Assembly: GCA_031763025.1 (NCBI GenBank)
Contig: JASSKH010000041.1
Location: 2,356,001 to 2,420,000, forward strand
Direction: 5' to 3'
DNA: 64,000 nucleotides
Origin: Macrocystis pyrifera
Lineage: Eukaryota; Sar; Phaeophyceae; Laminariales; Laminariaceae
Within the stretch, counting starts at the first letter, position 1; each line of letters starts with the position of its first letter. Below, piece after piece: positions 1 through 64,000 of the stretch. Under the pieces are notes generated by a model. The model was not told where the DNA came from and searched no databases. It saw nothing but the letters and a program-made list of their open reading frames with translations. The position numbers and the translations under genes are program-made.

Positions 1-1584
1 CGCGTTTACCGCCTTCGATGTACCTTGCATTCACACCAGAAGCACAGCAGGGCTGGCCCTCAACCCAGTCCAACGTCCAACCCTCGCAATGTAGGCATTC
101 ACGCGAGAGGCATAGGGTGGTGTGCAGCAGCTCGAGCCATGCGCTTTCCTCGTCTCGTCGACTCGTACGGGTATCGAATTGTTTATATGCATTTCATCGT
201 GTTTACTTCACGTGGTGAAAATAGGGCTACCTGGCACCAGACACCGCCTGGTATACGGTGTGGGTCTGTGTGTTCTTCACATTTCCACTCCTGAACATCC
301 AGGACATCCAGTGTTCATGCCTTATCCTAGACAGACAAGCTCGCGCGACAGGAAGTTATAGTAGTTGTACAGAAGGTTTCTGCGCTGCAACGCGCATCGC
401 TTAAGTAATGTATTTAGCACTGCAAAAACCGATCATCTCGATGAAATCGACCCCATTCCTGTAGTACTGGTGCTCGTGCCGCTATCGTGCCCGGCGGCTG
501 GTAGCACTACATTTGAAACCGAAGTGTCCCCGGGATCGTCGCTGGTTTGTTGTGTGCCCCGGCTGGCATCACCTGCCGCCTGTTCCGGTCCAGCTGGCGG
601 GACATCTGTCGTAAGTACTACATGACGAGGCTGAGAACGGCAACGACACATCCATGACAATGCAACAACCGCCAACGCAGTAGCCAAAAGCAGCTAGGAG
701 CTTGACCATTGCCGTGGATCTGTCATGTTCTTCATTCCCACTCTTCTAGTTATATAGTAGGCTGTGGAAGAGTAAGAGTTTGCTGCATCGCTATTACGGG
801 GGTCCATAGTTAATATGACCTATGGTATTCATAAAAACCTATATATTTACCTATTTTTCCATTAACAAAATTTGGTCCCATTAACTATGGACCCCTGCAA
901 TACCAACAACACGAAGAAGAATGTTGTAGGATGTTGAATGCCCTTCACGAACCAAGATGAATATCCCATATCCCCGCCCGGTACGACCACGAGTAGTACC
1001 GATAGCCAGCACGCAGAGGCTCAGTCTGAGTCAAACCCCGCCTGCTGGGGTGCCGACTGGTCTCTCTCGTCACTCTCACCAAATCCACTAACTGCGATTT
1101 CACAAAAAAATAAGACAAGCAAACTGAGAACAGTGCTCGAATGCATCGAGGGCAGTAACAATTTATATCAGCTGTCGTGCAGATCGCGAGAAACGACATG
1201 CGAAAAGACGAGCGCTGTACAGCAGTATCGGAACTACAAATAAAATGCATTCGGCTGGTCTGTTCTACCGCGAAACGAAACTATGCTCAATCTGCTCAAG
1301 ACATCGCGGATCTGAATTCGCTCCGCCACAAATCAAAGGCATGACCAAATTGCTCAGGAGATTGCGCCCCCCGCCTCCCCCCACCTCTAGACCACCTTGA
1401 CGATGAGCACTTCAAACAGTTTCGTGTCTCGGCATAGCACGCGTTCTTTGCAACCCAACATTTTTCGGTGTGTACACGTAACCGTGGTTACCCGGACTCC
1501 ATGGTGGTAACATTACGCTGTAAAACGAACGTCGACGAGTGACAGAAGTCAGATAACCAACCCTTATTTCGAAAGGCACCAGCG
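1..1584. other. intergenic, no supported gene
   Basis: No gene is supported here. It holds one family A element (794-900). A minus-strand frame at 433-687 begins with a hydrophobic stretch (MATALAVVALSWMC) followed by Ser/Thr/Gly-rich sequence. It could be an exon of a membrane protein, but no splice partner or family motif was found. Confidence 0.4.
794..900. mobile_element. family A inverted-repeat element (MITE), copy 1
   Basis: Ends are TTACGGGGGTCCATAGTTAA and its imperfect inverse, with TA on both sides. The centre carries ATAAAAACCTATATATTTAC, shared by the other copies. It has no coding capacity and is Tc1/mariner-like by its TA flanks, which is an inference. Confidence 0.85.
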
Positions 1585-2936
1585 TTATCCCGCAATGACG
1601 GCCAGGGGAACCGTCAAAATTTCTTGCACCCATGGCGGTACCGATTGAAACTTTCGAGTCTCGTTGTCCATGCAGAGAAGCGCCACCTCGGCGTGCGCCA
1701 CAAGGGTCCCGTCCCCTCTCCAAAGCGTCTCGTACATTGTCATGAACCTGTTGCCTCTAGTCAGCTTCGTCCCCAGCCGCACCTCCAGCGTATCTCCCGC
1801 CACCACGCCCTCGCCATCAAGACGAAGATCTACTATGCTGGTCACCTGGGTGGGCGAGGGGCGTGGGGCAGATGGAAAAGTTAATGTCATCTCAGGACAG
1901 GCAGAAAATTGATACCGCTCTGGATGGAAGTGTAAGAACCGTTTGGGTCACTATATGAACACCAATACGGTCTTTATATTTCCGTCCAGGAGTGGTTGCC
2001 ATTTACCTGGCATAGCGCAGGACACCTACGTACGAATACTAGAAAATAGGAGGGCTGGTCAGGGCTGAGTTTCTCATTTAAAGAAAGGGCGCATTCCACA
2101 CAGACTTCAACCGAACTTCTTATCTTCCTGTGAATCTCAGGCTTAATTTATTGAGTGTTCGTTTCCTTGATATATACTTGTACAGCTCCTGCACGGGAGG
2201 AGATAAACACGCTCAAACTGGAGAACTGTAAATAACATCGCTTACGAATGCACATGTCATTTCATGACATCGCATCTGCGAGGGACATTGTTTTCAGAGT
2301 TCTATCAGCGCAACGACCCCAAAACACAAGAAAAAACTCCTCACCACAACTGAAACCCCTTCCCGATGAAGCCGGCGCAGCCCGAGCTCGCCATCGGGGC
2401 CTCGTCCGAGGCTGAGGGTCCGTATCCGCTCAAAATAGTTTAGCAACGCCCGGATGGACAGGTTGCCCCCCCCCCCCCCCCCCCCTCCCTCCAGATCGTC
2501 GCTCCACACCACGACTTCCATACTCTTGGGCGACTGCGCGAAATCATTGGGCAACGGCTGCAACAGCCTAGTATCGGCGACGCATATCCCAACAGCCTTG
2601 TCGTCTGCCCCCGCGCCGGCACTCAGCGGAGCACTCCGCCCGGGGGGCAGAGGCAGCACTCCCGCCGCCCCTAGCCAGGACAGGGTGACCTCTGCGGATA
2701 CGAAAATTCGAGACGAATCGGCGGCGGCGGTTATTTGGAATCGCCAGCGCGAGCGCCCAATCGCGCTGTCAACCGCGACCAGGCTTCCTTCCACGAGCAA
2801 CTCGTCGCCGACGGTCGCCGCCGCTCGGTACTTCATGTCGTGCAGGCAGTGGACGCGGGCTGCGGGCGCACCGAAGGCATTCTCGATTGCTCGCAGCGCG
2901 TACGTGAGATAGTTCGCGTAGTAGACGATGCCGTAC
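1585..2936 (-). CDS. double-hotdog acyl-CoA thioesterase-like protein (3' exons)
   Basis: Two exons on the minus strand, 2936-2345 and 1845-1585 (stop at 1585), joined in phase 0 (GTGAGG donor, CCACCCAG acceptor). The product resembles the 4-hydroxybenzoyl-CoA thioesterase (hotdog) superfamily, whose members hydrolyse acyl-CoA thioesters. The first hotdog opens with YGIVYYANYLTYALRAIE, the usual helix-start motif. The Asp normally just before it would lie in the missing upstream exon. A second hotdog starts near VVVWSDDLEG and continues as LLNYFERIRTLSLG, then VTSIVDLRLDGEGV in the last exon. About 284 residues are seen. The upstream border is TATAG|G in phase 2, so at least one more exon is needed, perhaps that at 4968-5143. 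A run of about 20 C in the coding strand's complement gives eight Gly between the two domains. Substrate and location are unknown. Confidence 0.72.
1914..1996. mobile_element. family B inverted-repeat element, copy 1
   Basis: Inverted arms TCTGGATGGAAGTGTAAGAA and TTTATATTTCCGTCCAGGA, with the internal CCGTTTGG / CCAATACGG pairing shared by the other copies. It lies in the thioesterase intron, just upstream of the last exon. Confidence 0.75.
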
Positions 2937-4967
2937 CTATAATACGACGGTTCGCCAGGCAAGAAAAGCATACGATGTTTCCGTTATACATACGCAGTCG
3001 AGTCAGACGATAGAGCGAGCGATATCGAGTTAATTGAACCCTTTCGGGATCCATGTACGGCCCCACACACAAACACGAGTTCGGGCTGTCTTTGGAGACG
3101 ATTTTTTAGAGTAAGCGAGGCAGCAGTGCGACCATAGACCACCATGCTGCGCGCGTGTCGTATAACTCGCACAACTCGCCCAGCTCCTTGCATTTGCAGT
3201 TCGGACACACATACCCCCTACCCTAGAAGCGCGGAGCTGTTTCGTGCGGCCGACGCTGTGAACATCATTCACGTTCGACATGCTTTCCCCTCTGAAACCC
3301 CAAAGGGATATAACTAAAAGGACGAGGAATGTGAGCTTTACTTTACATGGTGCAATGCTTGTTTTCAATATGTTATGACACACCGTGTGTGCATTGCTCG
3401 GAAAGGGCGAGAGATGCGGGTTGGGCGCGAACGCCCCCCTATTTTCGCGGGCTCGCTTTTTTCATCCTTCGGATCTGTGCGGTTTGGCCTTCTTCGGGAG
3501 GTTTTCGGTACCTTCTCGTGAATTTCTCCAACCAAATCAGCCACCACTACTGCATCCATCCACACAGCATGGGGGGCAGTTTGGCGGGCCATGCGCTGCT
3601 CGAACTCGCAACATTCATGGATGCTCACCACAAAAACAACCGCCGCGTGCAATATTAATAGGACGATCTGAACCGATATTAGTTGAATAGCTCGACTGCT
3701 GCTGCCGTCTAAGCTGTGCTTCTTGAAAAAAAAAAAACAGAATCGACACGACTTCCCCGGATCGGGCACCAACTGAACCTCTCCACCTTTTCCTCAAGGC
3801 AAAAATAGCCTGAAAAGGGGGGTATAGTCGGGCCCGTTTTCTATCACGGCAGAAGCGTCACGGTCGTTGTCGTGGGCGCCCAAGCTATATGTCGCTTTTT
3901 TGTATGCAAAGGGACCCCGATGGACAGGCGGCGTTCGAAGTGCCACATACCCTTTTCCCGCGACGTGTGCGCTGCGGGTCCACGCGTTCGAACCCTGGTG
4001 CCTTGCTTCATTTTCGCAGGGGTTGTTGCCGGTTCCAGGGCTCAGCAAGATTTGGCATAAAGCATTGAGTGAGTGAGGTGTGATAGGTGCCTCTCGTTGG
4101 AGGGGGGGAGCTCAAGGCGATAACCAGACAGAAGAAGTGCAAGACTCTGCTACTGCTGCCTGCTTGCACGCGTAGGTCGGGCTGGTACACGCACGCAGGT
4201 ATGACGAGAAATCTACTGACATGCCAGGGTACCTGGTGTACCTGGTATGATACGCAGTACCTGATGGCGGTACATATCATACTTAGCGTTGTACTGCTGC
4301 TGTATACCAGGTACAAGGTACCTGGTTGTAGCATACCATGTACCAGGTATTATGTGATGCCAAGTGCACGTATATGGCTTGGTCCGCGTGCCACTAAGGG
4401 TTCATTCAACCTCCTACCTGGTGTGACGAGTTAGTTAGGCTGGAAAGTAAAAATTGATGATCGAAAAAAAACAGAAAAAAACCTACGGCTTTGCTTTACA
4501 GACAGCAGAACTACCCGGGTACGTCGTACATACCTGGTACGACATATATCAGGTATGTACTGTTGTCTACAAGCAGCAACCATTCCACCCTCTGACATAA
4601 CGTGCAACCTGGACCTTTACGTTTCTACCGGCGGCCGACTAAGAAGTTGTTTACGTACGGTAGTAGTACTCGGTACTCAAGTACTCGCACGCAATTACGC
4701 TGCATTCTTGGCAGGCCTCGTGTCGCGGTTGGAATGGAAAACAGGTTATCGAATAGCTTTGCTCACATGTCCGTCATCTCGATGAAAACCGTGCTCCTGT
4801 GGCGGAACGGAAATAACAGCGAGTCGTCATCCTCGCCACCAGCTCGCTGGGCCGCTGCAGACACTGGCGGGACGTCGACGCTCGCCTTCGCCGGAACCGA
4901 GCACAACAAATGCGGTCCGCTCAAAGCGCTTCCGACATCAAGAGGATTCCAATTTGTTCCTACTAAC
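2937..4967. other. intron or spacer without supported exon
   Basis: A minus frame near 3485-3640 (FEQRMARQTAPHAVWMDAVV) looks faintly coding and is followed by a GTACCG donor. Its phase does not fit the thioesterase exon, so it is not called. Around 4230-4345 and 4500-4560 the motif TACCAGGTA/TACCTGGTA is clustered. A tRNA B-box-like string, GCGTTCGAACCC, sits near 3985 without a foldable tRNA. Confidence 0.4.
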
Positions 4968-5143
4968 CTCGTCCGGCCCTGCAGCAAGCTCAAGCTTGTT
5001 TGCAGAAAGCCTTGGGCGGACAACAAACTACCCAGTATGGAGCACGACAGGACGTAAGCCCACTGCTGCCGCATCGTTTCCACGTCCCGGTCCAGCAGTG
5101 AAGCGTCAACGTCGAAACTCGAATCCATCGTAGGGTGTTCCAT
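4968..5143 (-). CDS. candidate first exon or small ORF
   Basis: The frame starts at an ATG at 5143 (MEHPTMDSSFDVDASLLD), holds a hydrophobic segment (AYVLSCSILGSLLSAQ) and reaches a GTTAGT donor at 4967 after 58 codons plus two bases. That phase is the one needed by the thioesterase exon at 2936, so it could be that gene's first exon. However, no strand preceding the hotdog motif is evident in it. Read through the donor, the ORF stays open to 4763 (126 residues), so it could instead be a separate intronless gene. No family was recognised. Confidence 0.3.
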
Positions 5144-8100
5144 CTCGCTGAATTTTACTACGGGGTTGGGGTGCTCTTTCCTTTTGAAAGGAAATAATAA
5201 TGTGAACACCTGCAACAATCAACCAGCACATTGTGTTCCTCTTGCACATACACAGCTCTGTATGATATCAGGCATGTATGTACTTAGTCTACTACTGTAT
5301 GAATACCTGGTGCACAGCCGAGAGGCCCCGATCGTGGTGCATACTCGTACTACAGAGTAGCTTACTGCCGCAATACACCCTTCACGATTTTCCTTCCTAT
5401 TGCCTTGGAATATATAGTGGTCTTTGTTTGATCACCACGTGAAACACGAACTTTGCAGTCTGCGGAGTGCGATTTTTCGCCGACCTCACCAAGCAGAACC
5501 GCGAGACTTTGGTGGGAAGCGGTGAGTGAAATGTGTGAAGCCACCGCCGCGAGCGCGTAACCGTGGCTTGCTCAAGGCTGGATGTTTCAACGACGGTATG
5601 AAAAAAAGAGAGCTCTTAAAACACCTACCCACATCAAACATCTATCTGTTTATTTAAAAAACAGTACTACAAAGCAGAAGCATACGTAAATCACAGCAGC
5701 AAGCAGTCGTACCATGTCGTACGTGGAAGTTTTTTTGTAGTGGAGACAGAAACAACTATTTACGGGGGTCCATAGTTAACCGGACCAAATTTTGTTAGTA
5801 AAAATAGGTAAATATATAGGTTTTTATGTATACCATAGGTCCTGCTAACTATGGACCACCCTAATAACTATTAATACCTGGTAGTACCCTAAAAGTAAAA
5901 GTGGGATTATTATTAATAGGGTTAAGGACTACTTTTACGCACAACAAATGTTTTTGGCGAACAACCGACGTCGCATGTACGTACTCGTACTTGGATTTAC
6001 TGCTTAATACTCGTAGATTGCGATACTATACGCAGTGTAAAAGCTGCCATTTAACCTTGGTGTCGCTCGGGTGCTGTTTATTAGGACAGTAACAATGTTA
6101 GTTAGTCTAGCGTACGAAATAAAAATAATGGCGAGTTTTAGAAGTTTTACCGCACGTCACTCACACACCATCAGAATATCGTAATATCGTACGTGGCACA
6201 CCCAAAACTATTCCCATGCATTTTTTTTTGTATTATGAAAGCTCGGAGAGCTCGTACTACTGCATGAAATATTCTGCTCTGTTCCAGAGGTTCCCAATAA
6301 ACAGGACCTCACACGTGGGACCTATCAAGACGCCTCCTTCTCACGACACCAACCATAATAGCAGCAGCGATAAATGTCCCTCCTACATACTCACATTCCC
6401 ACAATCACCTAGTCTTCAATGCAAGGGTTGGACGTTTCACTAGAACAGTGAATCGATTAGATTTTTCTTGATCGCCGCTCACACTCACTCACATTCCCCT
6501 CCCTCTCTCACACACAAGACAGAAAGTAGATGAATGATGGCCCAAAAAAAAAAAACACCGCTTGACACCCCACCCCGTCCATTCTGTACGACGAGAGTGT
6601 TATCGGCGGAAACCCAGTAGGGTCCGAGCAATCAAGTTATAGAAACCCGGCCTATACCCTGCTTGCTGTTCTTGGCGTCACATCACTACCTACCACACAT
6701 ACAGCCCTCAACCCGCAGTCTGGGAGCAAGAGCCTACCGCACTGCCTTTATCTACTACCGCAGCAAATCCAACCAAAAAAAAGCGCAACGTGAAGCCAGA
6801 CGCATACTACTACAAAGACCACGTTTAATGCGCAAAAGGGGACACACACCACCCACCATACCAACGACCAAGCCGCCAAGGAATCACACAGACAGGTGCC
6901 GCGGGGAAACAACCTCAGCGCGCAAGCAAGCAGAAGGAAGGGATACCACGCGCATGCATGCATGCACGCAGCACGGCCATCAGCAAGAAAACTCCCTCCT
7001 GCACCATACTTAACCCGCAGCCCAACTCCAGCCGAAAAAAGCTTTCCTTCTGAAAATTACTAGATACAGGTCCATCCGACTACATTTAGTTAGAAAACAG
7101 CAGCAGCAGTGCGCAGAGAGAAGGAAATTTGGTGCCCGCTGTGTCCAAACTGGCCCGAAAAATTGCATGCTCCACCACTTGTGCCCTACTCGTAGAGCTC
7201 TAGAAGGATTTGTCCGCCGGCCGAGCTATAGCTGGCAAAGCGCGGAGAACATGAATACCCGCGCCAGGCCACGACAAAAACACTGTCCACGCCCGCGGTA
7301 GGGCAGGGTAGGCTAGCTTTATTTAGGCGTTCCCTCAACCCCAAGGAGGTCTACCGGTCGCCGATTGGGCACCCCACTTGGGTTTACTGTTTACCCATTG
7401 GGCAAGGTTGCGTCGACGACTCGGTCCGCCCTACCCACCGCTCCTTCCACGTGGTGTGAGCACAAGCCCTAAAATATCAGTACCAAGCCCTCCACGTGGT
7501 GTGAGTACAACCCCTAAAATACCAGTACCAAGCATGCTTGAGCTTCCCCCTCTCCTGCATACGTCTCGCACCAAGGTTTGCCTCGGGGGGCGCTGAAACT
7601 ACCCCATCAACACCCCCCGCGCGAGCCCTTTCCACCTCCCCTCCCCCCGTCACTGCTACCGCCTTGTCTGAATGAAACGCTCGACGATAGCAGCACATCT
7701 TCTTTCCCCCCCACACTGACGAAAAAAAACTGCAGTCAGGGGCTGCTCTACCATATGTGTGTACGCGCATAATATACCTAAGCGCATGATGTGAGTTTTC
7801 ATGCGCCACGCCGCCCCGGTACTATATAGAACACACGAGCAAATAGACATCATGACCACCACTACGTGAAGCAAAACCCGGGGGCAAGGAGGGTGCTGCC
7901 TGTGTGCAGGGAGGCGGGCCCACCTCATTCCACCCCCACGCGTACCCCATGCTCTCCGCGGCGCCGTCCGTCTCGCAACTGCTACTATCGTAAGCCTGGT
8001 ACCTGGTATCTTGCAAGGGTAGCCGTCGGTGCTCAATCCCGGCATGGCAGGGATCGGTCTAAAGCTACCGCGGTTTTACTCCCTCTGGCACGCACTACAT

Positions 8101-8229
8101 GAGCCCTCCCCCGCCCTTCTAAAGTAAGCAATGTCTGCCTGGTCGGTGAAAAACCCGACGTGCTGCGTCCCGGCATTGGAGGGATTCTATGGTCAAACGA
8201 CTACGGCCATGCATGACTTGAGTACACCC

Positions 8230-8265
<36 letters not shown>

Positions 8266-8355
8266 CCGCCCGCACCATGAGGTTCCACCGACCCTGGCGA
8301 GATTTCCAACACGGCCGAGAACCACCGTTATTTTCGACGGGCAGTTAAGCCGGTC
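5144..8355. other. intergenic, no supported gene
   Basis: Contains a family A element at 5759-5866, long A and C homopolymers, a tandem duplication of a 45-base unit at about 7450-7540 (CCACGTGGTGTGAGYACAA...), and a run of about 35 C at 8230-8264. No frame shows family motifs or matched splice sites. Confidence 0.5.
5759..5866. mobile_element. family A element, copy 2
   Basis: Left end TTACGGGGGTCCATAGTTAA, right end CTAACTATGGACCACCCTAA (one arm decayed). Shares the ATAGGTAAATATATAGGTTT core in reverse orientation. Confidence 0.85.
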
Positions 8356-11300
8356 TCATGGCATGGCGTACTTCACTGATACTAAAGGCGATTTGTCGTC
8401 ACCCGTCGGAAGCACGTTCTTGTGCTTGATGTGGACGTCGTACTGCGTGCGAGCGACACCGGTGGCGGTGGACCACGAGCACGCGTTGGGGGGGGGGGGG
8501 GCGGGAGGGAAGGACCAAGGTGAGGCGCGCGAGTCACGAACGGGACGGAACGTACCGAAAACCCGGAAAGGTTGTTCCAGGAAAACTCCTTGGCTAAGGA
8601 CAAAGATCGAAAAAATACAATCGAATCACCATGAAACTAAAGATTCCTTCCACCCAATCCCATCCACTGGTAGTATTTACTGGGTGAGCATCTACAATAA
8701 GATGCACGCTGTCAGAGCCGGTCAACCCGTCGGCCGAAAGGGATATAGCCCCCGGGATATTCGTGAGCGGTTGGCCTCGGGGTTTTACAGAGACATTACA
8801 GATACAAGCATCTTTCCCAAGACTCCGGCAGACGCCGGAAAAAAAAATGACTACTGGGTCTCACCAACCGGACGTTCTCCTTCTGCCTCGTAACCGCGAT
8901 CGTGCCTTCCACCGTGCCCCCTCCAGTGACGTCATGCGGCACTTGCAAGTGGAAAACCTTCCGGGCGAAAACAGAGTTGACACGACGTGACATGCGCAGC
9001 ACGGGCGCGGCAAAAAGTCAAATCAACAATGGCCGTCAGCAATAGGTAGACGGACAAAATGCGTACGTTCAACACTTGTGCACATCCACGGGAATAACGA
9101 ACATCGGCCTTTGAGCAGCGATCAGAGATTCGATATCAAAGAGCGCTATCTGGGGAGTTAACACATACAGAGTGACACACCAACAACAAAACACCGCCTC
9201 CACCGCCTCCATCAACACCACAACCACAATCAACAATATACGGAACATACCACACCTGCTGTCCCCAGTGCGTGTAACCGTTCTCCGGGCCCGTGGAGAG
9301 CGTGACCGGGCATGGGCACGGGTTCTCATCCGTGCCGTTGAAGTCGGCCGTGAACCAGCCCGCGAAGCCGGACACCCTCGCGTCCTCCTCCAAGGAAAAG
9401 GAGACGGCCGTCTCGTCGACGCCCTGTTGCAAAACAAAACGATGCATGAAGCGAAGCGCATACATCGTAACGAAAAAGTAGGCCAACAATGAAACAAGAC
9501 GCATAAAAAGCGCAACAAAGAGGGGCGGACGGAGATAGCTGAGACGGCAGGTTGCGGGGCGAAACCGAAACCACGACAACATTGATTTTTAGCTATATAA
9601 TATATATATACTGTACCAGGAGTATATCAACGCTGTCCGGAAATATAAATACAGTTCGGGCCTTCACACTAACACCCAAACGGTTCTTACATTTTCGGAC
9701 AGATACGTATATACGTATACATATACTGGATGTATTGCTTATGCTAAATGATCGGCCGGTGGCGCAACACGCAACAATCATCAAGTTGTCCAGTTTCGCA
9801 AACACAACACAACAACAACAACGAGCAGGGACCCGCCCGACGAACCGAATCGCACGGAGCGTGAGCCGCTTGTTTCCGACTCACGGCGAATAAAACCCTC
9901 GTGTATGATTTTTCTTTTTTAAGTTGTGCTTCACACGGCTGTTCCTTGAAACTATAAGATATCGCTATGCACAGCGCGTGGTAGTGCCAACTTATTGCTA
10001 TTAGCTACCAGCACGTTGGCGCCTGCAGTGGGGCCTGCGCCGACTGGAGGGAAGGGGGTGGCCTGAGGCGTGGTCGTAGCGAAGGCCTCAGCGATCCCCT
10101 CCGGGGGTGCGAGTGCGCCGTGGCGGGTAGACGTGGATCTTGGAGGCTACCATTTCCACTATTTATGCTACTTCTGCTACTACCACTACTACACCACCAC
10201 TCCTATTATTACAGTACCTCTACTACTACTACAGTACTACTACTACAGTACTACTACTACAGTACTACTACTACAACAGTACTACAACTACAATACTACT
10301 ACTTCTGCTACTAATGTTACAGTTGCTGCTTTGAGATCACCTGCACGTCTTCAAGAGTGCACGTATGCATGTCGTAAGTTCGCACTGCCACTGGCTCGCC
10401 CAAAACCTGGTCCTTGTCCAGCTCTCCGCCCAGAAACTCGACAGGATGTAGTAACCTCGCTGCTCCTCCTCGTACACCGCCTGTCCCAACGAAAACAAAA
10501 GCGACCGCAACAACAAAATACAAGAGTGAGGTAGGTAGATAACAGGCTGTCACAGAATGTGAACGAGTGAATAAAGTCACAGCATGTCGTGGCAGTCAGA
10601 GGACTCCATTCAAGAGGCAAACCCAACATTTTCTGCATCCTATTAACAGATACAACAAGTCACAGAATGTCACAGCAGCAAGGGGGCCTACGAACAAGAG
10701 GGCTGGAGAGTATATAGACCTTGAACCAGCTTCGAGAGAATGGTTGATACATGCCGACTTCAAAGATTAAAGTAAGCCTAGGTCCGACGATCTGTTGGAA
10801 ATTTCTCGGAATATAACACGTTGTGAGCACTTATTAATAGTAGTAGTGTTGGAATGCCAACCATTTTGTCGAAGCCGGGCCAACTCGTAAACATTACCTA
10901 CGAAGAGATATGTCTGATGTAGGAAAAACCATATCTGATGTAGGAAAAACCATACATCTCCGCATGTTTACACACCACATTCGTTTCCGAATACCACGTA
11001 TCCCCGTACAAATAATACTACTACGGAACAAAAATAAGCGAATGAGACTACGAGTACTACTAAATATTAATATCACGGGGGACCACGCGTAGTAAAAAAA
11101 TAGCACCAAACATTGTTGGTAAAATAGGGAAATATATACCTGGTAGGTTTTTTTTTGCGTACCGTAGGTCCTATTTATTAACAGTATGGTCCCCCGTAAT
11201 ATTAAATAATACAAGCAATATCAGTGTTCGAGAAGCAAACAGATACTACATACAGTTCGGCTTCCGCGGCCAAACGAGTGAGGTTAGGTCGCAGCAGTAC

Positions 11301-14300
11301 GTTGCAGTAGTCAGGGGCCAAATTTGAGACACATACCGCAAAAACAAACTGAATCCTCGTGCACCACAACCGCTGAAAAAAAAAACTACAGCAGTCCTAT
11401 ACTACCTCTGGTCCACCTACTGAAGCGCACCGTTTCAAACCGGGACACACGGCAAGAGATTGAAGACGTACCACAACGATTGGAAAAAAAAAGGGCGTGG
11501 AGTGTTTGCTACAGCAGTAGGAGGAACTTAGACTGCTGGTGGAAACAATTGATAATTTAACTGCTGTCGTCAACTATATTACTGCTGTGCGCGCTGATGG
11601 TCGGTGGATGGCATAGTACAAAAAACAAACATACCACTCTGTTCTGAAAAAAAAGGACCGTTTGGACCGAGTATTAATATGCAAACGGTCCTTATATTGC
11701 GAGACAGTGCTATATATAAAACAGTTTCCTTTCTTTGGTTTTGGGCTGGGTGGACATGTAAGGAATGCCTACAGTAATGTTGTAGGGGCCACGTGTGGTA
11801 GCAACTCGTTTCGCTCGAAACTACTGCTGTACAAATGTAAAGCATTGTTCCGTCCCCGTTTCCCCTCCCGCTCCCTATCTGCACATATATTTTTTTCTTC
11901 ATGTTTTTCAGTTTTGAGACGCACCTCCAGCACGCTCATGTCGATGCCGTAGAACTCCTTGGTCTCTCCCTTGAAGCTGTACCAGTCCTGCATGCTGCGG
12001 ATGTACTCTTGCTGCTTCGACAGTCGGTCCTGAGAAAGTATAAACACGATACGACGACGCCAAAAAACGACAAGCGCCACCCATCAAAGATGTCAGGAGA
12101 CATAGCAAGCCACGCAAAACGTGCACTGTCAAGGGTGTAGGGCCGAGTGTTCCATATTAAAACCTAGTAGTTTGGTGTTCGTCAAGGCATGTCAGGGCAA
12201 AGTTGCTGTCCGCCAAGGGTTGAAAGTGCTGTCGCCTAACATCTTCGGCATCCATAAGGAACTCAAAAACGTGGAGCCATTGCATGCGCAGCTGGTTTAA
12301 GGTAGGGTTGACCTGGTGTAAAATAGGGTTAACCTCGTATAAAATACGGCGAACCTGTAACACTAGAGGGTTAACCTGGCATAAGATAGAGGTTAAACTC
12401 GTGTGAGATAGGTTTGACCTGGTACGAGGGACGGTTAACCTGGTACATCGAAATATAAGATAGGGTTAACCTGGTATAAGACAGGTTTAGCCTGCTGCAA
12501 GACATACCGTAGGGTTAAGCTGGTGCGAGACACCGTTGACCTGGTCAATTGCAAGAGTTAAACTGGTAAGTAGGTACAAGGTAGGGTTCCCTTGGGTACA
12601 GTGTGGAGTTAACCTGGTGTAAGATAGAGTTAACTCGCGCTAGTATTAATAATAGGAACTCGTGCTGGTGGATAATTGCAACTGTCGTCATCTGCCGTGC
12701 GCGCAGGCAGTCATGGACGAAAAAAAAACGGAGACTTCCGGTTGGAAGACGCGAATTTCTCCCTCCGGCTTCAGACGCTTCAACACCAGGCCCGCCATGC
12801 CATGCTTGTAGCGAAAACGGCCGAAAGAAAACCCAACGGGGACGCTCCTTCCCTTCTGGACGCTAACGTACCAGGTACCCACAAGTACCAGGTATACATA
12901 TACTACACCAGGACATATAAACGTTAAAAAAAAAAAAAAAAAAAACTGCGCCGGCGACTGGTGCTGCTATTTTCCTCCGACAAAAACGTGCCAGGTGTGA
13001 GATACCCAGGATCATCGCGCATTTATGTACCAGGTACAAGCCAAAAGAGAAACAAAAAAAAACATCTTCTTCGGCGGCTCGTGCTGCTACATACTGCTGT
13101 TCTCCGCACAACACAGCCGTTCCATCATCGCGCTCTGTGCGTATCGTACTCCGTGTCATTCTGGACGGAAGTGTAAGGACTGCTGTTCCGTATTCACAGT
13201 GCATACCCCAACGGTCCTCACATTTCCGTCCAGGATGGTATATTCGTATTTACATACGACCACGTATATATACTTATAAATAGATCTGCCACACCTGTTC
13301 ATCGCTTATGACTCCCCACATCATCGTACACCGCGAGGGGAACATCAGCCCCTCGGGGACCAGCCATCGATCCCTTGCGCGCACAAGCGAGTCCAGCATG
13401 CTCTCCCTCAGCAGGAAGTACCCCATCCACTCCGATATAATAATGTCCACCTGTATCACCCCAGCGGCGGCGGCGGTAGAGCGTGGGTTTTTAGACGAAA
13501 AAAGGCGGCAGAGTGTAAGAGGTGAATGCTGCAGCTTAGGGGAGCAACGGGTTTGATTGCGAAGTCTACGCAGCTACGCCCTGCTTGGTTTGGCCCAACC
13601 CTGCTTGCCCTTCACTTTATTTTGTCTTCCTCCTCCATCATTACCCATTCTATCGTTCAAAATCTTACAAAATGTTTCGCTTACTGTTGTGCTTAATAAC
13701 GTTATCCCTCTATAGTTCCCCGGGTCAGCCTTATTTCCTTTCTTGAATGAGTTTACTATTACGGAGGTCCATAGTTAATAGGACCTATGGTATAGATAAA
13801 ACCTACGTATTTACCTATTCTACTAACAATATTTGATCCTATTTACTATGGTCCCCCGTAATACTACTCTTTCTCTCAGAGGGAGGGGGGGGTATACTCA
13901 ATCCAACCATAAAAAACAAAATAAAACGTGGTGAGATTTCGGCACTGCGCTAAACTCAAACTCAACTAAACATAAAAAAAACTTGTGCCACCACGATACA
14001 TTCGCACTACCTCGGTTTCACGGAGGGCAGCTACATATGAATCATTACTTATTGCTGTTATATACTCGTAGGAAGAATTGGTTAGTCGTGATTATAATTG
14101 GTCGAAAACAAAAACGGACACCGTCGGTTGGACGAGGCGGAGATCCAGCGTCAGTGTCATCTCCGGCTTCACCTAGCTCACAAGCCCACAATGGGCTCTC
14201 ATTCATGTTTTTTTTTAGGCGAATGAGTAAATTGGCAACGCGCTTCGCCGAGCACAATAATTTGGCTACAGGCACTCGTTCGCGTATGAGTAAGGAGCAC

Positions 14301-15015
14301 CACGCGAATTATCGGGGATGATGTATTCTGAACTCTTGAACAGCGACGAGAAACCTTACGATAATGAAAGCCTCATTGGAGTAGAAGCACCGGTCAGAGA
14401 CGGCGAAAACCGAAAGGGTATAAGATAAGCCAGAAAAAACTACGCAATATGTGGGGAAAAAGACGTAAAGAGCGCCGAAATGTTGGAGGTGTCCCTATAA
14501 GGAGTAGGAATGGTGCTCCGTCTCGAAAGGGATGCGCGGTCAATGGGCAAATGACTCAAGCCAAGATACAAATGAGTACCCCCTCGCCTGCATTGTAGGC
14601 ATGTGAGGGTCTATGGTCATACGACTACGGCCATGCATGATAATGAGTACACCCCCCGCCCGCCCCAAGCACTGGCCGCGGTCCCCTCACCTATTCCGTC
14701 AACAAAACCAAAGCGAAAAAAAAACGCAGCAGCACTCCAGCGAACTATTTCACAAAAAAAAAAAAAAAAACTTGAGGCAACAAGAGCGATAAAGGCTACC
14801 AGCAGCCCATTAACGTTGCGCGTTTTAAAGTTCCATCATTCCTCTTTTGCTCTCAGTATCTCTGACTCTTGACGACGCTACGCCATCAATAAATGATACT
14901 GGTACAAATGTGATCAGGAAGACGGGGGGGGGGGTATATTCTTCAAGGATATTCTTCAAGGGTGTGGCGCGCGGCGGGGGGGGGGGCAGGGGCAGGGATT
15001 GAGGAGGACGGGGGG

Positions 15016-15094
<79 letters not shown>

Positions 15095-15340
15095 CAGTAG
15101 TAGTAGTAGTAGTAGCAGTAGTAGCAGCAGTAGTAGTAGTAGTAGTACTACTACGGGGGTCCATAGTTAACAGGACCAAATATTGTTAGTAAAAATACCT
15201 AAATATATAGGTTTTTATGTATGCCATAGGTCCTGTTAACTATAGACCCCCGTAATAGTAGTAGCAGTAGTAGTAGTAGTAGTAGTAGAAGCAGTAGTAG
15301 CAGCAGTAGTAGTAGTAGCAGTAGTAGTAGTAGTAGAAGC

Positions 15341-15411
<71 letters not shown>

Positions 15412-15413
15412 CA

Positions 15414-15458
<45 letters not shown>

Positions 15459-15468
15459 TTAGTAGTAT

Positions 15469-15525
<57 letters not shown>

Positions 15526-15549
15526 GTAGTAGGTAGTAGTAGTAGTTAA

Positions 15550-15602
<53 letters not shown>

Positions 15603-18600
15603 CAGTATTACCGTAATGATGCGGGTTATCGCGGGTGAAATCGTTTTTCAAAGCTCGTTTTCTCGACAACGACAAGAGTGCTAGAATACCGAACATTACA
15701 TTTTCGGATGACCCTCGACCGGATATTTTCCGAAAACGCCTTCGTTCGGTATTTCTGGAAATCTTACCGTCGTCGAGAAAACCAGCGCTGAAAACGATCG
15801 CACCCCACTGCTGTGCGAGCGATAACCCGCATCATTACGGTAATAGTGTACTATTACGGGGGTCCATAGTTAATAGGACCTATGGTATACATAAAAACCT
15901 ATATATTTACCTATTTTTACTAACAAAATTTGGTCCTCTTTACTATGGTCCCCCGTAATACTACTGCTACTACTACTACTACTTCTACTACTACTACTGC
16001 AGGATACCCGGTCGTGGCAAAAAAAAGGAAAAAAAAAAAAAAGGAATCTGCAGCAACTAAATGCGCGTCTTTACCCTCCAGGCGTTCCTCACCTTGCCGT
16101 CTAGCTCTAGGTCCTCCACGCTGCACTGGATGACCTCCACCACGTCCTCCATCCCGTTCTTCGCCACCAGGCGCCGCGCGTGGTTGGCCATGTCGGTAAA
16201 CTCCACCGCGAATACCTGCCATACAGACACACACATGCATACATGTTTCCATACCCATGTATCAGTACCAGGTATTTCTTAATAAAAACGACACCAGATT
16301 ACATAATATCATACGTGGACAAGTATATATCGTCCGTTTGCCATCGCAAATGTCAAGAGGAGGGGAGACGTCTGTTTAGGCCTGTGATGGACCACCCTCC
16401 ACCGCCGGGGATCTAGTTATTTCCAAGCAGATATATCCCTGACCTGTAGGAGGCAGCTCATGTTGCCGGGTAGGAAACCGTACGATCTGCATGGTCAAGG
16501 ACAAGTTTCCTGTGCTGGGTCTGAACGGTTACAGACCCTGCACAACGTGTACATGATGTCACAAAGGACGGATTATGATCTCGTACAGGACAAGATTTAT
16601 ATGTATATAGATAGATCGTGATTTGTCATCCGACGTGCAGTGGATGACAAAAACAAGCAACTACGACAAAAAACGACACAAAACACCAAAGGAAGGAGGG
16701 AAACGCCAAAGGCATCACACAGAGACCAGAGCAGTCAATATTGATATGATTTTCATCATTCAATGCTGTTCACGGGTGGCAGGTCAAACCTCGCCGGTCA
16801 GGTCGGGTCGGGTAAAGGGTGACCCACCCGACCGACCCAACCGGGAGAATTTGAAAGACCTCTCCCGACCCGACCCGACCCGCGGGTCGGGTCATGACCG
16901 GTCAACAGCCCTGATCGTTTTACGGTCGAAAAAAGAGATAAATGTGACCGAAGGATGTATGTACCCAAGGGCGGCGCGGCGGCTCAAATGGCGTTTTTAT
17001 GACAAGAGCCCGTTCGAGCCACGTGAGGAGAATAAAACACAACCAAACGCTTTGATATGACGCAATCCTGGTTCCAACAAAATAGAGACTCGGCACAGCA
17101 GCGTATTTTGGCATCGACACAGTTCGTATGTAGTACAGAACAGAAAACGGCACGGCGCGGCACGGCGAGCGCTTCGCTCAGCTTAGCCCCCTTCAAGACT
17201 GAACTCCCGCCAGTGGGGACAAATTACTCGGAACCAGACTGAGGTATACGTGACTGTACAGCAGTGCGGTACTAAGAGGGTCAACAACCCTTTTACATGT
17301 AGTACTGCACTACCAACTGTACATGTACCTAAATCTGAGTACTCAAATTTTCAAGTGAGTTCGTCTCTACGACGGGAGTGCAGTCCTACGGGGCATAATA
17401 GCTCATCAGCAACGATTTTCAACAGCGGTAGCTTCGCAGCGACACATGATCATCACAGCCCCCCCCCCACCCCCCCCCCCCCCCCCCTCCCCCGTCGCTA
17501 CAGGAAGGGGATAAGATTAGCCAAAAAAAACTACACCGTACCTGGTATGTAATATATGGAAACAAGGTAATGAGCGCCCAATTGTTGGAGGTGTCTCTAT
17601 TAGGAGTAGGAACGGTGCTCCGTCTCGAAAGGGATGCGTGGTCAATGGTCAAATGACTAAGGCAAGCAACAAATGAGTACGCCCCCCCCCCCCTCCCCGC
17701 GCCCCCCTCGATTAAAGGCGTCGGCGCGACGGCAACGCCCCCCTTTTGCCGTGGGTGCCCACTCTGTCCAAAAAGTACCGGGTACGCTGGCCACAACGAA
17801 AAACGTAAGTATCGCAAGTAAATGGTCACCTTCGTTGCCCCCGCCTGGGCCGCCCACAGCGCCAGGATACCACTCCCCGTCCCCACGTCAAGCACGCGCT
17901 TGCCGACGAACAACTCCGCGTTGTCCATGATGGCTGAAAGATGGGGACGGATAAAAAATGGGGAGGGGGGGGGGGGGTGATACTTTGATGGGCGCGTGGG
18001 AACTCTGACCTCTCACGCGATTGGTATGGCATGCGTTCTCGTTATTTTCTATTATTATACATTTTTGTTTCCATCCCATTTATCATCCTCGCCCTTCTTT
18101 TCTCTCTCCCTCCTACTAATAGTCGTGACTCAGATTCGGGGTCACACAGCATGCCCCCCCCTCCCCCCCCCCCCCCCCACCATTACGGTTCATGCCTTGC
18201 TTTTTTCTTGTCGCGAAAAGACTTTCAGCCCTTTCTTCCCTCGTCGACTCGCTTCGAATTAGCTGCTCCGATTACAACCCCTTTTCATGATACGACTGCA
18301 CCCTGCAGGTTTTCGGGGGGGGGGAAACTACTTGGAATTAGTGTGGGATCTTTTCTGCAGCAGTGAAAGGTTATACCTGGTATCGTGTACGTACCTATAA
18401 CACGCAAGATAACCTAGTGCTGCTGCAATAGTCCTATACCCCCCCGGCGATTTTTCTAGCTGAATTTGCCGATAACGGGGAGTTGTCGATAACGGGGAGA
18501 GTGCAAACACCGAGCGTTGCGTCTGTGTGAAAGATTCATGTGCGGCTTGTCCAACCTTCGGCAAAAAAAAAAGGGTTGATCGTCCACATCAGTCCAGCCT

Positions 18601-19083
18601 AAGTAACCCCTCATTGAATCTTCATTTCCCAGAAATTTCCCACGCGATCGGGGTTGTACTGGGTTGCGGTTGGAAGGCTTTTCCAACAGCCATACTTTCA
18701 AAAATGCTGGCCAAGGTCTGTACAGCCCTCAATCAAACAACCAGCTGATTAACCAACCAACTGAGTAATCAACGAATCAGCCAGCTGGTCAACCAGCCAT
18801 ATCATTTAATCAATCAATCCAGAAACCAACCAACCGGTGAACCAATCAACCAACCAACCAATCCATCAATTCACACAACATTCAACCAACCAACCAACCA
18901 ATCAACCAACCAGCCAATTAACCAACCAATCAATCAATCGCACCACCCAACCAACCAACCAATCAATTAGCCAACCAAAGTGCGGCGCTTCCTCCGGTCC
19001 CTCACCGGAGTAGTACGCCTGCATTCGACGGTGATCCGTGAGCATCTGCTTCTGGTGGTACAGGCTGGCATAGGAGCAGAAAT
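8356..19083 (-). CDS. type I protein arginine methyltransferase, PRMT10-like (5' exon missing)
   Basis: Transfers methyl groups from SAM to protein arginines. Nine exons (high to low): 19083-19006, 17933-17830, 16215-16093, 13450-13295, 12029-11925, 10480-10341, 9423-9256, 8957-8865, 8442-8356 (TGA). Visible in order: FCSYASLYHQKQML (helix before the SAM fold), VLDVGTGSGILALW (motif I), VFAVEFTDMA (SAM ribose Glu), SVEDLEL, SEWMGYFLLRESML (double-E loop with both Glu), GFAGWFTADF, and YTHWGQQVF (THW loop). Every junction after the second exon is phase 0. Plant PRMT10 shares the FC-Y--LYHQK start, the THWGQQVF string and the KEN-RL end, from memory of the family. The exon at 10480-10341 is 140 bases and changes frame: AVYEEEQRGYYILSSFWAE, then LDKDQVLGEPVAVRTYDMHT. 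One missing base restores a 47-codon exon. About 345 residues are seen. The first exon must end in a lone T (phase 1) and was not found. Confidence 0.85.
9632..9703. mobile_element. family B element, copy 2
   Basis: Arms CTGTCCGGAAATATAAATAC and TTCTTACATTTTCGGACAG with internal GTTCGGG / CCCAAACGG. It lies in the PRMT intron between 9424 and 10340. Confidence 0.7.
10165..10318. repeat. TAC/CTA trinucleotide microsatellite
   Basis: Imperfect (TAC)n run with ACAGTACTACTACT interruptions, inside the PRMT intron and ending about 20 bases from an exon. The long Thr/Tyr/Leu frames it produces are artefacts. Confidence 0.9.
11072..11199. mobile_element. family A element, copy 3 (diverged)
   Basis: Begins TCACGGGGGACCACGCGTAG and ends ACAGTATGGTCCCCCGTAAT. 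The core AAATATATACC is interrupted by TACCTGGTAGG, so this copy contains the 9-mer TACCTGGTA inside it. Confidence 0.75.
11634..11710. mobile_element. family B element, copy 3
   Basis: Contains AAGGACCGTTTGGACC and its inverse CAAACGGTCCTTATATTG around a short AT-rich loop. Its outer arms are decayed. It lies in a PRMT intron. Confidence 0.7.
12290..12645. repeat. degenerate tandem repeat, unit near AAGATAGGGTTAACCTGGT
   Basis: About 15 imperfect copies of a 20-25 base unit whose core is GGTTAACCTGGT (itself partly palindromic, GGTTAACC), within a PRMT intron. It resembles a decayed minisatellite. The GGGTTAACC core recalls telomere-like TAGGGTTA, but the unit is not a telomeric repeat. Confidence 0.85.
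13158..13238. mobile_element. family B element, copy 4
   Basis: Best preserved arms: TCTGGACGGAAGTGTAAGGA and TCCTCACATTTCCGTCCAGG. It lies in the PRMT intron about 55 bases downstream of the exon ending at 13295. Confidence 0.85.
13759..13861. mobile_element. family A element, copy 4
   Basis: Ends TTACGGAGGTCCATAGTTAA and TTTACTATGGTCCCCCGTAA, flanked by TA on both sides. It is inside a PRMT intron. Confidence 0.88.
14415..14590. repeat. dispersed direct repeat, copy 1
   Basis: Shares a string of about 175 bases with 17505-17690, including AGGAGTAGGAAYGGTGCTCC and GTCTCGAAAGGGATGCGYGG. Both copies end near AAATGAGTACSCCC next to a C-rich run. Function unknown. Both copies are in introns of the PRMT gene. 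Confidence 0.75.
15019..15606. repeat. long TAG/GTA trinucleotide microsatellite interrupted by a family A element
   Basis: More than 450 bases of (GTA)n with scattered GCA, TTA and GAA variants, split at 15151-15255 by a family A element. The 165-residue Leu and 78-residue Thr frames across it are artefacts of the repeat. Confidence 0.95.
15151..15255. mobile_element. family A element, copy 5, inserted in a microsatellite
   Basis: Complete copy with arms TACGGGGGTCCATAGTTAAC and GTTAACTATAGACCCCCGTA. TAG/GTA repeats border it on both sides, so insertion into a TA within the repeat is the simplest reading. Confidence 0.92.
15608..15843. mobile_element. foldback element with TTACCGTAATGATGCGGG ends
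   Basis: Perfect terminal inverted repeats: TTACCGTAATGATGCGGGTT... and its inverse ...AACCCGCATCATTACGGTAA. TA lies on both sides. The interior also folds back (TACCGAAC / GTTCGGTAT and CTCGTTTTCTCGAC / GTCGAGAAAACCAGC). At 236 bp it looks like a second MITE family. It sits between the microsatellite and family A copy 6. Confidence 0.88.
15854..15958. mobile_element. family A element, copy 6
   Basis: Ends TTACGGGGGTCCATAGTTAA and TTTACTATGGTCCCCCGTAA, TA on both sides. It lies 10 bases from the preceding foldback element. Confidence 0.92.
16761..16913. mobile_element. small relative of the GACCC-rich element
   Basis: Outer inverted ends GCTGTTCACGGG / CGGTCAACAGC enclose GGTCGGGTCGGGT and CCCGACCCGACCCG runs. 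It shares termini and content with the 995-bp element at 56596-57590. It lies in a PRMT intron. Confidence 0.6.
17505..17690. repeat. dispersed direct repeat, copy 2
   Basis: Second copy of the repeat at 14415-14590, here containing an extra GTACCTGGTATG insertion relative to copy 1. Confidence 0.75.
18740..18980. repeat. AACC/AATC tetranucleotide tract
   Basis: Degenerate (AACC)n mixed with AATC and AGCC units over about 240 bases. It is immediately downstream (minus strand) of the PRMT exon at 19006-19083. Confidence 0.9.
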
Positions 19084-19299
19084 CTTAAATCAAATACGAG
19101 CGCACAGCCGGCCGGGAGTGGGGAACAGGGAACAGGAACGGGCGGGGATCGTCAACGGGCCGAGTCACTGGTGCAATATACACAAGCAGAACCTTTGTAC
19201 CCGGTACATGTTTCTAACCACGGGTATGATACCGGTACCTTATACCTTCGGGCCGATTTTAACGACACTACAGTCTGTGACGGTACCTTATACCTTCGG

Positions 19300-19515
19300 G
19301 CCGATTTTAACGACACTAGTCTGTGAAAACTTGCCAAATATGGCAAGTTTTTGGAGAGTTGGATTTTCAAGTCTTGCTAAAAACTTGCCAACGAAGGGCT
19401 TTGGGGAATATCCATATAAAATGCTTTGCAAAAAACATGCAAAATTGGCAAATCCAAGTTTCCAAAAAACTTGCCAATTTGGCAAGTTTTTGCCAAGTAA
19501 GTGTCGTTAAAAACG
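19300..19515. mobile_element. foldback element rich in ACTTGCCAA, next to a 48-bp tandem duplication
   Basis: Ends GATTTTAACGACACT and AAGTGTCGTTAAAAACG are inverted. The interior has several AAACTTGCCAAATATGGCAA-type hairpins. The left end is duplicated: GGTACCTTATACCTTCGGGC starts at 19234 and again at 19282. Confidence 0.8.
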
Positions 19516-21937
19516 ACCATTCTACCTGCAAAAACTAACCTACTCTCGTAAATGAAATGGGTCTTGACAACCAGTCAAGTCGGATTACGTAATTACGTGC
19601 TTAAAGCGAGCGGTTTTAGCCGCAAGGGTTTGATCTGGCCCACCGAAATTACCTATCGCCCCATGTCACCGATTAAAAAAGCCATAGATTTCTTTCGGAG
19701 ACCCCTGAATTTTGGCACCGACGTCTCCTGCAGCTGCTGACGGAGGCGGACAGCAGTGCCGCCCGGCTACAGCACGATACAGAATAGCGCAGATACTGGG
19801 ATAGGAAGTTGAAACCTCTCCTCCCCCCCCAAAAAAAATACACACCTAATCATGTGCCTTTCAGTCCTAGGGGGGAGGAGTTTCTTAAACGTCCCCCGTT
19901 CTCGCGGGAAGTACCCGTAAGCACCACATTTTTTTTTTTTTTTTTTTGCCGTAATACGCGAAAGCACGAATATTTGGGGATGTTTTAAGGCGTCACTGCT
20001 GTTGACACCTGACAACCGCTCGAGAGAAAATGGGCTGTCGTGCCACGCCTTTTGCACAACGAGAAATTGATTTTCAAGAATTTCGGGTTCTGCACACCTT
20101 CGCACAAAACCAGGTACAGGATTTGTGATGAACTCGGAGAGAAAAGAACCCACGAGTCTTGATAGGAAATATTAGAGCAGAAACTAATGTCGGGGACGTA
20201 CTGTTATGGCCGGAGCACCAACAGCACCCCGTGTGCAGTTCATAGGAAAGCGCTGGCGGGGCTCAAGGTGCTCGAGTGGTGTTGGACATCGTATCGGAAA
20301 TCGTATCGGTTACGCAGTCGGAAAAAAAAAATGTCCCGATATCCGATAAAAAACGCGTTTTTGCTTGTACGTAGAGGGGAGGCGATGTCGCTCTATTGTG
20401 CCTCCCTTCCTCTGTCCACAATTCGGCGTCATGTGTCAGAAGAAAACAGTTAACGCTCCTCGGCGGCAGTACCATACATCTGACTGGCATCTCCGTCCTT
20501 CCGCGTCACATTATGCTCGTACTTGTATCGTTCATCGTATCGGCATCGGAGTATTGACCGATCCGATCCGATTCGACAATGATCGGTTTGTTCATCGGAT
20601 ATCGGGGTTTCAGGCCCGCAACGGATCGGAACTGACTTTGATTCCGACGCCCAACTCTAGGAATCTGCTGTTCGTAAACGTACTACTACTGTAGCGGTGG
20701 GCTCTGGCACAGCACCCCGTATGTTGTTGTCATGTACTGATTGACCCTGGCAGTACATACCATCATACCATGAGTAGATATTACGTATCTCTCATACGTC
20801 CAAAATGCGCTTCGGGAGAAAGGAGCAAAGAGAGAAAGACGACAGGGGCCTTGTGCTTTCTTGTGCTATGTTGGCGGGTGAGAGCCCATCACCTTGCTTG
20901 TGCCCCAGGTGCCCCAAGGGCCTGAGCGACGGAGTAACATTATTAAATACCTGGTTTAGGGCCCATCTTATCGAGGACTTTTGGTTCTTTCAATTTGATT
21001 TGATTTTTTTTTCTAATATAAATTGCATCTGATTGGCCAAAGAGTGAATCACCAGGCAGGATTCGAAGGGACAAATTAGAAAAAACGAATTTGAGTGAAA
21101 AGTCTTCTGGGACTTTTTTCGCGTCATTTTTTTTATTTCAATTTCGAATTTGGGAGTTGATCAGCCTTTGATGTAGCATGTTCATGGTGGGTCAACACCC
21201 CCGGTGGAGTCTGGGGTGATTCCTTGGCCGCTTCGGTGACCAAGATCGAGGCGATAAAACGCGAACCTCAACGACAGGCGATCGGAGCAATAGCCGCGCC
21301 CACGCCCACCGACCACAGCACATAGTACCACGGCGGTGGCGCCTCAAAATAAATCATGGCGGTTGCAAGTCCAATTTTTCGGCCTGTTCGATCGGCCAAC
21401 CATCACAAAAAACGAGCAAACGAGCAAAAAAAACAGAGGGAAGGCTCCAGACCTCGATAGCTGCAACACCGTTGCTGTTCCGCACATGGCGCTTGAGGGC
21501 TCCCTCCGCCCACCCAAGACACCCTGAGAATGATAGCTTCTTATCCTGCGCCACCAAAAAGAAAAATAGGCTGGCGGCGGCGCGCACGCGACAACGCAAA
21601 CCTTCGCTCTTGTCTACTGCGCTCGTCGCTGTTTGTCGGCTGGGCGTTGTGTGACGCGGTGCGTCATTCCAGGTTGTTTCGAATTATTTTTGTTTGACAA
21701 TGAACGCGCCGCTTCCCGATATCATAGGATACAAACACGTTTTTTTTCGAAATCAAATTAACATTCATTGAAATTGAAATACTATTTCCAACTAACGAAA
21801 TTTAGCGTTCCCCGTTAATATGTATGGCCCCCTAAGATGCGCCTGGGCAACAACCACTATTTTTATAAAAATTAATAAACAACAGCTGTGAGATCGAGGA
21901 TTTGGTCGAAACTTATCTTAGGCCGCGTCTGATACTA

Positions 21938-22046
21938 TTATGGGGGACGAGAGTTGGGGCCAAATATTGTTATCAATAGTAAAAATAGGGAAATATATAG
22001 GGTTTTGTGTGTACCGTAGGTCCAATTTACTATGGTCCCCCGTAAT
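21938..22046. mobile_element. family A element, copy 7 (diverged)
   Basis: Left arm TTATGGGGGACGAGAGTTGG is decayed; right arm TTTACTATGGTCCCCCGTAA is intact. The core AAAATAGGGAAATATATAGG is retained. Confidence 0.8.
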
Positions 22047-24048
22047 AATGATACTTCGATCGCGCGTACTACTAATACGTGCTTTGTATTTACTGATGCA
22101 ACCCAGTATATATCCCCATTTGCTCACTAAGTCAGTATAATATCGACTGATCGAGGCTGCCGGTGCCCAGCCCAGCCCTAATAAATGCTGGAACACCGCA
22201 ACGACTGGCTGTACCGCCGTTTTTATACTCGTAAACGTCAGCTGTTCAGTTCGACAGATTATAAAGTTGAGTGCCATGTGGAGAGCCGCGCGTGCTCAGC
22301 ATTCCCAGAATTCCTCGTGAATTTTAGATCTTTTTGATTGTGCAACAAGGACAGGCCAAGTAGGCCGAAGGAAGGCCTGTAGCAGGCAGGCGTAGGCCAG
22401 CATCCAGGAGGCCACCATTGGAAGGATCCCGTTTTCTCCACTAACTGTACGGCGCTGCTGCACTCCATCCGTGCTGCACACCTAAAAAGCATCGGTCATG
22501 CCCTTAAAAAAAACTCTTACAACAGCTGCACACTGGACACACAGCACAGAAGTCCACGAGTGGTCATGAGACTGCTGATCGACAGCGTCAACAGCAGTAA
22601 AAACTTCCACACCTCGAGACAGATCATCGATTCCCACCGCTTCATGACCTGTTAGTAGATCCGTCGAAAGGAAGATCAATTCCCGATATTGTATGATACG
22701 ATCTATATGATCTATGTAATAGCTCATGTTGCCGGGTGGGACCCACATAAGCTGCATCATGTAGCAAATGTTTATTGGTTGGATTTGTGCCCTGTAAGGC
22801 AGATCCTGAATAACCGTTCACAACGGCACCCGAGGAACTAGATCATCTACAGCAGTAGATAGATCAGATAGATCATCATCCATCTGCTCGGGGTGTGAAA
22901 ACTTAAACTTCACAGCCTCGTAAAAGTCCTCGCCAAACGCTCGCCTCCAATACAGAGTCTACTACGTACTGCTGTAATGTTTCACTCGACGTATGTCATG
23001 TACTCGTACTGCTTTTTGTACCTTGGTTATAGAAGTACTTGCAGATATCTCACTCTCTGTATACCGTATGTCCAACACATCACGCAACACACCCCCTTCG
23101 ATGATTTCTGCAATCTGCAATCTGATGTTCTACACAACGTCCACGATATGGACGCCGAGCGATGCTGCTGTGGTGTAACATTTACCTGGTGGATCTCGAG
23201 ATATTTCCCAAGCCACAATTTTCCCTTTTCGGCTGGGCGTGCAGTTCGTGCGTGCCCCCCCTTGTTTCGGAGCAAAGTGCAAATCATCTCCAGCGGGGGG
23301 GTGTCGTGTGTTGTGTGTTATCTCGTGTGTTTACGTGGTCGATAAGGCTGTATTAGGGTGGGTAGCTCTGGACTACACTGCTTCTGTAGACTTTTAGTAC
23401 GAGCAGTCTGAACTCTGCACCAAGGAGAAGGTGTTACATTATAGCGGGACAGAGGCTAACGACTCCCCGTCGGGGTGCAGCCGCCCGGCCGGTACATTCA
23501 TACATACCATCTGCCAGAGGTCTAGAGCTTGCAGGCTGAGACGTGGTTCGTACTGTTTGTAGGTCTACTCGTGCTCCTATTTTTCACGTGCAACAGCAGC
23601 AGCAGGATGTGGGTAGCAGCACAGGAGGTACGAATTGCTTTGTATACGTACACTTCGGAGCTATTAATATCAAGTACCAGGAGGTATCATAAAATACGAA
23701 ATGCCTGGTACAACCAGGAAGGAGCAGTATAAATACCTGGTGCATACAGCAGCAGTACCTCCGGTATGATAACTGGAGCATCTGCAGTACTACCTGTACT
23801 GCTGCTGCACCATTCACACTCCCATTCTCGAAGAAATCTTGACTGGTGTTCGACGCCTTTGTGTATCATACATTGTCGTCCACGTCGTACCCTGTTGGTA
23901 CCTGCTGGCTGAGGCCTGGGGTACCTTTGGTCGACTTGAATGGAAGAAATGCGGCCGAAATACTATTTAATACGTACTGCCGTTGCGGCCGGCGCGCAAA
24001 AACTGACTTGATTTTGGGTGGGTGGCACAGAGGGCTCCACCGAACACT

Positions 24049-24742
24049 TCAAGCAGGGATCCAATAATCAGGCAGCTCAGCAATTGCAAGGGCCCCACGA
24101 GCTGCGCGGGCTGCGCGTCGGTGGCATTCAGGGTAGGCACACTCGTGAAGCTGTCGTAGGTCAGAGCAGACTGTGCAAGCGCAAACAAGTGGGGCGGCAC
24201 CACTGCTGCTGCTGCTGTGACGATGTATCATCGTATGGATCATCGTATGGGAACCTTTGCTCATCAAGAACTACAGCAGGACGAGGTACGAGCTGCTGCT
24301 GCTGTGTAGTTATGCTTTGGGTAGTTATGCTATGGGTACGTTGCAATAAGGATTGCGGAAGAGACTACTCCGTGCGTTCAACGCAACGCGGCACGTCATG
24401 CCAAGCAGGAGCGGTGCCCAGCCTCGGCGCCCACGCCATCAATAATCCATCTCGAGGCGGCTCTAATCGCCACCCAATGGTGTTGTGTTAGTTTGAGGTC
24501 TTGCCTGCCAAACAGCGACGGGCAAGTCTGTTCGCCTTATCATCTACAGATCACAAGGTCTACGTTATCTCACAGTTGGCGTAGTCCGCAGCTTTCTCTT
24601 TTTCCCCTCCGCCCATGACGGTCATCTTTGGGTCCAGACCCTCGAATCCATCCACCACCGGCGGTGGTGGTGTGGCGCCTGGTGAACCATTGGAAGCAGC
24701 CTGTCCGTCAGAGGGTGGCGGCTGCGGTTTGGAGTCTTGCAT
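24049..24742 (-). CDS. candidate two-exon small protein, 96 residues
   Basis: Exon 1 is 24742-24574 (ATG; MQDSKPQPPPSDGQAAS..., ending AADYAN) with a GTGAGA donor in phase 1. Exon 2 is 24170-24049, with acceptor TTTGCGCTTGCACAG and continuation CSDLRQLHECAYPECHRRAA to a TGA. The N-terminal half is Pro/Gly/Ser-rich and probably disordered. The C-terminal half is helical, with three Cys and two His (C-x8-C-x4-C). The phases fit, but no family was recognised. A different frame of exon 2 (SALTYDSFTSVPTLNATDAQ) is also open, so the model is tentative. Confidence 0.38.
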
Positions 24743-25291
24743 GATAAGCTTAAAAGGTGGTGTTGTGTGTGCTTGGTCCCTGGCTAACAAAACGTGAAAA
24801 CAGAGCAAGCGGAGCGAACTCGGAAAACCCCGAACCCCGCATTTCCTGGCCGCCTTCCATCCACAAACCAAATGCACAATCGCAGCATGAATCTGCGATG
24901 CACAATACAGGTATATACTGTATGTACTGCTGTATGCTGTCGCAATATACTCGTATCTGCCGATGTGCATGCATGTGCCTCGCACGCGACATGCAAGGGG
25001 TTGATTGGACGCTACCCTTGACACACAAAAGCCACGGCCTCCGTAACGCCCACAACACGTTTGGTCTCGAAATATATATCTTCAATACCTGGTACATACT
25101 AGCAGAGAGCTCATCGGCTCATACAAAACATGTGTTGTGTACCACACACGGTCCAAGCTGCACAATCAGTAAAAGAGAGCTCGGCTGGTGAAGCGTATGT
25201 ACCAGGTATAGTGTACAAGCTATCATGTGTTATGTACCAGGTATATCACGTAACTACAACAACAACAGTATCGTTACACCGGTATATAGTA

Positions 25292-25396
25292 TTACGGGGG
25301 TCCATAGTTAATAGGACCTATGGTGTACATAAAAAACTATATATTTACCTATTTTTACTAGCAATATTTGGTCCTGTTTACTATGGTCCCCCGAAA
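25292..25396. mobile_element. family A element, copy 8
   Basis: Ends TTACGGGGGTCCATAGTTAA and TTTACTATGGTCCCCCGAAA. The core is typical. TACCAGGTA motifs lie within 100 bases on its left. Confidence 0.9.
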
Positions 25397-26289
25397 TAGT
25401 AGTAGTACATACAGCCTGGCCCTATACCGTATACGACGGGCTTACCAAAACCAAGTATTAAGTAGTAATATTAGTGGGAACGTGCCTGGCTCGCTTATTC
25501 TCCGCCCTTTGACGGAGCAGCTCTGCCCTCTGGCGGAACAGGGTTTCGAACTCCTTGGCTACTATTAAACATTTCCGCTGCCTCTGCCGCGGCGACCGCC
25601 TGTCTCTACGGTCGCTGTTACCGTCTCCCTGTAGCCTGCTTGTCGAGGTCGTCATTCCGATGCAGATAAATCGTATTGGGTGGATGGGTGTGATGATTGA
25701 ATTTCGAGAAACCACAGCAGCACCTACTCCTTCCTGTACATGTAAAGCAAAACCCCATCCCAAGAAGGTACTACTGCTACTGTTGTTGAATAAATAGCGG
25801 TCGTATGGGTTGCGTACTGTAGACGGGCAGACGCCAAGCAAGGGGCTCTTCCAAGCCGTCAACCAAAAATAGAGTTTTAGATGTTTAGCAGTTAGGAGCG
25901 TGTTTGGAGGGTATCACGCACCTATCGGCTGGTAGTGTGTGTAGTGGTGCGGTCCCCAAAAGGTTTCACATCTCGGACAGAAAATCGAGTTTCACTTTTA
26001 AACGACCTAGATACTTCAGGGCAGAGGTACTTACTACTGTTGTTGCTGTAATAATATTCCTGACCTGTATGATCTAGCTCGTTTTGCCGGGTGTGGGGGC
26101 CGTACAACCTGCATGATCTACGGCAGGAAAACATGTTACATGTGCCTACCTGTATAATGGCGGGTTAGGATCTACAATGGGCGCCCGCAGTTAAAAAACA
26201 TCACGTGTGTTAAGAAAATTAGGCTCAGGTCGGCACGAACAACAAGAAAATTGAGTCAAGAAACACAGCACAGCAACAGCAACAGTGGG

Positions 26290-26660
26290 ATGTGAAGATT
26301 TTACCTACTGAGCTATTATAGGGGTAGAAGATTGATCGATTACCCACCCCAGGGTAATCCTTACGACACTCTCCCCCCCCCCTCTGAACGGTGGGATCTT
26401 TGGGGCGTCGGTATCGGCCGTATACGCTGACCTACCCGCTCTCCGTCTACCCGCTCTCCGTTTCAGTGCCTGGGGAACCAGGGAGATATACGTTTTCAGG
26501 GACGCACGCGCAGGCGTTTCTATAAAAGAAACATTCGAAGCGAGGTTCGAACCCGCGTCCTGTCGACGACGTCAAATGCATGTGAAGGTGTTACCTACTG
26601 AGCTACTAGGGTAAAAAAAGATCGATCGATTACCCAGCCCAGGGTATAGTCCTTATACGT
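26290..26660 (-). repeat. tRNA-derived (SINE-like) repeat, two head pieces
   Basis: On the minus strand the stretch near 26615-26540 has an A-box-like TAGCTCAGTAGGTAAC and, about 50 bases on, a B-box-like CGGGTTCGAACCTCGC. The GCGGG/CTCGC T-stem pairs, but the D-stem and acceptor stem do not, so it is not a working tRNA. The A-box part with its upstream GGGTAATCGATC occurs again near 26360-26290. This is typical of a SINE head. Confidence 0.55.
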
Positions 26661-27257
26661 AACAGGGACCAACTCTCAATCCTGTACAATAGAGTTAGAA
26701 CAAAGTCGGAAATCAATAAGACATTGCGCCTGGACACCAAATTGACCTTTCTTAAAACTGGGCGCCCACTGGACTGTATGTAGACAATCTAATTTAAAAT
26801 GGATCGTTGTTGTCTGTTCGACCGTGTGCATTGACTGATGTGAAATAAGAGGGCCAATGGAGATCGGGGGCGTACAAGGAGTGTACGTCCTATATCACGA
26901 GGGGGGGTTGTGCCAAGCAGCAGCAGCGCCAGTTCGGGCAAGAAGGAAGTGCTTGGGGCAGAGTGGAGCCCCTGATAACGAGGCCCGAAGACGACCATCT
27001 TGACTTAAAAAAAGCCAGAAAAAAAACTGCATGCAGGCGCGCGGGGGGGGGGGGGGGGGGGGAGGGCTCCAAACGATACATAGGTACACCAAGTCACCAA
27101 CCGCGGTGAGTCGAAGGACGGCGAATACGGAGTCTACGCCGGATGAAGGGCCGACTTTTCGTGTGTACAGATGGGACTGTGTCGGAGTTCGAGCCCCGGG
27201 TTTTCCCCTAACCCCCCCACTTGGAGCGAGGGGTGATACTGTGATATTGGGTAGTAT

Positions 27258-27350
27258 TGGACGCGTTCTACGATAGAGGTAGCACGTTCCGCTAAAATGT
27301 TTCTGGGTGACGGGGCTCCTTAACCCAGAATCTTCGGAACGTCAATCTTG
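27258..27350. repeat. dispersed repeat shared with 45573-45665
   Basis: Shares CTACGAYAGAGGTAGCAC, then CTCCTTAACCCARWATCKTC, and GGAAC, with the copy in a giant-gene intron. Origin unknown. Confidence 0.6.
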
Positions 27351-28369
27351 TTTCGAAAAATGACGTTTTTTTATACTTGGGCCATGGGCTTATTCCTCGA
27401 GATGCAATTTGATTTTTGCTGAAGTCAGTTTTCGGGTGAGGAAAGAGCTCAAGTGAGGAGCCAGAAAAATTAGGGTGAACTTATATCGTAGAACGCCTCA
27501 TTGGACTATAGAATGGCCTTGGGGTAGCCGTAGTATCAAAGCCCTGTAACACTCGAAGAGCACATTCCCGGGGCTCTGAAGTTTCCCTTGCAGTACATTG
27601 GTTAAGATAGCCGATAGCAGAAGAGTAGACAAGCGCCCGAGGACAGTTCCCAGGAAAAGTGTATTTGCCCATCTAGCGGATAAATAGAAGGAGAGCACAG
27701 TGGACTTGATGCCTTGAATCAAGTCCCTATCGAATCACTCTCAACAGCCCCCTTCCGTCTCTTATCTTGAAGAGGAAGAATACGACAACTACACATGAAG
27801 AAGTCTCCTGAACGAGAGAAGTTGCCTTCGTAGCCAGTTCAGATAATACCTGCACTCCAGTCCCTCACTACTACGATGCTCGGGTTATACTATAATACAA
27901 TACGTAATTAATCGACACCATTTGAAAGCAAGGTATGTACAAAGCTTGGTAGCAAGCGTGTAATACGTACGAAAGAATTTGCCAAGCAGAACGGCGTCTG
28001 TGAATAGTTTGAGAAACGAACAGTACCGAGAGGACACCATCCCAGAAGTACAGTCGTCGTGGGTTGCGCTAACGAGAGCAGACACCAAGCAAAGGCGAGC
28101 TTCCAAGTCTTTTTTACCCGAAAGGGAAAACGTGAAAGTTAGGAATACTCGCTGCTCGCAGCACTGCTTCGAGTTTCTTTGAGGCTTCTTACCCTCAAAG
28201 TTCAGAGGTGTGATCATGTGCGCTTTGAAGACCGGCATCTTCGCCTCAATTCATTGTGTACGAATTTCTTCGGGACTTTGCGTGTGTTGTCCTTGGCCGA
28301 CTACAAACAGCAGTGTATACACATTGTGTTGTTGTATCTTCAACCACACCCTGTGGACAATAGACAATG

Positions 28370-28800
28370 GCCACTGCAATACATACCAATAGATCATGGC
28401 GCAATGGACGTGTCTATTATTGCCGTCGGTAGTGTCTGTCGATTTACTACTTCCTCGCAGTCTGTTGTCGTCGGTAGTGGCTATCGATTGGCCTATACTT
28501 TGCTTCCACATACATTGTCGTCGCTAGTAGCTATCGATGGATCACATCCCCAATCCGTTGTCACCGGTAGTGGCTATCGACTGGGTGTTCCACAATCTAT
28601 CGTGATACGTGATGTCTATCGATGGATCACATCCCTAATCTATTGTCACCTACAATGACCATCGATGGATACTCCCCACAATCTATCGTGGCAGGCAATG
28701 TTTGACGATTGTTACCGTCCTAAAATCTATTGTCACCGACAAAATGTCCGTCGGTGGGCACGGCTCACCACCTACTATACTACTGTAGTCGGCAATGTAT
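28370..28800. repeat. degenerate minisatellite, cluster 1
   Basis: Imperfect units of about 43-47 bases built on CTATTGTCRYCGGTARTGGC and TATCGATGGATCACATCC. Copies are 70-85% alike by eye. It is related to the cluster at 29030-29540. Confidence 0.8.
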
Positions 28801-29029
28801 ATCGTTCGACGCACATAAAATATACTCTGCTCAGCACAACAAGGTATATATAACAGCAATATAATATATTGCGACGACAGCAGTAAAAATAATGAGTGTA
28901 TGGTTTGTCTTGACAACACTTGGCACCGTGTGTCGTGACCAATGGGTTCTCAACTAGGCCAATGAATGAACCAGGGAGCATAGACGTTTCAATAAATATT
29001 ATAAAAACGATCTCGAGCGTTTATACGTA

Positions 29030-29540
29030 GAAACAAAAATTGCTTTCGATGCTGGACAACAGACAGTGGCCGCTGCAGAAAATAGTAGGGACAGAATATG
29101 GTCAATGGACGAGCATATTGCTGTCGGCAATGTCTATCAATTGCTTCCGTCCCCAATCTGTTGTGACTGATAATGGACATCCATGGGCACAGACTTTTCA
29201 ATCCATCGCGGATGGCAATGGTCAGCGATGGACACGCTGCACAACCTATTGCGGTTGGCAATATATATCGATAGATTTTCCCACCGTCTGCTGTCACTGC
29301 CAATATTTATCGATAGTTTCCCCCCTCGTCTGTTGTCGCTGGCAATAGAACCGTTAGACTTTCCCCTCTCGCCTATTGACGCTGGCAATATTTATTGTTG
29401 CATTTTCCCCTCGCCTATTGTCGCTGGCAATATCCATCCCATAGATTTCCCTCTTGTCTATTGTCGCTAGCAATAAATATCGATGGATTTTTCCCTCGTC
29501 TATTGTCGCTGGCAATAGACCATTGTGTTTCTATTGTCCA
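29030..29540. repeat. degenerate minisatellite, cluster 2
   Basis: From about 29243 the period is near 42 bases: TCTATTGTCGCTGGCAATAT followed by ATCGATAGATTTTCCCCTCG. At least seven units can be counted up to 29530. It shares its core with cluster 1. Confidence 0.88.
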
Positions 29541-29797
29541 GGGTGTGATTCTTCGCATGATTGTCGCGAGAGGCAAGAAACACAACGTTTCAAGCACTCG
29601 CCCAAATGTAAACTTGTGCTACGCAATGCAATACTTGATTAGTAGAGCGCGATCCTTTCGTTAAGGCGTGTAAGCACATGAGAAAGAGGAAAAACGACGG
29701 GGGACATTTTTGTAGCCCGGGTGGACGTTACCACCACCCCCCCCCCTCGTCGTGAGGCAAGGGACCACGAGGCAGCGGCGAGGTTTTTATAATAATA

Positions 29798-29902
29798 TTA
29801 CGGGGGTCCATAGTAAATAGGACCAACTATAGTTAATAAAAATAGGTAAATATATAGGTTTTTATGTATACCATAGGCCCTATCAACTATGGACCCCCGT
29901 AA
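29798..29902. mobile_element. family A element, copy 9
   Basis: Ends TTACGGGGGTCCATAGTAAA and ATCAACTATGGACCCCCGTA, core AAATAGGTAAATATATAGG, TA on both sides. It lies about 570 bases downstream of the giant gene's stop. Confidence 0.92.
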
Positions 29903-30470
29903 TAGTAACGAATGACAGATCATCTGAACGGCAACCAGAAAACGTACATGAAACGTTCCTGCCTCCCATAAAGCAACTTCTTTCGTAAACCATTGATTAA
30001 AACGCTAAAATCGTGTCTCTATGTACGAACCATCGATAGTAAAGGTTGCAACCCTGTTCGTTGACTCCATGTACGCATTATCTCCCTCGAATGGCGTTGT
30101 CCGCTCGGTAGTTCCCACGGACATACGTTCTACATACCAACGCCCACACAACAGTGAACTACCCAAACCAAACAAGAACAAATACAAAACGAAACACATA
30201 TGTACCCGCTGCAACCAATTCGCAAACTGCGAACGAGCCAAAATACAACCTACTACTACTACTACTGTACACCACCTCAACCATTCGTGTAAAGCGTCTC
30301 TCGACACTAGAAACAATTTTTTTCTACGAACGAAAACGTTTCCCACATGCAATGCTACTACTTCTGTACATATCAGCACTACTGTGTAGTGCGCAAACCG
30401 TCGGATATCTATGGACAGAATATACGGCAACAAAACAGGCGAGTCTAGTATTTAAAAGGGAAAAAAATGT

Positions 30471-33400
30471 TTAGAGGGTAGGATCAACGTCCAACACCCA
30501 GGGGCCGCTATCCCAACGCTCCCAGTAGCCCAGCGGGTAGGTCGGTGACGACTCCTCCCCAGGAAAAAGGGCCTCGAGCCGACCGTGGTTCGCCCCCCAC
30601 CGCCCCCCTGCGGTTCGAGTCGACGGCGCCAGTCGCGAACGTCCCCGCGCGTGTTGCTGAAGACGGACGTCTTGCGACCACCTACTACCTCCAACGTTTG
30701 TGTACGGTCGAGACGAGGAGGCGGCGTTCGCGGGGGGTGCCGTAGCAGAATTAGCAGCTGCAGAAGTAGCAGATGCAGAAGCCCCTGCCGCAGAAGCCGC
30801 TCCTGCATAATAGGCAGGCGGGATGCGCGTCGGGGAGCTGTTCTCCGACCGTCGTCGATATTTGTAACCGTCATCAAGCACTGCTTGCGCCGCTTTGGCT
30901 TGCCACGGCAGGTACGTGCTCCCGCGTTCCCGATACCGACTGAAGATGCTCGGAGTGTTGGCGAAAGGCGGATTCTCCGCCACGCTGAGGGACATATGCC
31001 GGTGGCGATATCGCTTGCTCACCGGAGCAGCCGCTCTGCCCTCGATCATCCTTGGTGGCGCTACGGCGGCCATCGAATACGTGCGTGGTGGAAATTCGAC
31101 GTCCACTGGCCTATAACGTGCCTGCAACGGAAAATTGGCGGCCACTCCTGCAGCATTCGGTGACGCTGCCCCACCAGGGTCCACCAGCGGTCTCAGATAG
31201 TGGGATGGCGTCACATCGGTAGTGCTGCTGCCAACCCTCGGCCTACCCGCTGTCATGGCCCATGAAGCGGATTGCTCCGACCGAGAGCTGTCGGCAGTGA
31301 CCTCTCCCGCGAATAGGGGGGTGGTTCCATTGCTATAATACCCGTTACCACCGTGGACCGACGGTTTGAACTTCCGAAGATTCAATGTCGGCACGGCAGG
31401 GTTCCGAAATCGGGAGGGAGAACCGACCAACAGACCCGCCGGGTCGTGAAAGTAGACTTTTTTTTCGTGCGTTGCTTCTCTCGCCGCCGTTGCTGGAGGC
31501 CGTTGCGCGTTTACTTTCTTCGCGATAGTCATCCTGGACGACCCGGCGCCACCACCACCTTTGCCGTATCCTTCCTCCTCCTGATCGTCGTCGTCGCCTT
31601 GATGTGCTCCGCTATTCTCGGGTACCGCTGACTCGTGCGCCCGTCTTCGGGCAGACACGCCATTGAGGGCATCAAAACCTTGGCTGCTGCCGTGGCCCTC
31701 CAGAGAGGAGGATCCACCGGTGGTGGAACTACTCCAGTCGCCACCTCCTCGACTCTGACTTCTCCTGCGGCAGAGAAATTCCCGACGCTTCCGATCCTGT
31801 GAGAGAAGTAGTTTTGGAGGGTGTATAACTGGGTGTCTGATATTACGCGTAAAAAAAAAAGTATGTCATTGTTGCTGATAAGTCAGGTGTGAGTTCGACC
31901 GATCCAGTGGTTGATACTCAACATATTATCTACCTGTAGGTGTTAAGCTCCTTGGCTCAGGTTCACCGCGTTCATAAGTACTCGTATATATCAGATATTT
32001 GCGGGTACAGTGCTTGGTTGGATGTCGACCTGTGGGTGTCGTGGAATGTTTTTCGAATCGGGTCGCGATGACGTGTAACGACGAACTTCTATCAGGAATG
32101 TCAACGGCAACGTGTGCACCAAGCAACCGCGCTCTCGGGGAGTAGAAGACGGCGCGATGGCGAGTTGGTCGTGGGATAGTGTGCGTGATTTGTTTGGTTT
32201 GCGCCACCGATAGAAGCAAGCAGCCCTTGCATGAGGAGAGTTTTACCCCAACCCTCTCTTTTTCGCATGCATCCCAAGGATAATAGCCCCAACCCCTCTA
32301 TTTCGTATAGCGAAGAATATTTACCTCCGTTATTTTATCTTCGTCTGGCTTCACTTCGCAGTAGTTCATAATCGGATCCCAGCCGGGCTCTCCTGGTGCC
32401 GGTGTCCGCCATGGTGGAAGCCCCAAATCCGGAAAAAAATGCCATACCTACCGCAAAGGACGGGGTTGGAGGCGGAGCGGTAACAGCTAGTTCTCAATAT
32501 TTGCGTGCTTCGTCTGGTAAGCCGCTGAGTTGTTGTTGTTGAACACGCATCTATTTCGATTCATCATTTTCCCGTAGTCGATCTCTCAAGGAGAGTAAGA
32601 AACGCTGTCACGGCTCATCGGGTGTCGTTGATCGTTAGCTTCGGGTTGAAACCACCCCATCAGCCGGGCACGCAACTATAATACATGCCCTGAACTCACA
32701 CGGCCGTGCGCGCGCGCATCTTGTTGCTACTATACATCCGTCGTATACATGATCATACGACAATGATCGCTATGTCCGAAGAACTATCGGCCAAATTGCA
32801 TTACCAACCGATAAAACTTTTTTGGACTACTGCCGTGAACGGTGTCTGGTGCTCTACAAACATCCCATGCATTGGTTGTGAGCGTCTGACACCAACTGTG
32901 GTGCTACTACTTATTGACCCTTTTAGGATCGCAGCCCCGGTCTGGTGAAAAAAAACACTCAAAGTCTAAGTGGTTTGTCCCCAAAACGGGACTGCAGTCC
33001 GAAAAGGGTGAACCTATTGGACTTCTGAGGGCCCCTCACCTGAGGACCCCTCTCTCTATGTATATATGTATATATATGTATATATAAAAGCGTATATAAT
33101 TTTTCCCCCTGCCAAAATCCGATTGGAACAAAACGAGGCGGATGCTTAAGCTTCGGCCTATCATGGGGTTTCAAATGATATCGTAAAAGCAAAAATGGGA
33201 GTTGCGCTGTCGGACTGTGAGTAGTTCCTCAGTGCCCGTGAGGAACCCCGCCTGTCAGAACCGTTTTGGCCAAAAACGGTAGAGTACCCCTATGGTAGCA
33301 CGCGTGACGCCAGAAAAAGGTACAGTACGACGTACGTCAACTTGTTGCGAGGAGAGCTCGGTTGTTCCGTACCAGTGCTGCTGTACTGCTTGGCGCAGAG

Positions 33401-36400
33401 GCACCTGTCGACATGGGCAGCCCCATTTCTTCCCCTCCAACACACACCTGCTTGCGGTCCACGTAATACGGTAAAGACTGCTCCAACGCAGGCGCCTCCG
33501 ATGCCGATGCCGGCTGCCAGGCCTGGCCCCATTGTGGCGCGTCCATCGGTCCCAGCATGGGACGCCTGTCTTCCGGCCTTTTAAAGTCCATTCGGCCGGA
33601 TGGAAAGCTCGTTTTTCTGCCCCGGTCCGACTGCGCGGGCGGGCCGCCGGCTTCATCCCCGTCGTGCAACGACGCTCTTCGACCCCTCTCGTTGTCTGAT
33701 CCGCCCGGATCTCGGAGGCGCCGAATTTTTCGCTGATCTTCGTCTTCGTCGTGTTGTTGGAGATTGGCAGATACCGGCGTGGTTTGTGGGCGGACAGGGT
33801 GTTTCTGGGGAGGGCGGCGGCTTAACTCGTCCTCGGGGTGTCCGGATTCCGGGTGACTGTCGTCGCCGTTTCGACGTTGGCCGTAGGCCCAGTGGCTGCC
33901 AATTCCGTTGCCGGCTGCCTTCGCTGTTCCCGTTATCCAGGGAGTGTCGTGATTCGCCCTCCCCGTTTGCCGGTCGTTTCGAAAAGTGCGGCGGGCATCG
34001 ACAGGTCGCGGTGTCGTGTCGACACCTTCGTCGACCGCACTTAACCCCTTCCTTCCTCCTCTCCCCCTTGTCGCCGCCGCTTCCCCCACTTTTTCAGCCC
34101 TGTCTGCAAGATCATCCCTGCGCCCCCCTCTCGAATCCGGCGGGGCGGGTGCTCGTCGGAACTTTAGGCTCTCGTTGCCTGACACTACTGTATCCCTAGA
34201 ATCTCGAGGGTTGTCGTTGCTCCACGGGGCGGTGCGCTTTTTTGTGCCGAGCAGCCTCCCATTCACCCCGGAACTGTTTCCCGCGGTACTCAAATGGTGC
34301 CTGTCGTGGTAGTGCTCTGATGACGAGCTGTCGTCGTGATGCGCGGCGGCTTGCCATTCGGTCCCCGCTCCTCCTCGAGGCGGCGACCGTTCCCCTCTGG
34401 CACTCATTGGAGGTCGAAGATGGTCTGGCACCGCTTCGCGATGTGGGCTCTCTCTGGCGAAAAGGTGTTTACGGCTGGTTGTGTAGTCGTCGTGAACAGA
34501 CGACCCACGCGGGCGTCCTTTGCCGCTGACGTGGTCTTGCCGCCCCGCATCAGCGCGCAAAGGAGCACCCTTACCCTTCGTGATACAATCGTCTAAAAAG
34601 GAAGCGGAGACCCCCGACGGCTCAACAGAGTTCGAGGCCAACGATCCCGCACGAAGCTCCGGTTCGCGTTGCTCGCGCTCTGGCCGTCGCGCATTCGAAG
34701 ACGCATCACCCGTTCTTGTGTAGGGTTCGCGAGAAATTCGACGGTGTCGAGTTGGCCGTACCGTCGTCGGTGACGTTTTTTTCTTGTATGGAATTCTTGG
34801 CGTTCCTTCCTATGGAGGGCGAAAAACATGCGCATCCAGTAGCCCCGCCGGACAGCCGAGGGGAGTAGCGGGCGAGCGGCAAGGGGTTCGATCTGGTACA
34901 TGTACAAGGTTTTCCCCTTCGGAGGCATTCGGACGTGGGGAGTGACGCAAATATAAAATTCGATGACGCTTTGAGCAGCTGGACCAAACGACCAAGCCGT
35001 TGAATTTTTTATTCCATGCAACTAAAAAAAAACGAAAAAGAAAAACGACCAGCGAAACAAAATCGGTACAGATATCTACCATACACAACAATGTCGATTC
35101 TACCGCGGTTTTCTATCATCTACCACAGCTCGCTCTCTTCGTAATCATATGTATCAGCGTCAGCTACGGCGCGCTGGGGGGTGTGCGACTGTGTCGGCCA
35201 GAGCTTAAGATCAACCGTGTTTGGTTGGCTTGGCAATGTCGGTCACGCGCTGCTCCCTGGTTTGCACTGGCAGCACCACACGATAGAGCGAAGGCTATGA
35301 TGTGTACACGCTTACCTCCTTTGCCCCCGTAGAGATTGATGCGGCAATGTCTTGCCCTCGTTCGTCAGCGGTAGTAGCCCCCCCGCCTTTCGGCATCCTT
35401 CCTGATGTTCTGGTTGCCGGCTCCTTAATAGCCATACTCGTCGGTTGGGTTTGGGGAAGGGACTGGCCGATAGAAAATTTCGCCGCCGCCCCCTTGCTTT
35501 GCCCTGCAATGCTCCTGCTAACATCTTCCTCGACCTCTCTCGTTCCTTCTGCTGGGTCGAACGTTCGCACGACCCTTGATCTTGCCTCCCCATTTCCTTC
35601 TACGGTGTCTATGTTGTAGACGTGGACGGTACCATCACCATCGGGAGCAATCCTTGCGATACCACTGTTTGCTACTCTCGGGTGTACCGCGTGAGGAACC
35701 TCGACAACCGGTCGGACCGGCTTACGAGGTCTCTCTCCAACAGCGCCTCCAGTTGCGCCAGAAGTTTTTCGTGGTCGCCTGTTTGCTCCGGTCTCGCCGA
35801 CATACGAGCCCGTGAGTCCGCCCAGTCGCTCGTGACCCCCCTTTGTCTGACCGGCCTTGAATACCTCTTTATGCACCCCTCTATTTGAGGGATCTACTGG
35901 CTTGCCCGTTCCTGACGCGACCCCTCGGTGCGGTTGGTCATGGTCGTCGTACTTCTTGACACCTCCAGACGGCCCGCGCCGGGAAAATCCCTGGTCCCTT
36001 TCATGTCCTTCGCCCGTTTCCGGAACTGACTTTTTATTTTCGGTCACACTGCTTTGGCGTCGCAAAACCTGCGTTCTACCGTATGTTTCGGACTGCCTAG
36101 GCCGTTGCCTACGATTGTCGTCAAGGCACGAAAGAACGCCATCGCCACCGCTCTGACCCGTTCGAGACTTAACGCTCACCCCGACTGCCTCGAACTGATG
36201 CTGCTCTTCTGCAAAGTTGCCGCCGGAGCGCCTGCTGGCAGTGTGGGCGGCATGTTGTCGGCCAGACCTCGGACTCTCGGCCTCCGCGTCCGGTGGAGCG
36301 AACCCGTTCGGGTTTAATGCGTCTCCCGCGCCGTACTCCGCGGTGTGCGCGTTCCCGCGTGAGTCTTTCCGTCTCGTCAACCCTTGCACGGTTTGCACGG

Positions 36401-39400
36401 TCGAACGATCGGCCGCAGTAGTAACGCTCTCGCCTACGCCTCCTTCACGTTCCGATCCTACATCTCCACCGAAGCTGGTGCGACCGAACGTGAGCTCCGG
36501 TATCGAAGCGACGTCACCGGCAGAGTCGGGTCGGGCTGCCCCCCGGTTGGTTTCGTCGTCGAGGACGGTGCGAGTGTCTGGGTCAAGGTGCTCTTCATCA
36601 GCGGCATTATTGTGGGCTGAGAGTCCTCCCAACGCCGGGTGGCCGCCAGATGAACCCTCCAATTTTTCGACGTCCGATAACAAGACGTCCCCGTTTTCGT
36701 GCTCCCGTGTGGACCATGCGCCGAGACCCTTGCGACTTTCAGGGCGCGCAATGGTGGTGTCGTACGCGCCAGGGTGTGCGGGTGTCCGAGTCTCTGCTCC
36801 CTCCGTGTCTAGCGAGTCGTCGATTGCAGCCCCGTTTTGGTTGTTTATGTCAGCGTGGGAAGAAGGTGCTGCTGCGTTGATGCGCGGCGGGTCGTCCCCT
36901 AACGTAGATTCCCCGGTCGCGTTTGAAGCGCGTGGAAGCGCGTGGTTGTGGTTCACAGCTTTGTCGCCGGGATAATCTGGGGTTGCGACGGATGCGGTAC
37001 CCTGTGGTTTGAGAGCCGTAGAGTCTTCATCGGAAGTACATTTTACGGGCATATTCTGCTTGTCCGTCACCGGTTGAAGACGAGCTGCGCGCACACGATT
37101 GCGAGGAAAATGTGACGAAAGAGCAAATAACCGCCAATTACACTGTTGGTTTGGAGTGAAAAGTAACAATGGTATGTGTTGCAGTTATTACGGGGGTCCA
37201 TAGTTAATGGGATCAAAATTTGTTAGTAAAAAAAGGTAAATGTATAGGTTTTTATGTACACCATAGGTCCTATTAACCATGGATCCCCGTAATAGCATAT
37301 AGATGCAATCGTGTGGGTTGTCAGACCCTAAGAAATCCCAGTTGCAGCAGCGAACAGGGTGAGACGCACAACATCATCAACCGAACCCTGACAAGATTTT
37401 CGAATCTCGTGTATTTCTGAGGTACTCCCGTAGGCTTGATGTCATAGGCCGAGTCCGTTTTTGTCTTTTGCACTACCCCAACACGACGCCGTAAAAAGGC
37501 CCAACGCGCCTATCGTCTACCACAGCTTTAGTTGTTTTTATTCTTGAGGTAGTCTTCCACTCCAGAGCTATTGGAGCCCATCGTGTGACCACGGACAGGG
37601 CTTTGACAATGAGTACATGTGAGAACAACTACACCAGCACGAAACTTCAACAGGATCTTGAACGGGGTTATGTGTGGTGATACTTCGAGGCGCGTGAGGG
37701 ATGTTGTGCCCTAACGGAGTGAGCGTTCGTCAAAACCAATGCAAACGTCACGGGGCGGAAGCGCTACTAACTGACCAAGTACGCCTTCTGACGGCGTTGA
37801 CGACGCGACCAGGCCTCTATCCTCAGTTCTGGCTGCACCTTGTCGTGCTGTGAACGATTCCGACACCTTTGCGGCAAGCAGGGGAGGCCAAACGTTAGGC
37901 AAAGGAACGGAACCAACTTCTATCATAGTATTCGAAATATTCAGAGGATTTAGAGCCTATTAATGGTATAACAATCGTGTTTCCTATCACAGGACTCCGC
38001 GAGGTGTTCGTAGATTGTAAGAGCAGTCGAAGAATCGAAGCGAGCCGGTGCATCAATCGCAAAATTCAGAAGACAACAAACGCGTGGAAAGCCGTACATG
38101 GGGACCCCGACAAACACACATATATATATATGTATTAGGGGGGGTGAAGGCATTAACGAATCGGTGTTTTTCAGCAGATGTTACCCGGAACGTCGGTCAC
38201 CTTCCTTGCGCTAGCCTCTGCGATCCCGCCCCCCACATGACTTCGTAGCGCCACACCCGACACGTCTTCGTCATGTGTGCTTGACCTTAAGGCCCGGCCG
38301 TCTCTATCGCTATATATCGTCTCGTTTTCAGGTACTCCGTGGTCGTTGCTGCGCTTCGTTTCCATCAGCTCCCGGTCATAGTATTGCTCTGAATCTGGCT
38401 GCCGCATTCCTTCCGCTTCATTCAGCGCCATTTTGTTCTCAAGCTTCATATTTGGTACGCGCACGGCAGGCGACGGATCCCCGGGCGTCCCATCTTCCCA
38501 CATAGGCGACTCTTCTCGCCCCACGCGACCGTAATTACCACTCGGGTCGTCTGCATTGCCTCCACCTGGCCCGCCGTTGGGATCCAGTCCTAGCCGGTCG
38601 CCGCCGGCCTCAATAGAGTCTGACCGCGTTTTCCTGGGGAAATGAATGCAAGCGATGGGCCGTGGAATCGAGGTGGGTTTGTCTCCCCCAGTGTCGGCGT
38701 CGGCTAGCCAGGGTGATTATCCGTCGTAGCAAAAAAGTACCGACGTCGTACACACCGTTTTATGACTCGTGAGATTAGTGTTACGGAGGCCTCCTGCCAC
38801 GACTGGCAGGAGCTTCCCGCCCAGCAGGGGCTACTACCCTCGCATTGGCAGTGACCGATCAGCGCGCAAGGACCGCTTTGGTGATCTCCACCGCGGGTTC
38901 TAGGCCCTACGGCATCTCTCGGATGCTCGCACCCGCTTCGGCAGACGCTCTGGCATTCGCGCCATGACTATCTCTGTGCTTCCATGCCCTGCTTTAACTT
39001 GTGATGCAGCTGGGTAAGCTGTACCCTTCGAGTCTTTGTTGGGAACCAATTTTGATTTTGGTTTCTCGTTTGGTTCCATCGTTTTCTGTCCCCTCAGTAT
39101 TCCTGAATTCTATAAAATACACACTGCTGTCTATGCTGCGTTCCGTACATATGTGCTTTATTCTTGCTACTGTTACTGAAGAAGAAGAGACCCCTTGCGC
39201 ACAGGAAAATAGAACAGGTATGTATGTACAGCATGCACCACGAGTCGTGGTTGGGATACTAGTGCATTCTCCCTCGCCATTCTCCGATTAGACCGCCCAC
39301 AACCGATCGTATCGTTGCAGATGCGATGAAAACCCGGCAAAACGAGAAAATCACACTCACCGTTTTAGGCTTGGTCGTTCAGAGGCGCCAGACTCTTGAC

Positions 39401-42400
39401 GATCGCCAAGGTCACCCCTGACATGGTCGTCAGCGCTGGGAAGGCCTTCCTGCGTCCCCATAGAGTGCCCAGGTGCTACCACTTCGTTCACCTCTTCCGT
39501 TCTTGCTGAGCCCGGCGGGTCGGTCTTCGTAGACGACGGAAATTCCCCCCCGGTAGGCGGGTTTTGAGCTTCTAGCCTGCTGTCGGGCGAAGTACATGAC
39601 GCGGTGTATCGATCAGCTTTATTACGTATTTTTCTTGGTGCTCGGTTCAATGTAGCCTTTCTCGGGAACCAAAACCAAAACAACGCCTGCAGTCGGATGA
39701 AAACCTTAATCTTATACAACCAATCAGTCAGTATGCAGAATAGACTACTTATGCAATATATAGCTATTCGGAACGCAGATGCAGAGGGTTTTTTGTTAAC
39801 GTGCAGCAATCTCGTACAACTGTAGGATTTTATTGGCGAATACATTGTTCGGCGTGCAGATCGATGCCGGAGGGGGGGTCTGACATACTACTCAGCACCT
39901 GTAACTGCAGAATTGTCGTCGCATACCTCATATCCTATATCTAACCCCTCCTTGCTGCAGCCTCGGGCACAACGCCCTAGGAAACCCTATTTTCAGTCTG
40001 GAGTGGGGACAACCGTAGCCATGTATCCGAAAACGGACGTTTCCGGAAGCCGAAAGCAAGAAAATAAAAATTGCTCTTTTTCTTCGCTCAAAATAATATA
40101 CGGGCAGTGACCCCTGTCCATCCATCAACAGCAAGATCCACATGATGTGTGCATAAGACAGACAGCTGACCCAGGCGCTGCACACGGGGTAGAATCACCA
40201 GACGGCAAAGGTTCCGGAGCAAATCGAGGTGCCTCAACTGGATGTAATCCCTTCGCTGTGGGCATTGGAACGTTACTACCAGCTGAGGTAAAACGATAAA
40301 AATATGCAGCTAACCTTGGTGAGTTTGTCTCGGTAGACGAAGTTCGTCCCGCCATCGACCTCGACGCTCGCTGTCGTTTTTCGATCTCGGCCCGCCCAAT
40401 CATAGATTCCCATTGCTGACCCCCCGGCACAGAGAGGTGGAGGGAGAGAAACATAGCAAGTTGCGTAAGTAAGTGCACGTGAGTCGGTCGTGTACAATGC
40501 GACTGTCAAGAATGCAGGTGATCTCTCCCAAGCACTATCGCAAGCACCGATTATCCTTTTACCTATTGCTCCGTTGGATACTCTTGGGGCGCAATGAAAG
40601 CGACCTTGGCACCCGAGCATATTTCGGAATGTGCAATACCACTTCACCCACCCAACGCCTCACCTCATCTGTCGTGCCGGAAATTCCATCCCACCCACCG
40701 GGACTCCCCCCGAGGTGAGAATGGAACATCCCGTTGTGTGCTGTTGCCAAAGCTGCAATTTGTTGATCCTGATCGCCAGTTCCGACCGTTGCCGCTGCCG
40801 GGCCGTGACCATCCTTCTCTCGCAAGGCGCACCGATAGACAAATGTTGGAAAGGGCGGGTCAACCCTGTGCGTTGAGTAAGGCAGCCCTGGGCTGGCACC
40901 GAAAATTGCCTCATGGCAGCGTGGAAATTTCTATAAGTCACTGTTACGGAGGGGGGGGGGGAGACAGCAACCAGAGCCCACGATGGACCCCAAAAACTGT
41001 ACTCCCCTATGTTGACACACCATGTTTGGTTCTGACTGCTATGCTCCCTCGTAGAGCTACGGTAGGGCCGTGAGCTGGCTGGCTATATACAAGTTGGCGA
41101 CTAGTTGTTAGTTGGTTACATACCACTCTGGGTGCAAAATATGTGGACCGTTGGGTCTTCACATTCATGTGTAAACGATGCTTGTATTTGCGCCAAGAGT
41201 CGTAGGTGTTACAGTCGGTCGCGTGCGGCAACTTGCGGAGCTCTGCGTCTTCGTGTGTGATAGGCGCTATTGTTTTTGTATTTGACGCGTGTTTCTTATC
41301 GATAACTAATACGTCGGTTAGTTGGGTTTCTTCGCGACCCAACTAATAAATAATTACTATATATCATGGCCGTCAAGTCTAACCAAGGCATGCCTTACTC
41401 ACAGCCCTAGCCATTACTGCTCGTGGGCCACAACTCTGATGCAAGAAGGACTGGCGATTTCCGTTTTCGCTGCGTAACAATATGCTACGAGAGACTTTAT
41501 GCACAATACACGGGTCCCACCCAGCAACATGAGGCACTACATTAACACGATGTTCGCGCGAAACCACCGGGATATGGTCGGCGTCTGCTCAGTCACAGCG
41601 AGCATACCCCACGGCAAGGACCAATATTTTCTCTCGTGGTCTGGCCCACTTAAGGGGGGGAGGTGCTTTCAGTAGAGTGTTCAAGGTGCAATGTTTGTGT
41701 GACACATGGTTCACAAAGTTGTCTATTGTATCTAACGAAAAAGACAAAACGAGAACACCGGAGCGGGGATGGAGCACGGAGGCTCAACCAGCACGAAAGA
41801 GGAAACACCACGCACGACTGAAGAATATTAAATCTGTCTCACGCCGCACTACTGCAACTTCCCCCATACTGACCTGTGGAGGCAAGGAAGAAGAAGGCCT
41901 TGCAGGCGGTGACGAAGAATCAAGTCCTCCCACATCAAACGATACCTTCCTGCGCCCCCCTGGATCTCCATTATCCACTGATGTCCCCACCGGAACCCCA
42001 TCAGCTCCTCCGTTTTTTGTTCCCTCTCCATCCTCGCTTTGCACCGGTCTCGACTCCCCGTCGCTGATACTAACGACCGCGCTGGGCCCACCGTACTTCG
42101 TGTCCCCAGGATAAATTTCCAAACTCGTATCTGAAGTCTGGCCGGAATCGAATTTTGGCCTTCTAGTCTGCGAGGGTGCCCCCGCTCCGATACTCGCGTC
42201 AAGAACGCCGGTGGCATCGTCGGTGGCGCGGTTGGTTTTTGACCCTTGTTCGACGACGCCGGCGGGTGCGATGGGTGCGTGCTCGCTATCCCTACGATCA
42301 TTGTGTTCTCCGCCACCATCACATTCGCGTTCGGGAGAGACTAGCGCAGTATTCCGCTGATTTCTGCCTACATCTCCCTGGTGAGCCCCTCCCCCGGCTG

Positions 42401-45400
42401 TGTCGTCGTAGCCACCCGCTGTTTGCCTTCCCCCGTGATCGATAGGCGCCGTTCCGTTGTTGGCGCCGTCACGTTCCCACGGCACCGCATCCGTGTTGTC
42501 ATGTTCGCCATAGCGCATTTCCCCGGCGCCAGCTTGCTGCGCGCTCTCGGTTAGGTTGTTGTTAGCAACATATGCAGGTGAGCCCTGAACACCGTGGGTG
42601 TCGCCTCGCGTGACTCCGCCCACATCATCACCGTATTCGGCGACTGCCACCCCTTCGCTCGGAACAGCAGTTGCTGTGGAACGCATACCTGTGTCGCTAG
42701 TGTAAGCTACGCCCAGGGTGCTGCGGGAGCTAAGTTTGTGGTCGCCGGCTGCAGCTCGTTCACTGGCATCGTTTCTGGGTCCAGCGTGATGAGCGCTTTG
42801 CGTTTCGCCGTGCGTTAAAATAGTGTCACCGGCATCAAAATTGCCTTTGACTCCGCCTTTGGCTCCCAAGCCTGCGTTTCCAGAGGATCCAGAATACTCC
42901 CCGCCATCACTTCCATTTTGATGCTGGAACTCCACCGTGATGCTGCGGCGCGTCCCTCCGTCCCCGGTCTCACGCTGCGCCACACGGCTGCTGTCCTCGT
43001 TTTTATCGGCCCGAGGAATGCCTGCAGTATCACGGTTACCTGTATCACCGTCACTATCTCTTCTTCTGCGTCCGTCGTCACCGTCTGCCCCCCCGCGCTT
43101 TCTACTAGAGTCGCCCATGCCGACGTCACGTGTACCGCGGCGGTGGGCTTGATCGTCCTCTTGCTGGTGTTCAACTAAGGTTGCCGCCGCGGCAGTATCT
43201 GATACGGGACTAGCGCCAGCAGCTTCTCGATGGCCGTGCTCGTCCGCGGCAGAATCGGAGCGTTGCTGGCATCGCAGGAAAGAGCCACGCCGAGCATGGG
43301 GGGAGGGACAGATCACCGGTGTTGAGAGGGATGGCTGGTCATCACAGGGTGGGCAGGTTGAATGTACGATCGTATTGAGTACGACTGTAAGGACAGGAAG
43401 GTGTCTGCGTGATGGGAAATCGCCATTATACTACTGTAGTATTACTTGGAGCTGATAGCGCGAGATTGCCTGTGCGTCACGTTGTGATTTGCTCAGGCTT
43501 TACTTTGCAGTATTTTCTGTTCCAGAATGGAAGTCCCAGGCACATGCAAGTCATGGGGAGCTCGTCTCGACGTGTAACCATGCATTTTTCAGACGCTACG
43601 TCCACGAAAAACACGGCTTGCTAAAGGGGCAGCTTACTGCACGTTGTTGGCGGATCAAACGCAACGCTGCGGAGACAAAACCACTCAAGACCCACTCATT
43701 GTACATGCTCAACGTGGGGGTCAACCAACAACGAATGGGGCGCTCCCGAGGTGAAGCGTGGCCCAATGCAGCATCAGTACCTGCTGTGGTTTGTCTTGAG
43801 GATGCTCGATGTCCGTTCTGTCGTGCGCTCTTGCGTCAGTGGGACCTGCAGCATTTCTCGCCCCCCCACCCCCAGATAACGGCGTATCAGCGAGCGTTTC
43901 GCCGCCCTGGCGAACGCCATGCGTGTTGTCACCCAGACCGCTACTGAGCGTCTCTCCCTTTGGCAGATAATCCCCACCAGAAACTAGCACCCGCGCACTG
44001 TTTTCCCTCCTAGGGACCTCCACGCTCTCCCCCGGTTCTCCTGTGCCTAACTTCGCCTCAGACCCTTCACGTTCACTGCTACTCTGTGTCAACGGCCGAA
44101 TTTGGCTGGGGTGAAGAAAAACACCGTTCGTTCGGCGAGCTTCGCCATGCTGGTTGTCGGCACCTCGTGCGCCCTCCTCTCCTGGTTGGATGAGCTGAAC
44201 ATTCAGCTCAGCTGTGTTACGATCCACGCTTGACGCATGCTCCTCTCTCGCGGCTCCGTCCTCTCGACCAACATCGCTACCTCCAGGTATACGACCACCC
44301 GCCCCTGAGGTGACACCCGTCGGCGGTACAGCAGAGCCAAGGGAGTCCGCGCCTAGAGCTTCCGCATGCCCCACCCCGCTATCTGCAGCCACGCCCCCAA
44401 GAAGGTTTGCTTTAGATTCACGAATGGTGCCGCTAAGAGCCGCGCCCGCAAGAGCATCTGCGCTAGGTTCATGAATGGTACCGCTATCTATCGTTGTCGT
44501 TCTGAAGTCCTGTGGCCGATCGGGTCTTGGCTCTTCAACGGGCGTGGTCTCTTCGTATATTTCTCGTACTCCGCTGCTGCTACTTTCGGCATTCGTTGTT
44601 CCCGGGACCGGCCATGTTCGGAGTTCTTTAAGAGCTTGCAGGCGTTTCCGGAGAGTCCTCAGCCGCTGGATGTACTTGTCCTTGAGCTGGGGGGGGAGAG
44701 AGTGTCCCGCTTGCCGGTTTTGTCGGCGAGCAATGCCGTGATGCCGTCCACGTCGAGCGGAAGAGAATCTCGTTCCCTGGTATGAATGTCAAGCGCGTTC
44801 CACATAGAAGGACACCACTTCAGTCGGTGGTGTTGATCTGGGCCACAAAGAAAGCAAAGGTGCCACTTCGTGCAAAATATTGACGCCAGTATTGTACGGA
44901 ACGAATAACACTACAGTAAGTTCATTGATTTTACTGCGCCCTGGCTAGACCAACATGCTGCACGTGGCATAGGCTGGCAGCAGCATGGAGATTCGTGCCA
45001 ATCGTTTTTATACCAAATACTCGGTATGTCTTTATTCAGTGGCTAAGGAAAGCGAAAATTGCTCGCGGGGCAAGAGGGAGTGGGATGTTCTTACCGTCCG
45101 AGTTCGTCAGCTAGCGCATCGCGCATGCGATTGGTGGCCTCGGAAAGATCCTCATCGACGATGCACTCGATGTCTCGGTCAGGCTTGAAGCTCGGCGGCA
45201 CTACGTTCGTGTTGGTGATGGTCTCGAGAAGCAGCCACAGAAAAGCCGTGTACTTCAATAAGTTTCCCCCCATGACGCCAAAAAAAAAAAGCACGCGCAA
45301 ACAGCGAGGCGTTAACTTCATCAGCTGGGCGTCCGCGATTGGAACAGCATTCCCCCCGTCATACCATAACCATTATAATCGGTCCAATACCCACCCCGTT

Positions 45401-48400
45401 GCCTTTCTGTTGTCTTCACGCCGTCGTCGCCAAACCTTTCAGACTTGCACCCAGATTTTCGGGGACAAACTTTTTGGAACAAGCGCGGGATAACTGTACA
45501 GTCAAGGAGGGTCACCCCCCACCCCCCCACCCCCGCCCATCGTAGCATCCTCCAGACCACCCTCCTCCTGAGGCGTGCTACGACAGAGGTAGCACTTCTT
45601 GACCAAAGAAAACTGACCGGCCGCCCTCCTTAACCCAATATCGTCGGAACACCATCAGTGTTTACCATATTGTTCGTGGTGTATCTATATAGGCTTTGAG
45701 GTACGTACAGTAGTTCATCGAGTTTTGGCCTCCTTTTTTAATTGCTTTTCACGTACCTGGTAGTCAGTGTTTGGGCAGCTTACTAAAAAATGAGGTGCTG
45801 GCTGTACCGTAGCACGCGCCTCCTCATCGAACGAAAGAACACGAAAGAGTTTGAGACAGAGAGTCTATCGCCCCCGTCCCCCTTTGTCCCACCCCCCCCC
45901 CCGTCCTCATTCGCACCTCTTCCTCGTTGATGTTCTCAGTCCAAATATCGGCCAGCTCGAACATGCTAGAGGCGAAAGCCTCCTTCGTCATCTTGTTGTC
46001 CCACCTCGCCGTGTCCCTCGACCAGTCCACCTCCGCAGACGTTTCGGCATCCTCGTCGGAAGTATCGGGGATCTGCACCGTGGTATATTGTCAGGGCATG
46101 GACTCCATACAGCAGAAGTCCATACACTACAGTAGTACGAGAACCTGCTTAACAACTCTGTATTCTGAGCCAGCCTCAGATTCTCACGTGAGACAGGGTG
46201 TGTCCCTGCAATAAGTAACTTCAGAAATGAACAAATATATATCATACATATATATTAAAATCTTCAAGACAGCCGCCGAACTAAAATAAAGACTAAATGC
46301 AGGTTTATTCCCTCCAATCAACAGCAATATATATGAACACCACAGCTCACCGGTGAGCACGCGCAGGGTAAATAATAATCTCGCGGTTTCGTGCAAAAAT
46401 CGAGCCATTCCGGATTTTAATTCACAATCATACCGTCCTGTCGCGTATGGTATCATACGCGCAGGTGGCCGGAACCCCCCCCCTTGCTCGATGAGGGCAT
46501 AACAAAAAAAACGTGGAGACATTGAACAATGTAGCATACCATCAGTCGTGCCGAACTGAGAGTTTTTCGGCACCTTTTGGGGTTTGCTACATTATACAAC
46601 GTCTCCACAAATATTTTTTGACGCCCACATTGTGCAACGGGGGGAAGGGGTCCCGGCCACCTGCGCTCACCCTAAGGCAATCGGTGGGGCTGTTCTGTAG
46701 CTACATACTCGCTCCCCCTCTACAGACAGTATTCGATGGATAGGGCGGGCTGTCAACGTCGTATATTCCACCACCGACGACGGGGATGAGATCAGATGTT
46801 TTCTCCCCAAACAAACGTGTTTTCATGTAGAATTATATTTCAAGTACGTCAGGTGTGGGTTCGATCGATCGATCGATCGATCGATCGATTGATTGGTTGA
46901 GCGGTCGATACCCAGCTTTGCAAGCTGCGTGATACGTCGGTCTCTCGTGCTTTGCTCGTATATTCCACGTGGTGGGTGTATTTATTGGACGGGGGGAAAC
47001 GAAACAGGCAACCCGCAACGTACGTACCAACGCCAGGTGAAGCTTTCGGTTGAGCTTGACGTAAGACTCCTTCGTCATCTCGCCGGAGCCCTGGGGGTTG
47101 AGCCCGGGAAAGCACCAATACTCGTTTGTAATTTCCTGTACAGTATCGTCGGCACGCGAATAAGACAAGGGCAAGGAGAAGGAGGAAGAGTCCAGAATTT
47201 TTATACAACAAATGCGCAACAAACGCGGCACCGCCTAAGTTTCACTCATTGCAAGTTGACGTGACTCGTTTCCACAAAACTTCCCTTTTGACCATTTTTC
47301 CAGGCGTTCGGCCCTTGGGTTGGAGACTGTGTCCGTGCTGTTGTCCAGGCTCGCCTGGTCGTCGTGTAATAGTCTCATATACCAGGTGCCGGTACTTGTT
47401 AACAACGCTATTCTCCGCCGCTGCCGCTGATCCCTTTCCGGAAGCGGGGGCTAAAATAAATTCGCAGACGCTGTGATTGACTTTGCTGCAACCCAGGAAC
47501 AAGACTACCGTACGAGTATATATATACGAGTCTGCCCCACCCCATCACGACCGCCCGTTAATATTTTGATATTTTCCACAGGAAGACGCTATTTCTAACT
47601 TTGTCGCAAATTCGGGAACAAGATTTTTATCGTGTTCAGGTGGAGTCAGAGTGGTGCTTGCCGTACAGCACCTGAATGAGGGGCTTGTTTCTCAAGGCCA
47701 GCCTCTTCCTGACGCTGATTGGCGTGTTGACCGCGGGGTTTCCCTGTCGCTTGTAAGGTACCGGGTCGTCCCCTTGTCGAACAACTGTGACCACCTCGTC
47801 TTTCTGCAGGTTCCACATAACTTCCCGTTGCGCGCGGGCCAGCTCCCTGCGCTCTTCCTGGGTCATGCGAGTAATCGCGGCGCCCTGGCCCAGCTCAGGA
47901 GTGCTGGCCCTAACGCCCATTGTAGTCGTTGGTTCGCGTGCAAGGAGAGTTGCATATACGAGTTAGCCGGATGCGATCGATTTGTCACGATGGTCGAGAC
48001 GACAGGTGCGATTTAACAGTACAAGTCCTGACTCGTTGAGATCGAGAGTTCGCGCCACGGGCTTTGGCGGCGTGAGACGGAGCCTTTTGCGCATAGTGTA
48101 CCCCCTCCCCTCTCCCGGCACACTCCGACAAGGGGGCGATACGTCCCAGAACGGCTCATTAGCAAGATTACACTGAACCACGTTAATACACCACGGACAC
48201 GACGGGCACCACCAACCCAAACCCCAATAGCACCAACAACATCCACATTCTTCTATTTTTCACGGATTGTACCACAGGTGCGCGTGCAGATCGCAACATA
48301 CGTCAGCTCTGAGTTTTGACAGTATTGGTCGATACTCAAGCTTCCCAGCTGATTGGGTCATACGCCGGCCGCTCGTGTTCTACGTTCATTCCTCGCTATA

Positions 48401-49810
48401 TATGGCACTATGGATGGATGGAAATTTCAGGGCCGTTCGTGTGTAAATGTCAATACCCAACGGTCCTTACATGTACGTCCAGAGTGGTAATATACGGCCA
48501 ATAAGTCGTGGCGACTTTGTGTCGTCGATGGCAAGAGCTTAGACTTCCACCGGAACGGCGGGCTTGTTGCGTGTACCTAGTACCATATATTACTCACCGT
48601 TGGCTATCGCGTCGTAGGTTCTTTGCCATAACGGTAGCGTATTTGACGTGGCGAGGCCCAGGCACCTCAGCGACTTCTGCCGCATTCTGCGCCAATTCCG
48701 TTGCCATCTCCCGTTCAAGCTACCCGGACGATGACGAATACGAACGCAAGCACGCACCACCGACGAAACATCGCGCACAACAGTTTAGCTTGTGTTTCGG
48801 GGTACTCGTGCTGTAGCAAAGCTCCACGCCGGAAGGAGTGTGAAAGTAAGTGATCTTTGCGAGCAAGCTCTTCCCTGCCTGTATCTTACGTATTGACCTA
48901 CTGTAGTATTATATCGTCGTGGCCTAAACCGCGATTACAAGAACATTTTATGGTTGCTCACGGCAAGGGATGTGTGACGCCTGGTATATCATTCGAAGCG
49001 CCCGGACAGCGAGCACACGGCATGATCTGGATTAGCGCTGGGGAGGTACAAAAGTACTTTGCCCAATTGTCTCTCGTTCCGTGAGCTGTTCCGAACGTAT
49101 ATACAGAGTGTATCTCGTCTGGTCTGTACCTTGTACCAAGTACCAGTACCTGGTACCTCAACCCACTACGAGTACATATGCCGTACGAGTGGTACGTAGG
49201 ACAGTCTTCGCCCAAGAACATGCCGTACTGTAGGAAGGTTCTTCTGCGTTTGTTTTAACCTTAACCGGCCCACACATATTACGAACGTGCTCGTAGAACT
49301 ACGAATCGTGACGGTATCGTGACTTCGTGAAACCTACTACTACTGTCGTATAGTGCTGTAGTTCCACCACGACGAGGACGGGCGTGGCCAAAACCCTACC
49401 ACACCACCACGCGACCATGCTGGGAGGAGTCTGACAGTGTATATCTGGTATACAGACGAATGTCTCACCTGCACCACGTGGCTGATGTTGCCATCGGAGG
49501 CGACGTGCCGGAGCCAAGTCTCGCTTGATGAGGTCGCGTCCTTCCTTCCGGTGGTGGTTGCCTGGGGTCCATCAGGACCAGTTCCGTCGCCATCCTTACG
49601 CCGACGTTGACTTTCGGCGGAAGGGGTCCTTCTAGTGGGTTGCCCACCTAAATCAAGAGCTCGTTGGCTGCCAGTGGTACGCTTCGGCGCGTCCGTGGCA
49701 AAGGAACGAGCCGCGGATGGCGACCTCTTCATCAAGGGGAGCTCGGAGCGCTGATCTCCACGTCCCTCGAGCACACCGACACCGACATCACCACCAGGCG
49801 GTGCCGTCAT
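30471..49810 (-). CDS. giant mostly disordered protein, 15 exons, about 2952 residues, unknown function
   Basis: Exons (high-low): 49810-49469, 48719-48598, 47909-47672, 47135-47028, 46072-45917, 45252-45095, 44776-43781, 43265-41874, 40415-40315, 39576-39361, 38633-38185, 37084-35316, 34809-33448, 32447-32325, 31796-30471. All have GT..AG borders and matching phases. Residues 115-375 look folded: LEREMATELAQNAAEV, then EYWCFPGLNPQGSGEMTK, VDWSRDTARWDNKMTKEAF, and SMFELADIWTENINEEE spliced to YTAFLWLLLETITNTN. This reads as a helical repeat module. Residues from about 430 to the end are Gly/Asp/Ser/Arg-rich, low in hydrophobics, and surely disordered. Short basic helices appear (LKDKYIQRLRTLRKRLQALK; QWESMIGRAEIEKRQRASRS). 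The 41-residue exon 14 (DLGLPPWRTPAPGEPGWDP) and the C-terminal region, with Tyr-rich motifs, may bind partners. Exon 7 needs one extra C in an eight-C run near 44690. I do not recognise the family. A large cytoskeletal or ciliary scaffold is a guess. Confidence 0.72.
37188..37292. mobile_element. family A element, copy 10
   Basis: Ends TTACGGGGGTCCATAGTTAA and TTAACCATGGATCCCCGTAA, TA on both sides. It lies in the giant-gene intron between exons 12 and 11, about 100 bases upstream of exon 12. Confidence 0.92.
41124..41202. mobile_element. family B element, copy 5 (diverged)
   Basis: Arms CACTCTGGGTGCAAAATATG and CTTGTATTTGCGCCAAGAGT pair with several mismatches; the internal GGACCGTTGGG is typical. 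It lies in a giant-gene intron. Confidence 0.55.
45573..45665. repeat. dispersed repeat shared with 27258-27350
   Basis: Second copy of the CTACGAYAGAGGTAGCAC ... CTTAACCCA repeat, inside the giant-gene intron between exons 6 and 5. Confidence 0.6.
46459..46666. mobile_element. long foldback element in a giant-gene intron
   Basis: Nested inverted repeats: GCGCAGGTGGCCGGAACCCC / GGGTCCCGGCCACCTGCGC outside, ACGTGGAGACATTGAACAAT / ATTATACAACGTCTCCAC in the middle, and GTGCCGAACT / AGTTTTTCGGCAC at the tip. Almost the whole 208 bases can form one imperfect hairpin. It lies between exons 5 and 4. Confidence 0.88.
46858..46892. repeat. GATC microsatellite
   Basis: About seven GATC units (TTCGATCGATCGATCG...) followed by GATT variants, in a giant-gene intron. 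Confidence 0.95.
48406..48487. mobile_element. family B element, copy 6
   Basis: Arms TGGATGGAAATTTCAGGGCC and GGTCCTTACATGTACGTCCA, ending CAGAGTGG. It lies about 110 bases downstream (minus strand) of giant-gene exon 2. Confidence 0.75.
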
Positions 49811-50209
49811 GATGGATGATGGATGTGCGAGAGATGTACCAGGTACTTATTCCTACTCGTCGTAGGCCTTCGCCGTACCAAGCACCAGATCGCTCATGTG
49901 TGCTCTACGTATCGGGCCGTAGAGCCTGCAAGCAGCAGCAATAACGAGCACAGCGTGTGTGCGTATTCGTATATATGTACAAGAAAGCACGAAGCACGAT
50001 CCGGTAGGGTGGTACGGTACAAAGCGGTAAGTCGCTTACTCTTACGACTATCGCACCGCATATTTGGGCGTTTCAATTTTAAAGCGCTGGAACCACAGCT
50101 CCAAACATGACAGTCCCGTCCTGATGACTTCCATTTGTACGTAAATGTAAGAACCATTGTTGAGTTAATAAAATAATTAAACGTTTATTACATTTCCGCA
50201 CAGGCTGGT
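49811..50209. promoter_or_regulatory. divergent intergenic region between the giant gene and the flavoprotein gene
   Basis: Only 399 bases separate the two start codons, so this stretch probably holds both core promoters. It contains one TACCAGGTA at about 49838 and an A/T-rich patch (ATTGTTGAGTTAATAAAATA) near 50155-50185. No TATA box can be assigned with confidence. Confidence 0.5.
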
Positions 50210-53200
50210 ATGCTTCACAGTCAAAAGTCGAAGTCAAAAGCACCTACAATAAGAGCGTTGACCAGGCGCAGGCAGAGCAAAACTGCCTGTTGTGCTCTGA
50301 GCGCCATGCCTCTGCTTCGTTGCTGGTCGCGGCAACAGCACCTGGAGCACCGACCGAAACCGAGCCTCACGAAGCCATGCACCATTTTTGTTGTTTGTTA
50401 CTGGCTGTCGGTGGCGCAGGGCTTCACTGCAATAAGCTCTGCTGCTGCCGTTGCGGCACGCAGCAGCAGCAGTAGCCTCTCTTGGGTCCTGTGGGGCAGT
50501 CCTTCTCCTGCGGCGTCACCCCTCAATGGGCAGCGACGAACAAATGCATCCTTGGCAGCGGCATCGTTGGCCATGTTGGAAGCTGGGGCCGAACCCCGGC
50601 GAACGTTGGTAGTGATCGGGGGGGGAGCTGCGGGTTACTTCGGCGCTATTCAAGCGGCCTCGTCCTCGTCGTCCAGCGTGCTGCGCGTTGTGGTGCTGGA
50701 GGCAGGCAAGCTGCCGCTTCAGAAGGTCAAGATCTCCGGCGGGGGGCGTTGCAACGTGATGCACGACAACAGCAAGGTATAATACGTAGGTGCGGCGACC
50801 GGGCGCGCGCGAGTTCGAGCTCGACCTCGAGATTTTTGTGATAATCAGAGACATGGAACCCAGTATTTGTCCTGGCAACATGCCAAAAGTAGTGGCCTGT
50901 GAGAGCCTTGCCTGCCTGTTCTATTATTAGGCTATCACGATAACGCGCAACAGGGCACAGCAAGGTGTGAAACATGACAAGTTATTATAGCATGACAGCA
51001 AGCCTTCACGCGCCAGCTTCGGGCCTATTTTGTCTTACGCTTGACGTCCTTTGGAATTCAAAACTATCTATGTTGTAGTATGCCCCGCGGAATATCGGCT
51101 CTCCGGTGGATGGGTGGGTAGGTGGCCGTGTTATGAATGTGACTGCTTACTCGCCCCACTGGAGTGACAGCGGTCGTATCACTACTGCTGTAGGTTATAC
51201 CTGGTACCCGTGACCATATATATACGTAATAGACCCATGTCCGCGAGTACACTATCAGTGCTCCGTAGTGCTGCTGTAGACTGCGGACACTGTGATGTAC
51301 CGGTATTGTCCTATACACCGATCAGCAGGGCCGGGCCCTGGTCCGGTATGTACCGGCTGAGGGGGCTGCCAGGGTGCCAGTACTTTAACTATTTACGCAC
51401 GTCCTACAATAACGCCTCATTAAACTGCAGAAACCCATTAAAATTCACGGCGTAAAGAGCACAGAGGGCACGCAGAACAGCTAGAGAGGGGAGAGAGGGA
51501 GACAGGGAGGGAGACCGTGAGCACGATGGACAAAGCCGCCTCAACCACTGATGGCTTGGGCTGTGTGGACCCTGACGGTGCACCTGGAGTCGAGCCCCGC
51601 TATCGCTGCTGCTGCTGGTGTTGGTGCTGCTGCTGGTGTGAAGGCTGTATCGGCTCCCAATCGAGAAGGGAGAAGGGACCGGCTGAAGCAGTCACAGCGG
51701 GAGGCGAAGCACACAAGGCTTAAGACATCGCGAAGGAGAATCTGAGTAAACATCATGTTTGGAACAAAATAAATGGATATGTACGTGAATATTTACGTCT
51801 CTGAGGCCGCGATTTCGCAAATTGTAGCGATTCGGTATTGCACACTTCAAACATGTTTTTGAACCCGTGTCCCACCTTTTCGGTATCTAGGCTGCGTGCT
51901 GCAGTATGCCATATTTCCGCAAACTCCTGTTCAGTATACGCTTCGCTCGCTTTTGCTCTTTTTTTATTTCTTGGTCAATCTACCACCATAGTGCGTTTGA
52001 AATGGTCCAAAAACGACGTATTTTTTAGCTCTAGTGAAGCCAAAACCCGTAAAAACGGGCCCCCCTCACCAGCCGGGGGGGGGCAGGGGTCTCGACCTCG
52101 CCGCGAACACCTGTGCACTGGTCGGGTCCAATGTGCTCGCATGTGACGCAGCCAGTACATACTGTACTGGCCCTACCAATCAGAGTACCGGCAGTGTCGT
52201 ACGTATATACACTGTAGGACCAGGTATCCCACATCTACAGCAGTAGTATGACGATACTGCTGGTGTGTTGTCCTCACCGTGTGTGTCACTGCGACGAGTC
52301 CCCGTCAATTTGATCGTCCTGTCGCAGGCAGTGTCGCTCATCGCAAAGGGGTACCCGAGGGGGGGCAAGCAGCTCATTGGGCCGTTCAAGTCCCTCTTCG
52401 GCCCAGCGGAGGCGGCGGGGTGGTTCGGGGCCAGGGGCGTCTCGCTGAAGACGGAGGGGGACGGCCGCATGTTTCCCGTGACGGACGACAGCCAAACCAT
52501 CATTGATTGCCTAGAAGGTCCGAACAACCATCATTGACTGCCTACAGTCGGTGTTTCCTGCTTCCTTCCTGTCGCAGTGTATCGTGCCTTCGTACGAAGC
52601 ACCAGGTACCAGGCATTTACTACTTTAGTAGCTCGCTTGTCACCACCGCCATGATAATGTACACAACTATGGACGGGAATGCAAGGACCGTTGGTGCATG
52701 CCTGGTACATATCAACACCTAACTGTCCTTACGTTTCCGTTCAGAGTGGTGCTGCGCAAGGCATACCAGGTAATGCATGGCGAGGAAGATAGGTATTGCC
52801 GCAATCAAACTCGAAAGCATATCCATTGAGGAAGCTTGGCGGTGCGTGATGCGTTAGGTGCGTTGGTTAACGGACCTGTCGACACGTGCTGCGGCGTACT
52901 TTCACTTCCACGTATGCATGCATTATGTAACTCCTGGTACCGCATGTGCATTTACCCCAAACTCAGACGAGGCGTTTTTTTTGGGTTTGGTTTTTTATAA
53001 TACATGCCGCACGCTTTGAAAAAAAACTCTACTATCGGCAGGAGCCGCGAGAAAAGCCGACGTTCAAGTGGTCACTTCGGCGAGGGTAATGTCGATTATG
53101 CACAGGGCCCACCACAATGGCGACGATACTGATGGCTACAGCAGCAGCAACAACGACAAAGCAGTGCAACTACAACCGCAGGAGCAGCAGGAGCAGCAGG

Positions 53201-56200
53201 AGCAGCAAGAGCAGCGCTTCGATGTGTCCTTCACCACCGCAACGCCTCTCTCACAAGCTGTCCGTTCAGCTCTCGGAGCGACGGTGGAAACGGCGGAGAC
53301 AGCGGGAGTTAGCGGGGTCGTGGCGAGCGGTCCCAGCCACTCCAAAGCTGTAGACGGGGCGGCGACTGGGGTGGCGGGGGTGACGGATCGGAGAGCGAAG
53401 ATGGGCGATGCAGGGCCGCGTAACTCCGAGAGGACTTCGTACAGGATTTCGTGCGAGTTTGTCTTGCAGGCAACGGGGGCGGCGAGGGAGGGGCACGCCT
53501 GGGCCAAGAGACTCGGGCACGCGGTGTCGACGCCAGTTCCGAGCCTATTCACGCTCACGGTGAGGGATCCGAGGTGAGTTTTCGTTTTTTGTGCTATACT
53601 TCCAGACGTTATTTGCACTGTACACTATCTGGTATGGTGTTGTCCGTCTTGCGGGGTGTAACGACGGTGATGCGCGCTCAGCTGCGAAGAGAAGGAGTTT
53701 AGTATTGCTGTTGCTGCTACCACTATTTTACGCTCAGAAGGGGCAGCCATGCGGGTGTTGGTTCGTTTTACGTTTTGTTCGTTAGAAGAAACTACTCGTT
53801 GGGCTACTTAGTCCTGATTATATTGATGCGAAGTACTGGTATATTCGTAGACAACGAGTATTATAGTGTAAGACTACGAAGTTCCACCCTGGACGGAAAT
53901 ATAAGGAACATTGGGTATTCATATGAATGCCCACAAGGTCCTTACATTTTAGTCCAGAGTGATACCTGGTATGTGAGTAGTTCAAGTATATTTGCCAAGT
54001 ATCGAGTAGTTGCTTCTGTCTGACGGACACGTTTCGTCGCTCTGGTCGACCTTTGATGGACCCTTGACCGTTGGGCAGGAAGATGGGGAAAGGTAAACAT
54101 TTGCTCATGTGGACTTATTTAACTATTTGTGTTTCGATGGCAAACTTTCTGCGTTTGAGCACCCCGTCGGTTTGGCCGTATGCGCAACTTCGATCGTCAA
54201 GTCTAGGCCATAACGGATAATATCCAATCATTATCGTAGCTCAGTGTGGCTTTACGCACAGTTAACTCCCTGCTGACCTCGCTAGCGTTGAGATGCCCGG
54301 TTACAGGTGCATACGATGAGGCATTACGTAAGGGATAGGACCGAACCACTGCTGTTATGCGGGTTATATCTGGGTGTATTAAACCACTCGCATTCAGCAG
54401 GTATTATCATTATTGTTTATATGATACGTAGCTCTTTTGACTTCTTAAACGAATGGCGAGTGGTTCCTCTTTCAGAGGGACAGTAAAGCCTCCATAACAA
54501 GTAGAGGGGGGGTGCGGGGATACCATATCACAGTTCCTCTCAGTATGATTACGATGTCGCATCCTCGTCCTCCTCCCGGTATCTACGGCTAGTCCATCCC
54601 CTCCTTCATCCCTCTCCGTCGGCGGTCGCTTGTTTCTGGTTACGTGACGTTTGCTTTCGCGTGCTCTCGCCCTACGTCGGCAGGTTGGAAGGCTTGGCCG
54701 GACTGTCCGTGCAGGATGCCGAGCTGAAGCTCTTCGCGGAGAACCCGAAACCGAAGGGTGATGAGGGGTCTTCGGCGCGAAACGGCAGAATTCATGCCGA
54801 CGGGACTGTCGGCTGCGGCACCACCACCAATCAAGTGCAAGGGGGCAAGAAAGAACTGGGGGCAGACACAGAAGGCAGTGCACGTAAGAAGAAAACGAGA
54901 AACAAGAACAAGGCGGGGAAGAAAAAATTGGCCATCGTACAGCGGGGGCCACTCTTGATTACCCATTCCGGTGAGGGCCTTTTTTCAATTTTAACGTATT
55001 TTGTTTTTTCTGGGCCTTCTGCCACAGAAAGCGCGAGAGTAGCGTGTAAGTTAATAAACGAAAAACCTCCATGAAAACTGACTAGCAGCGGAGATACTGG
55101 ACCCTTCGCGTGATAAAGCAGTGGGGATACTGAACCCTATGAATGAGAAAAGCCGAAGGTGTTACTCGGGAGGGGAGAGAGGAAAATACCTGTGACCACG
55201 GCTTGTCCAGAACTTCGCCGAAGGTACAATCTCATGCGCTTTGAGATGGAATGTAAAACAGATGATCATTGAATCATGAAAATATATAGCTTCAAGCCAG
55301 CCTTCTGGGCCGTGCAGCTCTTTGACTGCCTAAAGCAGTATCTCCTACTTTTTGGCGTGTTGCCCTCCCTTGCTTCGTCAGTCCCATGTTCGTCTAGTCT
55401 ATTTTTTTTTTGTTTGTGTCTTCCCGATCGGGAACCGTGCTCTTTTGCCCTAACGCTTTACACCGAATCGGACACACCGTAAACGCAAAACAATTTTTGG
55501 TGCACAGGATTGTCTGGACCTGCCGCTCTTAAGCTGTCCGCGTTTGGAGCGAGGCTGCTGAACGAGGGCGGCTACAGGGGCAAGCTGGTGGTAAACTGGC
55601 TGGCGGGGAATAATCCGAGCAGGGTGAGTGCAAGACGCCGGGGTTGGGTCCGCATAGAGCAGTATGTACGGCGTTTTTCCACTGGAGTACGAAAAAAGCG
55701 TTGGGCTTACGGTGGAGTTTGTTTTTTGTGTATGTGCGTGAGATATATGCGCGACGTGACATTCGCTCGCTGTCGTGACTGCCATCACGAAAAACAGTTC
55801 TTCCGCCAACCAGTTTTCTCTTGGTACGATTGTTATCGGTGCTGTTGTGGTTGCGCTGTTGTGTTCACCTGAACCCGTGATTCCTGCTCAACAGCGTCCA
55901 ACACTCTTATCTAATAGGGTCCGTGCTGACTACTCTTCCTATGTATTGCTGGTATATAAACTGCAGTGTACTATGAGTAAGTATTTGGTGGCATGTCCTT
56001 CGTGCGATGAGCGCAGCACATCGAGAAAAAACCCGCGCGCCGTTCTCCTACGCTAAACCCAGACTGGACACGTGCGCGCTGACGGGCGAGGTGCGGCCAC
56101 GGCTTGCAGGCTCTCCGGCACGTGTGCGTCACCTCCGACAAACTCGTTGAACAGTGGAATCGGTAACAACAACACAGCCGTTCGTAGGGGCTATGCTTTG

Positions 56201-59200
56201 TTTTCAGCTACTAGCTTCAGGGGGAATTATTTTGCTATACGGGATCTGGCGGTGGAACTTGTCGTAGGGGCGAGGGACTGAATAGCGTTTGTTTAGTTGA
56301 GTGGTGTTGCTGATGTAATATCGGCGCGGCCGATGTTGTCCTTCTTCACTGTGAACGCTTCTCTTCCAGTTGTTTTCTTTTTTTTTTACAATGTGAATTA
56401 CAGTAACACCGTATTGTGTAACTTCTGCTGGTAGGAATAGACCATGTTAACAATGTGATGAAGCGAACTCACGACTAGTGCAAACACTGTCCTCTCGAAT
56501 ACCAAACAGTTTGTCCCTAAAACCGGGGAGAAATCGTAAAGCGGAAGTTGTGTATGACATAGTCGCAAAGAGGGTAAACCTATCGTACTTTTTTTCAGGG
56601 CTTTTCGCGGGTCAGGTTAAACCTCACGGGTCGGGTCGGGTCTCGACCCGCGAAATTTTTGAGGTGTGTTGACTTGACCCGACCCGACCCACGAGATTTT
56701 GAAAGCCTCTTGACCCGACCCGACCCTTCCCGCGAGATTAAAAAAGTTGTTGACCCATCCCGACCCGACCCGTGAGATTTGAAAATCTCCTGACCCGACC
56801 CGACCAGACCCGCGAGATTTCAAAACCTCCTGACCCGACCCGACCCGACCCGCCACCTTCGGATTGACCCGTGAGACACGGGTTTCATGCGGGCCGGGTC
56901 GCCTTGACCCGCGAGACTATTTATGTTGACCCGCAGATCCGACCTGCGGATCCGGTCCGTGGGTCGACACTTCAAAAACAATTTAATATTCATTTTTGTG
57001 CCCACAAGCGATATGTGGCCTGGCTGTAGTGGGTATTTTTAGATGTGGGCATGCGTATATGGATTTGGCAGTGTTTTATTGTTTGAAGAAGATACCAAAG
57101 GTCCTTTATTGAGTATTTGTACGAGGGAAGCCTTTGGGTAAGAGAGCGGGAAGTGTTCTGAGTGTCGGATCCGCGAGCCGGATGCGCGGGTCCGACCCGC
57201 GAGTCAGCAGAAAAGAACTCGCGGGTCACACTGGCCCGACCCACGAGTGACCCGTTTCTCGCGGGTCATGACCTGACCCGACCCGTTAGCTTTTCATCAC
57301 CTCTTGACCCGACCCGATCCGACCCGCGAGATTTTAAAAGCTCTTGACCCGAACCGACCCGACCCGTGATATTTGAAAAAATCTTGACCCTACCTGACCC
57401 GACCCGCGAGATTTGAAAGCCTCTTGACCCGACCCGACCCGACCCGTGAGATTTTGAACACTTCCTGACCCGACCCGACCCGACCCGTGAGATTTTGAAC
57501 GCTTCCTGACCCGACCCGACCCGACCCGTGACATTTTGAACACCCCGTGACCCGACCCGCGGGTCGGGTCATAACCCTCGAAAAGCCCTGATTTTTTTCA
57601 CATGCCTTCCCCTGCCCTCCCAAAAACCCGGCGCGGCAAACGGCAGGCGTTTGAGGACCTCCAGGCGTTCCGCACCAAGAACCCCAAGAAGACCGTGTAC
57701 GCCTTCTGTCCCATTGGTGGGCCTGTCGCTGCGTGTGCCTCTGATAGGTCAACCGGAGCGCGGCCGCCGCCATCGCCGTTATCGCCGCCGCAGTCGTCGT
57801 CGGCCTTGCCCCGAAGACTGTGGCAGAGCCTGGCGCTAGCGGTGGGCGTGGAGGCGGGGGACAAGTGGGCGGAGTTGTCGAAGGCGAAGCTCTCCGCGTT
57901 AGCGCAGCAGCTAACGGCGTGCGACCTGCAGGTAAGGGCGTCACAGCTGTTGTTGACCCGTGTTTTCTGTTGTCGTTTAGTTTTCGTTCTATGTGTATAC
58001 GGGAAAAAAAGGCGGGCCTCTCTCTCTCCCCCCCCCCCCCCCCCCTCTGTACCCTGATGGTCAACTTGTAGTACATGTGTGTGTATGAACGTATGTCACA
58101 CGAGTTTGTGCCGCGTTTTTTTCGTTGTTGTTGCTCTTTTTTGCCGGCGATGCGGCAGATTTTCTGGGTGCGATCTTGTGTGCATCACCATGTGTGCACC
58201 CTCAATTGATTGTGTAAGCTTGTCTTCCTTCGGAAACGCTTTTTTAGCGAAATACTGGATGGATTGGAACGCGCTTATCTTCCTCCAGAAACGCTTTCGG
58301 CGACAGAGTGGAGAACAGAAGAGATTCGCCCCCGTCCTTCTAAATCGAGAACGCTCTCGACCGACACCGCTCAACAGTCACGGCGCGCGAGAACGCACAC
58401 GTGGTGACCCCCATTCCCTCATCTTACGCCCCTCTACTGACTGTGGACGCACCCCCCTCCCCATTTCTCTTCCGTGGTATCGTTGTTGGCGATGTATGTG
58501 GCCGATTTAAAGTGAAGACAATCGAGATATGAGCGCTTGGATTGCCGTAACAGTTTCTAGCTTCAGCTAAAAAGATGTTAATGTTGAAAAAGTCGCTCTC
58601 GGACCTAAAACGAGAGAGAAGGTGAAAATGAGACAATGAATATGTCATTATCTGTCAGATGCACGTTCTTCGGCTACTTATCCTGTAGCGGATCGTTGCG
58701 CTGACCGACCTGGAGCAATGTGCCTTGGTACAATCCCGTGGATCGATACTTGCTGGTGGCAAGATAGCTAGCTGGTGTCATTGCCAATCGTCCGATGAAA
58801 AGTCTCCTATTAATAGCGTGCTTCTAAATGCGATTACGCGCCGCAACGTACCGAATTCCGAACAGGAACTAGGTTATACCGCAATATGACTACCATCAGA
58901 TCAAAACACTATGTAGATAGACCGCATAATATTATCTGTCATGTTTATGCTTTAATAGTACTCCATGCTAGTGAGCACTGACCATTCATGATTACCGGTA
59001 TGTACCGATCAGCGACTTGGACTACCGGCTACGCTGTACCAAAGCAGCTATCACCAACACGACCCCTCGATGGAGGCGATATCGTCAACACCTCGCTCTC
59101 GCCCATTTTCTCGCTGCTCGCTGCTGCCGGTGCTGCTGCTGCTTATGTGGCAGATTGTTGGCAAGGGTTCCTTCAAAGAGGAGTTCGTTACTTGCGGAGG

Positions 59201-59591
59201 CGTGGAGCTGTCCGACCTCGACATGCGCACCATGGAGAGCCGGCGCGTCCCCGGACTGTTCTTCGCGGGCGAAGTGGTCGACATCGACGGCGTCACCGGC
59301 GGCTTCAACTTCCAGAGCGCGTGGACCACCGGCTGGGTGGCCGGCACCGCCGTCGGCGCCAGGGCAGCGGAGGCGAGGGAAGGGGTAGGGGCGGCAGGGG
59401 CAGGGGTAGCGGGGGCGGGGGTCGGGGCGGCGGCGATGGCAGCAGCAGGAGAAGGAGTAGCGGCCGCCGAGTTCGAGCACCGCGGCTCACCAAATAGTAG
59501 CGTTCGCGAAGATGAAGATCGGGAGGGTGCCGTGGGCGACGCGGGGCCTGGCCGACGGAAAAAAGCGGTCGCCAGCGGACGGTGGGAGTGA
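50210..59591 (+). CDS. HI0933/YhiN-type FAD-dependent oxidoreductase, 7 exons, 804 residues
   Basis: Exons: 50210-50776, 52328-52517, 53042-53573, 54684-54970, 55508-55623, 57647-57931, 59154-59591 (TGA). Phases 0,1,2,1,0,0 all match, and the sum is exactly 805 codons. Motifs: [20 protein letters not shown] (FAD Rossmann, residues 131-150), [18 protein letters not shown] (family signature), [63 protein letters not shown], and [19 protein letters not shown] (C-terminal FAD contact). Bacterial members are about 400 residues. The excess comes from a Gln/Glu repeat insert in exon 3, a Lys-rich insert in exon 4 and an Ala/Gly-rich tail. The N-terminus has a hydrophobic stretch ([16 protein letters not shown]) that could be a signal peptide followed by a plastid-type Phe. 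An alternative start is Met-33 at 50306. ATGA replaces the usual ATGG. The substrate is unknown. Confidence 0.88.
52664..52749. mobile_element. family B element, copy 7
   Basis: Arms CTATGGACGGGAATGCAAGG and GTCCTTACGTTTCCGTTCAG. The loop contains GCCTGGTACATATC. It lies in the flavoprotein intron after exon 2. Confidence 0.78.
53886..53961. mobile_element. family B element, copy 8
   Basis: Arms CACCCTGGACGGAAATATAA and GGTCCTTACATTTTAGTCCA, internal ATTGGGTATTCATATGAATGC palindrome. It is followed at once by GATACCTGGTATG (the 9-mer). It lies in the intron after exon 3. Confidence 0.8.
56596..57590. mobile_element. hAT-like element carrying a GACCC minisatellite
   Basis: Perfect 12-base ends CAGGGCTTTTCG / CGAAAAGCCCTG. 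Flanking octamers CTTTTTTT and ATTTTTTT look like an 8-base target duplication with one mismatch, as in hAT transposons. Inside are many imperfect units of CTTGACCCGACCCGACCCGY and GAGATTTTGAA-type spacers of 35-45 bases, plus CGCGGGTC clusters. It ends 56 bases before flavoprotein exon 6, supplying most of that intron. Confidence 0.82.
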
Positions 59592-62243
59592 CGTCCCGTC
59601 CAAAGCGTGCGGTTGGGCGGCGTGCATCGCTCCTGCGAAAATAAGCTTTCGTTGGTTGGGTGATTGGAGTTTTGAAAAACGTTTTGTTCATGGGCTGCAT
59701 TGTCGTCCTCGTTGTTGTCCACGGTTGGGATGCGCTGCTTACAAGGCAGTGCTGTTTCGTGGGATACATGCGATAAATTTGTGACTCTGCGGAAAGTCAG
59801 ACGATTGTCTACGTGCTCTCAAAGCGGGGTAATACTATTGGTTCAATATTGTTGCTTTAAAAAGAGGGGTCAGTATTGTTGAGTGGTCTGAGCTGTAGTG
59901 CAGACGGAAATAACGATGTGTTATATTTCTGCTGGTGTCAAGGAACCCAAAAACGGTGTGTTCTGCCACTGCATACAGGCGGTGAACGTGGAAACACCAC
60001 CATCCCGTCCAGTCGCGTGCCCGTTTGCTTTAAAACGAACGTCTCGCGAACAGATCCACTCCAACCAGCACCGCTCAACTGCGCGAGAAAGCGCGACGAA
60101 AACATTCGCTTGCCATGGCGAACGACCGAGGACGGCCCCCATGTCAAATCCATTACCGCCTAAAAAATGGCGCGTCTATCTATGGTTTCGCGGTCATCGA
60201 ATCCTTCGTCGTCCTTGCATTTTTTTTAATTTCTTATTTTTTTGTATTATCACTTTTACTTTCCATCTCAACAAGTTGGAGGTTTTACCCTCAGCAATCA
60301 TCTGGACAAGCCGTGGTCAAAGGTGTCGCCCCTTCTCCCCCCTGGTACGTGCCTTCATTGTTATCGCGCACAGGGTTTAGTATTCCAACTGCTCGTCGAT
60401 TTTTGTCGAATTTTGCTATTAATAAGTCAAGCTCTCGCACTTTCTGCTAATCAACTTTTGTGCAAGAAAAAAGGCCTACCAGGTACGAGTATGCACTCGG
60501 TGGGACTCTAGCCCACGAAATTGATCTTACTAGGCACGCGGGCCACCTACCAAGCCACCGGGGAGGCCGGGTTCGGTACAGCAGGGTAAAAGGTAAGAGC
60601 AGGTAGGTTTTTACGCCTGTCATCACTGCTTGTAGTGCAAAAACTATCCCACCCTTTTCGTCTCCGACAGTAGTGGGGGTAGCACAGTTGGAGAGTGGGA
60701 ACCTTACGCGGGCACGTACCCGGCATACTGCCGACTCATGCGACATCGGTCCTCCGTGACTCCAAACCACGAGCGGCGTTGCTGCCGTCGGTTCAGGGCA
60801 AGAGCCTACTAGAATGGTAAGCACGTCTCGAACGAGTACAATCGCGAGAGGAGGAATGATACACAATTATCGCAGTATTCGTGACGATCGAAGGTCGCGT
60901 AGGTTCGTGAGTTCGTCCGTACACATCTAAGAAACCACGACACCACGGATTCAAACGACTCCAACCTTGACAACTACGTTTCACGCACACAAATACACAC
61001 ATGTAGTACACCATCGGTGTATACCCCACAACAAAACTGGAAAATCAGTGCTCCGATACAAGATTGTGCGCGCTACATGAGCGCACGTCTCATCTCTCCA
61101 CTAACCCGCGATGCGCCCAACAAACAGTTTCTTCTATTTTACGGCCTCGTGCGTGTTAGCATACGACATCACGAGTTAGGTCTTGCCCCAGTCCCCTCCA
61201 CACTTAGAGTGAGCAGTATGCATGCATGTACACCTACAAATAACATGAAACACATAATAAACGAGTTGTGCGCACCTATCGCACGCACAACCAGCTAGCT
61301 CCCTACCCCGATAGTCCCACCGAACAAGACCAGAATACACGATCGCGTCTACTACAAAGATACCCCCACCACCACTATTGCTACGACTACCGAACGCACA
61401 ACCGGCAAATAGCAACGGGGCAAAAATAAAGAACGCGCAAAATTGTCAGCCCAGGCAAACTCTACAAAACTCTCATCATACAACTGACTGTGTATCGGTA
61501 TTGTACTCGTAGTCTTCTGTCTATACCATCTGATCCCACTTTTGTATTTGCACAGGGGGAACACTTCTTTAGCGAGCGACAGACAAGACCCACGTCCGCC
61601 CATCCGGGTCCGTGGTCTGCTTGGTCCGCCCTGCACCTTAACCACCTCAACGAACAACGAAACCTCACGGACAAGCGCAAACGCGTAGGCCACAGAGTGT
61701 TTGTCGCTCGGCGCCGATGCGACAAAAAACAAACTCACCCCCATATACTATGACTGCACCCACGCTCCCGAGAAAAAATCATCTTGGAATTAGATAGGTG
61801 TACACTTTCGCACTTTGAAGCTATCAAAAAGGTATGTACAGCCCGGCCCGTATAGGTGGCAGTCCGAGCGAGCGCCCCCTCAAGGACACAACCCAAACAA
61901 GGCCAGCGAACAAACTACAACTCGACTACTTCGGGAGTTCGCTACTCTGCCTGGCTCGCGCCCCCCCCCCCCCCCCCCGCTTCCAATCCTCCCCGTCCCC
62001 GCAACCTCGACACGCAAGCGAGGGGCGCGTATGCTACCGCTACCGCTACCACCATCGCGACCGCCCACAGTTACAGCCACCACTATACCGGCACTGGCAC
62101 CGATGCTGTTGCCGCTCTCGACACCGCTACCGTTACCACCACAGCTACTGCCACGGCTAGCGCCACAGCTAGCGCCACGGCCGCCACAGTGACCCCGACA
62201 GTCATCAATATCGGCTACCGCTACCTGCTGCATGCGTATCTAC
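59592..62243. other. no supported gene
   Basis: Downstream of the flavoprotein stop. No frame here has family motifs. If the MFAP1-like exon at 62244 is real, its downstream exons should lie here on the minus strand, but I could not find them. One TACCAGGTA is at 60478. Confidence 0.4.
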
Positions 62244-62740
62244 ATCTTCCGCTTGCGGAGAAACATGGGCTTGAGGTCGTCGTCATCCGATACGTCATCG
62301 TCGCTTTCGCCATTTTCGTCGTTTCGGGGGTCCCCCCGCGCGGCGTCGTTCGCCGTGTTCCTCGCCGGCCTCTTCAATTCTCGATCCTCGTCCCCTTTCC
62401 AGGCACAAGGTCCTGCGGCGGTGTCCGGCTGCGCGCTTCCCATCCCGCCGCTCTGCTCGCTCTGCCCGCTTTGAGCGCTCTGCTCGCTTTGAGCACTTTG
62501 CAGGCTATGAGCTCTCTGCGGAGGACACCTGTTTCTGCCAGCGTCGCGCACTTTCGATCCGAGGGCCCCACCCACCCCCCACTACTGCCGCCCCTGAAGG
62601 CCGCAAGCCCAACTTACCTTGATTACTTACGGAGGAAGCACTTGCCGCAGCCGATGACGAAGAAGATCCCGCTGGTCCCGCTTGAGATAGCCAGGGGGTC
62701 GGGGGGTGGCAGGGGGCAGGGGAGTACGCCGAAGTGCCGC
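62244..62740 (-). CDS. candidate MFAP1-like exons
   Basis: Two putative minus exons. One ends at a GTAAGT donor (62617, phase 1) after SSSSSAAASASSVSNQ. The other, 62511-62244, reads AHSLQSAQSEQSAQSGQSEQ, then RELKRPARNTANDAARGD, and ends ESDDDVSDDDDLKPMFLRKR before a GTAGAT donor. Acidic sequence followed by LKP-F-RK is the hallmark of the middle of MFAP1, a spliceosomal protein whose consensus there is an LKPVFIRKK-like string. The rest of that family (the helical C-terminal half) was not found in the window, so the call is weak. Confidence 0.28.
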
Positions 62741-62799
62741 AAGCCGCGTCCGAGGGCGGGTAGGATAACAGACGGAAACGGAACGAGACGATAGGACCC

Positions 62800-64000
62800 C
62801 CAAAAAAACCCAGCACCGAACCATTGAATTGCCACGCGGCACAGACAGCAGGCATCGTCAAGGAAGAAAAAAACCCGAAGGAAGCAAGGAATGGAGAGAG
62901 GAAGAATCGAACAACATGAAAGGGACGAAAAAAAACGACGCGAGTCATGAGGCATACAAAGGAACAAGGCAAACCCGCAGTTGAGTGTGCCGTCGAGGTG
63001 CGTTCGCATTTGAAAATGTATATAATCGATTTCAAGTACAATCCATGAACAACCACAAGAACAAAACAAAGCAAAAAATGCCACGCGATAAGGGACGGAA
63101 GCAACACAATCGAGGACAAAACAAATCAACGGTATGAACGCACGAGGGACGAAGAGAGAAGTACAGCAAAAAGAAGAGGTGCAGGGGAGGGGGGGGGGGG
63201 AGTGGGGGGGCAGCAGGGGATGGGGACAAGATCAAAAACGAGATGAGGCGGGATGTAGGGTGGGATAAAAGCAACATCAGACCAATGCCTGGTTGTTAGA
63301 TGCAAGAATTTTCTCCTGCTGCGCACACATGTTCTGTTTGGGCGTCTCTCGGACGTGAAAGGACATATCGGCGACTTTAGCATTTTCCTATATATTAGCG
63401 CCGCTATCAATCGCGTCCGAGCGACCAACACAAAACGATGCAGCGGACGAGAGCAGCAGAAAGAGAGACCGAGACCGACACAGAGACAGGAAGGCAGGGG
63501 CTCTCAAACCGGAAAATATTGCGCGCAAACCCCACGCCCCAACATTGACCCCCCAACTACCGGAACACGAGCTTGGGGTGGTGGGTGTCACGGTGATCAG
63601 AGGGTAGGTAAGAGGCGACCAGGTCCCCGCCACCAAGGAAGGCCGCACAAGGGTAACCACATGAACCCGACACGATAACGCGCTCCGCTCATCAATGAAC
63701 AAGCGCAACGCATGGAAAAAAAAAAAAGCCACCGCACAGCCGCCTCGCTCGCTGTCTCGCTCGTCACCCAGGAAAATATCCGCCGCGTAACGCCGGCCCC
63801 AACCCGCCTCGCTTCTCGGACGGCCCTCGGCCGCCGCTGCCGCCGCCGCTGCCGCCACCGGGGGTCACGGGGTGGTGCAGTACGGTGCGGTGCGGTGCTG
63901 TGCGGTGCGATGCGGGAGGAAACTCGAGGGAATAATCCGAACCCTGGCTGTGTACAATTCACACCCCGCAGCAACTTTGCCATTATTGTGCCGTCCACGC
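62800..64000. other. no supported gene
   Basis: Low-complexity stretches and homopolymers dominate. A minus ORF near 63388-63858 starts with nine Ala from a GCC-type repeat and shows no motif; it is left uncalled. Confidence 0.4.

Follow-up and report, generated by a model that had tools for sequence, protein, structure and literature searches.

The window, a stretch of 64,000 nucleotides from a contig of the brown alga Macrocystis pyrifera (JASSKH010000041.1), carries on its minus strand a series of open segments with GT..AG borders that can be chained between a start codon (ATG) at 49810 and a stop codon (TAA) at 30471. The first-pass annotation had reported GT..AG-bounded open segments on one strand, and the chain bears this out; the model used here has 16 exons, the addition to the earlier 15 being a doubtful 72-nt segment. 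On balance, these exons appear to constitute one brown-algal nuclear gene, or two adjacent ones, for a mostly disordered protein with a small helical N-terminal domain.

The model was compared with the output of a simple gene finder of semi-Markov type, whose training set was 4388 conserved codons together with 2990 codons from the polar tails of seven of the same loci. The conserved codons come from 43 of the 57 hits of kinase, ABC and EF-hand searches elsewhere in the genome; ten of the 14 hits that were dropped had internal stop codons, and for the other four (L001, L002, L042 and L047) no reason is recorded. The finder recovers both ends of four exons (1, 8, 14 and 16), one end of eight (3, 4, 5, 6, 7, 10, 11 and 13) and misses four (2, 9, 12 and 15), and it adds an exon, 45567-45502, that is missing from the 16-exon model. 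Exon 1 (49469-49810) has a donor at about the 100th percentile and is followed by the tentative exon 2 (48598-48719), which is open, runs from phase 0 to phase 2 and has a donor in the 99th and an acceptor in the 82nd percentile; it scores -2.6 bits when forced into the gene finder's parse. The helical N-terminal domain begins in exon 3 (47672-47909), and the first EF-hand-like loop lies in exon 4 (47028-47135); both show codon use like that of conserved genes, and for both the finder recovers the donor and places the acceptor elsewhere, at 47884 and 47090 respectively. Exon 5 (45917-46072) holds the second putative helix-loop-helix, for which a single-sequence model gives two helices, and has its acceptor recovered and its donor placed at 45893 instead. 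The helical domain ends in exon 6 (45095-45252), with a donor in the 99th percentile and an acceptor only in the 22nd; in the finder's alternative a second gene starts at an ATG at 45273, and exon 6 falls within its opening exon.

The remaining exons would encode the polar part of the protein. Exon 7 (43781-44776), whose donor is recovered, contains a frame break and is started by the gene finder at a phase-2 acceptor at 44501 instead. It is followed by the disordered exon 8 (41874-43265), the tentative exon 9 (40315-40415; donor 98th, acceptor 84th percentile), exon 10 (39361-39579; donor recovered) and exon 11 (38185-38633; acceptor recovered, finder's donor at 38201). The doubtful exon 12 (37776-37847) has phase 1 at both ends and leaves the frame unaffected, with an acceptor in the 71st and a donor in the 92nd percentile. 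Exon 13 (35316-37084) is the longest disordered exon and has a recovered donor, the finder's acceptor being at 37001; the disordered exon 14 (33448-34809), the tentative aromatic-rich exon 15 (32325-32447; acceptor 98th, donor 99th percentile) and the last exon, 16 (30471-31796), complete the chain. Scored against a generic consensus and ranked among all 1140 GTs and 1207 AGs in the region, the 15 donors average the 96th percentile of the former and the 15 acceptors the 85th of the latter. Intron lengths range from 318 to 1458 bases, an ordinary size for a brown alga that fits the averages of 530-1203 bases given in two published reports (PMC6507550, PMC6418280).

Intron 4 harbors an element of 208 bp (46459-46666) whose inverted ends are 25 nt long and which reads as a MITE-like repeat; it occurs at 74-100% identity in at least 40 places including its own, these being the best 40 scored of 829 candidates.

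Several observations indicate that the open segments are real and that the locus very probably codes for protein. All of the five longest open frames (629, 548, 490, 464 and 355 codons), the first of them in exon 13, are on the minus strand. In 200 sequences simulated with the dinucleotide frequencies of the region the longest frame had a mean length of 210 codons and a maximum of 359; four of the five frames are longer than that maximum, and the fifth is about equal to it. The six long exons that were examined have 37-49% G and 6-17% T at the first codon position. With the gene finder the minus strand reaches 441 bits, whereas the plus strand of this region gets -5.7 and each of the ten simulated sequences on which it was run gets -7.2, the value for no gene.

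Codon use differs between the two parts of the locus. Ranked by synonymous codon use, the sense frame comes first among the six frames in all four of exons 3-6; in the six long disordered exons it comes first in none, with all six scores negative, and the synonymous-codon test failed as a proof that the tail codes. The GC content of third positions (GC3) is likewise higher in exons 3-6 (164/219) than in seven tail exons (1408/2472, 0.57; Fisher p 1.4e-7). A version of the gene finder trained only on conserved domains calls the region of exons 3-6 alone (33.6 bits), so that the tail is called only by virtue of the composition learned from other tails. This behavior and the tail's want of synonymous codon bias speak for a reading in which the tail is not translated as drawn and represents several genes or in part non-coding DNA. 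Such a reading is nonetheless highly improbable: open frames of 355-629 codons with an excess of G at the first position of the same frame are hard to obtain without coding, and in none of 18 settings does the finder begin another gene past exon 6, that is after 45273.

A comparison with other loci of the genome places the low GC3 of the tail in context. Across 25 loci examined, nine flanks had at least 100 codons and a hydrophobic fraction of at most 0.23, and in all nine the GC3 of the tail (0.595-0.788) was below that of its own domain; the value for the present tail lies under all of them. Kinase and ABC genes of this genome (for example L067, L018, L068 and L071) have polar tails of 158-965 codons that share an open frame with the domain, and these tails resemble the present locus in this drop of GC3 relative to the domain. 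They differ in that the tail here makes up more than four-fifths of the protein, is spread over many exons and has a GC3 that is lower still; at this locus, moreover, no catalytic domain was found.

The division of the exons into one or two genes turns on the junction of exons 5 and 6. We infer that one transcript joins all exons, which would yield a protein of about 2,860-2,980 residues, the range spanning the alternatives for exons 7 and 12. Alternatively, with a probability somewhat short of even, there may be two neighbors on the same strand, namely a short gene comprising exons 1-5 and ending near 45502 and a long one running from the ATG at 45273 to 30471, with about 2,420-2,570 residues. 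The two-gene parse outscores the best one-gene parse by 3.5 bits in the standard setting (441.4 versus 437.9) and is ahead in all 18 settings; exon 6 has a weak acceptor with an ATG just upstream; and forcing the exact exons 2-6 loses a further 10.8 bits relative to the best one-gene parse (437.9 to 427.1), which itself departs from the 16-exon model near exons 2-6 through an extra exon, 45567-45523, between exons 5 and 6. Against this, the margin is only 1.9-4.9 bits across the settings, the terminal exon of the short gene (45567-45502) scores only 2.5 bits, and the end of exon 5 matches the start of exon 6 in phase 0, both reading as one helical domain. These bit margins are small compared with the uncertainty of a generic splice-site model and give no strong lean between one gene and two. 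Of the protein of about 2950 residues proposed earlier, the portion from exon 6 to the stop is well supported, with about 2,420 residues in the finder's parse and about 2,570 when the small exons are added, whereas the full length hinges on the join of exons 5 and 6, on the break between exons 6 and 7 and on the unrecovered exons 2, 9, 12 and 15.

The break between exons 6 and 7 is without a clean solution. Exon 6 ends in phase 2, the frame of exon 7 that reads LKDK... needs phase 0, and the frame is broken at a run of eight C residues (44696-44689) inside exon 7. The claim that all 14 phases match therefore fails unless a base is added, which in the earlier chain was one C at this run; the series of phases given with it (0,2,0,0,0,2,0,0,2,2,1,0,0,0) is reproduced with exon 7 in the LKDK... 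frame and exon 12 omitted, but only with that added base. Phase matching is in any case weak evidence because the sites were chosen to fit. The acceptor at 44501 takes exon 6 in phase 2 with the sequence unchanged. A 65-nt mini-intron (44751-44687) also fits the frame and was set aside, its donor lying only in the 50th percentile, and micro-exons between exons 6 and 7 reached a best combined score of 0.1. The C run may be an assembly error, a variant or the end of an intron. It is improbable that it represents a true frameshift in the haplotype of the assembly, with this copy of the gene broken there: in its favor, the frames upstream (ERDSLPLDVDGITALLADKTGKRDTLS) and downstream (LKDKYIQRL) of the run both look coding-like by eye and are one base apart; against it, a homopolymer sequencing error is equally likely, and with the acceptor at 44501 the join to exon 6 is in phase and needs no frameshift at all.

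That the locus holds a long gene whose protein is mostly disordered is well supported; about 2,500 of the residues would be polar. In the 2955-residue variant with the mini-intron, the hydrophobic fraction is 0.13-0.21 over residues 375-2900, in agreement with the earlier description of a polar, mostly disordered remainder, and 0.27 in residues 2901-2955. The composition of the tail is that of disordered proteins, with low hydropathy and few order-promoting residues; in the same variant it has 0.3% cysteine and 380 lysines and arginines versus 422 aspartates and glutamates. All 15 segments examined, the N-terminal domain among them (-0.020), have a negative charge-hydropathy index, while 19% of positions are positive in 51-residue windows of this variant. 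No window of it is hydrophobic enough for a membrane helix, the top 19-residue Kyte-Doolittle mean being 0.85. Short aromatic islands are present in the last two exons (15 and 16), and these may be candidate binding motifs. The earlier statement that only residues of about 115-375 look folded is roughly upheld by hydrophobic content, which at 0.29 in that region exceeds that of residues 375-2900; even there, however, the charge-hydropathy index falls slightly below zero, and exons 15 and 16 have their aromatic islands.

Residues 115-374 show a degenerate EF-hand-like pattern, the overall form of which is presumably familiar from protist proteins, and exons 3-6 read as a helical domain with spacing of this type. 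In EF-hands, acidic calcium ligands occupy loop positions 1, 3, 5 and 12. The likeness to the EF-hand pair (PF13499 and its relatives) lies in the helix-loop-helix spacing of exons 4-6 and in an hhalign match that puts YWCFPGLNPQGSGEMTKESYVK on an EF loop of the genome's own EF-hands; that match, however, has a probability of only 2.8%, and the loop in exon 4, read by eye as NPQGSGEMTKES, departs from the EF-hand in being without the usual acidic ligands, with N, Q, S and S at positions 1, 3, 5 and 12. The EF-hand models of Pfam gave no match to the domain at E<=1, nor at a threshold of E 10, at which the HMMER filters drop most matches above about 0.1; the only Pfam matches at the latter threshold were DUF6354 (E 0.13) and HEAT_Maestro (E 0.17), both rejected as under their curated cut-offs. 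A phmmer search of PDB sequences with the domain likewise recovered no EF-hand, its sole match being a Z-domain (E 0.35). A single-sequence model of exon 5 alone predicts helices at positions 17-27 and 30-51 with moderate confidence (mean pLDDT 71.7), and Foldseek found no match to it in the PDB at E<=10; the model of exon 3 alone has helices and two strands at low confidence (mean pLDDT 63.6). From this slender evidence of spacing and sequence pattern we infer that the domain is perhaps a degenerate EF-hand pair.

Searches for relatives agreed with the earlier remark that the protein could not be tied to a known family. Pfam, searched with the N-terminal part and six exons, gave nothing above the cut-offs, and the same held for NCBIfam with the domain as the only query and for PDB sequences, where the domain and exons 13 and 16 were the only queries. 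Two further matches were rejected as under their curated cut-offs: DAB2P_C for exon 13 (E 0.42) and, in NCBIfam, TIGR04268 for the domain (E 0.13). Scans of viral and genome contigs with the N-terminal domain recovered no relative. In the alga's own genome (537 Mb, 223 contigs) no second copy was found among the best candidates scored, the matches besides the locus itself having E-values of 0.19 or worse; the queries were exons 2-6, exons 7-8 from 44686 onwards, exon 13 and exons 14-16. No paper on the protein was among those listed in literature searches, and none was found for the motif FELADIW and three variants of it.

Going by composition only, the most likely role of the protein would be that of a flexible scaffold. 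It might act as a soluble scaffold or tether, in which partners would be bound at one end by the N-terminal domain and at the other by the aromatic motifs of the C-terminus, with the flexible disordered chain connecting the two. The locus is plausibly a scaffold-type lineage gene and looks like an uncharacterized gene of an ordinary kind for such a genome. There is an outside chance that it represents an unrecognized giant algal scaffold family, with a diverged EF-hand-like head, about 2,500 disordered residues and conserved C-terminal aromatic docking motifs. Very long disordered proteins are easily split or overlooked by automatic annotation, above all in intron-rich genomes, and a verified model of this locus would be a test case for how, within a single gene, codon use and composition differ between folded and disordered regions.

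The surroundings of the locus include, on the plus strand, a divergent neighbor with an HI0933-like flavoprotein domain (50573-59591, limits from the gene finder). Pfam model PF03486 recovers this domain in two pieces (E 7.1e-14 and 5.5e-24), and the finder's first and last exons sit in both of the frames that match HI0933_like. On the minus strand, at 9136-18012, some open frames look like portions of a protein arginine methyltransferase, with matches to PRMT_C (E 1.5e-7) and, through a methyltransferase motif, to PrmA (E 2.6e-6). By its EsV-1-7 motifs (PF19114), the family of which is expanded in brown algae, the genome as a whole has a brown-algal look: all 150 places scored among 1585 candidates lie over the cut-off, as against none of 14 control genomes.
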